From positions 1 through 64,000 of the forward strand of contig NZ_MVBK01000099.1 of assembly GCF_002000365.1 (NCBI RefSeq): DNA of 64,000 nt. Direction: 5' to 3'. The position numbers and the translations under genes were made by a program. The notes below the pieces were generated by a model, which saw only the letters and a list, made by a program, of their open reading frames with translations, was not told the DNA's origin and made no database searches. This DNA is from Thioalkalivibrio denitrificans. GTDB lineage: Bacteria; Pseudomonadota; Gammaproteobacteria; Ectothiorhodospirales; Ectothiorhodospiraceae. Shown here one piece after another: positions 1-64,000 of the stretch (positions within the stretch are counted from its first letter, which is position 1; every line of letters begins with the position of its first letter).

Positions 1-350
1 CCCGCCAGCACCATGCACCCGAGCATCGCCCAGTACCCGGGCACCAGCCCCACCAGCAGGATGCCCAAGCCGTTCAGGGCCAGCCCCAGCACCAGGATCG
101 CACGCCCGCCCACCCGGTCCACCAGCAACCCCATGGGCAGTTGCATCAGCCCGGTCACTACTGCATACACCGACAGCAACAGGCCCAGCGCCGCGTAGCT
201 CAGGCCCAGTTCCCCGTGCAGTAGCGGGAACACCGGCGGCAGCACCAGCATGTAGAAATGGCTGAAGGCATGCGCCGTGGACACCAGGCCCACGGTACGC
301 CGCTCCCCAGCGGGGAAGGGTGCAATGAGGGAAATCACGGCCGAAATCAT
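1..350 (-). CDS. MFS transporter, N-terminal part (runs off left edge)
   Basis: The minus-strand frame starts with ATG at 350-348 and stays open to the edge. It encodes about 116 residues of a polytopic membrane protein. After a short N-terminus come the first helices of a major facilitator: a conserved HAFSHFYM stretch in helix 1, then the loop motif GLLVDRVGGR between helices 2 and 3, which is the classic MFS motif A (G-x-L-x-D-R-x-G-R). The HAFSH start resembles transporters of the fosmidomycin-resistance/YfmO type, but the substrate cannot be told from the fragment. It has no visible operon partner. Confidence 0.8.
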   Translation of the reverse strand, partial: MISAVISLIAPFPAGERRTVGLVSTAHAFSHFYMLVLPPVFPLLHGELGLSYAALGLLLSVYAVVTGLMQLPMGLLVDRVGGRAILVLGLALNGLGILLVGLVPGYWAMLGCMVLA

Positions 351-709
351 GCAGCGCTCCCGACAACTCCTTAAACGAACAAAACGGCCGGAACCGACAA
401 GGCCGGCAAGACACCTACCGTACCATCTGACCGCGCCTGGCGGCCTTCGACCGGAGTGCGTACGTGAAACGAGAGGACCGCCGATCCACGCCAGAGACCG
501 AGCCGCTATCCGGGTGTCAGAGGCATCCGTGCCATGGACGATTAAACATGTATATGAACTGTATCATTTTGAGAGACACTGGACAAATCTGCCCATACCT
601 GGGGAATACGAACGAAGTGGACCCGGTTTGCTGCTGAAACAGCTTCGCCTCCAGATAGGGGCTTTGCGAAGCAACCGACGCAGACTCACAAGGAGCAGTT
701 TCTAACCGA
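351..709. other. intergenic, no gene recognised
   Basis: This is the upstream region of the MFS gene and the flank of the decayed IS5 copy. Open frames here give no recognisable protein. An AT-richer patch around 545-580 is the likeliest place for the transporter promoter. Confidence 0.5.
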
Positions 710-1010
710 GAGGTCGTGCTCGCGGGTCGTGTAGCCCTTGTTCCCATGCGCCTCGAACTCTTCACCGTGCAGCGGTTCATGGGTGCTCGAGACATCCGGC
801 ACCTTCGCCGCCGTGCTCACCACTGTGTGCACCAGTCCGTCAGCGGCATCCACACCCACACGGGCCTTGATGCCGAAGTACCACTAGTTGCCCTTCTTGG
901 ACGAACTCATCTTAGAGTCGCGCTGGCTCTAGGGGTTCTTCGTGGAGCTCGGCGCAGCAATCAGGGTAGCATCGACCATGGTGCCCTTGCGCAGGATCAG
1001 AACGCACTCG
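710..1010 (-). pseudogene. IS5-family transposase remnant
   Basis: Read on the minus strand, the translation gives the DDE-transposase core typical of IS5 elements: GTMVDATLIAAPSSTKN, then WYFGIKARVGVDA, then GLVHTVVSTAA. Two in-frame TAG stops interrupt it, after ...STKNP (about 927) and before WYFG (about 884), and both ends are missing. It is therefore a dead fragment of about 100 codons. It lies just downstream of the ECF sigma gene, whose last codons run up to it. Confidence 0.85.
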
Positions 1011-1030
1011 CCCATGCAATAGGCACTCCA

Positions 1031-1729
1031 TCAGCAGGTGGTTAGCGAACGAACCACGCGCTCTGCCATGCCGGCGCAGCGCGCGCCGGCAAACGGGAAG
1101 ATCACATCAAATCCCCCCCGTATTCGGACTTCCAACTGCTTGCGCAGACTTCGACGCGCCCGGAACAGCCGGGTCTTAACCGTAACCGGATTGATATTGA
1201 GATCGCGCGAAATCGCCAGGATACTCATCCCTTCGGTTTCTCTCATCAGAAACACAACTCGAAGCGGGGCTGGCAGTTCCGCAACGGCCGCTTCCAGGAT
1301 CTGTCTGATTTGCTGTCGCCCTGCTTGTTGGTATGGATCATCGACTGCGGCGCTTGGGAATGTCACCACCCGCTCGTTGACTGACTTCTCCTCCACAGTG
1401 TCTAGCGGGACATGATCACGCCACCTGCTTCGCTGGCGCATGAGAGCCGTGTTGACGGCGATGCGACTGAGCCATGTGGCAAACCGGGCTTCTCCGCGGA
1501 AATCGCTCAGTCGCCTGAATGCGCTCACGTATGTCTCCTGCACCACATCCTCGGCATCCGCATCCGACTGAACGATACCTCGGGCAATTCGGAAGAGACG
1601 CGGATTGAAACGTCGAATCAGCTCCCTTATCGCGGCCTCATCCTGTGCACGAGCTGCGCACAACAGGCTCTCCTCATCAAGCTCTGCCGCCCGTTCGGTA
1701 GTCAGTTTGGTTACTGGCACGCTTGTCAT
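1031..1729 (-). CDS. ECF-type RNA polymerase sigma factor
   Basis: A 232-residue sigma-70-family protein of the extracytoplasmic-function class. Region 2 lies at about residues 30-105, with the core-binding helix (DAEDVVQETYVSAFRRL) and the -10-reading FATWLSRIAVN. Region 4 is at about residues 145-200, with LPAPLRVVFLMRE and the helix-turn-helix DLNINPVTVKTRLFRAR. It would direct RNA polymerase to a dedicated promoter set. It is the third gene of an operon: the cupredoxin stop lies 2 nt upstream. No anti-sigma factor gene follows; an IS5 remnant lies there instead, so the usual partner may have been lost or may be one of the two upstream proteins. Confidence 0.92.
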   Translation of the reverse strand: MTSVPVTKLTTERAAELDEESLLCAARAQDEAAIRELIRRFNPRLFRIARGIVQSDADAEDVVQETYVSAFRRLSDFRGEARFATWLSRIAVNTALMRQRSRWRDHVPLDTVEEKSVNERVVTFPSAAVDDPYQQAGRQQIRQILEAAVAELPAPLRVVFLMRETEGMSILAISRDLNINPVTVKTRLFRARRSLRKQLEVRIRGGFDVIFPFAGARCAGMAERVVRSLTTC

Positions 1730-1731
1730 CG

Positions 1732-2256
1732 TCAGTTCTCCACTATGACCCGTTTATGATGAAGGATACTTTCAACTGATGGCAAAGCGTTGGTTACGGC
1801 TTCCGGCAATTCATCATCACTATCTTCCATGGCCTGCCATTCGAGGTTCTCCACAGGGTCCACAACGATGCGGCCGACCATGCCTGCATGTTCGTGGGGA
1901 ACGCAGTAATAGTCATAAACACCGGGAACATCGAGCCGCACGTCGAAGTGCTCGCCCGGCATCAGATATCCAGAGTCCCATGGCTCTGCCTGCTCAGGAA
2001 TACGCGCCGGACGGCCATTCAGCGATGGGTGATAAGTGGTCGCCGTATGACTGTTAACCGGGTCCTTGTTGCTGAAGCGCATGACCGTACCGGTTGGCAC
2101 CAATAGTCCCTGGGGCGTAAACCAAATGCGTTCCCCCCGGGGCGTACCACGCATCTCAATCACCGCGTGCTCCTCCGCCAGGAGCCAGAGCGGTACTACG
2201 AGGGTAGCGATACCGGCCCCGGTCCCTTTCAGCCATTGACGTCTGGTCAGCTTCAT
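1732..2256 (-). CDS. plastocyanin/azurin-like cupredoxin with Tat signal
   Basis: A 174-residue exported blue-copper protein. The N-terminus has RRQWLKG followed by a hydrophobic stretch, a twin-arginine signal. The mature part is one cupredoxin domain. The copper ligands are visible as a His in NSHTATTYH and the C-terminal loop YYCVPHEHAGMVG (Cys, His, Met), a type-1 site. It probably carries electrons or binds copper in the periplasm. Its start overlaps the stop of the upstream lipoprotein gene (ATGA-type overlap) and it sits 2 nt before the sigma factor, so the three genes are surely co-transcribed. A C-terminal tail of about 40 residues lies beyond the copper loop. Confidence 0.88.
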   Translation of the reverse strand: MKLTRRQWLKGTGAGIATLVVPLWLLAEEHAVIEMRGTPRGERIWFTPQGLLVPTGTVMRFSNKDPVNSHTATTYHPSLNGRPARIPEQAEPWDSGYLMPGEHFDVRLDVPGVYDYYCVPHEHAGMVGRIVVDPVENLEWQAMEDSDDELPEAVTNALPSVESILHHKRVIVEN

Positions 2257-2702
2257 TCTGCCAATCGCCCTTTCGCACCTTCATCGTGGAACAGAACCAC
2301 ATGGGCATGCGGTGCTTCGACGCCTGGGTGGCCTGCATTGTAGTAAATATCGACTGAAACCACGTTGCTATTGCCAACAGCCAGATCATCAAACGAGATT
2401 CCGCCCTCAAGATCCTTCAGGGGAGTCATGTAGATCGTGGCAGACAGGCGGCCATCGCGGTCGTAACCCAGGAACGGGCCCGCCGGCAGAGTATCCGGGG
2501 CCACGAAGATCGTGCCAAGACCGGGGATGAACTCCGGCAAGGGCAGCAGCCTGCTGACCTGCGCATAAGGCGCTGGCGGGGGCATAGTGTCCAGTTTGGC
2601 GTTTGCCTCAGGACCGCTTGCCAAGGCAGCGCATGCGCTCAGTACCGCGAGCGCGGTGATGCTCGTGAGTGCGACGACGAATCGGTTTATCTCTATGCTC
2701 AT
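2253..2702 (-). CDS. small lipoprotein, possibly DUF5602/TTHB210-like
   Basis: The ATG at 2702 was chosen because AAGAGAG precedes it at good spacing and the signal peptide then has normal length; a longer frame reaches 2789. The product is 149 residues. It begins with a hydrophobic segment ending in the lipobox LSAC, so it should be a lipoprotein. The mature part has the pattern PHAHVVLFHDE near the C-terminus and a secreted-protein look. It resembles the DUF5602 (TTHB210-like) family in its histidine-rich end, but this is a weak call. It heads the operon with the cupredoxin and ECF sigma factor and is a candidate target or modulator of that sigma. Confidence 0.7.
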   Translation of the reverse strand: MSIEINRFVVALTSITALAVLSACAALASGPEANAKLDTMPPPAPYAQVSRLLPLPEFIPGLGTIFVAPDTLPAGPFLGYDRDGRLSATIYMTPLKDLEGGISFDDLAVGNSNVVSVDIYYNAGHPGVEAPHAHVVLFHDEGAKGRLAE

Positions 2703-2775
2703 AGCTCTCTTCCTCTTCCAATGCATGTATCGGGCAAAAATAAAGCCGGAGACGACACCGACTTGATGAGAGAGA

Positions 2776-2799
2776 TGCATGGAGAGCACATAAGGTTCC
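2776..2799 (-). promoter_or_regulatory. possible ECF-type promoter for the lipoprotein-cupredoxin-sigma operon
   Basis: On the minus strand GGAACC lies at 2799-2794, about 90 nt upstream of the lipoprotein start. GGAAC is the usual core of ECF -35 boxes. A matching -10 would fall about 16-17 nt later, in a C/T-rich stretch. This would make the operon autoregulated by its own sigma. The call rests on one hexamer and position only. Confidence 0.25.
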
Positions 2800-2867
2800 C
2801 GTCAAAAGACATGGTTCCACCCCAGTTCCAACGAAATCGGAGTTGAGCGTGATTGCTACTGCATAGT

Positions 2868-3640
2868 CGCTTCAGGCGTATGCACACGGCTCTGGCGCTG
2901 GAGAACACTGCGCTCAAGGTCGTAATCGCAAGGTATTTGCTCTGAGGCTGGCGCGCCCAGCGCGAGTGGGTCGTTGGCCTGATCGGAAAGCACGGACTGC
3001 GTAAACTCCGCGCCGGCGCGGCAACAGGCATCTCGCGCTCAGTGATCCGCTACAGGCGCTGCTCGGATCGGGATGAGGAGGTGATGTCGCTGCCGCTAGA
3101 GTTGTCCGAGAACTACCCGGAGGGGGGATTCTCGGAGCTTTAGAAGCTCATCCCTGGCCTGGGAATGCCCTGGAACCACAAGCCGGTGTGGCGCGTGTAC
3201 TGTGACCTCAAGCTCGAACCTGCGCCGCAAGGGCATGAAACGGCTGTATAAGCGCGCGCCACAGCCGCTCGCCGTGCCCGAGGCGGCTAACGCCACCTGG
3301 TCGGCGGACTTCATGTCCGACGCACTATGGGATAGCCCGCCCTGTCGCACTTTCAACTGGATCGATGACTTCAACCGGGAGGCACCGGCCATCGAGATCG
3401 ACCTGAAGCTGCCGGCCACCCGTGTGGTGCGCGTGCTGAAGCGCGTCGCGGCTTGCCGAGGCTACCCGAGCAGGCTGCGCTGGACATTGGGCCTGAACTT
3501 GTGGCGGCAGCGCTGGCAGACTGGGCCGGAAAGAGTGGCGTTGAACTGGAGTTCATACTACTCAGCCGTCCGATGCAGGACGACTTCATCGGGCAACTCA
3601 ACGGGGGCTACCGCCGAAATGGGTTGCAGACGATATTCTG
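2868..3640 (+). pseudogene. IS3-family transposase (orfA end/orfB) remnant
   Basis: The plus-strand translation, in several frames, gives successive pieces of an IS3 OrfB: LENTALK, the HGLRKLRAGAATGISRSVIRYR helix region, the WNHKPVWRVYC motif, then PLAVPEAANATWSADFMSD and the first catalytic domain TFNWIDDFNREA. It ends in a degenerate MQDDFIGQLNGGYRR. At least two frameshifts and an in-frame TAG (about 3141) break it. The C-terminal third is missing here. A separate IS3 C-terminal fragment lies at 16.9 kb. Confidence 0.85.
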
Positions 3641-4023
3641 GCATCGGCCTGATTCCTGTCATGGGCCGACGGGTGATCCCATACTTCCTTGTGAAGTGGT
3701 CTGTAGATAAGGAAAGCATAAGTATCTTTACCGCGCAGTTCACGAATAATCCGTTGCCGCCGAAAGGGCGCCAGCTTTGCTGCACCGCAGAATCCACTCG
3801 GGTGTTGTCAGGCCGATCCTGGAGACAACCCCCAGGTTGCTACGTATCAGCAAATTCCGTGGGCCGGCAAGAACGCCGTACCGCCGGTTCCCGGAGAACT
3901 CAGCGAAGTACGCGGTTGCACGCAGGCAAGCCGCACCTGACTGCCGTCACTCGGGACCTCAGCCGAATTAGCCCCTCAGTGGAGCCCGGCCCTCGGGTAT
4001 CTAGACGGCTGACACGCAGTCGC
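3641..4023. other. gap between IS remnants, nothing recognised
   Basis: Neither strand gives a convincing protein. The stretch lies between the IS3 and IS91 remnants and is probably insertion debris. Confidence 0.5.
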
Positions 4024-4475
4024 CTATTTCCCCTGGTGGGTGAGGATCTTCGCGATCAGCGATGGGTCTTCCATGCAGGGGATAACCAGGACGGCCACGC
4101 CGCATTGCTGACAGGTTCCGATCTCGTTGTCGAAAACACGCTTGGGCCTCCATGCACATGTCATCGAGCCCCGACGCTCGGCATGTGACCGATCTTGTGT
4201 CGTGGGACACGCCCTGGACTTGTTGCCCTTGCCCCGCCTGGCAGACACCAGCAACGCACCCTGTTTGATGTTTCGGGCGAAGACACTGTGGACTCTTGTG
4301 AGATTCACTCGCGGCCTGGGCGCCAGTGCCATCAGCCGGATGATGAAGGGAGAGGGCTCGAACATGGCGCGATTGGTTCCGTCCCAGTAAGGCGTCATCA
4401 GCCGGAAGTGGATGTTGCCGTTGGCGATTCGCCACAGGCGTTTCTCCGAATATCGCGGAGCGGATCCATGAACCG
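4024..4475 (-). pseudogene. IS91-family (IS1294-like) transposase C-terminal remnant
   Basis: The minus strand encodes the C-terminal part of a Y2/IS91-type transposase: TPYWDGTNRAMFEP, RPRVNLTRVHSVFARN, ARRGKGNKSRA, then RRGSMTCAWRPKRVF and the end CQQCGVAVLVIPCMEDPSLIAKILTH. These match the order in complete IS91-type proteins, but the N-terminal relaxase-like domain is absent, so it cannot transpose. It lies about 170 bp upstream of dsrA and may mark the boundary of a past rearrangement. Confidence 0.85.
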
Positions 4476-4601
4476 GGCAGCGCCGGTTGACGTGGATCAA
4501 CTGCGCGGCCGGGGCTATGCATAAGGAGATATATCCGGGCAACCCACCGCGGACTATGGTCACTTTCACCGATGATATCTAAAGAATCGGTGTTAATGAT
4601 C

Positions 4602-4627
4602 TTACATATCGCTAAATGCGATATTAA
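4602..4627. promoter_or_regulatory. palindromic operator upstream of dsrA
   Basis: The arms TTACATATCG (4602-4611) and CGATATTAA (4619-4627) are inverted copies separated by 7 nt; the inner core ATATCGC-N5-GCGATAT is perfect. It ends 18 nt before the dsrA ATG. The same arms with the same 7-nt spacer occur at 9542-9566 upstream of the CBS gene, which argues for a shared regulator. The regulator is unknown. Confidence 0.55.
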
Positions 4628-4645
4628 AATCCGAGGAAGTGACCT

Positions 4646-5878
4646 ATGGCCAAGCAGCATGACACGCCCAATCTGGACCAGCTCGAGAGCGGTCCGTGGC
4701 CCAGTTTTGTCACCGGACTGAAGCGGCTTGCGGAACGAAGCGACATGATCGGAGACGTGCTCGGGCAGCTCGAGTACTCCTATCAGACACGCAAGGGCTA
4801 CTGGAAGGGTGGCACCGTCTCGGTTCGAGGCTACGGGGGCGGGATCATTCCCCGGTTCTCCGAAGTCACCGAAAAGTTCCCGGATGCCGCCGAGTTTCAC
4901 ACTCTGCGTGTCATGCCGGCACCCGGCATGCACTACAACACCAACATCCTGAGAAAGCTCTGCGATGTGTGGGACAGGAACGGCTCAGGCCTTCTGGCCC
5001 TGCACGGCCAGAGCGGTGACATGATGTTCCAGGGGGCACGCTCGGATCAGGTGCAGCAGGCGTTCGACGAGATCAACGAGCTGGGTTTCGATCTCGGCGG
5101 CGCGGGCCCCTCCGTGCGCACCTCCATGTCCTGCGTCGGAGCGGCACGCTGTGAACATTCCTGTTACAGCGAGGCGGTCGCGCATCGAAAGGTGATGAAC
5201 TCCTTCGTCGATGACCTGCACAGGCCGGCGCTGCCCTACAAGTTCAAGTTCAAGTTCTCCGGGTGCCCCAACGATTGCATGAACTCCATTCAGCGCGCCG
5301 ATATGGCCGTCATCGGGACCTGGCGGGACGATATCCAGGTCAAGCAGGAGGAGGTCGGCGAGTTTATCAAGGCCAAGGGCCGGCAGTACGTCATCGACAA
5401 CGTGGTCGCCCGATGCCCGACGAGCTGCATCTCGCTCAGAGACGACGACACGCTGGACATCGACAACCGCAACTGCGTGCGCTGCATGCACTGCATCAAC
5501 GTGATGACCAAGGCTCTGTCACCGGGCAATGACCGCGGTGTCACCATCCTGGTGGGCGGCAAACGCACACTCAAGATCGGTGACCTGTTTGGCAGTGTCA
5601 TCGTGCCTTTCAAGAAGCTCGAGACCGAAGAGGACTATGACAGTCTGGTGGAACTGGCCGGGACGATCATCGATTTCTGGGGGGAGAACGGCCTGGAGCA
5701 TGAACGCTGTGGCGAGATGATCGATCGCATCGGCCTGGCGAACTTCCTCGAGGCGATCGGCCTGGAGGTGGACCCCTCCATGGTCGTGCATCCGCGCACC
5801 AGCTCCTATGTGCGTACCGACCGATGGGAGGAAGAGGCGGAGAAATGGCGCATGCGCCATGCCGAGAGTACGGGCTGA
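4646..5878 (+). CDS. dsrA: reverse-type dissimilatory sulfite reductase, alpha subunit
   Basis: A 410-residue DsrA. In sulfur oxidisers the DsrAB siroheme enzyme runs in reverse, oxidising persulfidic sulfur delivered in the cytoplasm to sulfite. The siroheme/[4Fe-4S] cysteines are in place: C163-x5-C169 (MSCVGAARC) and C207-x3-C211 (SGCPNDC). The inserted ferredoxin domain has C257-x3-C261 and the cluster C277, C280, C283. Length and both halves are normal and there is no frame break, so the gene looks functional. An SD (GAGGAAG) precedes the ATG. dsrB follows after 56 nt. The oxidative assignment is inferred from dsrL in the locus. Confidence 0.97.
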   Translation: MAKQHDTPNLDQLESGPWPSFVTGLKRLAERSDMIGDVLGQLEYSYQTRKGYWKGGTVSVRGYGGGIIPRFSEVTEKFPDAAEFHTLRVMPAPGMHYNTNILRKLCDVWDRNGSGLLALHGQSGDMMFQGARSDQVQQAFDEINELGFDLGGAGPSVRTSMSCVGAARCEHSCYSEAVAHRKVMNSFVDDLHRPALPYKFKFKFSGCPNDCMNSIQRADMAVIGTWRDDIQVKQEEVGEFIKAKGRQYVIDNVVARCPTSCISLRDDDTLDIDNRNCVRCMHCINVMTKALSPGNDRGVTILVGGKRTLKIGDLFGSVIVPFKKLETEEDYDSLVELAGTIIDFWGENGLEHERCGEMIDRIGLANFLEAIGLEVDPSMVVHPRTSSYVRTDRWEEEAEKWRMRHAESTG

Positions 5879-5934
5879 ACATGCCAGCCTCATCGTGTCA
5901 CCTCTCAGACTGAATTGATCAGGAGCCCAAAACA

Positions 5935-7011
5935 ATGTCACAGCAGCAGTTACGACAGGCGGTGGAGAGCGGCGTCCCGGACGCATTCCAGTACATGCAC
6001 CCGTTGATGGCCAGTAACTACGGCCAATGGGACTGGCATGACCGACCGCGTCCGGGTGTGTTGCACCATGTCGCAAAGAACGGAGACCAGATCTGGACCG
6101 TGCGGGCGGGCACACAGCGGCAGATGGATACGGACACCATCCGCAAGCTCTGCGCGATCGCGGACGAGTTCGCCGAGGGCCACGTGCGCTTCACCATCCG
6201 CAGCAACATCGAGTTCATGGTCAGCTCTGCGGAGAAGGTGGATCCGCTGATCGGGAAACTCAACCAGGAAGGGTTCCCGGTGGGTGGGACGGGCAATTCC
6301 ATGTCCATGATCGCGCACACCCAGGGCTTCCTGCATTGCGACATACCCGCGACGGATGCATCCGGGGTGGTGAAGTCTCTCATGGATGAACTCTACGACG
6401 AATTCGTCAATGAGCGGATGCCCAATCGTGTGCGTATTTCCACGTCCTGTTGCCAGATCAACTGCGGCGGTCAGGCGGATATCGCCATCAACGTACAGCA
6501 CACCAAGCCGCCGAAGATCAATCATGACCTCGTGGCCAACGTCTGTGAACGGCCCTCCGTGGTGGCGCGCTGTCCCGTGGCGGCCATCCGGCCGGCGCTG
6601 GTCAACGGCAAGCCGTCCCTGGAGGTGGACGAGCGCAAGTGCGTGTGCTGCGGCGCCTGCTACCCGCCGTGCCCGCCCATGCAGATCAATGACCCGGAAC
6701 ATTCGAAACTAGCCATCTGGATCGGGGGCAAGAACTCCAACGCGCGCTCCAAGCCGACCTTCCAGAAACTGGTGGCGGCGGGCCTGCCCAACAACCCGCC
6801 CCGCTGGCCGGAGGTGGCGGCGCTGGTGAAGAAGATCCTGCGCTGCTACCAGGAGGACGCCAGGGACTGGGAACGGGTGGGTGAGTGGGTCGAGCGGATC
6901 GGCTGGGCGCGCTTCTTCGAGCTCACCGATCTGCCGTTTACGCGCTTCCACGTGGAGACCTGGCGCGGCGCGCGTAACAGCCTGAACGCTTCAAGCCATA
7001 TCCGCTTCTGA
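5935..7011 (+). CDS. dsrB: reverse-type dissimilatory sulfite reductase, beta subunit
   Basis: A 358-residue DsrB, partner of DsrA in the alpha2-beta2 sulfite reductase. The siroheme-cluster region is seen at C135 (FLHCDIPATD) and TSCCQINCGGQAD (C172, C173, C177). The ferredoxin domain has C213 and CVCCGACYPPC (C236, C239, C242, C246). The ORF is full length and undamaged. An SD (AGGAG) lies before the ATG. Downstream, where dsrE, dsrF, dsrH, dsrC and dsrM are expected in phototrophic and chemotrophic sulfur oxidisers, there is only a stub of dsrK. Confidence 0.97.
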   Translation: MSQQQLRQAVESGVPDAFQYMHPLMASNYGQWDWHDRPRPGVLHHVAKNGDQIWTVRAGTQRQMDTDTIRKLCAIADEFAEGHVRFTIRSNIEFMVSSAEKVDPLIGKLNQEGFPVGGTGNSMSMIAHTQGFLHCDIPATDASGVVKSLMDELYDEFVNERMPNRVRISTSCCQINCGGQADIAINVQHTKPPKINHDLVANVCERPSVVARCPVAAIRPALVNGKPSLEVDERKCVCCGACYPPCPPMQINDPEHSKLAIWIGGKNSNARSKPTFQKLVAAGLPNNPPRWPEVAALVKKILRCYQEDARDWERVGEWVERIGWARFFELTDLPFTRFHVETWRGARNSLNASSHIRF

Positions 7012-7101
7012 GACGTCTTGCAGAAGCGGAGCTTGCGAGACTCCACCTTCGGGGCCCACGCGGCCCCGAGGGTTCGACACCCACAGGCCAATTCAAGCCT
7101 G

Positions 7102-7310
7102 ATGGAATTGCGCGTGAAGGGCGCCCTGCCCCGCATGCAGGCCCTCAAGCAGGTGGTGGAGGAGAACGGCGTGACGCACCTGGCGGCCATCTGCGCCAGC
7201 TGCAAGAACCAGTTTCCAAGGTACTGCCCTATTACGGATTCCAGAGGGATCAAATGATGAGCGTGCACCAGCTGATGAGCGACGCCATCGTTCTGGGTCA
7301 GAAACAGTAA
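7102..7310 (+). pseudogene. dsrK: dsrK C-terminal stub, frameshifted
   Basis: Directly after dsrB the plus strand encodes the last about 70 codons of DsrK, the HdrD-like subunit of the DsrMKJOP membrane complex: MELRVKGALPRMQALKQVV, then GVTHLAAICASCKNQF. A one-base loss near 7212-7217 shifts the frame; the next frame continues with KVLPYYGFQRDQMMSVHQL and SDAIVLGQKQ up to TAA at 7308-7310. The CxxC of AICASC is retained, but the FeS domains and the rest of DsrK are gone. It is a deletion scar. Confidence 0.88.
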
Positions 7311-7367
7311 GCGAAAACGACCAAATCGACATCAGGCCTACGGCCGGATTTGACTAGGAGAGTAAGC

Positions 7368-9314
7368 ATGGCAACTTCCAGCGATGACATGAAATTGACG
7401 TTCCGGAGATTTCGAGACGGCGATCACGAACAGCGCAGCTGGAGAGAGGCGATCTTCGAGGGCGATCACTCCCACAAGTGCCCTGTCTACGTACACCGGA
7501 CGCCGCCCTGCCAGGGGTCTTGCCCGTCCGGCGAGGACATCCGCGGCTGGCTGCAGATCGTGCGCGGCATCGAGAAGCCGCCGGCCGAGATGACCATGCA
7601 GGAATATGCGTTCCGGCGCCTGACCAGCGCGAACCCCTTCCCCTCGGTCATGGGCCGTGTCTGCCCGGCGCCCTGCGAGTCCGGCTGCAACCGCAACGAG
7701 GTGGACGACTTCGTCGGCATCAACTCCGTCGAGCAGTTCATCGGCGACACTGCATATGAGCAAAACTTCAAGTATGAGGAGGCCCCTGCCCTGTCCGGCA
7801 AGCGCGTGGCCATCATCGGTGGTGGCCCCGGCGGCATGTCCGCGGCCTATCACCTGCGCCGCCGCGGCCATGCCAGCACCATCTTCGACGACCACGAGGA
7901 GCTGGGCGGCATGATGATGTACGGCATCCCGGAGTACCGGGTGCCGCGCGATCGCCTGCGTCACGAGATCAAACGCATCCTGGACCTGGGGGACATCGAG
8001 GCGCGCCTCCAGACCCGGGTCGGAACGGACGTGAGCCTGGAGGACGTGGAGAAGGAATTCGACGCCGTGGTCTGGGCCGTGGGCTGCCAGACCGGCCGAA
8101 AGCTGCCGGTTCCGGGTGGTGACGCTCCCAACTGCATCACCGGTGTGGACTTCCTGGAAGCCTTCAACACCGGGCGCATAAAGGTCCTGAACACCGACAA
8201 GATCATCTGTGTGGGCGGTGGTGACACCTCCATTGACGTGGTCTCGGTCGCCCGGCGTCTCGGCAAGATCGAGGCCGAGAACATCACCGACCACCCGGAG
8301 GACATGGTTCACGGCTACGTGGGCCACGACAGCGCCATGTCCGCCATGCGTTCCGGTGCCGACGTGACGCTGACCTCCCTGTACCCCAAGGAGAAGATGA
8401 CCGCCGCGGAACACGAGGTGCGCGATGCACTGCGCGAGGGTGTGACCATCCTCGACGGCGTGATGCCCGTGGAGGTGGTGCTCAACGACAAGGGCCGCGC
8501 CACGGGCCTGAAGATGGCCAAGTGCGAATTTGACGGCAATACCCCGAAGCCGGTACAAGGCAGCGAGTTCGTCGTGGAGGCCAACCTGATCATTTCCGCC
8601 ATCGGCCAGGGCGGCGACCTGTCGGGTCTCGAGACCCTGGACAACGGCCGAGGCTTCATCGACACCGACAAGTTCTACCAGGTGCCGGGTAAGGAAGGGC
8701 ATTTCGTCATCGGTGACATCATCCGCCCGCACCTGCTGACCACGGCCATCGGCCACGGCGCCATTGCAGCGGACAGCATCGACCACTTCCTGCGCCAGAA
8801 AGAGCCTATCAAGCGCCCGCGCGTGGACGTGCATCACTTCAACCTGCTCTGCAAGCTTCAGGAATTCGGCTTGGAGCCGGCCCCCTACTCCGGTGGAGAG
8901 ACCTGGGGCACCTCCGAAGGCGAGTTCGCTGTGCACAACTACGAGGACCGCTCGTTCCAGGAGATCATCTCCCACGAGAGGCTCTTCAAGGGGCATTTCC
9001 CATTTGTCCCGCGTAACCTGCGCCAGGAGCGCGGGCCGGGTGCCGAGGATGTGGTGGGGCATTTCGAGGAGCGCATGCAGGGCCTGTCCGAGGCGGAGGC
9101 CGTCGAGGAGGCCAAGCGCTGCATGAGCTGCGGCATGTGCTTCGAGTGCGACAACTGCGTGATCTACTGCCCGCAGACTGCCGTGTACCGGGTGCCCAAG
9201 AAGCAGTCGGCCACGGGCCGCTACGTGGCCACTGACTACGCCAAGTGCATCGGCTGCCATATCTGCGCGGAGGTCTGCCCCACCGGCTACATCGACATGG
9301 CGATGGGTGAGTAG
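7368..9314 (+). CDS. dsrL: DsrL, NAD(P)H:acceptor iron-sulfur flavoprotein
   Basis: A 648-residue DsrL, the cytoplasmic flavoprotein that works with DsrAB and passes electrons to NAD(P)+. The ATG at 7368 follows AGGAG at 7356-7360; a TTG at 7350 is in frame but has no SD. N-terminal cysteines (CQGSCPSGEDIRG, then CPAPCESGC) bind a [4Fe-4S] cluster as in GltD-like proteins. FAD site: IIGGGPGGMSAAYHL. NAD(P) site: VGGGDTSIDVVSVARR. The C-terminal ferredoxin-like part has CMSCGMCFECDNCVIYC and CIGCHICAEVCP. It is intact although its usual neighbours are missing. It could be transcribed with dsrAB through the stub. Confidence 0.96.
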   Translation: MATSSDDMKLTFRRFRDGDHEQRSWREAIFEGDHSHKCPVYVHRTPPCQGSCPSGEDIRGWLQIVRGIEKPPAEMTMQEYAFRRLTSANPFPSVMGRVCPAPCESGCNRNEVDDFVGINSVEQFIGDTAYEQNFKYEEAPALSGKRVAIIGGGPGGMSAAYHLRRRGHASTIFDDHEELGGMMMYGIPEYRVPRDRLRHEIKRILDLGDIEARLQTRVGTDVSLEDVEKEFDAVVWAVGCQTGRKLPVPGGDAPNCITGVDFLEAFNTGRIKVLNTDKIICVGGGDTSIDVVSVARRLGKIEAENITDHPEDMVHGYVGHDSAMSAMRSGADVTLTSLYPKEKMTAAEHEVRDALREGVTILDGVMPVEVVLNDKGRATGLKMAKCEFDGNTPKPVQGSEFVVEANLIISAIGQGGDLSGLETLDNGRGFIDTDKFYQVPGKEGHFVIGDIIRPHLLTTAIGHGAIAADSIDHFLRQKEPIKRPRVDVHHFNLLCKLQEFGLEPAPYSGGETWGTSEGEFAVHNYEDRSFQEIISHERLFKGHFPFVPRNLRQERGPGAEDVVGHFEERMQGLSEAEAVEEAKRCMSCGMCFECDNCVIYCPQTAVYRVPKKQSATGRYVATDYAKCIGCHICAEVCPTGYIDMAMGE

Positions 9315-9315
9315 A

Positions 9316-9346
9316 CAGACGGCAGGAGATCTTTCGCGCCCGTCTG
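9316..9346 (+). terminator. possible hairpin terminator after dsrL
   Basis: CAGACGG (9316-9322) pairs with CCGTCTG (9340-9346), starting 1 nt after the dsrL stop. The loop is 17 nt and there is no U-run, so a weak or factor-dependent terminator is the most that can be claimed. Confidence 0.3.
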
Positions 9347-9541
9347 ATCCTTCTCGGCCTCCTGCTGATGGGGTGTTGTATTGATGCTCGCTGTCTACGG
9401 CCGGGTGAACCCCCTCAGGTGATGGAGGCCCGGGGGGATAGCCGGTGGGGGTCATAGGCCGGGACCACATGAAGATACCCGGTATCGAGCAGGGTCCGGC
9501 AGTTCACTTCGGCATCCGGAATCCCGAGCATAGTTCAGCCC

Positions 9542-9566
9542 TTAATATCGTGAAACTCGATCTTAA
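9542..9566. promoter_or_regulatory. palindrome shared with the dsrA upstream site
   Basis: TTAATATCG (9542-9550), 7 nt, CGATCTTAA (9558-9566). Arms and spacer length match the site upstream of dsrA (4602-4627 read on the other strand). It lies about 75 nt before the CBS-protein start, so the dsr operon and the CBS gene may share one regulator. Confidence 0.5.
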
Positions 9567-9593
9567 AGGCCAATAAATTTCGCTTTCCTTTGT

Positions 9594-9610
9594 CTTAGGC
9601 GGCTCCTAAG
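9594..9610. promoter_or_regulatory. second inverted repeat before the CBS gene
   Basis: CTTAGG-N5-CCTAAG is a perfect 6-bp inverted repeat 31 nt before the ATG at 9642. It overlaps the likely promoter or 5' leader. No second copy was seen. Confidence 0.35.
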
Positions 9611-9641
9611 CTCTATTAAGGAACGGTTCTCGGAGCTGGCC

Positions 9642-10277
9642 ATGACCAAGACAGCCCATGGTCTGATTCGTGAAGACTTCGTTAGGGCACTGGCGGAGTC
9701 AAACACCCTCGTAGATATCACCATAGACAATCTAATGGCACTACATACCCGGGCCGAGAGGCACGCACGTTTCCGAGTCACCGGCAACCTGCGCGTGGAA
9801 GACATGATGACCCAGTCGGTCGTGACCGTCGAGGCCGATTGCTCACTGTCGGAGGCTGCGCATCTGCTGGTGACGCACCGAATCAGCGGGCTGCCGGTGG
9901 TGGACAGCGACAAACGCCTGCGGGGCGTGATTACCGAGGCTGATTTCCTGCGCACGCTGGGAGTGCCCAGCCATCACCCCACCCACAGCCTGTGGCAGAC
10001 GCTCGAGGCGATGTTCGCGCATCACAGCGGACTTCAGGAACCGACCGGCACAGTCGAGGAGGTGATGGTCACCGATGTCATCACGGCAACGCCGGAACAC
10101 ACGCTGCACGATGTGCTCGATCTGATGAAGAAGAACCGGATCAAGCGTCTGGTGGTGTGCGACGACGCTCGGCGCGTCGTGGGCATGATCACGCGCTCCG
10201 ACCTGGTGCGGGTGTTCTTCGATCGCATCCGGCAGGCCGGCGACGAGGCGCCGCCGGCGACCATAGCTGACGACTAG
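9642..10277 (+). CDS. CBS-domain-pair protein
   Basis: A 211-residue cytoplasmic protein. About 45 residues of helical N-terminus precede two CBS domains: VEDMMTQSVVTVEADCSLSEAA...GLPVVDS..LRGVITEADFLR and VEEVMVTDVITATPEHTLHDVL...RLVVCD..RVVGMITRSDLVRVFF. CBS pairs bind adenosine nucleotides and usually sense energy or redox state. It stands alone behind the dsr genes and shares a palindrome with dsrA, so a role in sensing nucleotide levels during sulfur oxidation is possible; this is inference. GGAGC lies 5 nt before the ATG. Confidence 0.9.
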   Translation: MTKTAHGLIREDFVRALAESNTLVDITIDNLMALHTRAERHARFRVTGNLRVEDMMTQSVVTVEADCSLSEAAHLLVTHRISGLPVVDSDKRLRGVITEADFLRTLGVPSHHPTHSLWQTLEAMFAHHSGLQEPTGTVEEVMVTDVITATPEHTLHDVLDLMKKNRIKRLVVCDDARRVVGMITRSDLVRVFFDRIRQAGDEAPPATIADD

Positions 10278-10554
10278 CTGCGCAACCAATACGAACCACA
10301 CCTAGGGCGACAATCAGAAATATGTCTTCTCAACGGTCTGGGCATTCATGAGTGACCGCGTGTGCCCTTGGTACGCATGGCGCTGTGGATTGTGTTCGAT
10401 GAGTTGCTCGGGCAAGTCAAGCAACTTCCGCTCCACCCTGACCAGGTGCCGCGCAACGCTTCACCTCCAGCCACTGGAATCGCATTCCTTCCCCTGCGAT
10501 TGGGCTCACCATTGTGTCCGTGAGTACGGAGGTCGGAACCTGTGCAGGTGATGA

Positions 10555-10911
10555 TTACTCAGAGTCCTCCAGCCTACCGGCCGGTTCAGGATTGAAGTGG
10601 TTTTCATACTTGCTCGGAATACCTGCCCACTCGTCAGCATCAGACGGCGCGTCTTTCACTTGGGAAATCACTGGCCATCTCGGCGCGTACTCTGCGTTGA
10701 TGCCCAGGAAGTGCTGCTGGTCAGGTGGTAAGTCATCCTCGAAGTAGATAGCGTTGACCGGGCACTCTGGCACACATAAGCTGCAGTCGATGCATTCCTC
10801 TGGATCGATCACAAGCATGTTTTCACCTTCGTGGAAACAATCGACTGGACAGACTCCTACGCAATCAGTGTACTTGCACTTGATGCAGTCATCGGTTACG
10901 ACATAGGTCAC
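10555..10911 (-). CDS. fdxA: 7Fe-8S ferredoxin (FdxA type)
   Basis: A 118-residue [3Fe-4S][4Fe-4S] ferredoxin. The N-terminal cluster motif reads [17 protein letters not shown] and the second is [12 protein letters not shown], the Azotobacter FdI/FdxA pattern. The long C-terminal extension after the clusters ([12 protein letters not shown]...) is normal for this family. It is a low-potential cytoplasmic electron carrier. It stands alone, convergent with the CBS gene. A link to DsrL electron transfer is possible but not shown. Confidence 0.93.
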
Positions 10912-11075
10912 GATCGCACCTCATCAGGAATAAGCACGCCAGCCGCACTAGGCTTACCCGCCAAGTTCCGGACCAAGGGAAGAAGCAACCCACACCGTGA
11001 ACTTGATTATCTATCTGGTTAGTCAGGACAATCCGAGAGCAAACCTGACCGCCTAGACATGCTCAGCGCCCTTCC

Positions 11076-11290
11076 TTAAATCACCACACCCATTGCTGCC
11101 GGCGGACCGGTTACACCACGCCGCCCATCTACGCCGGAAGCCACAGTCGCGATCCACAACTCACTACCCTCATCCAGGGAGAGAAGCTCCTCGATTTCAC
11201 CAAATGACACCAATGCTCCCGAGAGTGAAGGATGTGCGATCCCCTGATCGTCCGGGTGATCTTCCTGACGCTCGAAAGAAGCATGTTGCC
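11076..11290 (-). pseudogene. degenerate Rnk/GreA-C-like protein, paralog of 52647-53150
   Basis: The minus strand reads ASFERQEDHPDDQGIAHPSL, then EIEELLSLDEGSELWIATV and a short end. This aligns with the intact protein at 53 kb: ASCVERPESHRDDKSWVNPRSL and DVVELLSMDDGSEARIELV. About 25 residues between the two blocks and the SPLG end domain are lost. The frame is open but the fold would be incomplete, so it is called a relic. The repeat at 11294-11357 lies directly upstream, as at the 53-kb copy. Confidence 0.55.
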
Positions 11291-11293
11291 TGA

Positions 11294-11357
11294 GCCTTAA
11301 GTCCACGCAAACACCCGGTAGCCATGGGCCCCAGGCGACATCCCTGTCACATCGGGG
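11294..11357 (-). repeat. 64-bp repeat, copy 1 (other copy at 53417-53478)
   Basis: Read on the minus strand, this stretch contains GGGATGTCGCCT and TTTGCGT and matches the region upstream of the intact paralog at 53 kb (44 of 64 positions in a hand alignment without gaps). In both places it precedes a member of the Rnk-like family, so it may be part of the old leader or of a longer duplicated unit. Confidence 0.55.
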
Positions 11358-11398
11358 TGCGACTCCGGCGTTCTGCCGGCTCCGGAAACCCTTCCGGC

Positions 11399-12418
11399 TC
11401 AATTGAGGTCCCTGCCGCGATGAACCGGGATGTCATGCAATCCGAACGGCTTGCGCATGGATTCGATCATGTAGAAATCCGGTTGATACTCGATGTTCTT
11501 CCAGTCATACCATTCGGGCTTCTCGATCTCCTCATATTCGACCACCAACATGGATCCGCCATGTTCCCGACCGTTGTTCGTGGTGTGATGGTCGATGTGG
11601 TCATGGGTCATCCAGAGGCCCGGGTTGTTCATATGAACAATCACGTCGTAGCGCTCCCCAGGTTGCATCCCGACCACATCCACTTCATAGGGTTCCGGTA
11701 ACAGTTTACCGTCCTTGTGGGTGACGATCATGTCGTGTCCGTGCAGGTGAAAGGCGACGGGAATGGTCGCCGCAAACAGTCTCATGCGCAGCACGTCACC
11801 TTCACGCACCCGGATGGGCTGTGTCATGGGGAATGACTTGCCGTTGATGGAGAAATAGTTAAGCGCGTCACCGGGACGCGGTCCGTCCCCATAGCTGTCC
11901 GCATATTTGGCCGACCATCCGGAGAACATGAGGATCGCTTCGTGCGTCACCTTCTGCTCCAGCGCCGTCGGCTCTTTGGGTTCCACGATCAGGGGACCCC
12001 ACATGCCTCGTATGCCCACGTGTTCGTTGACATTCACATGGCAGTGATACCAGAGACTACCCACCTTGTCGGCCACGAACCGGTACGTATAGCTCTCGCC
12101 GGGCTCAATGGGATGCTGCGTCACGTGCGGCACCCCGTCAGATTGCCAGGTTCCTGTCTGAAAAATGCCATGCCAGTGCACGGTATGGCTCAGACCCGTG
12201 AGGTTGTGAACGGTCACCTCCACTTCGTCCCCTTCCTGTACCCGGATCAGGGGGCCTGGAACCTGACCATTGAAGCCCCACACCTGCGCCGTAAAGTTCG
12301 GCGCCACGTCGATCTCCACTTCTTCGATCGTCATCTCGAATTGGCGCACTTCTGCCATCACCGTCGGTACGGCGATTAGCAGCAGAATAGTCAGAGTCAA
12401 ACGAATTGTCATCGGCAT
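11399..12418 (-). CDS. two-domain multicopper oxidase (type B-like)
   Basis: A 339-residue secreted protein with a Sec signal peptide (residues 1-22, cut after VMA). Domain 1 (about 30-148) has SHTVHWHG (H78, H81, H83) and WYHCHVNVNEHVGIRGM, with Cys126 flanked by histidines plus H133 and M139: a complete type-1 site and trinuclear ligands. Domain 2 has FHLHGHDM (H224, H226, H228) and THDHIDHH, where the Cys is replaced by Asp, so it has no type-1 copper. That pattern is a two-domain laccase of type B, a relative of NirK. It is the last gene downstream of the NirK-cytochrome group. Substrate unknown; metal or phenol oxidation is possible. Confidence 0.88.
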   Translation of the reverse strand: MPMTIRLTLTILLLIAVPTVMAEVRQFEMTIEEVEIDVAPNFTAQVWGFNGQVPGPLIRVQEGDEVEVTVHNLTGLSHTVHWHGIFQTGTWQSDGVPHVTQHPIEPGESYTYRFVADKVGSLWYHCHVNVNEHVGIRGMWGPLIVEPKEPTALEQKVTHEAILMFSGWSAKYADSYGDGPRPGDALNYFSINGKSFPMTQPIRVREGDVLRMRLFAATIPVAFHLHGHDMIVTHKDGKLLPEPYEVDVVGMQPGERYDVIVHMNNPGLWMTHDHIDHHTTNNGREHGGSMLVVEYEEIEKPEWYDWKNIEYQPDFYMIESMRKPFGLHDIPVHRGRDLN

Positions 12419-12468
12419 TGAACAGTCTCCTACTCTTGATTCGGGCGTATATCGTTCCGATCAAACCG

Positions 12469-12810
12469 TCACGGCTCCTCACAACACAGTTCGCGAAGGT
12501 AACGAACCAGCACGTGGATCTGATCATCATCGAGGTTGTGACTCCAGGCAGGCATCAGCACCGACTGGTTGATGGATGCACCGCCATTTCTGATGACACG
12601 GAACAACTCCTCGTCCGAGCGCCCCATCATCTCGGTACGGTCGGTGTGATCCCTCGGGAACACAGACATGTGCGGCGCATTGATGCCCTTTCCTGTCCCC
12701 TCGACACCGTGACACTGGACGCAATAGCGTTCATAGAGAAGGCGTCCTTCTTGGGCCATCGCGGAGCCCGCGACAGCTATCAGCATTACGATCATTACAA
12801 GGATTCGCAT
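12469..12810 (-). CDS. class I cytochrome c, monoheme
   Basis: A 113-residue periplasmic cytochrome. The signal peptide ends at GSAMA. One heme motif CVQCH follows at about residues 30-34. A methionine in the LMPAWSH segment is the likely sixth ligand. It is an electron carrier, probably to the copper enzymes next to it: it lies 2 nt downstream of the diheme cytochrome and 50 nt upstream of the two-domain oxidase. Two cysteines in the C-terminal ELCCEEP are unusual for the family. Confidence 0.93.
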   Translation of the reverse strand: MRILVMIVMLIAVAGSAMAQEGRLLYERYCVQCHGVEGTGKGINAPHMSVFPRDHTDRTEMMGRSDEELFRVIRNGGASINQSVLMPAWSHNLDDDQIHVLVRYLRELCCEEP

Positions 12811-12812
12811 GT

Positions 12813-13532
12813 TTATTCCTCGGCGATGGTCTTGAGATAGTTCGCCAGCCTGTGGATGGCGGCATCATTCATCTCGAGCACCGGCATCATCGTGCCCGGA
12901 TTCCACTGGCCCGGAGACCTCACAAAGGACACGATGAACTCGGGCTGGAGGCGGCTCCAGGCGCTATAAAGCTCGGGCCCGGATACGCCGCCTTCCCCCT
13001 TCACGTCCTGATGGCAGGCCACACAACCCTTGAAGCGTCGGAAGTCCAGCCGCGCCATTCGCAAAGGCACCGTGGACGGCTCGTAATCTTCCTCCGCGAG
13101 CCGATCCGCGTAAGGAGTCAATGTCATCAGGTACCTGGCGACCTCCTCGGCGAGCTTCGCATCGAGCACGGGATGGTTGACGAGACTTGCCTCGTCGATC
13201 ACATCACCCTCCGGGGTTGCCCGAACATGGGTCGGCGGGTAGTAGCCGGCCGGCCGGATCCGCTCGGGCGCCTGAAGCCACTCGAGCAGCCACTCCTCCC
13301 GATACTTGTCGCCTGCGTAGTAGAGCGGTGGGCCGAGCTCCGCTCGAATCGCGGGCGAATGACTCGCGCCATCACCCGGCTTTACTGCGTGACAGGCCAA
13401 GCAGTTCTCCTTCACGAACGCTGCCACGTCGGTGCCGGCGCCACCCTTGAAGTAACGGGGCGAGTCATCGGCCCCCGCCGGTGCGCCCAGAACCAGCAGC
13501 GCACCGATAAACAGCCATCTGGCAGTCGACAT
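12813..13532 (-). CDS. diheme cytochrome c
   Basis: The ATG at 13532 has a strong SD (GGAGGTGATCTC, read on the minus strand); an in-frame ATG at 13562 lacks one. The product is 239 residues: signal peptide to about GAPAGA, then two cytochrome c domains with CLACH and CVACH. A methionine pair near the C-terminus (GTMMPVLEM) suits axial ligation. The same layout is seen in electron donors to copper nitrite reductases and in high-potential c-type carriers. It lies between NirK-like and the monoheme cytochrome and probably carries electrons to one of the two copper enzymes. Confidence 0.9.
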   Translation of the reverse strand: MSTARWLFIGALLVLGAPAGADDSPRYFKGGAGTDVAAFVKENCLACHAVKPGDGASHSPAIRAELGPPLYYAGDKYREEWLLEWLQAPERIRPAGYYPPTHVRATPEGDVIDEASLVNHPVLDAKLAEEVARYLMTLTPYADRLAEEDYEPSTVPLRMARLDFRRFKGCVACHQDVKGEGGVSGPELYSAWSRLQPEFIVSFVRSPGQWNPGTMMPVLEMNDAAIHRLANYLKTIAEE

Positions 13533-13565
13533 GAGATCACCTCCTATCCATCGGACAGACATGGA

Positions 13566-14507
13566 TCAGCGCGGAATCAGGTTGTCGCCGCGCCCCAGCT
13601 CCGGATCGGCATCGGCATGGTTCATCAGCACGGTAATTGCGCCCTTCATGGCATGGCGCATGCGGTGATCGACGATGGCATTGTTCGTCGGCCGATCAGC
13701 TGGCGACACGATATCCATCACCATGCCATGCGCCGGCGCCACCTCGACTGTCTGCAAACCATGACGCAGATTCAGAGGATGCCCGTTGTCCCAGACACGA
13801 TCCCAGATGCCGGCAATCGGATGGAGTGCCGCACCCTCGTTGATCATTGCGTTCACGAAATAAATGCGCACGCGCTCTCCAGGCTCGGCCTCGAGCGTCA
13901 GCGCGGCGTTGGGGTCATGTACCGGGTCGTAGTGAAAGGATTTGCCATTGATTAGAATGGCTTGCCAACGTTGGCCCATGGTGATGTCTTCCGGCGATGT
14001 CCCCTGCTCGAACAGATCGCCCTGGACCAGGACATACTCTCGATCCGGCGCCGGATATGCGTCCGTATAACCCTCCTTCGGGTCCACGATGATCACCCCG
14101 TACATCCCGCGTGCAATGTGCTCCGACATGGAATCGCTCCCGCAGTGATAGAGGAACACGCCGGGATAGTCAGCTGTGAAGGTGAACTGCTTGCTCTCCC
14201 CGGGGCGGACATCACTGAATTCATCGAGCACATCGACACGCGCGGCATGGAAATCCATCGAGTGGCTGTTGCCGTTGTCCGGATGGTTGTGCAGCGTGAA
14301 ATCGACAGTATCCCCCTGTCGGACCCTGACCAGCGGGCCTGGTATGGTGCCATCATAGGTCCACATGCGTTGGGTGCTGCCGGCATTGTCCACGGCAACA
14401 TCGATCTCCTTGACCGTCATCTCGACTTTCACGGTCTCGGCATAGAGGGGGTAAGCGGTGAATCCGGCTACGGCGAGCAGCGCGGCGGGCAGTGTGCGTC
14501 TCAACAT
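13566..14507 (-). CDS. nirK: copper nitrite reductase-like (NirK family)
   Basis: A 313-residue secreted two-cupredoxin protein. The signal peptide ends about residue 23 (LYA). Type-1 copper ligands: H82, C122, H130, M135 (YHCGSDSMSEHIARGM). Type-2 ligands: H87 and H121, with H281 from domain 2 (VDHRMRHAMKGA). The catalytic Asp (D85 in SMDFH) and second-shell His (H229) are present. This fits a NirK that reduces nitrite to NO in the periplasm. It is somewhat shorter than classic NirK and its loops differ, so a NirK-like reductase with other activity cannot be excluded. It is divergent from nsrR, which fits NO-responsive control. Confidence 0.8.
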   Translation of the reverse strand: MLRRTLPAALLAVAGFTAYPLYAETVKVEMTVKEIDVAVDNAGSTQRMWTYDGTIPGPLVRVRQGDTVDFTLHNHPDNGNSHSMDFHAARVDVLDEFSDVRPGESKQFTFTADYPGVFLYHCGSDSMSEHIARGMYGVIIVDPKEGYTDAYPAPDREYVLVQGDLFEQGTSPEDITMGQRWQAILINGKSFHYDPVHDPNAALTLEAEPGERVRIYFVNAMINEGAALHPIAGIWDRVWDNGHPLNLRHGLQTVEVAPAHGMVMDIVSPADRPTNNAIVDHRMRHAMKGAITVLMNHADADPELGRGDNLIPR

Positions 14508-14836
14508 GATGCCTCCCGTTTTGGTTGACGTTAGCGAGAGAGCTCCTGGGTTCCGAAGTATCTACCCTTAAAGCGTCTCGTCGGGCGCATCTTTACAAGA
14601 CGTGCCCTGAACATCAAACACGGTTTAACAACATTTTCACCGTAACAGTCGGGAACGTGGAACCCACAAATGATCACACAACTCACTGATACACGGTCTT
14701 TTGTTGTCGTGTCTTATGCAAGTCCATCGTTAGCATGTGGCTATCTTAGAGACTCCTATGGCCCTTTGCAGAATCTTAATATAAGATTCGTCGAGAACGA
14801 CTCTTTGCTGGTTTGAGAATGATACCGGAGGCCGTG
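14508..14836. other. divergent promoter region nirK / nsrR
   Basis: A noncoding stretch of 329 nt between two divergent genes. It holds the palindrome at 14771-14789. GGGAGG precedes the nirK start on the minus strand. No FNR-type site (TTGAT-N4-ATCAA) was found. Confidence 0.6.
14771..14789. promoter_or_regulatory. NsrR-type palindrome
   Basis: GAATCTTA-ATA-TAAGATTC is a perfect 8-bp inverted repeat centred 57 nt upstream of the nsrR ATG. It is AT-rich with AAGAT half-sites like those bound by NsrR in enterobacteria. It fits an autoregulatory operator. Confidence 0.6.
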
Positions 14837-15274
14837 ATGCAGCTCTCTCAGTTTACTGACTACTCGCTTCGGGTGCTGATGTACCTGGGCTTTCGAAACG
14901 ACGATCAGGTCAACATCTCAGAGATATCGAGCGCCTATGACATCTCCAGGAGCTATCTCATGAAGGTGGTCAGCCACTTGGCATCCAAGGGATTCGTGCA
15001 TACGACCCGTGGCAAGGGCGGAGGAGTCCGTCTGTCTCGCCCACCGTCACTGATCAATCTGGGGGAGGTTATTCGGGAATGTGAAACCAGCTTTCACGTG
15101 GTGGAATGCCTGGGGCCTGTGCAGTCGTCCTGTCCACTGCTCCCCGAATGCGTCCTGCGTTCCATCCTGCGCGAGGCGACACATGGGTTCCTCGGCATCC
15201 TGGACAAGTACAGCATCCAGGATCTTGTGGCGAGCCCCAGCGTCGGCCGCGGACTGTTGCGCGCCTCCATCTGA
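14837..15274 (+). CDS. nsrR: NO-sensing Rrf2-family repressor NsrR
   Basis: The ATG at 14837 has GGAGG 6 nt upstream and yields the family start MQLSQFTDYSLRVLMYL; a TTG 24 nt upstream is less likely. The product is 145 residues. A winged helix lies at 25-70 (ISRSYLMKVVSHL, TTRGKGGGVRLSRP). The cluster cysteines C91, C99 and C105 (VECLGPVQSSCPLLPEC) match the three-Cys pattern of NsrR, which binds an NO-sensitive FeS cluster. It is divergent from the NirK cluster, the usual target. Confidence 0.92.
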   Translation: MQLSQFTDYSLRVLMYLGFRNDDQVNISEISSAYDISRSYLMKVVSHLASKGFVHTTRGKGGGVRLSRPPSLINLGEVIRECETSFHVVECLGPVQSSCPLLPECVLRSILREATHGFLGILDKYSIQDLVASPSVGRGLLRASI

Positions 15275-15372
15275 GTTCGCCATCGTCCATCGATAGCCAG
15301 CGCCCACCCCAACGAACCCTGGACATTGGGGGAGGACGGCCGCAAAAGACATAAGAAAAGAGGGTTTCCACA

Positions 15373-16746
15373 GTGCAGGACGATCGTTCTTCCCCCAACT
15401 ACGAAGGCATCGCCAGGCGTATGGCCAATCTGATCCGATCGGGCGTGCTGCAACCGGGCGATCGCCTGCCTTCTCTGAGGCAGGTCAGTCGCCGGAACCG
15501 CGTGAGTCTTGCGACGGCAATCCAAGCCTATCGATGGCTTGAGGATGAAGACCTGATCCACTCACGGCCCGGCTCCGGCTTCTTTGTCACGACCAGGTGC
15601 GAAGGATCCATGAGGCGGGAGTCGTCCAAGCCAATCCCCCATGAGTCTGACTCCGAACTCTGGCTACCACCCCGTCCGCCCGCGGATCTCCTGCCCGAGC
15701 ATCGGCTCAGTCGCCTCATCAGCGCCATGGTGAGGCGCCACCCATCCATGATCAGCGAGAATACCGATCCGCGCGGGGACAATCTTCTCCGACGACAGAT
15801 CGCACGGCGGACCGCAGCTCTCGGCCTTGACTGTCGCGCCGAGGACATCGTGATCACTTCCGGCGGACTCGAGGCGATGACCCTGGCATTGCGCGCCGTG
15901 GCCGAAGTGGGTGATGCGATCGCCGTGGAGTCCCCTTGCAGTGCCGCCACGCTCGGAGTGCTCCGAAGTCTTGGGCTGGCGCCCGTGGAAGTGCATGCAA
16001 CGCCCGAACACGGCATTCTCCTTGACCAGCTCGAGGACATACTGACCACCCGGGAGATCCGTGCCTGTCTGTTTTCGACCAATTGTGCGGATCCGCTGGG
16101 CTATGTAATGCCCGAGCCGGACAAGCGCGTTCTCATGCACATTCTTGCGCACCACGGGGTTCCGCTTGTGGAGAATGACGTTCTGGGGGATCTGGCCTAT
16201 GGAGCACGTCCCAGCCCCGCAGCGGCCTTTGCCGCGAATGACAACGTTCTGGTCTGTTCATCGTTCACCTACACCTTGGGGTCCGGACTGCGGCTCGGCT
16301 GGTTGGCGCCGGGGAAATACCGTGCACGCGTACTGGAACTGAAGGCCGCGTCAAGCGTGGCCCCACCCCCGCTCATACAGCGCGCGGTGGCCGAATACCT
16401 TCAGGGCAGCGGATTCGAACGGCACCTCCGCGCGCTGCGCCGGGCCCTCGAAGCCCAAACGGACGACCTGGCACAGGCTGTGCGTGCAAGCTTTCCGGGG
16501 ACCACCCGTCTGTACCGGCCCGCAGGCGGATCGGCCCTGTGGATCGAGTTGCCACCCGGCGCAGATGCCTGTTTGCTGCAGGAACGCTCACCCCGGACCG
16601 TTGTTGACTGGGTACCCGGCTGCCGATTCACGACGAGCCCCACGCTTTGCAACTTCATGCGCCTCCCGGCCACCGACGTGCGGGGACATGCGTTGGACGC
16701 ACGAATCGCGGCACTCGCAACACAGGTGGGAGGGACGACCTTCTGA
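15373..16746 (+). CDS. MocR-type GntR/aminotransferase regulator (1)
   Basis: 457 residues starting at a GTG with GAGGG about 10 nt upstream. The N-terminal GntR winged helix (about 10-75: IARRMANLIRSGVLQPGDRLPSLRQVSRRNRVSLATAIQAY) is followed by a fold-type I aminotransferase domain. The PLP lysine position in CSSFTYTLGSGLRLGW shows no Lys where MocR proteins carry SxSKxxxPGLRxG; here the motif reads FTYTLGSGLRLG. So this copy may not form the usual internal aldimine. No obvious divergent target is adjacent; nsrR lies upstream. Compare the second MocR gene at 20270. Confidence 0.88.
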   Translation: MQDDRSSPNYEGIARRMANLIRSGVLQPGDRLPSLRQVSRRNRVSLATAIQAYRWLEDEDLIHSRPGSGFFVTTRCEGSMRRESSKPIPHESDSELWLPPRPPADLLPEHRLSRLISAMVRRHPSMISENTDPRGDNLLRRQIARRTAALGLDCRAEDIVITSGGLEAMTLALRAVAEVGDAIAVESPCSAATLGVLRSLGLAPVEVHATPEHGILLDQLEDILTTREIRACLFSTNCADPLGYVMPEPDKRVLMHILAHHGVPLVENDVLGDLAYGARPSPAAAFAANDNVLVCSSFTYTLGSGLRLGWLAPGKYRARVLELKAASSVAPPPLIQRAVAEYLQGSGFERHLRALRRALEAQTDDLAQAVRASFPGTTRLYRPAGGSALWIELPPGADACLLQERSPRTVVDWVPGCRFTTSPTLCNFMRLPATDVRGHALDARIAALATQVGGTTF

Positions 16747-16896
16747 TACCTGGGGTGCCGCTAGATAACCGCGTCCACGCGTTCAGGTGGTCGAACTCTG
16801 TCCAGAGGAGTCGAATCCCTCGCAGCCCAGCCCTCAAACGCAAAGGGGCTTCGGACGACTCTGGTGTCACGCTGCGTTTGGTTATGACCAAGAGGA

Positions 16897-17056
16897 ATGG
16901 GTGGACGGGCGGTTCCGGGACGAATGCCTGAACGAGCACTGGTTCACCAGCCTCGCCCATGCCCGGAAAGCGGTCGCCGCCTGGCGGCGCGACCACAACG
17001 AGGCACGGCCTCATTCATCGCTGGGCTACCAGACGCCAGCGGAGTTTGCCGCCTAA
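16897..17056 (+). pseudogene. IS3-family transposase C-terminal fragment
   Basis: The reading GRFRDECLNEHWFTSLAHARK, AVAAWRRDHNEARPHSSLGYQTPAEFAA is the end of an IS3 OrfB, including the last catalytic Glu region, and stops at TAA 17054. Everything upstream is missing. The sub-family differs from the fragment at 3 kb at the overlap, so the two are probably not halves of one copy. Confidence 0.85.
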
Positions 17057-17121
17057 CAGCGGTTGAATGTCTCACCGGGAAAACCCCGGCTCGAGATCGT
17101 TGATTGAACGGGCTGCACCAA

Positions 17122-17640
17122 CTACGGTCTGGTACGGATTGTGGGGGGCAGGTCAGCGCTGTGTCCCCATCCCTTGGCAGCCGAGTCACGCAGGGGCATG
17201 ATCGTGCCCGAGGCCAAGGCTACCAACTTGGCGCCATCGCCGACGATTTCGCATTGGTAGTGGGAGATGGTACGTCCTTGCCGGACAGCCCTGGCTGTGG
17301 CTGTGAGCATGGATTTCCATACAGGCCGGAAGAAATTGATGCGTAGATCGATACTTGTGAAACTTTCGCCCTCCTCAACAAGGGTCGAATGCGCTGTGCC
17401 AATGGCCGCGTCGGCCAGCTCGCTCAGCAACCCGCCATGAACCGTGCCTTGCTGGTTGCCGTGGATCGCTGCGTCCGCGTCCATCTCCAGACAGGCATAT
17501 CCCTTGTCAATGCTGGCAATCCGGAAGCCTAGCAGTTGCGAAATGGCAGTCGGGTACTTGAGGTCACAGCTGGCATCTGCGGGGAGGGTGCCGTCGATCT
17601 GCCGTTGCAAGAATTCAAGCGCAGTAAGTTTTGCGGTCAT
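17122..17640 (-). CDS. PaaI-family hotdog thioesterase
   Basis: A 172-residue cytoplasmic hotdog-fold protein. The family motif QGTVHGGLLSELADAAIGTA is at about residues 65-83; the HGG and the Asp of the following helix are the catalytic region. It then has SIDLRINFFRPV, the second typical strand pair. It probably hydrolyses an acyl- or phenylacetyl-CoA-type thioester. Its start overlaps the DinB stop by 4 nt, so the two genes are translated together. Substrate unknown. Confidence 0.9.
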   Translation of the reverse strand: MTAKLTALEFLQRQIDGTLPADASCDLKYPTAISQLLGFRIASIDKGYACLEMDADAAIHGNQQGTVHGGLLSELADAAIGTAHSTLVEEGESFTSIDLRINFFRPVWKSMLTATARAVRQGRTISHYQCEIVGDGAKLVALASGTIMPLRDSAAKGWGHSADLPPTIRTRP

Positions 17641-18182
17641 TGTGCTCCCTTGGCAGTTAAGGGTTGAGCACCGAAATACGCTGTTGCGGCTCCGGGCATA
17701 TAGATCAGATCCGTGTCGCCGAAGTCGTAGCCGAGTTGCGAGATCAGCGTCGTGATCTGACCGCGGTGGTGGGTCTGGTGATGGAACAGGTGTATAAGGA
17801 TCAGGCCGAGCGGTAGCGTCACCGACTCCCTCTTAAGAAACGAGGTATAAGTCACCGGTTCGGCGAGGCGTACTGGATCGAGCGTGGCGACGAGGGCCGC
17901 GATCGCTGCATCCTTCTCCACGCGTTCACGCGCCAGCGTGGCAAAGTCCGCATACAGTTCCTGGTCAAGGGATTCCAAGGAGAATGGCGTGCCGGTCATG
18001 CGACCGAGCCACAGCCGGTCGACCAGCAAAAGGTGGTTGAAGGTGCCGTGGATGGAGCGGAAGAACGCAGCCATGTCGCGCCTGCGTTCGTCGTCACTCA
18101 TGCTGGCACAGACCGCGTAGAGCTTCTCATTCATCCAGCGATTGTGGTGGGACATCAGGGTTAGCATGTTGATGTCGTACAT
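17637..18182 (-). CDS. DinB-family protein
   Basis: A 181-residue four-helix-bundle protein of the DinB/YfiT class. The three metal-ligand histidines are present: one in FNHLLLVDRLWL and two in HHQTHHRGQITTLISQLG near the C-terminus. Members are metal-dependent thiol-transfer or hydrolase enzymes, often in detoxification. It is translationally coupled to the thioesterase. GAAGGAGCG lies before the ATG on the minus strand. Confidence 0.9.
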   Translation of the reverse strand: MYDINMLTLMSHHNRWMNEKLYAVCASMSDDERRRDMAAFFRSIHGTFNHLLLVDRLWLGRMTGTPFSLESLDQELYADFATLARERVEKDAAIAALVATLDPVRLAEPVTYTSFLKRESVTLPLGLILIHLFHHQTHHRGQITTLISQLGYDFGDTDLIYMPGAATAYFGAQPLTAKGAQ

Positions 18183-18316
18183 GGGACGCTCCTTCTCATT
18201 GACATCTAGACGATGCTTGCTTGTGCGCCGCGCGGCCTGCTGTTGGGATCTCGAAAGTTCCCTCCGCTCGTCATGGAGGCATCATCATGCCCCACGATGT
18301 GGATACCGTGTAGCGC

Positions 18317-18532
18317 TTACTCATCGGATTGTTTCAGTTCACATCGTACAGAGTGACCACGTAAGAACCGTATGAACTGGCCGAGTAGCTCCTTCATGTA
18401 TAGAGCACGAAGCTGACGTGCCAGACAGTGGTAGTAATCGATATCGATGCCGCCGTCGTTTCTGCGACGCACGCCGGACAGGTCGCCCATGGACGTTGTC
18501 GTATCTGGCGCAGGGTTTTGTTCATGCTTCAT
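18317..18532 (-). CDS. small basic protein downstream of LysE-type exporter
   Basis: A 71-residue ORF whose ATG overlaps the LysE stop (ATGA), so it should be translationally coupled. It has the core GIDIDYYHCLARQLRALYMKE, followed by a basic amphipathic end (FIRFLRGHS). Small proteins with a DxDYY...A..LR pattern occur in many proteobacteria without known function. A diverged copy of this gene and of the last 16 nt of lysE sits in frame inside the MFS gene at 23.6 kb. Confidence 0.65.
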   Translation of the reverse strand: MKHEQNPAPDTTTSMGDLSGVRRRNDGGIDIDYYHCLARQLRALYMKELLGQFIRFLRGHSVRCELKQSDE

Positions 18533-19125
18533 AACCAGAACAGGATCACCGTAGCGGCGGCTAGCACTGCCATGGCACGGTTGACCTTCCATAGCACAAC
18601 GGGATCCTGGATCCAGACGCGCAATGCGCCGCCGCTCCCCGCCCACAGACAGATACATGGCAGGGCGACTGCCGTGAACACCAGTCCGGCTATCAGGACG
18701 CGCTCCGCATAGTGTTCCCCCGGCGGCACGAACGCGGCGATGACTGTGGTGGCCATCAGCCAGGCCTTGGGATTGACAAACTGGAACACGGCGGCTTCGT
18801 GAAAACGGATCGGTCGCGCCGTCTCCATGGTCTGCCACTCCCGGGTACCCCAGAGTTTCCGGGTGAGCCAGAGCATGTAGATGCTGCCGACCAGCTTCAA
18901 AACCACCTGCACGGCAGGCTCCCTGGTGAGCAACACGCCCAGTCCGACGCCGACCAGCCCGATCTGCAACAGTACGCCGAGGAGGATGCCTGCCATGTGC
19001 CAGACCGTCCTTCTCAGACCGAACGCCAACCCCGAAGCAAACAACAGAATGTTGTTCGGCCCAGGCGTAATGGTCATGACGAGGGCATACGCCGTCAGCG
19101 CGACCAGGATGTCGAGTGACAACAT
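18529..19125 (-). CDS. LysE-family amino-acid exporter
   Basis: 198 residues from the ATG at 19125, which follows GAGGAGGT. Six hydrophobic segments are visible. The LysE signature is in helix 1-2: MTITPGPNNILLFASGLAFGLRRT, and the second conserved block is FQFVNPKAWLMA. It exports amino acids or similar metabolites across the inner membrane. Exporters of this class are often controlled by a divergent MocR regulator, and one lies at 20270. Confidence 0.9.
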   Translation of the reverse strand: MLSLDILVALTAYALVMTITPGPNNILLFASGLAFGLRRTVWHMAGILLGVLLQIGLVGVGLGVLLTREPAVQVVLKLVGSIYMLWLTRKLWGTREWQTMETARPIRFHEAAVFQFVNPKAWLMATTVIAAFVPPGEHYAERVLIAGLVFTAVALPCICLWAGSGGALRVWIQDPVVLWKVNRAMAVLAAATVILFWL

Positions 19126-19135
19126 GTGTACCTCC

Positions 19136-19747
19136 TCATGACCGGATCCGGGCGTCAGAGGTCGTAACCATGGGCCTGCGGTAGGCCATGACGGCGATGA
19201 GCGCAAGACAGGCAGCCGCCATCGCGGCGGAGAACAGCACTGTGGTCGTCGTATAGCGCTCGAGCGCGGAGATGATCAAGGCGTTTCGCACCACCAGCAT
19301 TCCCAGGAACGCGAACGACTCGGAATATGGCTGGAACCAGGCCTTGCGCAGCGTCGGGCCGAAACCGAGCAGTTCGATGATCGTGACCAGCCAAATGGCC
19401 CAGAGGGGATCGTTCAACCAATACCACAGAGGCATTGCGGCGAGGGCCGCAGCGAAGAACAGGCGGTCTGTGAGTGTGACAGTCACATCCGCGCGGTTGA
19501 TATAGGCCAACACAGCGATGAACAGGGTGACCCCGGCGGAAAAGCCGATCACCCAGGTTCCGATGCCACCGCCTGCCTGGTTCGCGGCGAGAAAGGCCAC
19601 GCTGGTGTTCATGCTCCAGATGACCCAGGAGAAAACATGTGGACGGGTCTGGCCGCCACGAATCGACAGGATGTAGGGAAAGAAGGCGGTGAGGGTGAGC
19701 ACCACTGCGATTGCGCTCAGCCAGGATCTGTATGCATCCGCATCCAT
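19136..19747 (-). CDS. conserved polytopic membrane protein
   Basis: 203 residues starting at MDADAYRSWL (ATG 19747). Six hydrophobic helices are visible. Helix 1-2 contains FFPYILSIRGGQTRPHVFSWVIWSMNT, a motif I have seen only in uncharacterised membrane proteins. The gene follows the NTF2-like gene and precedes lysE by 10 nt, so it belongs to the same operon. Function unknown. Confidence 0.75.
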   Translation of the reverse strand: MDADAYRSWLSAIAVVLTLTAFFPYILSIRGGQTRPHVFSWVIWSMNTSVAFLAANQAGGGIGTWVIGFSAGVTLFIAVLAYINRADVTVTLTDRLFFAAALAAMPLWYWLNDPLWAIWLVTIIELLGFGPTLRKAWFQPYSESFAFLGMLVVRNALIISALERYTTTTVLFSAAMAAACLALIAVMAYRRPMVTTSDARIRS

Positions 19748-19761
19748 AATCGAACGCCCGT

Positions 19762-20100
19762 TTACTCCACGTACAGTGCCGGGACGCGCACTGCCAACCC
19801 GCCCGCGTTGAAATCGAACACTTCCGCCAACAAATCGCGGTGACCTCGGTACAAAGTGGTGAAACAGCGGATGCTGGCCGGTACATCGACGAACTGGCAA
19901 TGCAGGTTGGGCACGTGCGACAAGATGGTCCGCCAATAGGCGCTGATCGCTGCAATGCCGGTGAGTTTCCCGGAATGCTCGCCGGCGCACTGTCGAGTGA
20001 ACGGCGAGGAGGACTCGAAATCATGGTTACAGTGCGCCAGCGAGGCGTCGACCCAATGGGGCGTGAAAGACCTGGAGTCATTGGCGTTCCGTGGCGGCAC
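19762..20100 (-). CDS. SnoaL/NTF2-like small protein, possibly shortened
   Basis: Start chosen as GTG at 20100, with GAGGA 8 nt upstream. The 112 residues carry the nuclear transport factor 2-like fold pattern: HNDFE-type start (CNHDFESSSPFT), then LTGIAAISAYWRTILSHVPNLHCQF and a tyrosine-rich end with FDFN. In relatives about eight residues (usually WNAHDLDA-like) lie between WVDA and the DDFE strand; here they seem missing. It is the first gene of the operon running to lysE, so expression would be under the MocR site. Confidence 0.65.
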   Translation of the reverse strand: MPPRNANDSRSFTPHWVDASLAHCNHDFESSSPFTRQCAGEHSGKLTGIAAISAYWRTILSHVPNLHCQFVDVPASIRCFTTLYRGHRDLLAEVFDFNAGGLAVRVPALYVE

Positions 20101-20152
20101 GGCGGTTTCCTCATGCCTTGGTGGCAAGACCACTTCTCTTGCAATCCATGAT

Positions 20153-20254
20153 AGGTACAGGTAAAAACGCAATACAGATCCAGATTGTTTAAAATGAATC
20201 GGTACAGATTGGCGCGTTCGACAACTGTACTGGACCATCAGTATCCATCTGTAT
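20153..20254. promoter_or_regulatory. MocR operator array (WTACAGAT boxes)
   Basis: Copies of TACAGAT are seen at 20173-20179 (ATACAGAT) and 20203-20209 (GTACAGAT), spaced exactly 30 nt, and an inverted copy ATCTGTAT at 20247-20254. A partial copy (GTACAGGT) starts at 20155. They lie between the divergent GTG-started operon and the MocR gene at 20270, as expected for MocR binding sites. Confidence 0.6.
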
Positions 20255-20269
20255 CGTCATGAGGCGTTT

Positions 20270-21673
20270 ATGGACCCGCTCTATCGAAAGGTCGCTGCGG
20301 AGATTGCCCAGCACATTGAGCGTTCCGTCTACGTACCGGGTGATCGCCTCCCTGGTGTGCGCCGTTTGGCACGTACTCGCGGCGTCAGCACTGCAACAGC
20401 GGTTTCGGCGTACCAAACGCTGGCAGATGAGGGCTATATCGAAGCGCGGTCGCGTTCGGGCTTCTATGTGCGTGCCCGAAAGGCTATTCAAACCATCGAA
20501 CCGACGCTCTCGGCGAAGGCGGCTGCGCCAAAGCTTGTCACGGGTCAGGCGATGGCGATGGCCTTGATCAAGGCCGCCAATGACCCTGCCATTGTGCAAC
20601 TCGGGGCCGCTGTGCCGGACCCCGCGTTCCTGCCCACGCAAGCGATCGCGCGTGCACTGGCAACGGTCATGCGCACGAAAAGGTCACAAGTATCCAGCTA
20701 TATGATGCCGCCCGGCGCACTGGAATTGCGTCGCCAGATATCGCGGCGCATGAGCGAATCGGGTGCTATCGTCTCGGTCGACGATATGGTCATCACCACC
20801 GGCTGTCAGGAGGCGCTCAGCCTAGCCTTGCGCGCCGTGACACGGCCTGGTGACGTTGTTGCAGTGGAATCGCCAGCTTTCTACGGGCTCTTACACGTGC
20901 TGGAATCGTTAGGGCTTGAGGCGCTGGAGGTTCCGGCTCATCCGATTGAGGGGATCTCTCTCGACGCGCTTGGTTTCGCCCTTGAACGCTGGGCTGTAAA
21001 GGCCTGCGTACTCGTGCCGAATTACAGCAATCCGCTCGGATACTGCATGTCGGACGATCAAAAGCACGCCCTGATTCGTCTGCTTGAGAAACACAGAATT
21101 CCGCTGATTGAGGACGATGTCTACGGCGACTTGGGCTTTTCCAGCCAGCGCCCTTCGACCTGCAAAGGGCTCGCTCCGCATGCCGACATTCTTTACTGCG
21201 GCTCGTTTTCAAAATCACTCTCGCCCGGCCTGCGTATAGGGTGGATCGCAGCCGGTCGCCATCATGCGCACGTCGAGTTCCTCAAGTACGTCACCAGCAT
21301 CGCCAGCTCCACTGCGCCACAGCTTGCGGCGGCCGAGTTGCTTGCCACGGGTCGCTACGAGCGCTATTTACGCGAAGTACGGAGCAAGTATCAAAGCGCC
21401 GTGGCGCGCATGAGCGATGCCGTGATGAGGACCTTCCCAGAGGGCACGCGCATCTCGCAGCCCAGGGGCGGGTTCGTGATCTGGGTGGAACTGCCGAAAG
21501 GCACGGACAGTATGGCGCTCGCACGTCGCGCGCTAAGGGACGGCGTGAGCATTGCACCGGGCCCATTGTTCTCGGCGAGCGGAAAGTTCGCCAACTTCAT
21601 TCGACTATCGTGCGCGAAAGTATGGGACGCCCGTCTTGAGCGGGCCTTGTTCGCTGTGGCGAAACTCATCTAA
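20270..21673 (+). CDS. MocR-type GntR/aminotransferase regulator (2)
   Basis: 467 residues. Winged helix at about 5-70 (YRKVAAEIAQHIERSVYVPGDRLPGVRRLARTRGVSTATAVSAY). The aminotransferase domain carries the complete PLP pattern: YSNPLGYCM, the Asp in EDDVYGDL, and SFSKSLSPGLRIGWI with the Schiff-base Lys. It is expected to bind PLP plus an amino acid or amine and control the divergent operon of NTF2-like, membrane protein, LysE and small protein. Operator-like repeats sit in the shared promoter region. Confidence 0.93.
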   Translation: MDPLYRKVAAEIAQHIERSVYVPGDRLPGVRRLARTRGVSTATAVSAYQTLADEGYIEARSRSGFYVRARKAIQTIEPTLSAKAAAPKLVTGQAMAMALIKAANDPAIVQLGAAVPDPAFLPTQAIARALATVMRTKRSQVSSYMMPPGALELRRQISRRMSESGAIVSVDDMVITTGCQEALSLALRAVTRPGDVVAVESPAFYGLLHVLESLGLEALEVPAHPIEGISLDALGFALERWAVKACVLVPNYSNPLGYCMSDDQKHALIRLLEKHRIPLIEDDVYGDLGFSSQRPSTCKGLAPHADILYCGSFSKSLSPGLRIGWIAAGRHHAHVEFLKYVTSIASSTAPQLAAAELLATGRYERYLREVRSKYQSAVARMSDAVMRTFPEGTRISQPRGGFVIWVELPKGTDSMALARRALRDGVSIAPGPLFSASGKFANFIRLSCAKVWDARLERALFAVAKLI

Positions 21674-21951
21674 CGGCGCCAGCCCCTTATCCGGGCGCGA
21701 CCTTCGCTTTGAAGCCCAATCAGGTTGACCTACTTCGCATGCCGACAGAGACCGTGTCCCGCATTGAAGACCTTTGATGCCGCTGGCGGTGCGGGCGATA
21801 CCTATTCGCTACCAGAAATGCGGAATCCCAGTGCTGTCTGAGCAATACTATGGACGGATGCCGTAACATAGCTCCCGTGCGCGATCTCCGGCTCAATCGA
21901 GGGACGGTGAGCAAACCTTGGGTGTGGTAGGTGAGCGATTTGTTGAGCCAG

Positions 21952-22947
21952 TCAATGCCTCCGTGGAGATCGTCCGTTGGGTGCCATCGTTTCAGTCTCC
22001 CCTGCATCGGACTCGAAGGGTACGGTAGCAACGGCAGAGTCGTGCTGAAACATAGTACCCGTAACGGTACCAAGATCAGTCGCGTGCTGTTGGAGAAGAC
22101 TGAGGAAAGCACGAAGTGCGAGAGACTCGCGCTCTGGGCGCCATACGAAGTGCGTGATATTTCGAGAAAGCTCTATGGGGAGTCTATGCCGTTGCACCTC
22201 GTCTCGAATGCCTAACGAATCCACCACGGATAGCGGCACGATAGCGACACCGGTGCCGGCAACCACGCAACCGATGATTGAAGGATAGGATGCGAGTTCG
22301 ACGAAGCGTATCGGTGTAATACCTTCAGCTGATAACCAGCCTTCGACAACCTTCCGATACGAACACCCTTGCGGAAAACAGATCAACGTCGAGCAATCGA
22401 TGTCCTGTATGCGATTGGTGGGTTTCGATTGACTTCCGCTGATAAGCACGAGCTCCTCTCTGAAGATGGGTGCAGCCGAAAGCCTGGGCGCCCAGAAAGG
22501 TTGTGATACAAGGGCACCTTCAATTTCGCAGTTGGATACGGCCTCAATGAGGCCGGCAGTAGTGTCGGTCCGGATCTCCAGCTGCACATCGGTGTGGCGG
22601 CTCGTGTAGTCCGAGAGAATCGTGGGTAAGCGGGCGCCGGCAGTGCTCTCCAGGGAGCCGATTCGCAGCGTTCCCATTGGCCGTCGTTCGGAAAGTGAAA
22701 GCTCCGCCTCGCCGACCAGCTGGAACAAACGCTCGGCGTAGTTTAGTAAAAGGTTTCCTTCGGGGGTGAGCGACAAACGATTGTCACAACGGTTGAACAG
22801 GCGGACACCCAGACGCTCTTCCATCTGTTTAAGACGCGTCGTGATGTTCGAAGGGACACGATGCAACAGCTTCGATGCAGCCGTTACGCCGCCGGCTGTG
22901 GCAACGGCCTGAAAGATCTCAAGCTCATCCAGGTTCAGCTTTCTCAT
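21952..22947 (-). CDS. LysR-type transcriptional regulator (1)
   Basis: 331 residues from MRKLNLDELEIF (ATG 22947). The LysR winged helix (residues 5-65: AVATAGGVTAASKLLHRVPSNITTRLKQMEERLGVRLFNR) precedes an effector-binding domain (GTLRIGSLESTAGARLPTILSDY, then CSTLICFPQGCSYR). This ligand domain resembles PtxR/YnfL-type regulators. It is divergent from the MFS gene at 23015, separated by 67 nt, so it probably controls that exporter. About 25 C-terminal residues extend beyond the family end. Confidence 0.93.
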   Translation of the reverse strand: MRKLNLDELEIFQAVATAGGVTAASKLLHRVPSNITTRLKQMEERLGVRLFNRCDNRLSLTPEGNLLLNYAERLFQLVGEAELSLSERRPMGTLRIGSLESTAGARLPTILSDYTSRHTDVQLEIRTDTTAGLIEAVSNCEIEGALVSQPFWAPRLSAAPIFREELVLISGSQSKPTNRIQDIDCSTLICFPQGCSYRKVVEGWLSAEGITPIRFVELASYPSIIGCVVAGTGVAIVPLSVVDSLGIRDEVQRHRLPIELSRNITHFVWRPERESLALRAFLSLLQQHATDLGTVTGTMFQHDSAVATVPFESDAGETETMAPNGRSPRRH

Positions 22948-23014
22948 TTTCAGAACGCTCCTTCTTGATAATTCAATATCTTTCGATGTCCGCTGGCGCG
23001 TAGAGTCTCCGGAC

Positions 23015-24430
23015 ATGAACAGCGCAGCGTCTGGAAACGAACTGACTCTGGCCATGGCAGGTGCCGCTTCACTTGCGGTAGCAATGGGCATCGGTCGATT
23101 TGCGTTCACGCCGATCCTGCCGATCATGCAGGTCGACTTCGACCTGTCCCTGTCAGACGGGGGCCTCATCGCCTCTGCCAACTACCTAGGTTATCTCATT
23201 GGCGCCGTTTCTGCCGCACATCGGCGCATTGAAGCATTCCGTTTGTTCCGGACGGGGCTGGGGGTAGTGGTAGCCACCACCGCATTGATGAGCGTGATCA
23301 GTTCATTGCCCTTATGGCTGCTGATCCGGTGCCTGGCAGGGATTGGGAGTGCGTGGGTATTGGTGGGCGCTACCTCTTTGGTCATTCCGCGACTGCGTAA
23401 AGCAGGTCGTACCAGCCTGAACGGAATCGCTTTCGCCGGCGTGGGTCTTGGCATCGCCGTGGCGGGGCTGACCTGCCAGGCGTTGTTCTTGTCTGGGAAT
23501 CATTCTGCCGGGGCGTGGCTTGCCCTAACAGGGCTCGGTCTGTCCTTCGCCGTCTATGCCTGGCGGTGTGTGCCACGCGAGAGTGGCATAGGTGATCCTG
23601 TTCTGGTGACGAGGAATGGACGAGCTTCCGCGCCGCATACAGCGACGTCCATGCGAGACCATTCCGGTATAGGTCGCGGGACCGACAACAGGCGCGACAT
23701 CGATTACCAACCCGGCCGAGCACAGCAGCTCCGCGCTCGATACATGAAGGAGCTATGGGATCGGTTCATTTTGTTCTTGCGCCGCCACTCTGTGCGAGCC
23801 GAGCAAAGAGCGGATGTTCGAGAGAGCGCGAAGGTAGCTCCCGATGCGCTGTCAGGCCCTCCGTGGTGGCCCCTGATACTGGCCTATGGTCTGTTTGGCT
23901 ATGGGTATATCCTACCGGCGACTTTCTTGCCCGTGTACGCGAGAGAGATCGTCCCGGATCCCGCATCCTTCGGATGGATCTGGCCTCTATTCGGGGTGGC
24001 GACGGTGTTCTCTACTGTTGCACTTGGGGTGCTGACCAGAGGAGCGCGTCCGCGTACTGCTTGGGCTTTGGCGAACTTGGTCATGGCGTTAGGTCTCGTG
24101 TTGCTTGCCATGGGTACCTCGGTTGCCAACGTCGTGATCTGCGCCATTTGTGTGGGAAGTACTTTCATGGTCATCACCATGTTGGGCATGAGAGTAGGTG
24201 AGTCCCTGGGAGGCATCCGAGCGCGGACGCTCATGGCGTGGATGACCGCGGCGTTTGCACTGGGTCAGCTCTTGGGGCCCATGGTTTTCAACGGGTTCAT
24301 ATACTCCGGCTTGCCTACCAACTACGCCTTCTTCACGGCTGCGATCGGTTTGGTCGCGGCATCCACCATGATCGCCTGGTCCACTGTGCCGGGCATTACC
24401 CTGAGAGGACAGTCTGATGAGGCCAAATAA
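23015..24430 (+). CDS. YbfB/YjiJ-type MFS transporter with in-frame insertion
   Basis: 471 residues. The N-terminal half (MAGAASLAVAMGIGRFAFTPILP, SANYLGYLIGA) and the C-terminal half (GYGYILPATFLPVYAREI, GYxF-like loops) are those of YbfB/YjiJ family carriers, normally about 390 residues. The extra about 75 residues (about 193-267) lie in the central cytoplasmic loop between helices 6 and 7 and are a diverged copy of the small ORF at 18317 plus the 16-nt end of lysE. The frame stays open throughout. The next gene overlaps its stop by 14 nt. Confidence 0.87.
   Translation: MNSAASGNELTLAMAGAASLAVAMGIGRFAFTPILPIMQVDFDLSLSDGGLIASANYLGYLIGAVSAAHRRIEAFRLFRTGLGVVVATTALMSVISSLPLWLLIRCLAGIGSAWVLVGATSLVIPRLRKAGRTSLNGIAFAGVGLGIAVAGLTCQALFLSGNHSAGAWLALTGLGLSFAVYAWRCVPRESGIGDPVLVTRNGRASAPHTATSMRDHSGIGRGTDNRRDIDYQPGRAQQLRARYMKELWDRFILFLRRHSVRAEQRADVRESAKVAPDALSGPPWWPLILAYGLFGYGYILPATFLPVYAREIVPDPASFGWIWPLFGVATVFSTVALGVLTRGARPRTAWALANLVMALGLVLLAMGTSVANVVICAICVGSTFMVITMLGMRVGESLGGIRARTLMAWMTAAFALGQLLGPMVFNGFIYSGLPTNYAFFTAAIGLVAASTMIAWSTVPGITLRGQSDEAK
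23591..23810 (+). repeat. about 220-bp repeat inside the MFS gene, related to 18317-18550
   Basis: The 16-mer starting at 23591 (GGTGATCCTGTTCTGG) is identical to the end of lysE read on the minus strand (18550-18535). After it the two copies stay collinear over about 200 nt, including ACGTCCATG, ATCGATTAC and ATACATGAAGGAGCTA. The protein readings agree at roughly half of the positions (for example TSM, IDY, QLRA, YMKEL, RHSVR). Confidence 0.8.
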
Positions 24431-25028
24431 CAGTTCGACTCCACAAGGATTCTCCGGTGCGACCGATTCCCGCCTTCCCCTTCCTGATCCAGCACAGATG
24501 AGTACAAAACAGAAGGAGCAAGCCGATGCATTGATCAATGGTCCACGCAAGGGCATAAAGGGGCCGTTTATACCGCTCATGCGTTCTCCAGAGCTTTTGG
24601 AGAACCTGGCTAGCACTGGTGAATACCTACGGTTCAAGTCCACATTGCCCGAAGACCTCAAGGAGTTCGCCACACTGATCGTGGCCCGTGAGACATCAAA
24701 CCAGTTCGAGTGGGCGGTACATTACCCACTGGCGATCGCGGCAGGTGTGGCGCCGGAATCGCTTAAGGAGCTATTTGAAGGTGCGCGGCCCCAGACACTC
24801 TCCCCAGACGAAGCAGTGGTGTATGACTTCACCCGGGAGCTATCTGGCCATCATGGGCTGTCGGACGGCACCTACGCCCGTGCGGTTGCTGTCTTGAAAG
24901 AACAGGGAGTCGTGGAGATGACCGCGTTGATCGGTTACTTCTATGCCGTTTGTTGGATCATGAACGTGGCCCGCACACCCTCACAGTTGGTAGCGGAAAC
25001 AGGTCCACTTCATGCATTTCCGATCTGA
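24417..25028 (+). CDS. carboxymuconolactone decarboxylase-family protein
   Basis: 203 residues. The CMD/AhpD-like helical region is at about 75-160: LKEFATLIVARETSNQFEWAVH, with the EWxxH typical of gamma-carboxymuconolactone decarboxylase-like proteins without the CxxC redox pair, and a later GYFYAVCWIMNVART. Activity may be decarboxylation or hydration of an aromatic breakdown product. It overlaps the MFS gene, so the two act together. Confidence 0.85.
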   Translation: MRPNNSSTPQGFSGATDSRLPLPDPAQMSTKQKEQADALINGPRKGIKGPFIPLMRSPELLENLASTGEYLRFKSTLPEDLKEFATLIVARETSNQFEWAVHYPLAIAAGVAPESLKELFEGARPQTLSPDEAVVYDFTRELSGHHGLSDGTYARAVAVLKEQGVVEMTALIGYFYAVCWIMNVARTPSQLVAETGPLHAFPI

Positions 25029-25218
25029 TCGGCCTATCCGGCGAAGGCGCCAGAGCGCGAAAGGTGCCCAGAACATAACGATAGCAACTGCACCGGGAAG
25101 CCGGCCAGCCGGCCTCTCTACGACAGTGGGATTCTCGGGACCATGAACGGTCTCTCTTTCGTAAAACTGCCAGAGTGCCGTAAGCTGGTCTGCCCCAAGT
25201 GTCCAGGCGCAATCGGCG

Positions 25219-26169
25219 ATGTCCCGTGACCTGCGTAAGATCAACTATCTCGATCTACTCCGTGGCTTCGTGGCTGTCGGACGTCGACGTAGTGTTACAG
25301 AAGGAGCAGAGGATCTGGCCTTAACCCAGTCTGCGGTGAGCCGCCAGATTCGTACGCTCGAGGAGCGTCTGAATACAAGACTATTCATTCGAGGTCATCG
25401 CTCAATCGCCTTCACACCGGAGGGCGAATCGCTGTTTCTCGCATGTAACGCGGCGTTAGACTTGATCTCGGATGCCGTTGAGCGTCTCCCTGGCATCGGA
25501 TATCGGCAGGCGGTTACGCTGAGTGCCAGCATCGGAGTGACCGGGCTGTGGCTATTGCCACGTCTGGGAAGGTTCCAAGCACTGCATCCGGAAGTGGAAG
25601 TGCGGGTGGCCGCCAGCAACCGCGTAGTACGTGAGATTGGTCGGGAAGGGGTTGATCTGGCTATTCGATACTGTGACAGGGAATCCGCGCCTGCGGGTGC
25701 TCGACGGCTATTCGAGGAACGGATTGCGCCGGTGGCACATCCTGGCATTGCGCCTCGGCATGGGCTTTCCCATGAAACTCTTGGATCGGTTTGTTTGCTC
25801 GAGTTTGACAGCCCTGAAACTCCTTGGCTGAAGTGGCAACACTGGCTGGACTCAAACGGCCTTGGAGATATCCATCCGTGCTCGATCCTTCGCTTTAATC
25901 AGTACGATCAACTCATTTATGCAGCGATGGCCGGTCAGGGCATTGCCCTGGGGCGTACAGCCCTCCTTGGAGAGGTGCTGGGAAAGGGTAGTCTGGTGGC
26001 GCTGCTCGATCCACGTCCTCCCGCTGGCGTCTCCTATGCCTACTGGCTCGTGACCGATGGGCGGGAATCGCGCCCTGCTGTGGCAGCGCTTCGTGACTGG
26101 CTCATGGCGGAAGCCGAATGTGAACCGGTGAGCGCCGGGGCAGAGCTTTCGCACCGTTCGCATTCCTGA
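25219..26169 (+). CDS. LysR-type regulator (2), GcvA-like
   Basis: 316 residues with a GcvA-type N-terminus (NYLDLLRGFVAVGRRRSVTEGAEDLALTQSAVSRQIRTLEERLNTRLF) and the ligand domain opening LSASIGVTGLWLLPRLGRF, ending with KWQHWLDSNGL-type signature. It probably regulates neighbouring genes downstream, as both the preceding CMD gene and the following CmcJ-like gene lie on the same strand. It has 190 nt of its own upstream region. Confidence 0.92.
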   Translation: MSRDLRKINYLDLLRGFVAVGRRRSVTEGAEDLALTQSAVSRQIRTLEERLNTRLFIRGHRSIAFTPEGESLFLACNAALDLISDAVERLPGIGYRQAVTLSASIGVTGLWLLPRLGRFQALHPEVEVRVAASNRVVREIGREGVDLAIRYCDRESAPAGARRLFEERIAPVAHPGIAPRHGLSHETLGSVCLLEFDSPETPWLKWQHWLDSNGLGDIHPCSILRFNQYDQLIYAAMAGQGIALGRTALLGEVLGKGSLVALLDPRPPAGVSYAYWLVTDGRESRPAVAALRDWLMAEAECEPVSAGAELSHRSHS

Positions 26170-26305
26170 CGTGCATGCGAACGGTGCGGAAAACTCGATT
26201 GAGAGGCGTTTGGCCTGCGTGCTTTACTCACCTCGCCGGCCTTTAAGAAACCATCACTACCTGCTTGGAGGCCTGCATAGACTGGTATGAGCGAGGAGCG
26301 CAGGC

Positions 26306-27193
26306 ATGTGTACAGAGCATGTGAGATCGTTGGCAGGGCCCCTTTCCAACGGGTTGATTCCCGGTCGGCGAGACAGCACATCAGCCGTACTAGGCTTTTT
26401 ACCGGAAACCGACGAGTCACCGGTTCAATACGCCTATCCACCACCGCCTGGCGTTCCGTGGGAGAACGCCGGCTATGACCACCGATCGGTCGAAATCGTT
26501 GATGCCAGAAGACTTCGGGTAAGGCCTTGGGTCGACTCGATGGGGTTTGACCTCTGGGACGCGCCTTCTGCGGTAAGAGACTTTCGAGATCACAAGGTTG
26601 TGCGGGAGATTTATTATGCAGAAGCCCGTGAACTGGCCCTGATGGTCACCGGCGGTCGGGAGGCGTACGTATTTGATCACCTGGTTCGCCGGCGTGGCCC
26701 CGGCCGTACGCCCTTGAACTTCGGGCGGGGTAGCGCAGATGGATTCGCGCCTGCCAACGGTCGACTCCATAATGACTTCACGGAAGCATCCGGGCGCCAG
26801 CGATTGGCCCTGGATCTACCGGACCCAGATGCACGCAGGAATGTACAGAGCTTTTGCATCATCAACATTTGGCGACCTATCAATGGTCCTGTGCTGGATG
26901 CGCCGCTTGCGCTGTGTGATGCACGCACCGTATCGACTGGTGATTTGGTCGAAGGCGAGGTTCGCTACCCGAATCGGACCGGCTGGATCTACCTATGCCG
27001 CCATAGCCCCTGGCAGCGTTGGTACTATTATTCAGCCATGGACCGAAACGAAGCCCTGGTGTTCAAGCAATATGATTCGGTTCTGAGCGGCGTGTCGCGT
27101 TTCACGCCCCATGGCGCCTTCGATCATCCACAGGCACCCCCGGATGCGCCTCCGCGCGAAAGTATCGAAGTACGCTGCCTTGTTACGTTCTGA
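26306..27193 (+). CDS. CmcJ/NvfI-type oxygenase
   Basis: 295 residues resembling the CmcJ (cephamycin) and NvfI (novofumigatonin) group of Fe(II)-dependent oxygenases. Seen: HNDFTEAS (candidate H-x-D iron ligands), then CIINIWRPINGPVLDAPLALCD, and the C-terminal block FKQYDS...RFTPHGAFDHP...PRESIEVRCLVTF with a third His and an Arg for the co-substrate. It probably hydroxylates or desaturates a small molecule. The DsbA-fold gene follows after 19 nt, so the two may be one operon. Confidence 0.85.
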   Translation: MCTEHVRSLAGPLSNGLIPGRRDSTSAVLGFLPETDESPVQYAYPPPPGVPWENAGYDHRSVEIVDARRLRVRPWVDSMGFDLWDAPSAVRDFRDHKVVREIYYAEARELALMVTGGREAYVFDHLVRRRGPGRTPLNFGRGSADGFAPANGRLHNDFTEASGRQRLALDLPDPDARRNVQSFCIINIWRPINGPVLDAPLALCDARTVSTGDLVEGEVRYPNRTGWIYLCRHSPWQRWYYYSAMDRNEALVFKQYDSVLSGVSRFTPHGAFDHPQAPPDAPPRESIEVRCLVTF

Positions 27194-27212
27194 CCGATGA
27201 ACTTGTAACCCC

Positions 27213-27854
27213 GTGGACGAGAGAATACAAGCACATTGCGACCCAACGGATACGGTGGAGATCTGGTTCGATTTTGCCAGTAACTACAGTCACATTTCAG
27301 TCATGCGTGTGGAGGATCTTGCCCATCGGTGCGGTGTGACAGTGGTATGGCGGCCGTTCCTGCTCGGGCCGATTTTCAAGGAGATGGGCTGGGAGACATC
27401 CCCGTTCGTCGTTTACGAGTCCATGGGACGCTATATGTGGAGGGATATGGAACGCCAGTGCGCGAAATATGATGTTCCATGGAAAAAACCCTCAGTGTTT
27501 CCACGCAGTTCCACTCTGCCAACGCGCATTGCGCTGCTCGGTTCAGATGAACCATGGATTGGGGAATTTTGTCGAGAGGTAATGCGCATGAACTTCTTGC
27601 ACGACTTGGAAATTGATGATGCGGTTGCCATGCAGTCGCTTCTGAATAGACTCGGACTTGCCGGTGAACAACTGATCAGGCAAGCGAAGCAGGCTGAAAG
27701 CAAAAACGTGCTCCGACAGCAAATTGAGCGCGCCCGAGAACTGGGCATCTTCGGCGCTCCGACATTCTTCAGAGGAAGAGAGATGTTCTGGGGAAACGAC
27801 AGATTGGACGATGCAATCGCGTTTGTTGCGCAGCGTCGAGCAGTGAGCGAATGA
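27213..27854 (+). CDS. 2-hydroxychromene-2-carboxylate isomerase-like (DsbA fold)
   Basis: 213 residues, GTG start. Thioredoxin-like fold with a helical insertion, as in kappa-class GSTs and HCCA isomerase: VEIWFDFASNYSHISVMRVE (the N of SNY is the active-site pattern), VVWRPFLLGPIF, and end GIFGAPTFFRGREMFWGNDRLDDAI. Such enzymes catalyse glutathione-dependent isomerisation in naphthalene-type degradation. No other naphthalene gene is nearby, so the substrate is open. Confidence 0.87.
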   Translation: MDERIQAHCDPTDTVEIWFDFASNYSHISVMRVEDLAHRCGVTVVWRPFLLGPIFKEMGWETSPFVVYESMGRYMWRDMERQCAKYDVPWKKPSVFPRSSTLPTRIALLGSDEPWIGEFCREVMRMNFLHDLEIDDAVAMQSLLNRLGLAGEQLIRQAKQAESKNVLRQQIERARELGIFGAPTFFRGREMFWGNDRLDDAIAFVAQRRAVSE

Positions 27855-28024
27855 CGACAAGTCAGTTGGGGGGCGATCTAGCTCTATCGGTAGATCTCAA
27901 GTATTGAACTACCATAATGAAGACATTCGACTTGAACGACTCTGGGTTTACGATCACGCTCGAATCCGAGCGGCGGCCCTGTAGTCATGGTGAAGGGCAT
28001 TTCCGCGAAAGCAGAGGGTAGAGC

Positions 28025-28672
28025 GTGTACATTCCTATGCGGTTTGATGAGTCACGACTAGAGGTCATGCACGCTCTGATTCGTGCGTATCCGTTGGCGA
28101 CTGTAGTGACACATTCTTTGGAAGGGCTAAACGCTAATCACCTTCCGCTATATTTGTCTCAGGCAACCTCATCGTATGGCGTACTGCGGGGTCATATCGC
28201 CCGTGCAAATCCGTTGGCGCTGGAGGTTGTGGACGGCATTGAAACGTTGGCAATCTTCCGCGGCCCAGACAGCTACATAACGCCCTCGTGGTACGCAACG
28301 AAGAAGGAAACCGGAAAGGTCGTCCCCACCTGGAATTATGCGGTCGTGCATGCTTACGGCGTGTTGCGTGCAGTCGATGATGCGTCGTGGTTGCGGAGAC
28401 AGCTCGACGACCTTACGGAGCACAATGAATCGTCCTTTCCAGAGCCGTGGGCCGTATCCGACGCGCCGCCCGACTATATCGAAAGAATAATGGCGGCCAT
28501 AGTGGGCGTAGAAATGGTAATCACAAAGTTGCTTGGTAAATGGAAGGTCAGTCAGAACCAGTCAACCAGAAACCAAATCGGCGTAATTGCGGGTTTGAAG
28601 GATACGGGGCTTCCGGAATCGGAAGTAATGGCTTCGATGGTAGAGGCTAGGACAAAGAATCCCAGTCAATAA
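28025..28672 (+). CDS. PaiB-family FMN-binding protein
   Basis: 215 residues, GTG start after AGAGGGTAGAGC. The split-barrel flavin fold of PaiB/YyaD: MYIPMRFDESRLEVMHALIRAYPLATVV, then IARANPLA, AIFRGPDSYITPSWYATK, and VPTWNYAVVHAYG. The C-terminus (GKWKVSQNQSTRNQIGVI) is the family signature. These proteins act as regulators or FMN-dependent oxidoreductases. Codons are less GC-rich than in neighbours, which suggests transfer. Confidence 0.9.
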   Translation: MYIPMRFDESRLEVMHALIRAYPLATVVTHSLEGLNANHLPLYLSQATSSYGVLRGHIARANPLALEVVDGIETLAIFRGPDSYITPSWYATKKETGKVVPTWNYAVVHAYGVLRAVDDASWLRRQLDDLTEHNESSFPEPWAVSDAPPDYIERIMAAIVGVEMVITKLLGKWKVSQNQSTRNQIGVIAGLKDTGLPESEVMASMVEARTKNPSQ

Positions 28673-29196
28673 AGCTGTCAACGCGCACTGACTCAACTAG
28701 CTCAGCCTTCAGGTATCATGCAAAACCAGCGACCCGGTGATCCGGCTGCCTACAAGAGTCTTGCCCAGAAGTGGCATCCTGATAGGCACCCACAAGGTAT
28801 GGGTAGAACGGAAAAGATCACGGGCAGACCAGGGACAGACCACGTTCATTCTAAGGACGATGGTCTTCTCGATGGAAGTTGGGGTCCATCCCTGAGTTCC
28901 CGAGTATCCCTGGTTCCGTCGATGGGGCCCGTGGGCTATCCTTGGTTCCGATACGAGTCGACCAGTAAGCCGCATTCTATAGCACCCTATGGGGGCGGCG
29001 TCTTGAGGCGGCTAAGCAGAAGCAATTACTCTTAACTCAACCGTCTGTGAAACCGGGGTAGAACCCAGGATGGTCCAGAAGCAGGGGCGCGCACTCAAAC
29101 AGCGTACCTTGAGGAATCATCCAGCGTACAGATTGCAGGAATGCCGTAGTTGGGACTCTGCTCTCTCTAGTCCTGCGATGACGCTTCCGCTCTGGG
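28673..29196. other. intergenic, no gene recognised
   Basis: The plus and minus frames were read and none gives a family signature. The stretch follows the PaiB-like gene and runs up to a small gene at 29197. Confidence 0.5.
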
Positions 29197-29631
<435 letters not shown>

Positions 29632-29671
29632 CTAGTGGTAGATTTCTCGTAAGGCAGTAGAATCGGAACTT

Positions 29672-30637
29672 ATGGTTGACAGAATGGAAACAAGGAATTC
29701 CGCAGGTGCGGTGGATCCGCGGGAGCTTCGCGGCTCCCTGGACGACATCCGGGCCTTCTGCAACGTTGTTGAGTTAGGAAGCATATCGGCTGCCGCCGGC
29801 AAACTGGGCGAGACCAAGGGCGCGGTCAGCCGACGCGTAACCCGCCTCGAGGGAAGGCTTTCCACGACCCTGTTAGCGAGGCGCCCGAGGGCGGTGAGCG
29901 TCACGGAGGAGGGGCTCGCCTTCCATGCCAAGGCCCGGGAGGCTCTCTCTATTGGGCGACGCCGCGGAGGCGGCCAGCGAGGCTCGCTCACTGCCGCAGG
30001 GTCATCTGCGTGTGACCACACCGGCGGATTTGGGTGTGGAGCTCCTGCCACCAATCATCACGGGCTTTCGTCGTAAGTACCCACAGATCACTGTGGAGTT
30101 GCTCCTGACCAGTAGAGCTTTGGACCTCACCCCACACCGGATCGACATCGCCCTACGGGCGAGCAGCGAACTGCCAGACATGGACTATCGCGCGATTCCA
30201 CTGAAGAACTTGGACGTGCGCCTGTACACCACCCCGGCGTATCTCCGTGAGCGTGGTGAGCCCAAAGTGCCCGGAGATTTATCGTCTCATGATCTGGTCG
30301 TTGCCCGGGACCTGATGACTACGACCGCCCTGACGCTGACCAGGCGCGGCCGGGTCGAGCGGATCTCGCTCAGGCCTGCCGTCCAGACCAGCGAGCTGGC
30401 CAGTGTTTCGCGCATCGTCCTCGCCGACCGGGCATCGGGCCGATACTTGACTTGGTGGCCGCCTCCGCGCTGGCGGACAATCGGCTGCAGGTGGTGCTCC
30501 CCCACTGGATGGTGGCTAGAGCCCAGCTTTACGCCATCACCGTCGCGGGCCGCGATGCTCCGGCCCGTGTTCGCGTGTTCAAGGAATTCGTGCGCGAGGA
30601 ACTGGCACGCCTCCGCGAGACCACGGACAGCGCTTAG
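29672..30637 (+). pseudogene. LysR-type regulator, frameshifted
   Basis: Three consecutive frames give one LysR protein. Frame 1 (29672-~29945): DDIRAFCNVVELGSISAAAGKLGETKGAVSRRVTRLEGRL helix-turn-helix. Frame 2 (~29945-~30447): GDAAEAASEA...HLRVTTPADLGVELLPPIITGF and the ligand domain. Frame 3 (~30447-30637): LDLVAASALADNRLQVVLPHW to the end. The breaks are one-base losses near 29945 and 30447. It may have lost function recently; a sequencing error is the other explanation. Confidence 0.85.
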
Positions 30638-30689
30638 GGCATCACAGTCGTTCGACCCCATTATCGTTGCCTCTCTCCCCGCACTTACG

Positions 30690-31109
30690 TCACGCTGCGG
30701 GCGTGTCATCTCCACGGACGATCTCAACCAGTGCATTCAAGGCGTCGCTGGCGGTGAAAATACCAAGGAACTTGCCATCCTCATCATTGACGATCACGCT
30801 GCCTACCTTCCTTTCCGACATGGCGTACGCCACGTCTTCGAGAGGCATGGTAGCAACCACAGTCACGGGATCCGCCGCCATTATGTCGGCAGCCCGCACT
30901 TGGTGCTTTTCTGCGAAAGGCAAACTCGACACGATGCGTACATTGCGGTCGCTGATCACCCCCACGACGCTATCACCGCGGACGACAGGCAGATGGCGGA
31001 TGCCGTGTTTCTCCATCAGATTCCGAAGATCGTCGATCGTCATATCTTCGTTCGCGGTGATTGGGTCGGGGGTGGTGAACTCCTCCACCGGTACACTTCT
31101 TGACACCAT
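30690..31109 (-). CDS. CBS-domain protein
   Basis: 139 residues from the ATG at 31109 (AGAGGAGACC upstream). Two CBS repeats fill it: FTTPDPITANEDMTIDDLRNLMEKHGIRHLPVV...VVGVISDRNV and ADIMAADPVTVVATMPLEDVAYAMSERKVGSVIV...FLGIFTASDAL. It should bind adenine nucleotides. It has no fused domain, so it probably modulates a partner protein. It is convergent with the broken LysR gene. Confidence 0.92.
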   Translation of the reverse strand: MVSRSVPVEEFTTPDPITANEDMTIDDLRNLMEKHGIRHLPVVRGDSVVGVISDRNVRIVSSLPFAEKHQVRAADIMAADPVTVVATMPLEDVAYAMSERKVGSVIVNDEDGKFLGIFTASDALNALVEIVRGDDTPAA

Positions 31110-31269
31110 GGTTGGTCTCCTCTGGTCGTCGGCAGGCAGCCGATGTGCCAATCTTCGTGTTTCGATTGATCAGATAACAGCAAAGCGGGGCCAATGGCAA
31201 TTCATTCTCATTTGCCACGCCGTACCCGAGGACAGCCAGCTCCTCAACCGTAGCACATCAGGCCAGCGC

Positions 31270-32150
31270 TTGATAAAGCCGCCGTGCCTGACCCAATCCC
31301 TTGAGAAACCGCCACCCGAGTTGCTCGGCCGCCTTGCGAAGCGGATTGACGTAAGCAAGCGCCGCGACGTGATGACCGCGACTGTCTCGCCGCACATGGC
31401 GAAGATGATGCTAGGGGTTCAAGCCCAGACGTAGAAGAATCGGCGGAAGGTGACCCGGGATGGCGCCGCACTTGATCTTCCGGATCGCCGGCCTCGCGCA
31501 GCCGAGCAGCTGCATATAGTCGTCGACAGTGAAGGAGATGTGGTTGGGGTGATCCCCGGCAGACGTGCGGTTCAGGTTCATCAGGTGCGGCCCTTGTGAT
31601 TCGTGCCTGTCATTTAGGTGGTCCCCGTCCAATCCCGATTACTCGGCAATACGCTACCGGAGGAAGGTGAGATCGGATGCTTCCGGGGTTTGAGCGACGC
31701 CTGCACGCACCAGCTAAGATCCACATAGCTCATGCAGATCAACACCGCGGCCTCGTCCAGCAGCGCCTGGCTCTTGAACGGCCCTCCCTTGTACGCCCCG
31801 CAGCCGTCTTCCTCGTCGGCCCGGCGGGCCATGCACTCGTTGAGGCCTCGCGTGAACCAGGACAGGTCACATAGCCGCTCACGCCATTGTACGAGCAGGC
31901 TCGGGGCTGCTCGGCCTCGGCGGCGGAGACCGTCTCTTCGGCCCGGAGGCGGGTGAGCAGCACGGGCAATGAGAACAGGCGCGCCCAGCGATCCATGAGC
32001 TCCTCTTCCGACATACCCGTACCGGTTCACGGCCCACGCGCACCACCAGGCGGGAGAGATTGGACATCATCGCGTAGATGCAAATATCGATCGCAACGAC
32101 AGCCGCCAGCGCTTCCAGACCCACCAGCACCCAGCCCTTGAAACAAGGGA
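31270..32150 (-). pseudogene. RAYT/IS200-like (Y1) transposase, decayed
   Basis: Reading the minus strand across frames gives a REP-associated-type transposase in order: LEALAAVVAIDICIYAMMSNLSRLVVRV, then EELMDRWARLFSLPVLL, then RERLCDLSWFTRGLNECMARRADEEDG, KSQALLDEAAVLICMSYVDL, and the end blocks FTVDDYMQLLGCARPAIR, RGAIP-like GAIPGHLPPILLRLGLNP, and AAEQLGWRFLKGLGQARRLYQAL. Frames change at least three times. The catalytic HUH, normally SNHYHLV, is SNLSRLV here, so it is dead. Confidence 0.78.
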
Positions 32151-32211
32151 GGCGTCCATAAAATGCGAATCAGAAGGTTCCCGTGGTCCGACCCCACCAA
32201 CCCCCTCCGCT

Positions 32212-33921
32212 TCACTCCGGCAGGGTGTAGCGGGCCTGGACCAATTCGGTGATCATCTGCCGTGTCTGCGCAGGCGGGAGGTCCGTGCGCTGCTCGACGC
32301 GGTGCGCCTCCTCGGCCAGAAACTCGTCTCTCACCGCGTAACGAAACCACCGCGAGTAGTCGCCGCGGCGCAGGTGAAACAGCCAGGTCTGCTCGTCGAT
32401 GCCCTGCGCGATCTGGCAGAAGATGGCGAGATTCTGCACCTTCAGGTTGTGGCGGCCGTCGGGGCCGCGGAAATAGAAGCTGTGCCAACGCAGGTCGCCC
32501 TCGGCGTACTTGCGGTGATGACGCACGCGCTCAGCGCGCCCGGGCATGGGCCGCATGGCGAAGGGAGGCTGGGCGTCGTCCACAAACCAAGCGACCACCT
32601 GCTCCGGCTCCCGTGTCAGGCCCTCGGGCCATGGGAGCGTTCTGCCCGTGGCCCGGCCGAATCTGGCGAGCGTCTCTTCGGGCGAGGAACCGATGGCGAC
32701 CACGATGTCGATCGGTGCCAGGATCTCCGGCGCAACATGCTCCGGATGCACCGTCACCAACAGTGTCTCACCGAGTCGGTTCGGCAGCGCGGAGCCGGTA
32801 TGCCCCCAGGTGTCGGGGAGCATATGGTGGGCCTCGTCGAGCACCAGCCAGTGCGGCCGTCCGGTTCGTGCCCGCATGGCCTGCAGGTTGGGAATGAGCT
32901 GCCCGAAGAACTCGGGTCGGTCGCCGAGCGGAATGCCCAGGAGGTTGATGCTCAGATTGACTTTCGGGTCCTCGAGGATCGAGAGGATCTCCGTGAGTGA
33001 CGGAGCGCGCCACTGGTTGCCCAGCGCCACCACATCGCCCAGTGTCCCGTAATCGCCCTCCGGGTCGACGATGCACACCTGGAAATCCTTCTCGATTAGC
33101 CGCTCGATGACGCCGGCGGTGAGCGTGGACTTGCCACTGCCCGATGGCCCGGCAACCAGCATGTTGTGGCCGAAAGGCGGAAGATTGACCACCCTCCCGT
33201 CCGCCGCCGTACCGAGCGGGATCAGGTGCTGTTCGAGCCTGTTGTCCAGCCGGCGCAGATCGTTGGCGATCAACTCATCGATCAGTTCGATGACCCCGTT
33301 GCCGTTTTCGGCCGTCGTCTCCAGACTTGCGGAAGCCTTCAGGGACGGCACCGCGTTGGCCACCGCCACAGAGCATTCGCACAACTCCAGAAACGAGTGG
33401 TCATTCTCGGCGTCGCCGATTCCCACCACTTCGTGACGCGAGAGTCCGAGCTTGCGGAGTGCGCGCTCCAGCCCCTTCGCCTTATTGACGCCGGCCGGCA
33501 GAACCATGAGGGCGCCACGGTTGCCGATCACCTGTGCCTCCAGTCCAAGCTCCCAGATGACGTCCTGCACGGTCGCCCGTTGCGCCGCATGGGTTCCCAC
33601 CACCACCTGCCCGATCTCCAGGGGGTTCACGCCGCGCTCCCGCAGACCCTTGAGCAGGAGCTTCGGCGGCGGGTTGGCATAGCGCGCCTCTTCCCGGGTC
33701 GCGGGGTCATAGACGATGGCGCCGTTCTCCGCCACCACCAGATCGAAAAGCCGCGCGCAGGGACAGACCGACAGCAGGTCGTCCACCCGTCGCCCGGTGA
33801 CGAGGATCGCCCGTCGTCCCGACTTTCTCAGGCGTTCGACGGCGCGAACTGTGTCATCCGACACCCGATCATGCGAGGCGAGTGTTCCGTCGTAGTCTGC
33901 CGCCAGTGCAAGGTAACGCAT
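32212..33921 (-). CDS. HAD phosphatase fused to HerA-like ATPase
   Basis: 569 residues. Residues about 1-230 are a HAD-IIB hydrolase: ALAADYDGTLA (nucleophile Asp motif), ILVTGRR, and GIGDAENDHSFLE (motif IV), with an LPAGVNKAKGLERAL lysine. Residues about 255-420 are a HerA/DUF87-type NTPase: LVAGPSGSGKST (Walker A), VCIVDPEGDYG, and WLVLDEAHHMLP (Walker B). The C-terminal about 130 residues are unassigned. No other genes of a HerA system (NurA) lie beside it. It may link sugar-phosphate or nucleotide hydrolysis with an ATPase; the role is unknown. Confidence 0.88.
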   Translation of the reverse strand: MRYLALAADYDGTLASHDRVSDDTVRAVERLRKSGRRAILVTGRRVDDLLSVCPCARLFDLVVAENGAIVYDPATREEARYANPPPKLLLKGLRERGVNPLEIGQVVVGTHAAQRATVQDVIWELGLEAQVIGNRGALMVLPAGVNKAKGLERALRKLGLSRHEVVGIGDAENDHSFLELCECSVAVANAVPSLKASASLETTAENGNGVIELIDELIANDLRRLDNRLEQHLIPLGTAADGRVVNLPPFGHNMLVAGPSGSGKSTLTAGVIERLIEKDFQVCIVDPEGDYGTLGDVVALGNQWRAPSLTEILSILEDPKVNLSINLLGIPLGDRPEFFGQLIPNLQAMRARTGRPHWLVLDEAHHMLPDTWGHTGSALPNRLGETLLVTVHPEHVAPEILAPIDIVVAIGSSPEETLARFGRATGRTLPWPEGLTREPEQVVAWFVDDAQPPFAMRPMPGRAERVRHHRKYAEGDLRWHSFYFRGPDGRHNLKVQNLAIFCQIAQGIDEQTWLFHLRRGDYSRWFRYAVRDEFLAEEAHRVEQRTDLPPAQTRQMITELVQARYTLPE

Positions 33922-33988
33922 ATGCTCAACCGGTCACCGGTTGTCGGTTACATTTGGGAACTGCTCCGGGTACTTGATGATTGCGTCC

Positions 33989-34150
33989 ATGAGATCCACA
34001 TCGATATCGAGCCTACTTGAGGACAGCCAACCCCTCAACCGCTACGCGGCGGAGGATTACCTGGAGGCTTGGCTGGCCTTGACCGAGCCGGAGGGATGGA
34101 ACGATGAAGACTTGGAGCGGCTCCGGGCCCTGTTCTCGGACAGAGGATGA
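33989..34150 (+). CDS. small acidic protein
   Basis: A 53-residue ORF (MRSTSISSLLED...). The last 40 codons use GC-rich third positions like the neighbouring genes, and the peptide (NRYAAEDYLEAWLALTE, NDEDLERLRALFSD) is helical and acidic, so it may be real. It is divergent from the HAD-HerA gene. No family recognised. Confidence 0.45.
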   Translation: MRSTSISSLLEDSQPLNRYAAEDYLEAWLALTEPEGWNDEDLERLRALFSDRG

Positions 34151-34592
34151 GCCCTGAGAGCGCTGCCCCAACGGCCATCCATCGACTGAATACGTGGGTG
34201 TGTCCATGATCTCCAGAATGCCTGTTTGGGGGCGAAAACGGCAGATCTAAGGCCAGATCAACCGCGATTTCGAGGCTCATTGTATGGCGATAGCGATTCA
34301 CTGGTTGTGGCCTTCATAGGCGCTGTCAGAGTAAGCAAAGCTGACAGGACGATGAAGCTGGAAAGGTGTTTCACGACATGATCGCTCCAGTTGATGGTCG
34401 TGTTGATGTGCCCTGTCGAGGCACTGCGGAAGTACCCTCATGGGTCTACTTATTGTTGTGTGCATGCAGCCGTTAGGCGGGGTCTGGCAACCGACCCCAG
34501 TGATCAAGACACTCGCGCAATCTCGCCATACGCTCATCGAGCACCGCTTCAAGCAATTCCAAAGGAAGAGGCAATAATTCAGCGGGTGATGC
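34151..34592. other. intergenic with one possible short ORF
   Basis: On the minus strand, just after the repressor gene, about 34 codons starting at a TTG near 34576 read PLPLELLEAVLDERMARLRECLDHW and end in TAA near 34475. The peptide looks helical. There is no other evidence that it is a gene. The rest shows nothing. Confidence 0.35.
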
Positions 34593-35339
34593 TCAGACGC
34601 GTCGGACGACCCACACAACACGTCCGACCACGCGCAGCTGCGCGGCCTCCTGGTCCGTGATGTGCTGTTCCACGTACTGAGGGTTGTCACTGCGCACCCA
34701 CAGTCCTCCCTTCCAGTCGACCTGCAGACGCTTGGCGACCACGTGGTCATCGAGCTGAATGACATAGATCGCATCTTCGGTCACACCACGCTCACGCGTA
34801 TCCACCAGAAGCAGGTCGCCGTCCGCCACGGTCGGTTCCATGGAATCGCCGCGGGCGCCCACCAGAACCAAACCGTCGGGTTGCAGGCTCTCACGCATGA
34901 GCCAGTCACGGTGGAAAGCCAGGAGCTCGATGCCCTCCCCCTGGTCCACGTCGGCCTCATCATTGGCGTCAGGCTGGATCTCATAACGGGGCACCAGCTC
35001 GAAGTCTCCGAACGCTGCGGGATGCAGCGAACGCACACACGGAGATGCGCCGGTCCGCACGCTGTCGCGCATGGGAAGCTCGCCCGTGGCCAGCCACCCC
35101 ACGCGAACGCCGGCGGCCCCGGCAATCATAATCAGCTTCTCCAGCCCGGGCAGCGATCCCTCCAGGTACTTGCGTACCAGGCTGTCGCTCATGCCACACT
35201 CTTGCGCGAATCGAAAAACAGGCTGATCGCCGATTGCCATGCGCAATCTTCGGGCAAAGGCTGTTCCGACGCTCTCTTGTTCGGCAACTTCGTCAGAGTG
35301 CGAACTCTCGAGTCGCTGCGCCGCTTGTACCTTGCTCAT
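34593..35339 (-). CDS. XRE HTH / S24-peptidase repressor (phage CI-like)
   Basis: 248 residues from MSKVQAAQRLESS. An N-terminal HTH (about 35-85: FARRLRMAIGDQPVFRFAQECGMSDSLVRKYLEGSLPGLEKL) is joined to a LexA/S24 domain: VGARGDSMEPTVADGDLLLVD with the catalytic Ser, and VIQLDDHVVAKRLQVDWKG with the Lys. It fits a prophage repressor cleaved during the SOS response. No phage structural genes are nearby, so it is probably a remnant or a resident regulator. Confidence 0.92.
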   Translation of the reverse strand: MSKVQAAQRLESSHSDEVAEQESVGTAFARRLRMAIGDQPVFRFAQECGMSDSLVRKYLEGSLPGLEKLIMIAGAAGVRVGWLATGELPMRDSVRTGASPCVRSLHPAAFGDFELVPRYEIQPDANDEADVDQGEGIELLAFHRDWLMRESLQPDGLVLVGARGDSMEPTVADGDLLLVDTRERGVTEDAIYVIQLDDHVVAKRLQVDWKGGLWVRSDNPQYVEQHITDQEAAQLRVVGRVVWVVRRV

Positions 35340-35963
35340 AGAACACCACCCCAAGGCCTGTACGCACCGCGAAAGGTGCAATCGACCAAATGGACAAATC
35401 GACTTGCGACCGATGACCGTATCGGCCCGGCCAAGCCGCCCACTCAACACACTCCCACCGTTCCACGTCTGGCAGGCTGTCGAAAAACAGCCTGCTGGTG
35501 CGAGGCGTGGATGCCTCGCTCGCGATTCACACACGCAAGTGTGTGAATCGTCTTTGCCGAACTCCTCTATCGCAGGCTCCGACAGGCTCCGATGAACCGC
35601 CAAGTGCAAAACTGTTCGCGGCGTCCGTCTCCTTGCGGCTGCGACGGACTGCTCTGAACTGTCGGGATCCGAAAACCAAAAAGCGGGTCGTGCCGTTTAA
35701 ACACCAACCAGGGTGCGCATACCCTCATCCACATGGCGTAGCGCTCATTCTTTAGTTTCGCCTTAACAATCCGTGTTGCTATCGATTATGGCCTCCCCGC
35801 ATATTTCTCTCAAGCTGCACGCGCTTTTTCATACACACGCCACGCTCGAGTGGCCTTCGGCGCACGGCTCGGATATGCTTGTAAACAGAGTTTCAACGCA
35901 CCTGTGGCGCGCAAGCCAAAACTGTCATGCGCGATGCCTACACTAGGGGATAACGTCCGAACC
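35340..35963. other. intergenic, contains the triple-hairpin repeat
   Basis: No protein was recognised. The hairpin cluster at 35472-35550 is the only clear structure. The stretch forms the shared upstream region of the repressor (minus) and a small membrane protein (plus). Confidence 0.55.
35472..35550. repeat. cluster of three perfect hairpins
   Basis: Hairpin 1: GCAGGCTG (35472-35479) with CAGCCTGC (35488-35495). Hairpin 2: GCGAGGC (35500-35506) with GCCTCGC (35513-35519). Hairpin 3: CGATTCACACAC (35523-35534), loop GCAA, GTGTGTGAATCG (35539-35550), a perfect 12-bp stem with a GNRA loop. The order and closeness suggest a mobile structured repeat or a small RNA. Confidence 0.6.
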
Positions 35964-36146
35964 ATGTGGATTTATGTCATCGTAACCGGTGCTATTGCGT
36001 GGCACGGTCTTACTTACCGCGACAAGAACGGCGACCGCCCGGCGGTCCACCTGCTGTTTGGCTGCATTGCGCTGATGTTCTGTCTGCGTTTTCTGCTGGT
36101 GGACATCATGGGCCTGCCCATCCCGGGGGTTCCTATCTCCCACTGA
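35964..36146 (+). CDS. small two-helix membrane protein
   Basis: 60 residues from MWIYVIVTGAIAWHGL; frames upstream are open to 35850. Two hydrophobic segments (1-14 and about 29-48: HLLFGCIALMFCLRFLLVD). The middle YRDKNGDRPA is polar and would face the cytoplasm or periplasm. Codon use fits the host. No function assigned. Confidence 0.55.
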   Translation: MWIYVIVTGAIAWHGLTYRDKNGDRPAVHLLFGCIALMFCLRFLLVDIMGLPIPGVPISH

Positions 36147-36226
36147 TCGCGCACGCACCGGATGCAGTGTGCGGCCGCGGCTGCACCCGGCATCATTGAC
36201 CCGTGGCCACATCGACGGGCCGCCCA

Positions 36227-36808
36227 TCAACGGCGGCGATAAGGCCTCTGGGCAGCGTCCTCCTCCGGCATGCTCAACTGCCGTTCCTCCTCGGGTAGGG
36301 CCAGCTGCGCGCGAAGATAGTCCGCGCGGTCCCGAATCGTCGGTGGGCCCGCTGCATCCATGTGCAGCAGACGGGTGATCCAGCCCGGTCCATCGGCCAC
36401 TGAAGCGTCCAGGTACAGGGCATACTCGTAGTCCTCAAGCGCTCGCCGGTGCTCGCCCATGCGATCGAAGGCAATCCCCCGGTTTGCATAGGTGCCGGCA
36501 AACTCCGGCGCTCGGGCAATAGCGAGGTCGAAGTGCCTCAGGGACTCCTCGGGGCGACCCTGCTGCAGCAGGGTGCGGGCCTTGCCGCGTATGGCCTCCA
36601 CGCGATCGGGGTCCGCCCTGAGAACCTCACGGTACTCGTCGAGCGCCCGGTCATAGCGACCGTCGGCAAACGCGCGTTCCGCCGCCAGCAACGCCACATC
36701 ACCCGGCGCCGGATCCGAGCGCAGGGCATCAAAGATGATCCAGCCGATGGAAAGTACCAGGGCGGCGATAGCCACCCGGGTCAGGATTCTATAGCTTGCG
36801 TCATCCAT
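36227..36808 (-). CDS. membrane-anchored TPR protein
   Basis: 193 residues: one N-terminal transmembrane helix (about 12-29: VAIAALVLSIGWIIFDAL) and then three TPR units (AERAFADGRYDRALDEYREVLRADP, KARTLLQQGRPEESLRHFDLAIARAP, NRGIAFDRMGEHRRALEDYEYALYLD). TPRs bind partner proteins. It overlaps the small membrane protein start by 8 nt and lies downstream of the symporter, so it is probably an accessory factor of the transport operon. Confidence 0.88.
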   Translation of the reverse strand: MDDASYRILTRVAIAALVLSIGWIIFDALRSDPAPGDVALLAAERAFADGRYDRALDEYREVLRADPDRVEAIRGKARTLLQQGRPEESLRHFDLAIARAPEFAGTYANRGIAFDRMGEHRRALEDYEYALYLDASVADGPGWITRLLHMDAAGPPTIRDRADYLRAQLALPEEERQLSMPEEDAAQRPYRRR

Positions 36809-37046
36809 AGTCGGGGATACCTACGATGTTCGCACTGAAGAAGAAGGAAAAAACCAGGCAGACAAAGGTCGCGAGCACCCACGCCCTTCGCCGCTGGCCG
36901 GCGAGTTCCTCGTCCGACAGCGTCCTTTGCAGTCGGACCTGCAGGCGCCGCACGCTGAAGTTGAAGATCAACTGACGGACAGGTAAGGACAGGAGGATCG
37001 CAAACACGACCACATACAAGGCAAAACCCCAGGTTGTCACTGCCAC
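36801..37046 (-). CDS. small two-helix membrane protein, symporter-linked
   Basis: 81 residues: helix 1 about 6-24 (GFALYVVVFAILLSLPV), a charged loop with RLQRTLSDEELAGQRRR, and helix 2 about 55-74 (WVLATFVCLVFSFFFSANIVG). It lies 73 nt after the symporter and overlaps the TPR gene. DUF4212 small subunits occur beside such symporters, but this protein does not match that family. It is probably a partner of the symporter or the TPR protein. Confidence 0.7.
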   Translation of the reverse strand: MAVTTWGFALYVVVFAILLSLPVRQLIFNFSVRRLQVRLQRTLSDEELAGQRRRAWVLATFVCLVFSFFFSANIVGIPDYG

Positions 37047-37119
37047 ACTCCGTTAGTCACCAACGAAAGAAGGCGACGGGCAGGGAAAACCCGGCCCGCC
37101 GCCCTCGTCTTGCCCGGGC

Positions 37120-39303
37120 TCAGGTTGTTGCCTTCAAGCCATCGCCCAGCTGAACATCACCGCCCTTCTGCGGGGTGGACGCATCCTCATCGTAGAGGAT
37201 CTCGATCTCCCGCTTCGGAACGGTACTCATCTCCATCTTGTAACACAGGAACCAGAGCATTCCGACGCCGAACAGCCAGCAGACGATCTGGTAAACGTAG
37301 ATGGACGGGAACCCGAACACCCACCAGGTGGCCGGGTTGTTTGGGTCGCCGAACAGGTAGGTACCGATGATGTTGCCTGGTCCGATCGCGAAGATGTAGT
37401 AGATCGCCACGATGCCCCAGGCCACCGGAATCAGGCGGCGCTTGTCCTCGGGCAGACCCGCATGCTCACGCAGCCAACTGTGGAAACCCATGCGATGCTG
37501 CGTCTCCCTGGCATCCTGGGTCACCGCCGAGACGGCGATCGCGGTCAGCATGTTGAGCATAATGCCCCACCCGCCGGAATGGATCGTCAGCGGCCAGCGA
37601 CCCCAGGGCACGTCGATGCCAAGGGCGGCGACCACCGCAAGGCCCAGGTTCTCGGTCATGAGCACGGCGACGATGCCGACGATGAGGCCGGCCACCACAC
37701 CCTGACGCGTGAGCCAGGGCCAGTAGCACACCGCGATGAGCGGCACCCACATCTGCAGCCCCAGGGCGACCGCCATGCCCCCGAGCAGCACCAGTGCATC
37801 GGTCGTGAATGTCGCCACGGTCAATGCCGCCAGCACAAGGAGCGTCACGACACCCCTTCCCACCTGCTTCTGCATGTTGTGGCTGACATTGGGGTTGATG
37901 AAACGACGCAGCACGTCACGGGTGTAGATGCCGCTGGTGGTGGACATGTAGGCCGCACCCGTCGACTGGAAGGCGCCCAGTGCGCAGACAGCGAGCAGAC
38001 CCACGAACCATGGCGCGACCGCCTCCAGCAGGCCCATCAACTGCGGCACCAGACCGGAGTCACCGCCACCTTCGCGGCGCAGGTCCACCCAGCCGGCCAC
38101 TTCGCGCGGATCCTGCCCGGCGCGAACCGCCGCGAGACCCTGGTCAATGCGCGCGGCGACCTCGTCGCGGCTCAGCTCCGGGTTTTGCGTGGCGATCAGG
38201 CCACGCTGGAGCACTACGTCGTCGGGGCTGGCGTACAAGTCCCGGTACTGGCCGAGGGTCTCCTCATACTCCGGGTTGTAGATGTCGCGCACCAGGTCCG
38301 TGTTGGCGCCGAGGCCGTGTCCGGCCATGGCCTGCACGGCCAGCAGCACAACGATCACCGCACCGGAGATCAGGCCGGAAGCCCAGGTCTGCTGCGGCGC
38401 GAACGGACGCGGATCCTTGTTGGAGAACGCCCACATGGTGAACGAAGGCGAGGCCATGATGCCGGCCATACTCATCATGTAGCTGAGCACCATCACCGAG
38501 GTCCAGGCGCCGCCCTGGGCATCCCCCACCCCGCTGACCCACTGGATCACGCCGGGCGTTGCCACATAACCGCTGTGCCCGGCCGGCGTCAGACCCGGGC
38601 GACCCGCGCTCTCTCCGCCGGTGACCAGGTCCCACTGACTGGCCGCCGCGATGCTGCGCGCCAGGTCTCCGATGGAGCCCATATAGGAGATGGCAATAAA
38701 GCTGATGGCGGTCATGCCGAACAGAAGCAGCACGCACTGCAGGGCGTCCACGTAGGCCACGGCACGAAGTCCGCCAGAGGCCACATAGAACAGCACGATG
38801 GCGGAGAGGGCCCACATCCCGAAGGTCACGCCGAGGGCGCCATCGGTGAGCACGTTGAAGAGGAAGCCGGACGCACGCAGCTGAATGCCCAGGTAGGGCA
38901 CCGCAAAGATGGTGGCCACGATGACCACCAGCCACACCATTGTGTTGCTTTGGAAGTAGCTGTGATACATCTCGCCGGGCGTCACGAAGCCCCACCGCCG
39001 GCCGAGCATCCACTGACGCTTCAGGAACAGCATGCCGGAGATGGGGATGCCGATCGCGTACAGTCCGATGTACCCGTACTGCATGCCCGTGTGATACAGA
39101 AGGCCCGGATGACCGACGAACGTCCACCCCGACCAGGACGTCGCCGTCGCCGCAAGGATGAACACCCACATGGGAACCGACCGACCGGATATGAAGTAGT
39201 CACTGGCGGTCTTGGTGGCCAGGGCACCCTTGATGCCCCAGAAGATACAGTATCCCCAGTACAGGCCTACAAATACGAAGAGCCATATGGCTTTGGCGTC
39301 CAT
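37120..39303 (-). CDS. sodium:solute symporter (SSS family)
   Basis: 727 residues with more than 12 hydrophobic segments. It shows the SSS pattern of the ActP/PutP type: SDYFISGRSVPMWVFILAATATSWSGWTFVGHPG in helix 1-2, and the GLRAVAYVDALQCVLLLFG block. There is a loop of about 90 residues in the middle (NPEYEETLGQYRDLYASPDD...) and a hydrophilic tail. Its neighbours are two cNMP/CBS/DUF294 proteins and an exonuclease-fusion sensor, as found beside acetate-type symporters in pseudomonads. Likely substrate is a short-chain carboxylate, by context only. Confidence 0.93.
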   Translation of the reverse strand: MDAKAIWLFVFVGLYWGYCIFWGIKGALATKTASDYFISGRSVPMWVFILAATATSWSGWTFVGHPGLLYHTGMQYGYIGLYAIGIPISGMLFLKRQWMLGRRWGFVTPGEMYHSYFQSNTMVWLVVIVATIFAVPYLGIQLRASGFLFNVLTDGALGVTFGMWALSAIVLFYVASGGLRAVAYVDALQCVLLLFGMTAISFIAISYMGSIGDLARSIAAASQWDLVTGGESAGRPGLTPAGHSGYVATPGVIQWVSGVGDAQGGAWTSVMVLSYMMSMAGIMASPSFTMWAFSNKDPRPFAPQQTWASGLISGAVIVVLLAVQAMAGHGLGANTDLVRDIYNPEYEETLGQYRDLYASPDDVVLQRGLIATQNPELSRDEVAARIDQGLAAVRAGQDPREVAGWVDLRREGGGDSGLVPQLMGLLEAVAPWFVGLLAVCALGAFQSTGAAYMSTTSGIYTRDVLRRFINPNVSHNMQKQVGRGVVTLLVLAALTVATFTTDALVLLGGMAVALGLQMWVPLIAVCYWPWLTRQGVVAGLIVGIVAVLMTENLGLAVVAALGIDVPWGRWPLTIHSGGWGIMLNMLTAIAVSAVTQDARETQHRMGFHSWLREHAGLPEDKRRLIPVAWGIVAIYYIFAIGPGNIIGTYLFGDPNNPATWWVFGFPSIYVYQIVCWLFGVGMLWFLCYKMEMSTVPKREIEILYDEDASTPQKGGDVQLGDGLKATT

Positions 39304-39552
39304 CAGGTCTCCTCCTCCGTTCCTTTATGAATGTAAAAGGTATGTTTGTTTTAGTTAGATAAACACGGACAAAAAAATAGACGGGCCCGCTCAACGAAAT
39401 GAACATCCACAATGGAAGCTGGTGCTTCTCATGAAGCGCTGGCGAGTCCGTCCTGGCGCCTGAGTCTAGTCGAGCCTGTTTTGCCTGCCAACCACTCGAA
39501 AGCGCCGGCCAAATTCCACTTTTTTACAAGACAATCAGCATTTTTTGACATC

Positions 39553-39747
39553 TCACGCAATGCGTTCCCGGGAATACGCGGCGAGACAGGAGATCGGCAC
39601 GCTTATTTGACGAACTCCGCCCTTTTTGTGGAAGAGGAACACCTCTTTTTGCAGGATTAGGGGAACTTTCTTGTCAAAATCGTGTGGAGAAAATTTTTCT
39701 TTTTTTTTAATTCTTTGATCCTCTTTCTGATCACACTTTTTTGCCAT
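39553..39747 (-). CDS. possible AT-rich, lysine-rich small protein
   Basis: 64 residues from MAKKCDQKEDQRIKKKEKF, with a weak AGG upstream. The region (39.5-39.95 kb) is far richer in A/T than its surroundings. The peptide is basic (about 14 lysines). If real it is foreign or unusual; if not, the frame is just an accident of A/T runs. No family recognised. Confidence 0.35.
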   Translation of the reverse strand: MAKKCDQKEDQRIKKKEKFSPHDFDKKVPLILQKEVFLFHKKGGVRQISVPISCLAAYSRERIA

Positions 39748-40059
39748 AGAAGTCTTACCTTTTTTATCTTTCAAGCTCTTTTTATGCGCTAAAACAAGGA
39801 CCCTTCCGAAGCACCCATCGTCACAGGGGAAAGTCAGCATCGTTTTGTTTCATTGAGTCGCACTTTTGTCTTGCTGCAAGGGAAACTATTTTCCCCTGTG
39901 AAAAGCCAATTTATTTATCGAAGTGTTTTGCGATAGGTCGCGCCTTCCGGGTACGATGCCGACATGCGCGTCATGCGCCCTCAGTCGACGCGTCTGGGGC
40001 AGGACCGACGCGCCGGCGCACTGATCACCCGGGCGATCGCGCCCGGACTGGAAGGCGGC
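39748..40059. other. AT-rich intergenic, symporter / cNMP-NTase promoter region
   Basis: A/T-rich leader of the plus-strand gene at 40060 and of the minus-strand symporter. A frame continues upstream from 40060 to an ATG at 39964, but that ATG lacks an SD. Runs of T at 39665-39730 lie just left of it. Confidence 0.5.
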
Positions 40060-41928
40060 ATGGACATCGAACGCTTGGCGACTGCGGAGGCTTTCGGCTC
40101 GCTGGGCAGCGAAGCGCTGAAGGCACTGGTTGCGCATGGGACCGTGCGTCGCCTGCACGACGGGGACGAGCTCTTTCGTCGCGGCGATGCGGACAGAAAT
40201 CTGCTCTACATTCTCTCGGAAGGCCGTGTCGCGCTGAGTGACGGCAATGGCGCCATCACTACCTGCGACGCGGTCTCTCTCCTGGGCCTGTCAAGCTACT
40301 TCGACGACGAACCCTATTCACTCACGGTAACGGCCATCGGCTCCTGCCAAGTCATCGAGATTCCCTTGGATGCGGTACGCGAACTCGAGGTTCGGCACCC
40401 CGCTTTGGCCGACACACTCAGTCATGCGATCGCAGAACGCATCCGGGCCGGATCGACTCGCGCGCAATCTATTGCCACAGGCGTATTGTCTCGGCCCGCG
40501 CGCGGCGCGATGACCACTCCGCTCACGTTCCTGCGCACCGATGCGAGCCTGGGCGAGGCCCTGCGACTCATGGAGACGCGGCGCATCGGCAGTCTCGGTG
40601 TGCTGGACGAACAGGACCGGCTGATCGGTCTCGCCACGGTGGCCAGCGTGGCGCACGCCTCGGTGATCGAGGGCCTGCCCTCAGACGCGCCTCTGATTCG
40701 GGCGGCGGCGTCTGTGCCACACATCACACCGGACACGCCGCTGTGGGAAGCGGAGGAGATCCAAGTCCGGGAGGCGGTGAAGCACTTGGTGGTCATGGAG
40801 GGCGAACGGCCGGTTGGGATGCTCTCCCAGACCAACATCCTGGACGCGGTGCGCGCCGGGCACGCAATCGCGCGGCACCGCGTCCATCACGCCGGCGGAA
40901 TGGACGATCTGCGTGCCCTGGTGGCCGAGGTGCCGCATGTGGCCAGTGATGCCCGCGAGGGCAGCCGGGACGCCAGTCGTGCCGTCTCTCTGCTGAGCGA
41001 GTACCACCTGCAGTTGCAGCGCCGTTGCGTCGAACTCGTGCTGGATGAGTTGGCGAACCGCGGCCTGGGCCCACCTCCGCGGCCTTACGCGCTGCTTGTC
41101 CTGGGTTCCCTCGCCCGGCAGGAGTCGCTGCTCAACCCGGACCAGGACAACGCCATCATCATCGCCGACGCCCGCCCCGGCGAGGCTGACTCGCGCCCGC
41201 TGGACGACGATGAACAACACTGGTTCGAGACGTTTACGGATCTGCTCAACCGGCGCCTCGACGAGATCGGCTACGAGTGGTGCCGGGGCGACATCATGGC
41301 GCGCAACCCGTACTACCGCCGCTGCCTGATGGACTGGTGCAGGCAGATCCGACACATGGCGCACTACCCCAACCTGAAGGCGGCACGCTGGAGCAACATC
41401 TTCCTCGACTTCGAGCTGCTCTACGGAGACGCCACGCTGGTGGAAGCGCTGTGGCGGGAAATCTTCTCGGTACTCGGCGAACACGACCGGCTGCTGCATT
41501 TCATGGCTGGCGACGATGCCGAGGGACAGGCGGCTCTCGGCATGTTCAACCGCCTGGTGACTTCCGACCGCGAGGAGGGCAAAGGCCGGGTGGACGTGAA
41601 GCGCAACGGGCTTCGCATCATCGCCAACGGCGCACGCATCTATGCTCTGGCGAGCGGCGTGCGCGAGACCAACACCGTTGCCCGGCTGCGGGGCCTGCGT
41701 CGGGAGGGAGTGCTCTCGGCGGACAAGGTGGCCTCGGTGATCGCGGCCCACGAGAGCCTGCTGGACCTGCTGCTCACGCACCAGCTCGCGCAGCACGACG
41801 GCGGCCACCCACCCGACAAGTACATCGATCCGCGCAATCTCGACGACATGGCCCTGCAGTCGCTGATCAGCAGCATGCGCGCCATCAAGCGTTTCCAGGA
41901 TCGCGTGCAGGGCGTGTTCGGACTCTGA
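40060..41928 (+). CDS. cNMP-binding / CBS / DUF294 nucleotidyltransferase-like protein
   Basis: 622 residues (ATG at 40060 preceded by GGAAGGCGGC; an ATG at 39964 is in frame). Order: a cyclic-nucleotide-binding domain (about 5-115: DGDELFRRGDADRNLLYILSEGRVAL), a CBS pair (about 150-270), then a DUF294 nucleotidyltransferase domain with the GlnD-like motif LGSLARQESLLNPDQDNAIII (NPDQD for metal), and the DUF294 C-terminal helical domain. Proteins of this type stand beside symporters and probably modify or regulate the carrier or sensor. The second copy follows after 2 nt. Confidence 0.93.
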   Translation: MDIERLATAEAFGSLGSEALKALVAHGTVRRLHDGDELFRRGDADRNLLYILSEGRVALSDGNGAITTCDAVSLLGLSSYFDDEPYSLTVTAIGSCQVIEIPLDAVRELEVRHPALADTLSHAIAERIRAGSTRAQSIATGVLSRPARGAMTTPLTFLRTDASLGEALRLMETRRIGSLGVLDEQDRLIGLATVASVAHASVIEGLPSDAPLIRAAASVPHITPDTPLWEAEEIQVREAVKHLVVMEGERPVGMLSQTNILDAVRAGHAIARHRVHHAGGMDDLRALVAEVPHVASDAREGSRDASRAVSLLSEYHLQLQRRCVELVLDELANRGLGPPPRPYALLVLGSLARQESLLNPDQDNAIIIADARPGEADSRPLDDDEQHWFETFTDLLNRRLDEIGYEWCRGDIMARNPYYRRCLMDWCRQIRHMAHYPNLKAARWSNIFLDFELLYGDATLVEALWREIFSVLGEHDRLLHFMAGDDAEGQAALGMFNRLVTSDREEGKGRVDVKRNGLRIIANGARIYALASGVRETNTVARLRGLRREGVLSADKVASVIAAHESLLDLLLTHQLAQHDGGHPPDKYIDPRNLDDMALQSLISSMRAIKRFQDRVQGVFGL

Positions 41929-41930
41929 CC

Positions 41931-43427
41931 ATGACCGGGCAGCGAGTCGACATGGCTCCACTGCAAACCGACGTGGCCCTCTTTGGCGAGCGCGTCGATG
42001 ACGCCATGGAAGGTCCGCCTCCGCTGGTGGCGGAGACGGTTTCTTGCCGTGACCTTGTCGCCACGCTTGCCCAGGCGGATGCCAGCTGCGCGATCATCAT
42101 TGACCATCGACGGACACCCCGTGGCATCGTGACTGAACAGGACATCGTCCGCAGGGCCGCCTACGCCGTGGTTGGCGGGGAACCCTGCGTGCGCATCATG
42201 ACCTCTCCCGTGCACACCGTTACGTGCGGCGACCCGCTCTACCGTGCCGTGGGCCGGATGCTGGAACTGGGTCTGAGACGCACGCCGGTCCTGGACGTGG
42301 AGGGCCGCGTATGCGGCCTGCTCGACCTGAGCAGGGCATTGCCGCGGGTCTGCGGGCGCGTCCTGCACCACTTTCGCGGGCTTGGCGGCAGCGGCGACGA
42401 CGACCCGCAGGCCGCCAGGGCAATTCGGGAGGCGCAGGCACCCCTGATCGAGGAGTTGCTGGCCCGACAGGCTGATGCCCACGAGATTCAGGCATTGCTT
42501 ACGCGCCTCAACGACGACATCTACATCCGCCTGGCCGACCGACGCATCGCCCTGCTCGAGTCACAGGGCCACGGCCGCGCGCCGGCGGATTTTTGCCTGC
42601 TGCTGATGGGTTCCGGCGGTCGCGCGGAGAACTACCTCGCTCCCGATCAGGATCACGGACTGGTCCTGGCCGACTACCCCGATGCGGACCACGACTGGAT
42701 CGATGGCTGGTTTCAGCGTTTCAGCGAGGGCCTGATTGAGGACCTGGAACTGGCCGGCTTTCCCCGCGATGTGGGCCATGTGATGTGCATCAACCCCCTA
42801 TGGAGAAAGACCCTGAGCCAATGGCGGACTCAGATCCGGATCTGGGCGCGCACCTTGGCGACCGTGAGCATCCGCCTGGGCGATGTCTTCTACGACTTCC
42901 GGCCCGTCTCCGGGAATCTGCAGCTTGGCCTTGAACTGCGCGCAAGCCTGCAGGAACTCGCGGCCGCCACGCCCTCGCTGCTGCGCGCCATGGTCGACGA
43001 GCACCGTGATCACGGTGTCGGTCTCGGCCTGTTCGGGCGGTTCGTCACCATGGAGCGCGGCAGCGCGCATCATGGCCACATCAATCTCAAACACACCGCG
43101 ATCCTGCCCCTGATCACCGCCGTTCGGGTGCTGGCCCTCAAGCACCGCGTCGCCGTGACGGGTACGCTGGCGCGTCTGGAGGCGCTGCGTGATCTCGAGG
43201 TCATCGACCTGGCAAGGTTCGACAGCCTGAAACGGGCCCACGGTACCCTTTCGTCTCTGGTACTGCGCCACCAACTCGCCCAGTTGCACGCCGGCGAGAC
43301 ACCGGACTACTACGTTCATCCCGGCGAACTCGACCGCTCACAGGTACGCAGTCTCAGACGCGCGATGAGAAGCGTGCGTCGCCTGCGCGATCAGGTGCGC
43401 ACGGACATCACCGGGCAGGTGTTCTGA
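41931..43427 (+). CDS. CBS / DUF294 nucleotidyltransferase-like protein, second copy
   Basis: 498 residues. It lacks the cNMP domain of its upstream neighbour but keeps a CBS pair (about 30-150: [55 protein letters not shown]...LRRTPVLDV) and the DUF294 part: [26 protein letters not shown], with the PDQDH metal motif. The C-terminal helical domain ([19 protein letters not shown]) matches. The ATG lies 2 nt after the previous stop and its stop overlaps the next start, so it is one operon of three. Confidence 0.93.
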
Positions 43428-45655
43428 TGAGACTGCAGATCACGGGCATGAAATGGAGAAGCAGCGGGCGGAATAACGACGACATGCCCCGTCATCAGTC
43501 ACGAACGCACGAACGCACAGACACGTCGGGATCCGGGAGTGTGCACCACCCCGGGATCCCGGGCGCGGTGGCCCGTCGCCTGATGTTCTGGGCCCCGGCG
43601 ATGGTGCTGACGCTGCTCATCGTGGCCGTTCTAGGCACCCTGGCCGCGCTGAGCCTCCAGGCGCTGCCGGAAGGCTCCGACCCGACTTCCCTGGTGGCCG
43701 CCTTCGGCATCGGCGCCCTCGTACTGTTGGGCGCTGCAATAGGCATCTGGCTGCTGCTGGACGCCACGATCATGCGTTCCCTCGCGGCACTCGCCCGCGG
43801 CACGTCCATTCTGACCCACTCCGACCCGGGCCACGAACTGGAACTGCCCCGCATCCACTTGCTCGGCAAGCTGCCCGAGCGCATACACACCCTGGCTCGG
43901 CATCTCCACGAGGCACGCTGCGAGGTGGCCAAGACCCTGACCTGCGGCGCACAGGACATCGAAGGGCAGAAGGACCGCCTGGAGATCGTGCTTCGGGAGA
44001 TCCGGGAAGGGGTCATCGTCAGCGATGCGCACGGGCGCATCCTGCTCTACAACCCGGCCGCCCGCACGATCCTGCGCAGCGAGTCCCTGGGCCTGGGTCG
44101 TTCCATCTACGAGTTGCTCAACCGCTCGGTGATCGATCATTCCCTGGACGTGCTGCACCATCGGCTGGCCCGGGCCGATGATGACGCCGGCCCGGAACAG
44201 GGTACCGAGTTTGTCTGCGCCACGATCGACGACGGCATCCTTCTGCGCTGCAAGATGAGTCTGATGTCTTCAACGAGCCCGCTGCGCTCCGCCTTCGTTG
44301 TGACCTTGGAGGACATCACGCACAGGATCGAGGATGCCGCACGTCGCGAGCACGCGCTGCGCTCGGCAATCGATGCGCTGCGCTTGCCACTGGCGACGCT
44401 CTCCGCGGCCGCCGAGGGCCTCGCCGGACCACCGAAAGGACAGCACCTGCATGCAGAAACCCTGGTTCGAGAAACCCGGGAGTTGGGACGGCGTCTCGAG
44501 CATCTGGCCTTTCAAAGCCGACGGGCCCTCTCCACGCCGTGGACCATGGCCGACGTCAGCAGCGCCGACCTGATCGCCAGCGTCCGGCGCCGCCATCCCG
44601 ACGGGCTGCCGCGCATCAGCGTGGCAGGCTCCCCCTGTTGGCTGCGCGCCGAGGGTCATTCCGTCGCCTTGGTGCTCGAACACCTGCTGCGCCGGTTGTG
44701 CGGGAGCCGGGGTGTGGAGACGGTGACGATCGAGGCGCGGCCATGCGACGGCCGGGTCTGCCTCGGGATCGCGTGGCACGGATGGCCGGTACCGGAGGAG
44801 ACCCTGGAACAGTGGCTGGACGAGGAACTGCCCGAGGCGGGCGGGGAGGCCACAATGCGCGGCATTCTCGAACGTCATCACGGCGCGTTGCACAACCGGC
44901 CCGGCGGTCCGGGGCGTGCCGAGATGCAGATTGCCCTGCCGGGTGCGCGCCGGCGGTGGGAGGCCCCGCAGGAGCGGGTGCAGCCCCGGCCCGAGTTCTA
45001 CGACTTCTCGCTTGCGGACCAGGCCGCCAACCAGGGAGCCCACCTGGACCGTCCCCTGGAGGAACTCTCCTACGTGATCTTCGACACTGAAACCACCGGG
45101 CTCGCGCCCGCGCAAGGCGACGAGATCGTCTCCATCGCCGGCGTGCGCCTGCTAAACGGCCGCCTGCTCCAGAGCGAGCGCTTCGATCAACTGGTCAACC
45201 CGGGACGGCCCATCCCGAGGGCCTCCACACGGATCCACGGCATACGCGATGACATGGTCTCCGACAAGCCCGCAATCGAGGAGGTCCTGCCCAGGTTCAG
45301 GGCATTTGTAGGCGATGCGGTACTGGTGGCTCACAACGCCGCGTTTGACATGAAGTTCATACGTCTCAAGGAGGAACGCTGTGGCGCGCGATTTGATAAT
45401 CCGGTACTCGACACGCTGCTGCTGTCGGTGTTTCTCCACGACCATACGCCCGCCCACACCCTCGAGGCCACCGCCCGGCGCCTGGGCGCGGTACTGATCG
45501 CTCAGCACACGGCGCTGGGCGATGCGCTGGTCACCGCCCAGATCTTCGCTCGGATGCTGCCGCTCCTGCGCGAGCGCGGAATCCATACCCTGCGGGATGC
45601 GCTCGAGGCCTCAGAGCGGATCGTCGAGGTACGTCGAAGGCAGGCGCGATTCTAA
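43427..45655 (+). CDS. membrane sensor: PAS, degenerate kinase and DnaQ-type exonuclease fusion
   Basis: 742 residues. Two N-terminal helices (about 53-75 and 92-112), a HAMP-like linker, a PAS domain (about 183-300: [32 protein letters not shown]), then a kinase-like part where HisKA reads [12 protein letters not shown]: the His of the H-box (HELRTPL) is replaced by Asp, and no ATP-binding G-boxes are evident. The C-terminal about 180 residues are a DEDD exonuclease: [37 protein letters not shown], and the [11 protein letters not shown] end. It probably senses a signal and acts through its nuclease or scaffold. Seen in acetate-symporter loci elsewhere. Confidence 0.9.
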
Positions 45656-45687
45656 CCCACACACGCTGCGAGTGCGTCCCCGAAGCG

Positions 45688-45861
45688 CTGGTTTTGCTGC
45701 GTCTAATGGGTATAATCGATCTCGTAGCGGGTTTGATTGGATTTTCGTTTGTGATGATCATGCTGAACCCAACCCTCCACCGTCGCCACACGAGACGGTC
45801 CTATTCCCTGGGGCGCCACATCGCCCAGCCGTAATCCCGCCGGGGGCGACATCCCCGGCGG
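45688..45861 (+). promoter_or_regulatory. conserved leader of EF-G-like gene 1 (promoter plus hairpin)
   Basis: TATAAT at 45711-45716, followed after exactly 115 nt (start to start) by CAGCCGTA (45826-45833), 5 nt, then the hairpin GCCGGGG (45839-45845)/CCCCGGC (45853-45859), extended to 9 bp. The same three elements with the same distances precede EF-G-like gene 2 (54358-54507). A -35 box is unclear: CTGGTT at 45688. The leader up to the ATG would be about 430 nt, long enough for an RNA regulator. Confidence 0.65.
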
Positions 45862-46146
45862 AAAATCCCCATTGGCCCCGAGTCCAAAGTCGGCGGACGC
45901 AGAACGCCGCAAGGCCGTCGTACCCAGTGCATGTGCCAATTACTGGAGTCCTCGCTCACGCATGCGCTGGACATGATGCCTTTCGAGTGCCTTCCACCGC
46001 TCCGCATTCTTTGGCGCACAACGCTTGGTCGATACAGGAACAAACCTGTGGACCCGGCACAGAGCGCAGGCCACGCCACCGCGGTCACGCATTGACCTCG
46101 CATTCGGACACTGATTGTCTGCCCAAGAGTTACGGGGGTGCCCACC

Positions 46147-46677
46147 ATGGCATATGTACTGGAGCAAGTCCTGTTGAAACCGAATGACGCGGAATATCCG
46201 CCACAACCCGAGCGGGCGATGAATCTGTCCGACCTGCCGAATGCGCGCATCGACGCGATCAGCAGCGGGTTTCGTATACTGGCTGAGAACGAGATCGCCC
46301 TCCGGCAGGCCGCCGCGCGACTACATGCCTATTCCGCCTGCCCATTGAAAGCATCCCCACCCTCGATCATCTTCGCCCGGGAACCGGTGGAGTCAGAACC
46401 GATCATGCGGGTCGTGGTGCATGCACCGCTCTGGACTCTGCACGGGCTGCGGAAGTGTTTCCAGGAAAGAGGGGCACGCATCATCGCCACCGGTTACAAC
46501 GAGGAGGACTGGAGCCTCCACATGCTGGCGCCGATCTCCGGGCTGCTCGGGTGCTACGATGAGGTATCGGAACTCCATGGGGACACTGCAACCATCAACA
46601 TGACGCTGAGCCACTACACGCCAGTGGAGACTACCACTCTCGAACCGCGCGCGAAGGCGGAGGTGATGCACGGATGA
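46147..46677 (+). CDS. stand-alone EF-G domain IV/V-like protein (1)
   Basis: 176 residues (MAYVLEQVLL...). From about residue 35 the protein follows the end of domain IV and all of domain V of elongation factor G: SGFRILAENEIALRQAAARL, then EPIMRVVVHAPLWTLHGLRKCFQERGARI, and MLAPISGLLGCYDEVSELHGDTATINM, TLSHYTPV. These match EF-G EPIMxVEVxxP, RRGxI, PLxxMFGYxxxLR and GxAxxxMxFxHYxPV in order. There is no GTPase domain. It might bind the ribosome near the A site or L11 region as EF-G does; that is inference. A second copy is at 54759. Confidence 0.8.
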   Translation: MAYVLEQVLLKPNDAEYPPQPERAMNLSDLPNARIDAISSGFRILAENEIALRQAAARLHAYSACPLKASPPSIIFAREPVESEPIMRVVVHAPLWTLHGLRKCFQERGARIIATGYNEEDWSLHMLAPISGLLGCYDEVSELHGDTATINMTLSHYTPVETTTLEPRAKAEVMHG

Positions 46678-47371
46678 GCTCGCGGCTCGGATCCGGGTCA
46701 CCGACGTCCGACCCGGATGCGCAAAATGACAGCGTTCCCACGCACAGAACGGGACGGAGATACCGGTTCCCAACAAAGCGGCCTTCCACCATGGCGCAAT
46801 ACTTCCAACCACGGCGAATAGGGTGATTATCAGGTGGACGCTCGGTTCCTGTCCTACAGATCTTGCCATACTGGCCCGCGTCAAATGGCCGGGCACACGA
46901 TTCGACCAGGACCATGGGCGCCCTGTCTTTCTTCGCTCATGGCTCCTCACCGTATTTCGCAACCCGGCAGTTCGCTATGCTTCTCCGGACAGAGGCGTTT
47001 CTCGCTAGCCCGCGCATCTCATCGATAAAATGCAGATACGCCGCCTTCAGGGGAACACCATAAGAGCCCCCAACCCACAGGTAGAGGCGTAACACCGCGT
47101 TCTATTGGTGGGAAATGCGGACTAGTCGGTCCCTACCCCTTCTTTAGTTTACGGGGGCTCCCGCGAAGACCTGATCACATCGCGAATCCGGAGAGAGCCT
47201 CCGGAAAGTGGTGGAGTTTGCTTTCCCCGACCCCCCGGGCTATGGTCTGACTTCGATCAACCGCTTCCGGCGGTATACGTATCCGCACTAACTGATCATT
47301 CAGGCCTGTCAGCACCCATGGCAACGTACCTCACCTTCCAGTTCCGTCCCTCCCCGATCTTTCCGGCCTAA
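46678..47371. other. about 700 bp without a recognised gene
   Basis: Several short open frames read through this stretch but give no signature. It ends with the hairpin at 47372. The 3' end of EF-G-like gene 1 and the leader of the Rnk-like gene must lie here. Confidence 0.5.
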
Positions 47372-47395
47372 GCCGGACGCGGCTTCGCGTCCGGC
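47372..47395 (+). promoter_or_regulatory. leader hairpin of Rnk-like gene 1
   Basis: GCCGGACGCG, loop GCTT, CGCGTCCGGC: a perfect 10-bp stem ending 62 nt before the ATG at 47458. The identical arms occur at 53222-53245 (loop TGCA) before Rnk-like gene 2. It could be a leader attenuator or protein-binding site; alternatively a terminator of an upstream transcript. Confidence 0.55.
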
Positions 47396-47457
47396 CGTTC
47401 TCCTTGACACCCGAAGCTGTCGTCTGACTCTGAGTTTCAAGTCGGAGGGGAATCCTC

Positions 47458-47901
47458 ATGTCTGAACGATTCACGGAGCTGAAGAACCAGGTGCTTCAGC
47501 AGTTTGAACAGTACTACCTGCATACCCACCTCGGCCTCTCGCTCGGCCCCCAGGAACTGGCATCCATACTGGCGAAGCTGGAGAACCTGGACGAAACCGA
47601 CGCGGCGCCGGCCAACCAGTACCCGGAGAGAGTCCGCATCGGATCCCGAGTGAGACTGCTCGATCTGCAGGACAACAGCGAAGCGGAAATCGAGCTGGTG
47701 CTTCCCGTGGACAGCGCGCCACCCAGAGGCCGAATATCCATCTTCTCGCCGCTGGGGGCCTCCATCCTCGGGTTGGAGCCCGCGGAATACGCCGAAGTCC
47801 GATTTCTGGGGCGGCCGCTTCGCTACCTCGTGCTCGAGGTTCTCCCTCCCGAAGCGCGCCGGCACAGACACGCGCCCGCGGTACAGTCGGTCGCCCCCTG
47901 A
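47458..47901 (+). CDS. Rnk/GreA-C-like protein (1)
   Basis: 147 residues. The C-terminal half (about 60-135) is the GreA/GreB C-terminal (FKBP-like) fold used by Rnk: VRIGSRVRLLDLQDNSEAEIELV, then RGRISIFSPLGASILGL, and FLGRPLRYLVLEVL. The short helical N-terminus (LKNQVLQQFEQYY...) could take the place of the coiled coil that reaches into the RNA polymerase channel, but it lacks the paired acidic tip seen in GreA. SD: GGAGGGG. Rnk binds RNA polymerase without cleavage activity; that role is plausible here. Confidence 0.85.
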   Translation: MSERFTELKNQVLQQFEQYYLHTHLGLSLGPQELASILAKLENLDETDAAPANQYPERVRIGSRVRLLDLQDNSEAEIELVLPVDSAPPRGRISIFSPLGASILGLEPAEYAEVRFLGRPLRYLVLEVLPPEARRHRHAPAVQSVAP

Positions 47902-48054
47902 AACCCGGCCCGCGAGCCGCACATGGCCGCGCCGGAAGTGATGGGGGCACGCATGGGATTCCCTCAATTGATCAGCGTATCGCGGTGAGCCACGTCGACG
48001 ATGCATTCGACGTGCATGCTGTCATCCTCTGAACCACTCTATCAGGAGATCATC

Positions 48055-48150
48055 ATGAGTAAGGAGAAACCGAAGAAGAAGGCCCAAAAGAGTCTAAAGG
48101 AACGACGCAAGGAAAAGCGTGAGCGTCGGGATGAGCAAGATACCGACTGA
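48055..48150 (+). CDS. 31-residue lysine/arginine-rich peptide
   Basis: Sequence MSKEKPKKKAQKSLKERRKEK... ends in DEQDTD. CAGGAG lies 6-7 nt before the ATG, a good SD. It is nearly all charged residues and would be a small nucleic-acid- or protein-binding peptide. Similar short KEKRKEK-rich peptides occur in other gammaproteobacteria, as far as I recall; function unknown. Confidence 0.6.
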   Translation: MSKEKPKKKAQKSLKERRKEKRERRDEQDTD

Positions 48151-48577
48151 CTGACCCGGACGATGGAATCACCGGGCGTGACTTGTCCTACGAGGCCCGA
48201 ACGGGTGCGGCGCATGGACGCACCGCACCACCCCGAACAACGAATGGTGCCACCGCGGTCAGGCAGGCGTCGGCCAGTTCGCGTCCCTGGACTCGCACTG
48301 GCACTCATCTCTGCATCGCTGTCGGGTGTAGCGCTCACGACCTGCGCGTCCTCGGGCGTGGCCACGAAGTGCGCCGGCTCCTCGACGGCTACCCCGGTCG
48401 CAAACACCAGACACATGGCGGCGAAATGTTGTGAAGCACACATGGTATTCCCCAGAAGGATCCGCACATCTCGTCGAACCGCGCGGGGGTCACTCACGCC
48501 TGACCCGCAGTGTCGTTGGCTGGGCCGAAAGCGCAATGGCGGCCCCTGCCGCCGACCAGATTGGATCATGCCACCAG
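48151..48577. other. intergenic with a repeat of the 3' end of the 51.3-kb gene
   Basis: The minus-strand stretch 48252-48304 repeats, at about 50 of 53 positions, the last codons of the gene at 51298 (reading ...DANWPTPA and stop; the 51-kb gene reads DADWPTPA). The rest of that gene is absent. So this is a short duplicated tail, perhaps an insertion scar. Confidence 0.6.
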
Positions 48578-49903
48578 ATGCAGGAGACCGTTCGTACCAG
48601 CCCCGCCATCGAAATGGCTTACCAGGCGCTCGTCGATGACGAAGACGCCCGCGTCTGCAAGGACATTTCCGACGATGCCTGCCGCGTGGTCCCGGGCAAC
48701 TTCTTTCTGCAGATCCTCGCCCAGTTCTTTACCAAGCTCGCCGATGCGCTCGCGAACCCGAAGACCGTCCTCGCCTGGCTGCTCACCGCCCTGGGCGCGC
48801 CGGGCATCTTTACCGCCCTCCTGGTCCCTATCCGCGAATCCGGCTCCCTGATTCCGCAACTCGTCATCGCGAGTTACGTGCGCCTGCAGCGGATACGCAA
48901 ATGGACATTCGTGCTTGGTTCCGTGCTCGAAGCCCTGGCCTTGTTCGCGATGGTCGTGATCGCCGCCACACTCACCGGCACGACCGCCGGCGTCGCTCTC
49001 ATCGCGGCGCTGGTGATGTTCAGCCTCGCACGTGGCCTCTGTTCGGTCGCCTCTAAGGACGTGCTCGGCAAGACGGTACCGAAGACACGCCGCGGCCGCG
49101 TGGGTGGCTGGTCGGAATTCGCGGCGGGCATCGTCACCATCGGCGTCGGCATCGTGCTGATGGTCGATCCGGCCGGTACCGACAATACCTTCACTTACCT
49201 GCTGCCGTTCGCCGCGGCGGGGGGGCTGTGGCTGCTAGCTGCCGGTACCTATGCACTGATTCGCGAGTACCCGGGGGTCACCGAAGGCGGCGGTAACGCG
49301 CTCATCGAAACCGTCCAGCGCCTCGACCGACTGCGGAGAGACGCACCGTTCCGCCACTTCGTGATCGCACGCGCGTTGCTCCTGTCGTCGGCGCTTAGCG
49401 CGCCCTTCGTCATCATGCTCGCGCATGAGCAGACCGAAGGCGCGTTGCTCGTACTCGGCCTGTTCGTGCTCGCCGACGGCATCGCGCATGTCGTCGCCGG
49501 CCCGTTCTGGGGCCGCTTCGCCGACGTCTCCAGCCGCCGCGTCATGATCGTTGCCGGCGCAGCGGCGTCCGCGAGCGCAGCCGCCCTCGCGGCCGTGGCG
49601 ACGTTCATTCCGGCATTGGCCGCTGCGGCATGGATCTATCCAGCGTTCTTCTTCCTGCTCTCGGTCGCGCATTCAGGCATCCGCCTCGGGCGCAAGACCT
49701 ACATCGTCGATCTCGCCGGCGGAAACCGCCGCACCGATTACGTCTCGGTCAGCAACACGGTTATCGGCATCGTGCTGTTGCTCGCCGGCAGCGTCGGCGC
49801 GCTCACGGCGGTCATGCCGGTGGCAGGGGTCATCGCGATTCTCGCAGCGATCGGGTTCGTAGGGGCGATCTGGAGTGTGATGTTGCCGGAGGTGACGGGG
49901 TGA
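48578..49903 (+). CDS. MFS transporter
   Basis: Start set at the ATG at 48578 (MQETVRTSPAIEMAYQAL); 48431 is also open. About 441 residues with 11-12 hydrophobic segments. It shows VLGKTVPKTRRGRVGGWSEF in a loop, like MFS proteins of the PNH or DHA type, and long hydrophobic pairs (AGVALIAALVMFSLARGLCSV; GVALIALVFVLADGIAHVV-like). The N-terminal 60 residues before helix 1 are hydrophilic and uncommon. Substrate unknown. Confidence 0.8.
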   Translation: MQETVRTSPAIEMAYQALVDDEDARVCKDISDDACRVVPGNFFLQILAQFFTKLADALANPKTVLAWLLTALGAPGIFTALLVPIRESGSLIPQLVIASYVRLQRIRKWTFVLGSVLEALALFAMVVIAATLTGTTAGVALIAALVMFSLARGLCSVASKDVLGKTVPKTRRGRVGGWSEFAAGIVTIGVGIVLMVDPAGTDNTFTYLLPFAAAGGLWLLAAGTYALIREYPGVTEGGGNALIETVQRLDRLRRDAPFRHFVIARALLLSSALSAPFVIMLAHEQTEGALLVLGLFVLADGIAHVVAGPFWGRFADVSSRRVMIVAGAAASASAAALAAVATFIPALAAAAWIYPAFFFLLSVAHSGIRLGRKTYIVDLAGGNRRTDYVSVSNTVIGIVLLLAGSVGALTAVMPVAGVIAILAAIGFVGAIWSVMLPEVTG

Positions 49904-50012
49904 GCAACGCGAGAGCATGGTGAGAATGATCGCCATCTCGACCAATGGAATAACCCTGACATAACCGGATCCATAACGTTGCTCTCGCCAGTGTTGCGGG
50001 ATCGAGCGCAGA

Positions 50013-50444
50013 GTGGAGTTCCCCCGTTTCGTGGACGGTCTACGGTTTGGGGTTCAAACCGTCTGTTCCCGGAGTGGCGACGATGCGGGTTGTACCAGCC
50101 CTCGATGAACTCGAAGATGGCCATCCGGGCGGCGGACTGGTTCTCGAAGTGCCGCCGCGTGAGCTGGCGATTCTCCCGTCTCCGGCGCGTGAGCTCCTGG
50201 CGCTCGACCGTGCTCAGGCCATCTGTGCGTCGCCCCTCATCGCGCTCCGCCTGGGCCACCCAATTGCGGATCGTCTGTGCCGTGGGCTCGAACTCCCGAG
50301 CCAGCTCCTCCGGGTTGCGACCCGCACGGACCAGCTCAATCATCTGCTGCCGGAACTCCGTCGGGTATGCTGTACTTCGTCTCGTCATCGTGGGCACCTC
50401 CTTCCCAAAAAAATCAGGTGTCCACGAAACGGAGTCAACTCCAC
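50013..50444 (-). mobile_element. IS3-type element with internal deletion (432 bp)
   Basis: Ends: GTGGAGTT at 50013-50020 and its inverse AACTCCAC at 50437-50444, continuing with CCGTTTCGTGGAC inside both. In between, on the minus strand, is an OrfA (ATG at 50388, MTRRSTAYPTEFRQQMIELVRAG, PTAQTIRNWVAQAERDEG) that runs straight into the last part of OrfB (MAIFEFIEGWYNPHRRHS), so the catalytic core is deleted. It is a MITE-like derivative that would need a transposase in trans. Confidence 0.8.
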
Positions 50445-50646
50445 ATTGAATGTGGCAGTGATTCAGTTCAACCAGCGCTCCGACAAGACCTTGATTCGAA
50501 AGTGTGGCAAGCAAAATGTCAAGGAAAGTGGATGCGGGCTTTTTGAAACACGCCGCCAGCATAAAGTCGAGCAGTTAAGTTTTTTCGCCAATCTCCACCA
50601 AGGCCATAACACCTGATGAAACGAGAGAAGGCTCCACTCTTCGGCC

Positions 50647-51282
50647 TCACTCCATGCGCCAGCGTGGCAGTTGCCAGTTGAAAGCAATGGCCAGCATGCG
50701 CATGACAGTTGCGAAAAGTGCAGCAATGATCAATGCCAGCGCGGTGGGCAATGCTGCGGCATGACAGGCCACCAGTACCCAACCACCGGCAAAAGCGCAT
50801 ATCGCATAGAGGCGGTGATCGCTGAACACACTGGGAATTTGATTGCAAACAATATCCCGCAGTACGCCTCCAAAAGTGGCTGTGAACAGTCCCATAATGA
50901 CCGCAACCAGCGCCGGCATCTCCATGCCAAGCGCAATTTGCGTACCGCCAGCAGAAAAGAATCCCATACCAATAGCGTCTGGCCATTGCATGGCGCGCTG
51001 AGTAGGCGCGATGTGTCTGGCGCGCATGAAAAGTACCGCGGCAACGGCTAAAGCAAGGATCAACCACACGAGTTCGACATGCTCCACCCAAAAAAGCGGA
51101 CGCCGATCGAGCAGCAGATCCCGTAAAGTACCGCCACCGAATGCCGCCAGGCCGGCAACAGCAGTGACGCCGACCAGATCGAGTTGCTGCCTTGCCGCCG
51201 CGCTGATGCCTGAAAAGGCGAAGGCGACAACACCCACAACCTCGATAGCGTAGAGAACGTGACCGACATCAGGGAGGTTCAT
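50647..51282 (-). CDS. TRIC/UPF0126-family membrane channel
   Basis: 211 residues, seven hydrophobic segments arranged as two repeats. Each repeat begins with the glycine-rich block: AFSGISAAARQQLDLVGV...FGGGTLRDLL and SAGGTQIALG...FGGVLRDIV, the signature of bacterial TRIC/YicG (UPF0126). Homologs form trimeric cation channels, some glycine-selective. It starts 15 nt before the end of the 51-kb gene, on the same strand, so it may be co-transcribed with it. Confidence 0.93.
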   Translation of the reverse strand: MNLPDVGHVLYAIEVVGVVAFAFSGISAAARQQLDLVGVTAVAGLAAFGGGTLRDLLLDRRPLFWVEHVELVWLILALAVAAVLFMRARHIAPTQRAMQWPDAIGMGFFSAGGTQIALGMEMPALVAVIMGLFTATFGGVLRDIVCNQIPSVFSDHRLYAICAFAGGWVLVACHAAALPTALALIIAALFATVMRMLAIAFNWQLPRWRME

Positions 51283-51297
51283 GAAAAAATCCCGCGG

Positions 51298-52659
51298 TCA
51301 GGCAGGCGTCGGCCAGTCCGCGTCCCTGGCCTCGCACTGGGCAATGCCGCGCACGGACAGGGTCACGCTCCACCGCTGCGCCCTTGCCACCGGATCGCCC
51401 GGAACGGTGCACACCACGAGCAAGGTATAACTGTGCTGTCTCTCGATCTCATGCACCAGAACCCCGTTCTGGACCTCCTCATCATTCGTCTGCGCAAACA
51501 GACGATTCTGCCCACCTTCGATCAATTCGCACAGGGGCTCCAGGTCAAGCCCCAATACCTCCTGGATCTGGTCCTGGCCCAATGCCTTCGACTCCAGAGT
51601 CAATCGCGTCCTGTAGAGGACGGCCTGCATCTCCTCACCGGTCTGACCCCTCCCTGCGTTGCGTTTGACGTTGTCCGGGAGACGCGCCGGAGGTGAGTAA
51701 TCGAACCACACCAGTTGCGCACCCATCTCCTCACCGGTCAGCGGCTTCAGGATACGCGTCCTCGCCAGAGGCCTTCCCTTGCGTACCCACCCCGTAATCC
51801 GGTTCACCATCTCGTCATGCAGATAATCCCGAAGCGCATGAACCAGGGCGATCATGAGCAGCAGCGTGATTGTCAGCCTGTGTGCAGCCCTGAATGTGTG
51901 GAACAAGAGCACAGTGAACAGGGTCATGATCACCATCGTATAAAGCGCCTTCACTGTCCTGTGCGTGGTACGCCATAACTCGGTGGTTCGGGTCTTCATG
52001 ACAACCGGGTATTGCAGCAACTTGTGGTACATCGCCATCCGGTTCCAGACTTGGGTCGGCGAACCTCGGAGATCCGCCAGGTATCCCTTCCGCTCCCTGT
52101 ATTGGCGCTCCGCATCCAGATAGGCTCGCACGCGTTCGCTGTCGAGTTGCCCGACGTCGCTATATTTCGCCTTACTCGCGCACTCCAGGAAGAACTGTTC
52201 CGAGTACCAGGAAAAATAGATGTCCATTCGTCTGAAGTATGACAGCTGCGCCGTGCTCTCCGGGGGAGACTGCCGAAGCCTGCGCGCGAGGTTTTCGCTG
52301 AGTTTCAGCGCACGCCTCACGATCTCCTCGGGATTCTCGCTGTCCTCGAATCGCTGACGAAGCTGATCCATGGAGGCCTGGTAACGGGACAGCCACGTGC
52401 CGCATAGCACTTCGTAATACGGCGACAGCAGAGAAATTGACGAATCCGCCAGACTCGCCTTGTCCTCGGCAGGCAGGCCGAGCAACCGAAAGCCGTGATG
52501 CCAGTGCCCCGGCAACGCCCTCGTCCCGCCGAGAGCGCGTTCGAGAGACGCACGATCATGAGGCGTGAACACGTAGAGCGTGATCTCATGCTCGCCCGCC
52601 TTCTTCAGGGCTCGCTCAAGCTGGATGCCATACTTTCCCTTGCGTCTCAGCGTGAACAC
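51298..52659 (-). CDS. unassigned 453-residue membrane protein
   Basis: I do not recognise this protein. The N-terminal about 210 residues are hydrophilic (YVFTPHDRASLERALGG, YFSWYSEQFFLECASKAKY). Two hydrophobic helices lie about 240-285 (ALYTMVIMTLFTVLLFHTF; LTITLLLMIALVHALRDYL), then a cytoplasmic-type part with RKGRPLARTRILKPLTGEEMGAQLVWFDY and an acidic middle. It ends in CEARDADWPTPA. Its start overlaps the Rnk-like gene 2 stop by 13 nt, so it is coupled to it. A copy of its last 50 nt lies at 48252. Confidence 0.6.
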   Translation of the reverse strand: MFTLRRKGKYGIQLERALKKAGEHEITLYVFTPHDRASLERALGGTRALPGHWHHGFRLLGLPAEDKASLADSSISLLSPYYEVLCGTWLSRYQASMDQLRQRFEDSENPEEIVRRALKLSENLARRLRQSPPESTAQLSYFRRMDIYFSWYSEQFFLECASKAKYSDVGQLDSERVRAYLDAERQYRERKGYLADLRGSPTQVWNRMAMYHKLLQYPVVMKTRTTELWRTTHRTVKALYTMVIMTLFTVLLFHTFRAAHRLTITLLLMIALVHALRDYLHDEMVNRITGWVRKGRPLARTRILKPLTGEEMGAQLVWFDYSPPARLPDNVKRNAGRGQTGEEMQAVLYRTRLTLESKALGQDQIQEVLGLDLEPLCELIEGGQNRLFAQTNDEEVQNGVLVHEIERQHSYTLLVVCTVPGDPVARAQRWSVTLSVRGIAQCEARDADWPTPA

Positions 52660-53150
52660 CGCACAACCCCTCGTGACGCCGGAACCCCTCCAGGGGAGCG
52701 CGGCGCCTGCCCTTGAAGTGCCCGTCCAGCCTCCCTCTTCCGGGGCTTCGATGCACGCCTTGCCGCTGTGGCGTCCCTCGCTCGCCAGAGAACCCGAAGT
52801 ATCAGGAACCTCATCCGGCGCCCCATGAACCGGACCTCCACCAGTTCCGCCGGCCGCCTGCCCACAAGCACACTCCCCAGCGGGGACGTCAGCGTGGCAG
52901 TTCCAGGTCGATAACCGTCGGCATCCGACTCTACGAGTTCGATTCGTGCCTCGCTGCCGTCGTCCATGGATAGAAGCTCCACGACGTCACCCGTTGCCAA
53001 CCCCATCATGGCGGGATCCTCCGGTGCCTGCGTCTGAAGACCGGTCAGGATCCGCGAAAGATCGACCAACCCTTCCAGGGAACGAGGATTCACCCAACTC
53101 TTGTCGTCACGGTGACTTTCCGGACGTTCAACACAACTTGCCTTCAACAT
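52647..53150 (-). CDS. Rnk/GreA-C-like protein (2)
   Basis: 167 residues (MLKASCVERPE...; frames are open to 53249). The C-terminal domain fits Rnk/GreA-C: GDVVELLSMDDGSEARIELV, PGTATLTSPLGSVLVGRRPAELVEVRFMGRRMRFLILRVL. It lacks a coiled coil. A basic C-terminal tail (about 25 residues: RRASKPRKREAGRAL) follows. The hairpin at 53222-53245, identical in its arms to that before gene 1, lies 71 nt upstream of the ATG. It is coupled with the 453-residue membrane protein. Confidence 0.75.
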   Translation of the reverse strand: MLKASCVERPESHRDDKSWVNPRSLEGLVDLSRILTGLQTQAPEDPAMMGLATGDVVELLSMDDGSEARIELVESDADGYRPGTATLTSPLGSVLVGRRPAELVEVRFMGRRMRFLILRVLWRARDATAARRASKPRKREAGRALQGQAPRSPGGVPASRGVVRCSR

Positions 53151-53221
53151 AGCCAAACTCGCACACAACGTGATCGCCCCGACAGGGGCGTCGACATCAA
53201 CTGATCCTGGATAGCAATCAG

Positions 53222-53245
53222 GCCGGACGCGTGCACGCGTCCGGC
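53222..53245 (-). promoter_or_regulatory. leader hairpin of Rnk-like gene 2
   Basis: GCCGGACGCG-TGCA-CGCGTCCGGC. Arms identical to 47372-47395, where the loop is GCTT. A further hairpin (GCCCC/GGGGC, 53174-53190 region) follows toward the gene. The position 71 nt before the ATG suits a leader element. Confidence 0.5.
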
Positions 53246-53416
53246 TCACGCCGGGCAGATGCCAGCTTCGGGGAAGAAATGGGAAAGGGAGGTGCCAGAC
53301 ATGTGTGAGAGCCTGCCTGTACTAAGGAGACCTGCGCGGCATGCGCGGCCCGCCGGGTCGATCCGCCAGATCTTATCTTGAACCTGGGTCCAACGCAAAC
53401 GGCCGGCCTCCGTCGG

Positions 53417-53478
53417 CCGAAAATCAACGCAAATTCCGTACAGACAGGGGTCTGAGGCGACATCCCTACCGTATCGGG
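53417..53478 (-). repeat. 64-bp repeat, copy 2 (other copy at 11294-11357)
   Basis: Contains GGGATGTCGCCT and TTTGCGT on the minus strand; see copy 1. It lies about 270 nt upstream of Rnk-like gene 2. Confidence 0.5.
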
Positions 53479-53527
53479 AAATGACGTCACCCGATGTGCC
53501 AGGCATCTGCCGCCCCCGGGCCTCTTC

Positions 53528-54232
53528 TCATCGGTCAGGAAATGGGTATGGAATACGCTCATTCCCAATATTGCTGCATCCAAGGGAAGCCATCGACGTG
53601 AGCAAACCACGGGCATCGTCCGCTTTCGCATTGTGGAAATGCGCCGGCAGATCGGCAACCCCATGCTCTCCAATGACCTTCCGGAGAACAGCTTTGAGGC
53701 GATCTGTGCATCGTTCCTCGACTGGCATGAGGGAGAGCGCTTCTAACACTCTCGACATACGCTCCTTCTCATTGGCCGGAATAAGACCGGCACGCGCAAG
53801 GGTAAACACAACATCAACAATGGGTATGGTCATTGCCTTCATGAGGTCCGGCCCTAATAGAACGGCAACAAGGTCTTCCCTATTGTGAGCAACGTCTCTA
53901 ATGAACCGGAACACCTGACCCATACCCACCATGCCCTCCCTCTCCAACTCACATGCGAGCAGGGCTCCCGTACTCGCCGCTCCATAAAGTCGAAACCCCC
54001 GCTCCATGGCACATCGGACCTCGGCTAAAGAAAGCCGTTGCTCCCTGTCCAGTACTCCGTCTATGACTCCAACCGCACACGGTGCAGTCAATGCATCAAG
54101 ATCTCCTTTCCTTAAAGGCGGACGGTAGTCTGCATCCAATATACTCCGGGCATCCTCGATGCGGAGACTCGGCCCCAGGAAAACGACCGGCGGTCTGGCG
54201 TTCCATCCTCCAGAGGCAGTCATAGAATCCAT
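53528..54232 (-). CDS. TfuA-like protein
   Basis: 234 residues from the ATG at 54232 (weak SD; in-frame alternative at 54223). The TfuA core is clear: VVFLGPSLRIEDA, YRPPLRKGDLDAL, VGVIDGVLDREQRLSLAEVRCAMERGFRLYGAASTGALLACELEREGMVGMGQVF, then EDLVAVL. In thioamidation, TfuA helps YcaO activate sulfur transfer to peptides (thiopeptides, McrA thioglycine). No YcaO or precursor peptide was found in this window, so its partner may lie elsewhere. It is divergent from EF-G-like gene 2. Confidence 0.85.
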   Translation of the reverse strand: MDSMTASGGWNARPPVVFLGPSLRIEDARSILDADYRPPLRKGDLDALTAPCAVGVIDGVLDREQRLSLAEVRCAMERGFRLYGAASTGALLACELEREGMVGMGQVFRFIRDVAHNREDLVAVLLGPDLMKAMTIPIVDVVFTLARAGLIPANEKERMSRVLEALSLMPVEERCTDRLKAVLRKVIGEHGVADLPAHFHNAKADDARGLLTSMASLGCSNIGNERIPYPFPDR

Positions 54233-54335
54233 ACGTCCCACACCGTTCGTGAGTTGAAAAGTACTCTGACGCGTCGAGCTTACTGGATATCTCAAGCACC
54301 GGGCTGCCATTCGCATCACGCCACCAGTACGCGCC

Positions 54336-54507
54336 TTGCTTTGTTTTTTTTTGAGCCTATAATCGACTGCTGATTGGATCAACTTGGTCTCATGTGCAAC
54401 ATGATTATGCTTAGTCCAAGCTCCCAGCACTGCCTTCACGACCGGCAGGACCATCATAGGCGTCGCACCATCCAGCCGTAGCGACGCCGGGGACCCCCTT
54501 CCCCGGC
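54336..54507 (+). promoter_or_regulatory. conserved leader of EF-G-like gene 2 (promoter plus hairpin)
   Basis: TTGCTT (54336-54341), 16 nt, TATAAT (54358-54363), then exactly 115 nt from the start of TATAAT to CAGCCGTA (54473-54480), 5 nt, and a hairpin GCCGGGG (54486-54492)/CCCCGGC (54501-54507). This is collinear with the leader of gene 1. The ATG is 252 nt after the hairpin. Confidence 0.65.
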
Positions 54508-54758
54508 AGTAACACCCAACCGATCTCAAGACTGCACGGCCGTGCCCACGTAAGACGCGGGTCGCGTAGGGCGCGGGTGTTGATACGTCATACACCTTGT
54601 TAGCAGACGTGCACGGACTGCGCCAAACGATGCGCGCCTAGACAGAAACCATGTCGTCCTGTCGCCCGTTCATGAACTCACTCGGTCACCCGGACTGCCT
54701 TTGCGGACCTTACAACTGTGGGGGCACAAGAAGCATGCGCTCGCAATGGACTTCTGCT

Positions 54759-55334
54759 ATGACCTACGTCCTCGAACAACACCTACTCTCCACACCCAGT
54801 CAAGCGGCGAACCAGATCATACCCATCCGCGTTCTGCTCCATGACACAGCAGGCGCACAAATTAACCAGGTGCAAAGGGGGTTTCGCATACTTGCCGTGG
54901 ACGAGAAGGCGTTACAACAGGCGGTCCTACTGCTCCGAACCGTATGCCCGATGCCATTGAGCACATCCGAACCGCTCATCATCTGTACCACAAAGCCCGT
55001 ACCCGCCGAACCAGTAATGACCATCATCATCACCACACCTACTGACTATCTTCAACCCATTCTGGCGCGTCTCCTCTCGCGCGGCGCTGTCCTGACTACG
55101 ATCGGATACGGATCCGGAGAGCGCCAGCTCTGCCTGAGCGGCCCGCTGTCCGGCGTGTTTGGCTGCCATAGCGAGTTAAATGAGATCTCAGAAGGTCGTG
55201 CGTCGATCGACATGAAATTTAGTCATTACAGCCCGCTGTCATCGGCTATGCCTGTGCCGTCTACTTCGAGCCATGAGGACACGTTGAGTATTCCCATCAG
55301 TGCCATCAATGGGGCCAACCATGAAGATCGTTGA
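54759..55334 (+). CDS. stand-alone EF-G domain IV/V-like protein (2)
   Basis: 191 residues (MTYVLEQHLL...), paralog of the protein at 46147. Core: GFRILAVDEKALQQAVLLL, AEPVMTIIITTPTDYLQPILARLLSRGAVLTTIGY, SGPLSGVFGCHSELNEISEGRASIDMKFSHYSPL. It has an extra tail of about 15 residues. The two copies keep the EPxM, RG, PLxGxFG(C)x and FSHYxP/LSHYTP blocks but share only a minority of other residues. No GTPase domain. Confidence 0.8.
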   Translation: MTYVLEQHLLSTPSQAANQIIPIRVLLHDTAGAQINQVQRGFRILAVDEKALQQAVLLLRTVCPMPLSTSEPLIICTTKPVPAEPVMTIIITTPTDYLQPILARLLSRGAVLTTIGYGSGERQLCLSGPLSGVFGCHSELNEISEGRASIDMKFSHYSPLSSAMPVPSTSSHEDTLSIPISAINGANHEDR

Positions 55335-55705
55335 TGTTCTGACGAATTCCCGCCGCAATCCCCCACTGTATGTGCTCAGCACGTATCGGTGCTTGATCGT
55401 CTCGAAAGGGAGCCAGCAAATGAATGGCCAGCAACCACGTACCAGGAGGCATACACCAATCACTCATGACACCAGGGCCTCACTGATAACCTGGTGAGGC
55501 CCGACTCCTTCGTCTGCATGATGCAAGAGCACTCCCAAGTGAAGGGGTTCGCGCTTGTCGTGGGCAGCGCATGCCGCCACAACATAGCAAGTAATCTAGA
55601 GCACCTCAGCAGATGGTGCTCCGCTTCGGAATGGTCAAATGCGGTCTAGCGTCAGCATGTATCTGACTCTTCGCCTCGACTTTCAACCCAATACAAGGGG
55701 TATCA
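55335..55705. other. intergenic with a 9-bp hairpin
   Basis: GGGCCTCAC (55475-55483) pairs with GTGAGGCCC (55494-55502), 155 nt after EF-G-like gene 2; there is no U-run, so it may be a structured 3' end. No gene was recognised. Confidence 0.45.
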
Positions 55706-56239
55706 ATGATGTCTAGTAAATATACACTTATCCTGGGCTCCGCCGTGCTCGCCGCGGCCGTTTCGCTCACACCCGTCTTTGCCAGCGACGACTTCTCGCC
55801 CTACGGCACTGCCACTGTAGACATGAAGGAGTACCCTGTAACCAACGCGGTCTTCGATGCTAATTATCAGGATCCAAACGATCTAAACCTGCTCTACGCG
55901 TTCGTCAACAACACCCGTGTCCCGCTGAAAGGCCATATGATCGTCGTGACACATGGCCCTGAACTACGGGCTTTTGCGAAGGAGAACTACGTGAAGTACC
56001 AGGCGATCGTCGATCGTATGGCGGAATTGGCCGAAGAGGGTGTGGAGTTCCGGATGTGCCGGAATGCGCTTCTTGCGGCCGGGTATGCACCCGACGATTT
56101 TCACGGCTTCATCACAGTGGTTCCGGCCGGCTTTCCGGAGTTGGCATACCTGCAGGCGCAAGGATACAAGTACATTAATCCCCTGCCCTACTCACCGCTG
56201 GATGTACGATACCTCGACCAGCCACACCTGAGAAAGTAA
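55706..56239 (+). CDS. secreted DsrE/DsrF-like protein
   Basis: 177 residues, signal peptide (about 1-27, cut after PVFA). The mature part has the DsrE/YchN-type fold: YAFVNNTRVPLKGHMIVVTHGPELRAFAKENY, then RMAELAEEGVEFRMCRNALLAAG with the conserved Cys (MCRNAL), and FITVVPAGFPELAYLQAQGYKYINP. Cytoplasmic DsrE binds sulfur; this exported relative is a likely sulfur-handling or scaffold protein in the periplasm. It has its own promoter region and is not near dsrAB. Confidence 0.85.
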   Translation: MMSSKYTLILGSAVLAAAVSLTPVFASDDFSPYGTATVDMKEYPVTNAVFDANYQDPNDLNLLYAFVNNTRVPLKGHMIVVTHGPELRAFAKENYVKYQAIVDRMAELAEEGVEFRMCRNALLAAGYAPDDFHGFITVVPAGFPELAYLQAQGYKYINPLPYSPLDVRYLDQPHLRK

Positions 56240-56408
56240 CAAGTAACGGTGCCCGGGGATCCTACGATCTCCGGGCATCGAGCCTTGGGACAGAGAGTTT
56301 CTGGCCTACACACGCACAAGTTTCTTGCACGCTCTGGCTGATGAGCGCCATCTCCTATTGTGTTACGAGTGATCATACTGCGTGGTCTGAACCCTTGACC
56401 GCAGATGC

Positions 56409-56453
56409 CCAGGGACGACCCTGGCGCCTTCATCAACTGGCGGGGACGGCCCC
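56409..56453 (+). promoter_or_regulatory. guanidine-II (mini-ykkC) riboswitch
   Basis: Two hairpins with ACGR tetraloops: CCAGGG-ACGA-CCCTGG (56409-56424) and GGGG-ACGG-CCCC (56442-56453), 17 nt apart. AAGGAG (56461-56466) follows and the ATG is at 56472. This is the known layout of the guanidine-II riboswitch before Gdx exporters. Confidence 0.88.
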
Positions 56454-56471
56454 TCAATGCAAGGAGCCGAC

Positions 56472-56792
56472 ATGAGCTGGTTGATCCTATTGCTTGCTGG
56501 TTTGCTCGAAATTGTATGGGCGATTGGGCTCAAATCCACGAACGGATTTACGAGACTAGCGCCTTCTCTTGTCAACCTCGTTGCTACGGCCGGAAGCTTC
56601 TACCTACTCAGCGTTGCCATGCGGTCGTTACCGTTGAGCACGGCTTATGTGGTCTGGGTGGGAATAGGTGCGGTAGACGCCGCCATCGCTGGCTTGGTGA
56701 TTCTCCCGGAGTCTGTGACGACTCTCAAGATCACAAGCCTGCTGCTGATTATAGTTGGAATCATAGGGCTCCAGTTAACAAGTCCTGCCTAA
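56472..56792 (+). CDS. gdx: guanidinium exporter Gdx (SMR family, SugE-type)
   Basis: 106 residues, four helices. SMR pattern of the Gdx sub-group: LLAGLLEIVWAIGLKSTNGFTRL (the E14 substrate residue), STAYVVWVGIGAVDAA (helix 3 with GxG), and the short end IIVGIIGLQL. It exports guanidinium in exchange for protons. The guanidine-II riboswitch directly upstream supports this. It was probably named sugE in other annotations. Confidence 0.95.
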   Translation: MSWLILLLAGLLEIVWAIGLKSTNGFTRLAPSLVNLVATAGSFYLLSVAMRSLPLSTAYVVWVGIGAVDAAIAGLVILPESVTTLKITSLLLIIVGIIGLQLTSPA

Positions 56793-57343
56793 CGTCTTGG
56801 ATTTCAGCCGAGGCCCGCAGCTTGGTGTGGGCTTCGGCTCAACTATTGAGCTCAAATCCACCCCGATTCTTCGGAACGACGGGCCTACACAAGGCTGAGC
56901 GGGCCTGACATTGAGCGCTGCGGCGGACGCCTATTCGCGCACCGTCGTAATGATTATGCAATGCCCTTGGAGATCGCGTATCGTTCGCCCTGTACCAACC
57001 CAAAATAGGGTCCACTCTTATTTTACGATAAGCCGCTTTCGTAAAATACGAATCGTAAAGACGCAAGGGGATGGCGGTTCCCGCTTGGCTTTGAAACGCA
57101 AACGGCTCTGCCGCGGGCGGGGAGGAGGAGGCATTTCGGTCGGTTCTGGGTCGCAGTGCGTGAGAGCCAATGTCCGCAAGGTGCGAGTGTGCATACCAGG
57201 ACGGTCCCAGAAATGGGACTGCACATCTGACATGAAAAGACCTTTTCCAACAGACGCTCCCATGCACACCATACTGTGCAAGGGGGTCTCGTCTACACTA
57301 GGCCCATACCGAGCGATTACGACTATCGAACCGGGGAGTTCAT
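56793..57343. other. intergenic with inverted repeats before the antitoxin gene
   Basis: TTTTACGA (57021-57028) and TCGTAAAA (57039-57046) are inverted; a further TCGTAAA lies at 57053-57059. A separate hairpin GTCCCA-GAAA-TGGGAC lies at 57204-57219. These could be operator sites for the antitoxin or debris. No gene was recognised. Confidence 0.45.
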
Positions 57344-57862
57344 ATGATACAGATCACGAACCCGCCCTCCGGACGGCCGGGCGGCATACGGCAAGGATCA
57401 AGGCCTGGGCGGCAAGGGGGACCGAGTTCAATTGCTGAGCTCGACTCCCTGGTCCGGGCGCTTATAACCGGGCGCCGCACCGAGAAATTCATAACGATCG
57501 ATGAACTCATTAAGGAGATGCGTAACGGGTTGTCGCCGGCCGTCGTCGAGCGCTTGAGATCGCGTTTCGCACTTACCCAATCCGAGGTTCTTAGTGTACT
57601 AGGCCTGTCTCGGCGAAGCTACCTGAAGCGCAAGGCAGAACGAAGACGACTCTCTCCTCTGCATTCCGATCGAGCATATCGGCTTTCGAAGGTCGGCGTG
57701 CATGCAGAGATTGTGTTTTCAGACGAGCAAATCGCGCATGACTGGCTTACTAGCTATATCGTCGCTTTGGGTTCCAAGCCGATTGAAGCCCTCGATACAG
57801 AACCCGGAATGACTCAAGTCGAGAATGTCCTTGGTCGTATCGAGGACGGCGTTTATAGTTGA
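57344..57862 (+). CDS. Xre/MbcA/ParS-type antitoxin (DUF2384)
   Basis: 172 residues. Disordered N-terminus (about 1-30, glycine/arginine-rich), then helices and a small HTH (about 65-95: LSPAVVERLRSRFALTQSEVLSVLGLSRRSYLKRKAERRRLSPLHSDRAYRLSKV) and the DUF2384 end, DEQIAHDWLTSYIVALGSKPIEAL. Antitoxins of this class usually precede a RES-domain toxin; none follows here. It may be orphaned, or its toxin has decayed. Confidence 0.85.
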   Translation: MIQITNPPSGRPGGIRQGSRPGRQGGPSSIAELDSLVRALITGRRTEKFITIDELIKEMRNGLSPAVVERLRSRFALTQSEVLSVLGLSRRSYLKRKAERRRLSPLHSDRAYRLSKVGVHAEIVFSDEQIAHDWLTSYIVALGSKPIEALDTEPGMTQVENVLGRIEDGVYS

Positions 57863-58105
57863 GATATTATGGGCAGAAAGCGTCGACAAGGAATTTCCAG
57901 GGTGGCCTAGACGGGTGATTCGTCCAATGATGAATCGCTTCTGGGATACAAGACGTCATACCAGTAGTCGGCGAGGACCGCTTCGCAGAGCTCTTTACGA
58001 CTGCTTCCACCCGAACTTGCCAATATTCAGTTCCCGAATGGCCATGGAATAGGTGGCCGAATGGGCGTGGAGTATGCCTCCTGCGATGCCGCCTAGGTTC
58101 TAGTT

Positions 58106-58351
58106 ATGAAAACACTACACGTTTCCCTGCCCGATTGCCTCACGGCGTTCATCCAGGAACAGGTCCGCCTGCGTGGCTATCGCACACCCAGCGAGTATGT
58201 GTGTGATCTTGTTCAGCGCGACCTGGACCGGCACAAGCTGCGCAGCCTGATGCTTGCCGGAGCCGGATCGGCACGCGCCATACCCGCCGACCGAGCCTAT
58301 TTCGACAGCCTACGCGTACGCGTGCGCAGAGGTACGAGGACAAGGCGCTGA
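58106..58351 (+). CDS. ParD-like antitoxin
   Basis: 81 residues, ribbon-helix-helix at the start (KTLHVSLPDCLTAFIQEQVRLRGYRTPSEYVCDLVQRDLDRH) followed by the ParD toxin-binding tail with the PADRAYFDSLRVRVRRG end. A ParE toxin gene should follow but is absent; the next codons after the stop give no ParE. Probably an orphan or broken pair. Confidence 0.85.
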   Translation: MKTLHVSLPDCLTAFIQEQVRLRGYRTPSEYVCDLVQRDLDRHKLRSLMLAGAGSARAIPADRAYFDSLRVRVRRGTRTRR

Positions 58352-58488
58352 AGGCAGAGATGAAAGCCCAGTTTCTGCCCGGCATATTCGAAACGACCAG
58401 GCATTGTTGACGGGCCTCGTGTCCGTAGCTTCGCCTAGCCACGACATTCAGGCCACCAGCAATTCACAGCCCACAGGCAAAGTGTGTA

Positions 58489-58776
58489 TCAACTGCCACG
58501 ATGGCGGGCGCGTGCCTCCATCCGCTTTATGCGTTCGTTGGAGCGTGCTACATGCTCCAGAGTGTCGTCTATAGCCCGTTCCGCTCTTGCAGTGGCGTGA
58601 ACTACGGCATCGAACAACGCATACCGGGCCTGCTCCTCGTCCCCATTCGGACAATCAAGCGCAGTTCGGCGAATGAACTCACTCAATGACAGACCCGCAT
58701 GCGTGGCATACCTGGCGAGCCGCGTATGCTCGGCGTGTGTCACACGAATCACAATCCGCTGATTTCTCCTGTGCAT
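58489..58776 (-). CDS. RHH protein, MobC-like mobilisation type
   Basis: 95 residues. RHH start: NQRIVIRVTHAEHTRLARYATHAGLSLSEFIRRTAL, then a charged helical tail (DAVVHATARAERAIDDTLEHVARS). This is the pattern of MobC/relaxosome accessory proteins or related DNA-binding RHH proteins. It suggests past plasmid or ICE content. No relaxase was seen in the window. Confidence 0.72.
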   Translation of the reverse strand: MHRRNQRIVIRVTHAEHTRLARYATHAGLSLSEFIRRTALDCPNGDEEQARYALFDAVVHATARAERAIDDTLEHVARSNERIKRMEARARHRGS

Positions 58777-58939
58777 ATCTCCTCCCGGTTCCGATCCAGT
58801 GGGAAGGCGCTTGAGTCATTATCCGCGCCTAAGGCCGTCAAGCCAAACCCCCGATGAATGGGAGACGCCGCCGTAGGATCATGGCTTTGGGCTGGGCCGC
58901 CTGAGACAGAGATCCTCGTCAGCGCCGCGAGTAGGGCAT

Positions 58940-59809
58940 CTACCGATTGGGCGATCCATACAACTCGCTGTATGCTTGGACTACGTCCGCCTTGCCGAAA
59001 CCCGGAACTACCGTATTTCCCTTTGAAAGCCCTTCAAAGTCCATACTAGTGAGCCGCTGCCTGACCTTCTCGCTTGCTGCCTTGAATAACATCCAATGTG
59101 TCGTTCGCTCGCAACGCGAAGGATCTGTCTCTCTCCTTGAATAATCCACGACTCCCTGTCGTGGCACCGCAAAGTGAAAATCTTCATCAAAGAACTTTTC
59201 GGCCGCACGCGTATTGTTGTATATCCGCGCCTTGAAATCTGGATGGCGCGACGGCGGCGGCGCATTAATTCTTAGATCGTCCAGTGTGCCATGCCGTCGG
59301 GTCCACACCTGAAACGTGCAGTTGACATGATACGGCCTTCCTTTAAATGAAAACGCATTCGATTCCAGAGTTGTATCCGATATGAGACGAAACCCGGGGG
59401 CTAAGTGTCGATGCACAGACCATTTTCGGAACAGCAGAGGCACGATGAATGCAATCGTGTCTGAAAACGTCCCGGCATGGTTGAAGAATTCAATGGCCAA
59501 CGCTGCCCTACGCCCGAAGGGTGGATTTCCAACGATAACAACATTGTCGTTGTCTCTGATCCCGATGTCCTGCGCTGTCACTTCAAGAAAGTTCGCGGTC
59601 ATCACACCCCGATATTTCGGATCAACATCGATACCCACCGCGGAACTCGGCAACTGCTTGAGGAAAGCCCCAGTGCCCGCAGAGGGCTCCAAGAACTTCA
59701 CGCATTGGCCGTAACCTAGTAGGGGTAACAACCGTGTCACGATATCGACACACGACTCTGCGACAGCATCAGATGTGTAGTATTGGTCAAGGCGTTGGGC
59801 ATCGGACAT
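58940..59809 (-). CDS. N6-adenine DNA methyltransferase-like protein
   Basis: 289 residues from the ATG at 59809 (MSDAQRLDQYYTSDAV); a TTG 15 nt upstream is in frame. Motif I for SAM: FLEPSAGTGAFLKQL; motif IV: VIVGNPPFGR (NPPF); order I to IV is as in gamma-class adenine methyltransferases. The C-terminal part (about 170-289) has no clear target-recognition family. No restriction gene flanks it, so it is an orphan methylase or phage-type. Confidence 0.85.
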   Translation of the reverse strand: MSDAQRLDQYYTSDAVAESCVDIVTRLLPLLGYGQCVKFLEPSAGTGAFLKQLPSSAVGIDVDPKYRGVMTANFLEVTAQDIGIRDNDNVVIVGNPPFGRRAALAIEFFNHAGTFSDTIAFIVPLLFRKWSVHRHLAPGFRLISDTTLESNAFSFKGRPYHVNCTFQVWTRRHGTLDDLRINAPPPSRHPDFKARIYNNTRAAEKFFDEDFHFAVPRQGVVDYSRRETDPSRCERTTHWMLFKAASEKVRQRLTSMDFEGLSKGNTVVPGFGKADVVQAYSELYGSPNR

Positions 59810-60332
59810 GCCCTGTATAGCCAATGCACAACAACTCTTGCATCGGACACGTCAAGAATCTGTCCTTCTCGCGCATCGAACTCCGTGATGGTGCAACACG
59901 CCGCTCGAACTGCTGAATCTGAAGGTGGTGAAATATCAGCTACTGCGCGGAGAATAATAGTCCGTCCCCGATGTCCAACGATTGACCGAGGTCGACCTGC
60001 GAGGGCCCAGGAGCGCTGTGAGATTTCGCTGGGAGTAGAAGGGGGCTCGGTATGTCGCCGCCGTGCCTTGGCGCGATCCTTTTCAGTCAACAGCGCCTAA
60101 CCAAACGATCCCTAAGCAACAGCAACCATTCCTTACTCCGCCGTCCATGGGATCCGTGTACCGCAGCCAGCACAAGCCAAGGCGGAACGTCCTGGGGCGC
60201 AGTTCCACACCCGTGACCGCCGCACAACCTCGCGCATGCACAGAAGTTGACGCGGTTTGACGTTGTAGGAGTCCCTTCGGCCGGCCGAACACCCTCCTCC
60301 ACCCTTAAAATCAATGGGTTAAGCAGTTATCA
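59810..60332. other. intergenic / uncertain ORF region
   Basis: A minus-strand frame 59737-60090 (TTG start) overlaps the methyltransferase start by about 70 nt and encodes an arginine-rich peptide with no known signature; I do not call it. The rest shows nothing. Confidence 0.4.
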
Positions 60333-60366
60333 TTTTGTCTCGTTCTGATCCCAGAACGAGACAAAA
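60333..60366. terminator. bidirectional terminator after serine recombinase
   Basis: TTTTGTCTCGTTCT (60333-60346), spacer GATCCC, AGAACGAGACAAAA (60353-60366): a perfect 14-bp inverted repeat with T/A runs on both sides. It lies 24 nt past the recombinase stop. It could alternatively be a recombination site. Confidence 0.8.
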
Positions 60367-60389
60367 CATTAATTGCAAGCTTTCCCGCA

Positions 60390-62084
60390 TCAGCCGACGC
60401 GCCTCTGATTGAGCGCGGACGAGGCCCCCTGCTCATCTTCGACGGGGATGCAGTCTACGGTCCACACTGTTGGACGACGGGCAGTACTTGTCAGCCTAAA
60501 CCGCAGAGTGATCAATGAGCCATCCATAGGTTCTGTGTTGGACGCTAGCGCCGACATGATGCCCGGGGACAGGCTTACTCGTACATCGGCCACATGACGG
60601 CTCCTCTTTCCCTCGAAGACGATTTCCGGAAATAAGCGGGCGAGTAAGGACCTGATCTCCGCAACCGGCCTGTTAGAGTCCCAAATCCTTGGGATCAGAT
60701 CTCTCGGATCTACCTCCAGTTGCCGTCGAACATTCTCCATATCGACCGGAACTCGCTCTTTCTCAAGCTCACTGAGCTTACGCAACAGACTCTGATGCTC
60801 CCGTCTCGCCTCCTCGTACTCATTCAGTAGCAGTTCATCCTCTCCTTCTTGGCGCCGTATCGCCTTCAGCAACCTGCCACATCCCCTCGCCGCTCTTTCG
60901 CATTCGAGCCTAGCTGCCTGTATTGCACTACCCACATCCTGTGTTAGCAATTGCTTAAGCCGCCTTCTGCGCTCCTCCAGGATCGGCCCTGTGATGATCG
61001 CATCGATCGCTTTTGTCAGTATATGCTCAAGCCCTGTCACCGACAGATAGCCCATTGGCCTTCGATCAATCCCCACACGGCGTGCTTGCCCACACTGCGC
61101 ACAGTACATGGCTTGGGCGTTCCCGCCGGTTGATATGGTCAACGTGCTGCCACATTGACCACATGAGACCAACCCTGCGAAACGGTGCTTTCCGCCCCCG
61201 TATCTCGATCGACTGATTCTTCCTTCGTTGCACAGGTACCAGATTTCATCGCTGACGAGCCTCAAGTGCGGCCTTTCAAATTCGCGGATCTCGGGATCGC
61301 GTTTTCTCCTTTTGACTTTCTCCTGACGGCCCTTGGATCCATGCCAACGGAACGTACCACGATAGATCGTGTTCCCAATCATCCGCCTGATCGTTGCTGG
61401 CCGCCAATATGCTGCTGCTTTTCGGGGACGAGGCGGTTCGACACCCTTTTCGTTAAGCTGCCTCGCGATTTCTCCATACGCTGTGCCTTTACTCCGCAAC
61501 TCATATATCTGCACCACGACTTTCGATTCTTCCGGATCAACCCGCCAGGCGGTTCCCAGGCGGTTGCCCTGATCGTCGAGCTGCCGCTCGTACTGATAGC
61601 CGTAAGGCGGGGTTGCGATCATGAATCCGCGCTCAAGCTGGCCTAACATTCCTCGAACGACCCGATGTTGCGTGTCTCGAATCGACTGCTGACTTATGAG
61701 TCCAACGAGACCGAAGGACAGCTGCCACTGCTGCTGACTTGTATCGAGACCATCCGCGGCCACAACCCGGACGCCGGTTTGCTCGATCCTCCGCTGAAGG
61801 TTAGCTAGCTGTACCGCGTCCCGCGATAGCCGACTAACTTCGTCGACTACCAGTAGGTCCAGTTCTCCGCGGTCCCACGCATCAACGAGCGCGAGGAATC
61901 CTTGTCGCTTAGAAAGGTGCTTATCTGTTCCTGATAGCGCGCCATCACTGAAAACCTGTACATCCCCATTCTCCAGCCCCAATCCCTGGATGACCTCTCG
62001 ACAGCGTCGAATCTGATCATCGATAGACGTCTGCCGCTGATTGTCGGTGGAATATCGCGCGTAGATCGCTATTTTCATTGACAT
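60390..62084 (-). CDS. large serine recombinase
   Basis: 564 residues. Resolvase domain (about 1-150): IAIYARYSTDNQRQTSIDDQIRRC with the catalytic Ser of ARYS, then VDEVSRLSRD (SRLSR). Recombinase domain (about 165-300: TPPYGYQYERQ, YGEIARQLNEKGV, YRGTFRWHG). Zinc ribbon: LVSCGQCGSTLTIS...YCAQCGQARR. A coiled region follows (about 385-470). It integrates or excises an element by serine chemistry. A small gene overlaps its start. A terminator lies downstream. Confidence 0.93.
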   Translation of the reverse strand: MSMKIAIYARYSTDNQRQTSIDDQIRRCREVIQGLGLENGDVQVFSDGALSGTDKHLSKRQGFLALVDAWDRGELDLLVVDEVSRLSRDAVQLANLQRRIEQTGVRVVAADGLDTSQQQWQLSFGLVGLISQQSIRDTQHRVVRGMLGQLERGFMIATPPYGYQYERQLDDQGNRLGTAWRVDPEESKVVVQIYELRSKGTAYGEIARQLNEKGVEPPRPRKAAAYWRPATIRRMIGNTIYRGTFRWHGSKGRQEKVKRRKRDPEIREFERPHLRLVSDEIWYLCNEGRISRSRYGGGKHRFAGLVSCGQCGSTLTISTGGNAQAMYCAQCGQARRVGIDRRPMGYLSVTGLEHILTKAIDAIITGPILEERRRRLKQLLTQDVGSAIQAARLECERAARGCGRLLKAIRRQEGEDELLLNEYEEARREHQSLLRKLSELEKERVPVDMENVRRQLEVDPRDLIPRIWDSNRPVAEIRSLLARLFPEIVFEGKRSRHVADVRVSLSPGIMSALASNTEPMDGSLITLRFRLTSTARRPTVWTVDCIPVEDEQGASSALNQRRVG

Positions 62085-62263
62085 TCATTCTCCCCCTTAG
62101 ATTGAAGTAAGGCGACGCGCTCATGATGCAACTGAATCTCGATCAAGAGATCGATCAACTCGTTGATTTCCCGAGGGAAACAGCCGGGCCCATCCCGGTG
62201 TTTTTCGCCGCCCGTCAATTGAATTAGCGAATCCGTCAGTCTTTCTTTCATTTTTTTCTCCAT
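62075..62263 (-). CDS. small protein preceding the serine recombinase
   Basis: 62 residues (MEKKMKERLTDSLIQLTGGEKHRDG...). It overlaps the recombinase start by 10 nt. The middle is PREINELIDLLIEIQLHHERV, a helix. It may be a recombination accessory factor (excisionase-like) by position; no signature is visible. An ATG 12 nt downstream (MKERL) is an alternative start. Confidence 0.6.
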   Translation of the reverse strand: MEKKMKERLTDSLIQLTGGEKHRDGPGCFPREINELIDLLIEIQLHHERVALLQSKGENECQ

Positions 62264-62378
62264 TTTTCGGTCAAGCCCGCCACCGATTGGCTACACCACT
62301 TACCAGCGGCGATCCAAAACCGCCGTTTCGAGCCCATGAATGCTGCTGGAATGGGTCTTGAAGCGTGAGACACATACT

Positions 62379-64000
62379 GTGGCCAAGTACCTCACTTACG
62401 AAAAACGTCGTGAGCGTTGGGTTTTTCAAATGCGAATTCCTCCCAACGTTCGCACCGAGTTCGATGGCAAGACGACAATTCGCCGACACATCGGGAACGT
62501 CAGTTACGACGACGCGGTCGCACGCGCGACGCTGTGGTCTACGGAGCTCAAGGAGCTTTTCTGCAAAATCGCCCATACGCAGAACGCATCGAATCGCACC
62601 AAGTCGGCGACTTGGTCCGTAGTGCACTTTGAGTTCAATGACGACATCGCACAGAGATTGATTGCGACCTGGAGGACGACACAGGCCCGCATGGTCACCA
62701 TGCAGATCGAGGCTCTCAGAGGAACCTCGGACCACGCCTGGCAGGAATTGGCAACACGCTTCCACGCTCACATGACAGAAGCGCAGGATCAGATGCGACA
62801 GTATGATTCCGGCGTTGTGCATGCTGCTCTGCGTCGCCTGGAGCGCGAGTATGCTTTTAGGCTGAGTCGCTCTACGACAGACCTGAACCGTTGGGCCGCG
62901 GATTTTCATTTCGCTCGAGTGCAGTTCTTTTCTGACTGCATCAAGGTTCTTAGGCAAGAGATGTCCATCAACGAACTTGCCCCGCGCCCCACCCTGCAAC
63001 TCCCCCTCGCAGACCTTTGGGGTACGCCTGTCGAGCAGCTCACAGACACTTGGGTAGAACACCGCTCGACAGATGGAATCCCGATTAATCTGAAAACGCT
63101 CCAAAAGTATGCGGCTATTGCATCTGATCTGAGTTCCGTCATCACCAGACGCGCTGTTGAGAGCCTTCAACAAGCGGACCTCATCGCTCTCAAAAGAAAG
63201 TGGGCCTTGAACGGTAATGGGGCAGGCACGATAAATGGGAAGCTGCAAATGCTGAAAACTCTGCTTCGGCCATATCTCGCTAGCGATCGCATCTCCGTGC
63301 TCTTTGACCGCTGCCGTGTCAAGGCCCCACGGAAGCGTGTTGCTCGACTTCCATTTACCGATAGCCAGCTTCGCCGTCTTATCGAAGCCGTGAATCAATC
63401 GCCACAGACCAGAATCGCTGATCGAGTGCTTATATACATGCTCTTGTTGCTCGGAACTCGAGTGGAAGAGATCTATCAGCTCACCGCGAAAGATGTTGAG
63501 ACAGTAGAGTACGGATGGATCATTCGGTTTGCAGACAACGCTCAGACCGGGCAGGGCGACTCCGAACTGAAGAATGACGAATCGGCGCGTCGCATGCCTC
63601 TCCTGCGCGGGATATTCCCCGAAATGGACGCCTGGATCGATTCTCACCGATCTTCCGAATACCTTTTCCCCGACGGAAGTGCCAACAAGTACGGAAAACG
63701 TGGTGACGCGGCGGGGAAACGCATCAATGGGTTGGTTCGGAAGCTGTTTCCCGATGATCGTCGACTGGTACTCCAAAGCACCCGCAACACTGCCGGACAA
63801 GTACTTCGCCGCGGGCATGTAGACCCTCGGATTCGACAGCGATTTCTTGGTCACGCAGACTCCTCTTTGCACGATAAACACTACGACCCAGGCGCATTGC
63901 TTGATTCCGACGATTTCTGGTCTGGTTCAGTCGCGATTGCTTGTCACCTCATGCGCGTAATGGGGGTTGAGCGCCTGCCATGGGTCGATCTTCACGTTCA
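62379..64000 (+). CDS. tyrosine recombinase (phage integrase), runs off right edge
   Basis: GTG at 62379 was chosen since it gives the family start KYLTYEKRRERWVFQMRIP (DUF6538 type); an ATG at 62340 is in frame. About 540 residues are in the window and no stop occurs by 64000. C-terminal catalytic pieces: LLLGTRVEEIYQL (box-I Arg), LQSTRNTAGQVLR (the usual H-x-x-R is Q-S-T-R here) and FLGHADSSLHDKHYD (GH and the nucleophile Tyr). It is an integrase next to a serine recombinase, at the edge of an element. Confidence 0.9.
   Translation, partial: MAKYLTYEKRRERWVFQMRIPPNVRTEFDGKTTIRRHIGNVSYDDAVARATLWSTELKELFCKIAHTQNASNRTKSATWSVVHFEFNDDIAQRLIATWRTTQARMVTMQIEALRGTSDHAWQELATRFHAHMTEAQDQMRQYDSGVVHAALRRLEREYAFRLSRSTTDLNRWAADFHFARVQFFSDCIKVLRQEMSINELAPRPTLQLPLADLWGTPVEQLTDTWVEHRSTDGIPINLKTLQKYAAIASDLSSVITRRAVESLQQADLIALKRKWALNGNGAGTINGKLQMLKTLLRPYLASDRISVLFDRCRVKAPRKRVARLPFTDSQLRRLIEAVNQSPQTRIADRVLIYMLLLLGTRVEEIYQLTAKDVETVEYGWIIRFADNAQTGQGDSELKNDESARRMPLLRGIFPEMDAWIDSHRSSEYLFPDGSANKYGKRGDAAGKRINGLVRKLFPDDRRLVLQSTRNTAGQVLRRGHVDPRIRQRFLGHADSSLHDKHYDPGALLDSDDFWSGSVAIACHLMRVMGVERLPWVDLHV

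Follow-up and report, generated by a model that had tools for sequence, protein, structure and literature searches.

Stand-alone proteins with a domain III-like fold and EF-G domain V, encoded near Rnk-like genes in scattered gammaproteobacteria

Domain V of the elongation factor EF-G sits at the stalk base and the sarcin-ricin loop of the ribosome, and dormancy and ribosome maturation are under the control of mimics or occupants of the translation factor site, among them SBDS and hibernation factors (HPF, for example). To our knowledge, the characterised proteins that contain the pair of domains III and V all act on the ribosome. The nearest precedent known to us for a stand-alone bacterial protein of this kind is YigZ/IMPACT (UPF0029), whose domains have been likened to domains IV and V of EF-G. 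SBDS is, as far as we know, not found in bacteria, and we know of no Rnk protein described with an EF-G domain partner. Domain III of SBDS binds the sarcin-ricin loop and the P-stalk base like EF-G domain V, with no GTPase of its own (PMC6710477). On the transcription side, E. coli Rnk binds RNA polymerase in competition with Gre and DksA, and its purpose has been described as unknown (PMC4598747).

We analysed a stretch of 64,000 nt from Thioalkalivibrio denitrificans (contig NZ_MVBK01000099.1, hereafter the window), in which two open reading frames, EFGC1 (46147..46677, + strand, 176 aa) and EFGC2 (54759..55334, + strand, 191 aa), are present. In both, a domain III-like part (residues ~1-80) is followed by domain V, which spans residues 84-164 in EFGC1 (46396-46638) and residues 84-162 in EFGC2 (55008-55244); the C-terminal tail of EFGC2 is of low confidence. 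The sole Pfam match above cut-off (27.9 bits) in either protein is EFG_C (PF00679), found over the domain V residues with E 8e-8 and 32.6 bits in EFGC1 and with E 9.7e-15 and 54.8 bits in EFGC2. The proteins are 37% identical over 163 aa (E 6e-34) and by sequence are paralogues, as proposed in the initial annotation, which had named the EFG_C HMM search as a check on its reading of two stand-alone domain V proteins. That annotation had also regarded the GTPase domain and domains II-III as missing: the GTPase domain and domain II are indeed absent from both proteins (176 and 191 aa; Pfam), whereas a domain III-like part is present. The TypA_BipA model gave P0002 22.6 bits against a cut-off of 757 and did not match P0001, and neither window protein contains the BipA-type GTPase and C-terminal domains or reaches the full-length equivalog score. 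Neither UPF0029 nor DUF1949, the domains of YigZ/IMPACT, matched either window protein in Pfam up to E 10. PADLOC gave no match, so a reading as a known defence protein was dropped.

In the window genome, EFG_C occurs five times: in EFGC1, in EFGC2 and, on other contigs, within three open frames of 732, 680 and 605 aa. Since these three lie away from the window contig, neither EFGC1 nor EFGC2 is a piece of a neighbouring EF-G, and the initial annotation stands in that they are not copies broken off a nearby full-length EF-G. A fragment or pseudogene of a nearby EF-G was ruled out on the same grounds, the complete translational GTPases being on other contigs, and by the substitution pattern of EFGC1. 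Between EFGC1 and its copy in the congener G001, dS is 0.33 and dN 0.07, a ratio of 0.21; EFGC1 is therefore a maintained gene and is under purifying selection in this single pair from two congeneric genomes.

We determined the domain content of the family from profiles and fold models. A profile of the 13 family members found EF-G domain V as its best match among solved structures (E 9e-16), together with a weak second match in the same order, from profile positions 9-81 to EF-G 412-486 (domain III). Positions 41-166 of this profile covered BipA 353-479 contiguously (E 1.8e-10), and hhalign aligned family positions 42-168 to BipA 359-486 with a probability of 94%. The N-terminal half alone scored 24.6 against the EF-G domain III profile (E 4.5e-4, probability just 33%), and the maximum over 60 column shuffles of the same comparison was 18.3. 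AF2 run on one sequence gave a poor model (pLDDT 37); we used instead a model with three family members and zero EF-G sequences as input (pLDDT 63), which consists of two beta-alpha-beta-beta-alpha-beta (ferredoxin-like) units at residues 2-75 and 86-155. Both this model and the contiguous BipA match (41-166) show the domain III-like part leading straight into domain V with no domain IV between. Foldseek placed LepA, BipA and EF-G at the top; its alignments spanned 172-187 columns for LepA and BipA, and its rmsd across both domains was ~14 A, the domain orientation in the three-sequence model being uncertain. Comparison by VIA-align to EF-G, EF-2, LepA and BipA gave Z 13-14 and often an rmsd of 1.2-2.2 A over ~75 residues, in rows that span domain V alone and say nothing on the N-terminal half. 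The structure prediction proposed as a check thus upheld the domain V fold. It did not uphold the end of domain IV as an identity for the N-terminal half: domain III is the counterpart of residues 1-80, and the domain IV assignment was ruled out in its favour by the solved-structure profile, hhalign, the shuffles and the AF2 model. Domain V is certain in the EFGC proteins, and the domain III-like identity is well supported for the second half of that domain and moderately supported, on weaker evidence, for the first. These data point to a ferredoxin fold like that of domain III, continuing directly into domain V in the style of BipA and LepA, without G domain, domain II or domain IV.

BipA/TypA and LepA/EF4 resemble the EFGC proteins in that domain III runs directly into domain V, with contiguous matches by profile and by Foldseek, and in BipA domain V also has the same 'HYAP' end; the EFGC proteins differ in having no G domain, domain II or C-terminal domain and in grouping apart from both in the tree of domain V. 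EF-G (fusA) and its EF-G-like paralogues provide the best sequence match, in domain V, whereas the EFGC proteins contain no domains I, II and IV and have several EF-G-invariant charged residues replaced. With SBDS of archaea and eukaryotes the likeness is the missing GTPase and an EF-G domain V-like domain, which in SBDS docks at the stalk base and the sarcin-ricin loop (PMC6710477); SBDS, which works together with EFL1, has two further domains at its N-terminus, and we saw no sequence relation to EFGC. YigZ/IMPACT differs in its first domain, which in EFGC is III-like, and its characteristic domains are matched by neither EFGC1 nor EFGC2. Literature searches, mostly outside subscription journals, returned nothing relevant on stand-alone EFG_C proteins or on an EFG_C-GreA/GreB pairing, and the initial statement that no stand-alone family had been described agrees with them. 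The fold is known; the stand-alone III-V combination and the pairing with a Rnk-like gene appear undescribed. A bacterial family that keeps just domains III and V and has discarded the GTPase would offer a natural way to learn what these domains do on their own.

The genome survey, also suggested at the outset, yielded 13 stand-alone genes in 12 genomes from scattered gammaproteobacterial families, about 2% of the sampled genomes. The carriers are the window genome (G000, two copies), G001, G050, G055, G367, G461, G309, G495, G108, G414, G417 and G405, and include salt-loving and sulfur-oxidising bacteria, few in number. Within the class, the family was found in 6 of the 369 genomes sampled; two orders gave 4 of 54 and 2 of 11 genomes, and among 398 sampled genomes of the phylum it was found just in the window genome and G108. 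We excluded a match in G362, where the 163-aa open frame lies at the end of a contig, and eight weak matches in EF-G-length frames. A scan of genome contigs gave only a Thioalkalivibrio MAG and one further locus, which we took to be an ordinary EF-G. The patterns used found no viral relatives in IMG/VR. All plasmid tblastn matches were below 60% identity (21-38% among the matches listed), and among those listed no stand-alone relative stood out, the annotated ones being mostly fusA. The distribution is rare and patchy, and the searches may have overlooked more divergent members. All 13 members group as one clade (support 0.917) outside EF-G, BipA and LepA in the tree of domain V. The members are 171-192 aa long, contain no stops and conserve an N-terminal MxYVLEQ (YVLEQ-like) motif, 'GLRLLAENE', EPxM, PLxxLLG and SHYxP.

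Each window gene is accompanied by a gene for a protein with a GreA/GreB C-terminal domain. Rnk1 (47458..47901, + strand, 147 aa; PF01272 E 3.8e-13) lies 0.8 kb downstream of EFGC1 on the same strand, an order repeated in G001. Rnk2 (52647..53249, - strand, up to 200 aa; PF01272 E 3e-6, barely above cut-off) lies 1.5 kb upstream of EFGC2 in divergent orientation, with a TfuA-like gene between, and is 41% identical to Rnk1 over 98 aa. At these distances of 0.8 and 1.5 kb the EFGC and Rnk genes of the window do not form one tight operon, and a terminator-like stem is found at 47372-47395, between EFGC1 and Rnk1. Across the family, a Rnk-like gene is found within about 3 kb at 10 of the 13 loci (EFGC1, EFGC2, G001, G050, G055, G367, G461, G405, G417 and G495). 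Because a genome of about 3 Mb contains 2-5 PF01272 genes, which by our own arithmetic gives a chance of ~1% for one within 3 kb of a given locus, this number is far beyond chance; the estimate includes the same-genus pairs G000/G001 and G309/G495, and the conclusion holds when each is counted once. PF01272 is above cut-off in all five partners tested individually and at the partner positions in the per-genome counts. The partners share with Rnk this domain and a short N-terminus, and the closest NCBIfam model for Rnk1 and for the G050 and G495 partners is the Rnk equivalog NF004396, 'nucleoside diphosphate kinase regulator'. Against its cut-off of 109 bits, Rnk1 scored 42, the G055 partner 33 and the G050 partner 88, Rnk2 had no match, and the G495 partner alone passed (144). 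Since most of the partners tested fall under this cut-off, in which they differ from Rnk, we call them Rnk-like and not Rnk. Elsewhere in the window, a stretch at 11070-11381 (- strand), missed by PF01272, shows a resemblance to the Rnk2 C-terminal part (E 4e-6; 31% across 132 aligned columns) and is possibly a decayed Rnk-like gene.

The pairing of EFGC with Rnk-like genes suggests a so far undescribed system for the joint adjustment of protein and RNA synthesis, and it offers a handle on Rnk, an RNA-polymerase binder of function described as unknown (PMC4598747). From the fold, and by analogy, we tentatively propose, as the likeliest explanation though at less than even confidence, that the EFGC proteins act as GTPase-less modules on the factor site of the ribosome and that their partner is a Rnk-type protein of the RNA-polymerase channel. 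EFGC would dock on the large ribosomal subunit at its GTPase-associated centre, comprising the stalk base and the sarcin-ricin loop. With no GTPase to time its release, it could brake reversibly, keep the factor site occupied as a placeholder, or protect that site. The Rnk-like partner would bind RNA polymerase and displace Gre/DksA factors as E. coli Rnk does, and the pair would tune transcription and translation jointly, probably under stress or energy limitation. An extension of this model, which we regard as somewhat doubtful, would be a two- or three-gene stress module (EFGC, Rnk-like channel protein and a tiny basic protein described below) that adjusts ribosome and RNA polymerase together and in which EFGC represents a new class of factor-site occupant, derived from a translational GTPase by loss of its motor. 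Two features speak against docking at the ribosome. Residues that are invariant in the EF-G set and align to P0002 positions 104 (D), 109, 141 and 147 (R) are mostly exchanged in the family, and most members are not basic, with a pI of 5.5-7.0 (acidic to neutral, atypical for rRNA binders) in 9 of 13. The loss of these residues is not decisive, because the BipA and LepA sequences in the tree also lack the arginines at positions 141 and 147. Against the paired model stand also the three loci with no Rnk-like neighbour (G309, G108 and G414), the loose spacing of the genes in the window with its terminator-like stem, and the scores of most tested partners under the Rnk cut-off.

The same loss of EF-G-invariant charged residues would suit a protein that binds its Rnk-like partner or RNA polymerase and not the ribosome, the pair then being one transcription regulator or an RNA polymerase-ribosome bridge. 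Gene order points the same way in G050, G367, G461 and G405, where the Rnk-like gene is immediately upstream on the same strand with gaps of ~60-100 bp. We nevertheless consider this explanation rather unlikely, given that the III-V pair is a ribosome-binding architecture in characterised relatives, that EFGC occurs without a Rnk-like neighbour at three loci (G309, G108 and G414) and that a Rnk1 paralogue on contig C124 occurs without an EFGC gene.

An explanation unrelated to translation, in which the ferredoxin-like modules form a sensor or regulator of a membrane transport or stress function, draws on the MgtC-family genes that adjoin the stand-alone gene at four loci (G405, G108, G417 and G050; L099 3-641, - strand; L073 8359-9066, + strand; L098 about 1860-2306, - strand; L040 6308-7060, + strand). 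In G405 these genes form a run Rnk-EFGC-MgtC on one strand, and the window contains a UPF0126/Gly_transporter gene near EFGC2. MgtC was not found near the remaining nine stand-alone genes, however, and the domain V core motifs EPxM, PLxxxxG and SHYxP are kept and do not drift into a ligand site, and we judge this explanation improbable. That the genes are decaying remnants of EF-G, BipA or LepA genes, of which they cover only a part, can be dismissed as extremely improbable in view of the dN/dS ratio of EFGC1 against G001, the stop-free frames, the MxYVLEQ motif and narrow length range kept across scattered families, the single clade outside all three families, and the joining of domain III to domain V without domain IV.

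Returning to the factor-site model and its possible third component, a gene for a tiny basic protein (48055..48150, + strand, 31 aa, lysine/arginine-rich; MSKEKPKKKAQKSLKERRKEKRERRDEQDTD) lies 154 bp downstream of Rnk1. In several genomes the small gene is conserved downstream of a Rnk-like one. Homologues are found at six further loci, namely G001, G050, G055, G414, G461 and the locus of the Rnk1 paralogue on contig C124 (L113 3662-3757, - strand). None occurs in ~240 kb of other loci, the lone control match, L104, being the G055 locus again. Its dN/dS values are 0.02 and 0.12, from few sites, and the protein has no NCBIfam match. A fragment of a second neighbour, a 453-aa protein, is also found on C124 (L113 3293-3550). 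The complete gene (51298..52659, - strand) adjoins the Rnk2/EFGC2 region and encodes a protein with central membrane-like segments and no Pfam or NCBIfam match; in G414, a homologue of 74% identity is encoded 2.4 kb upstream of the EFGC gene. The TfuA-like protein (53528..54595, - strand; PF07812 E 1.3e-19) is divergently adjacent to EFGC2, an association not seen at other loci. Its best NCBIfam model, under cut-off, is the TfuA-related McrA-glycine thioamidation protein.

Upstream of EFGC1, the frame 43427-45655 (+ strand) encodes a protein that has a DnaQ-type exonuclease domain and matches PAS weakly, and it adjoins a CBS-DUF294 nucleotidyltransferase protein (41277-43427); counterparts of both are also found upstream of the EFGC1 copy in G001. 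The end of the window (57302-63998) appears by eye to be mobile-element-like, with a DNA methyltransferase-like frame, a serine recombinase-like frame (60393-62084) and an integrase-like frame (62340 on), and it contains a Pfam-supported Xre/MbcA/ParS antitoxin-like gene (57344-57862). In G309 and G495 (L072 and L101), the stand-alone gene lies near a glutamate dehydrogenase-like gene that is 81% identical between the two loci, and in G309 universal-stress-like proteins, identified by eye, are encoded nearby; these neighbours hint at a stress context.
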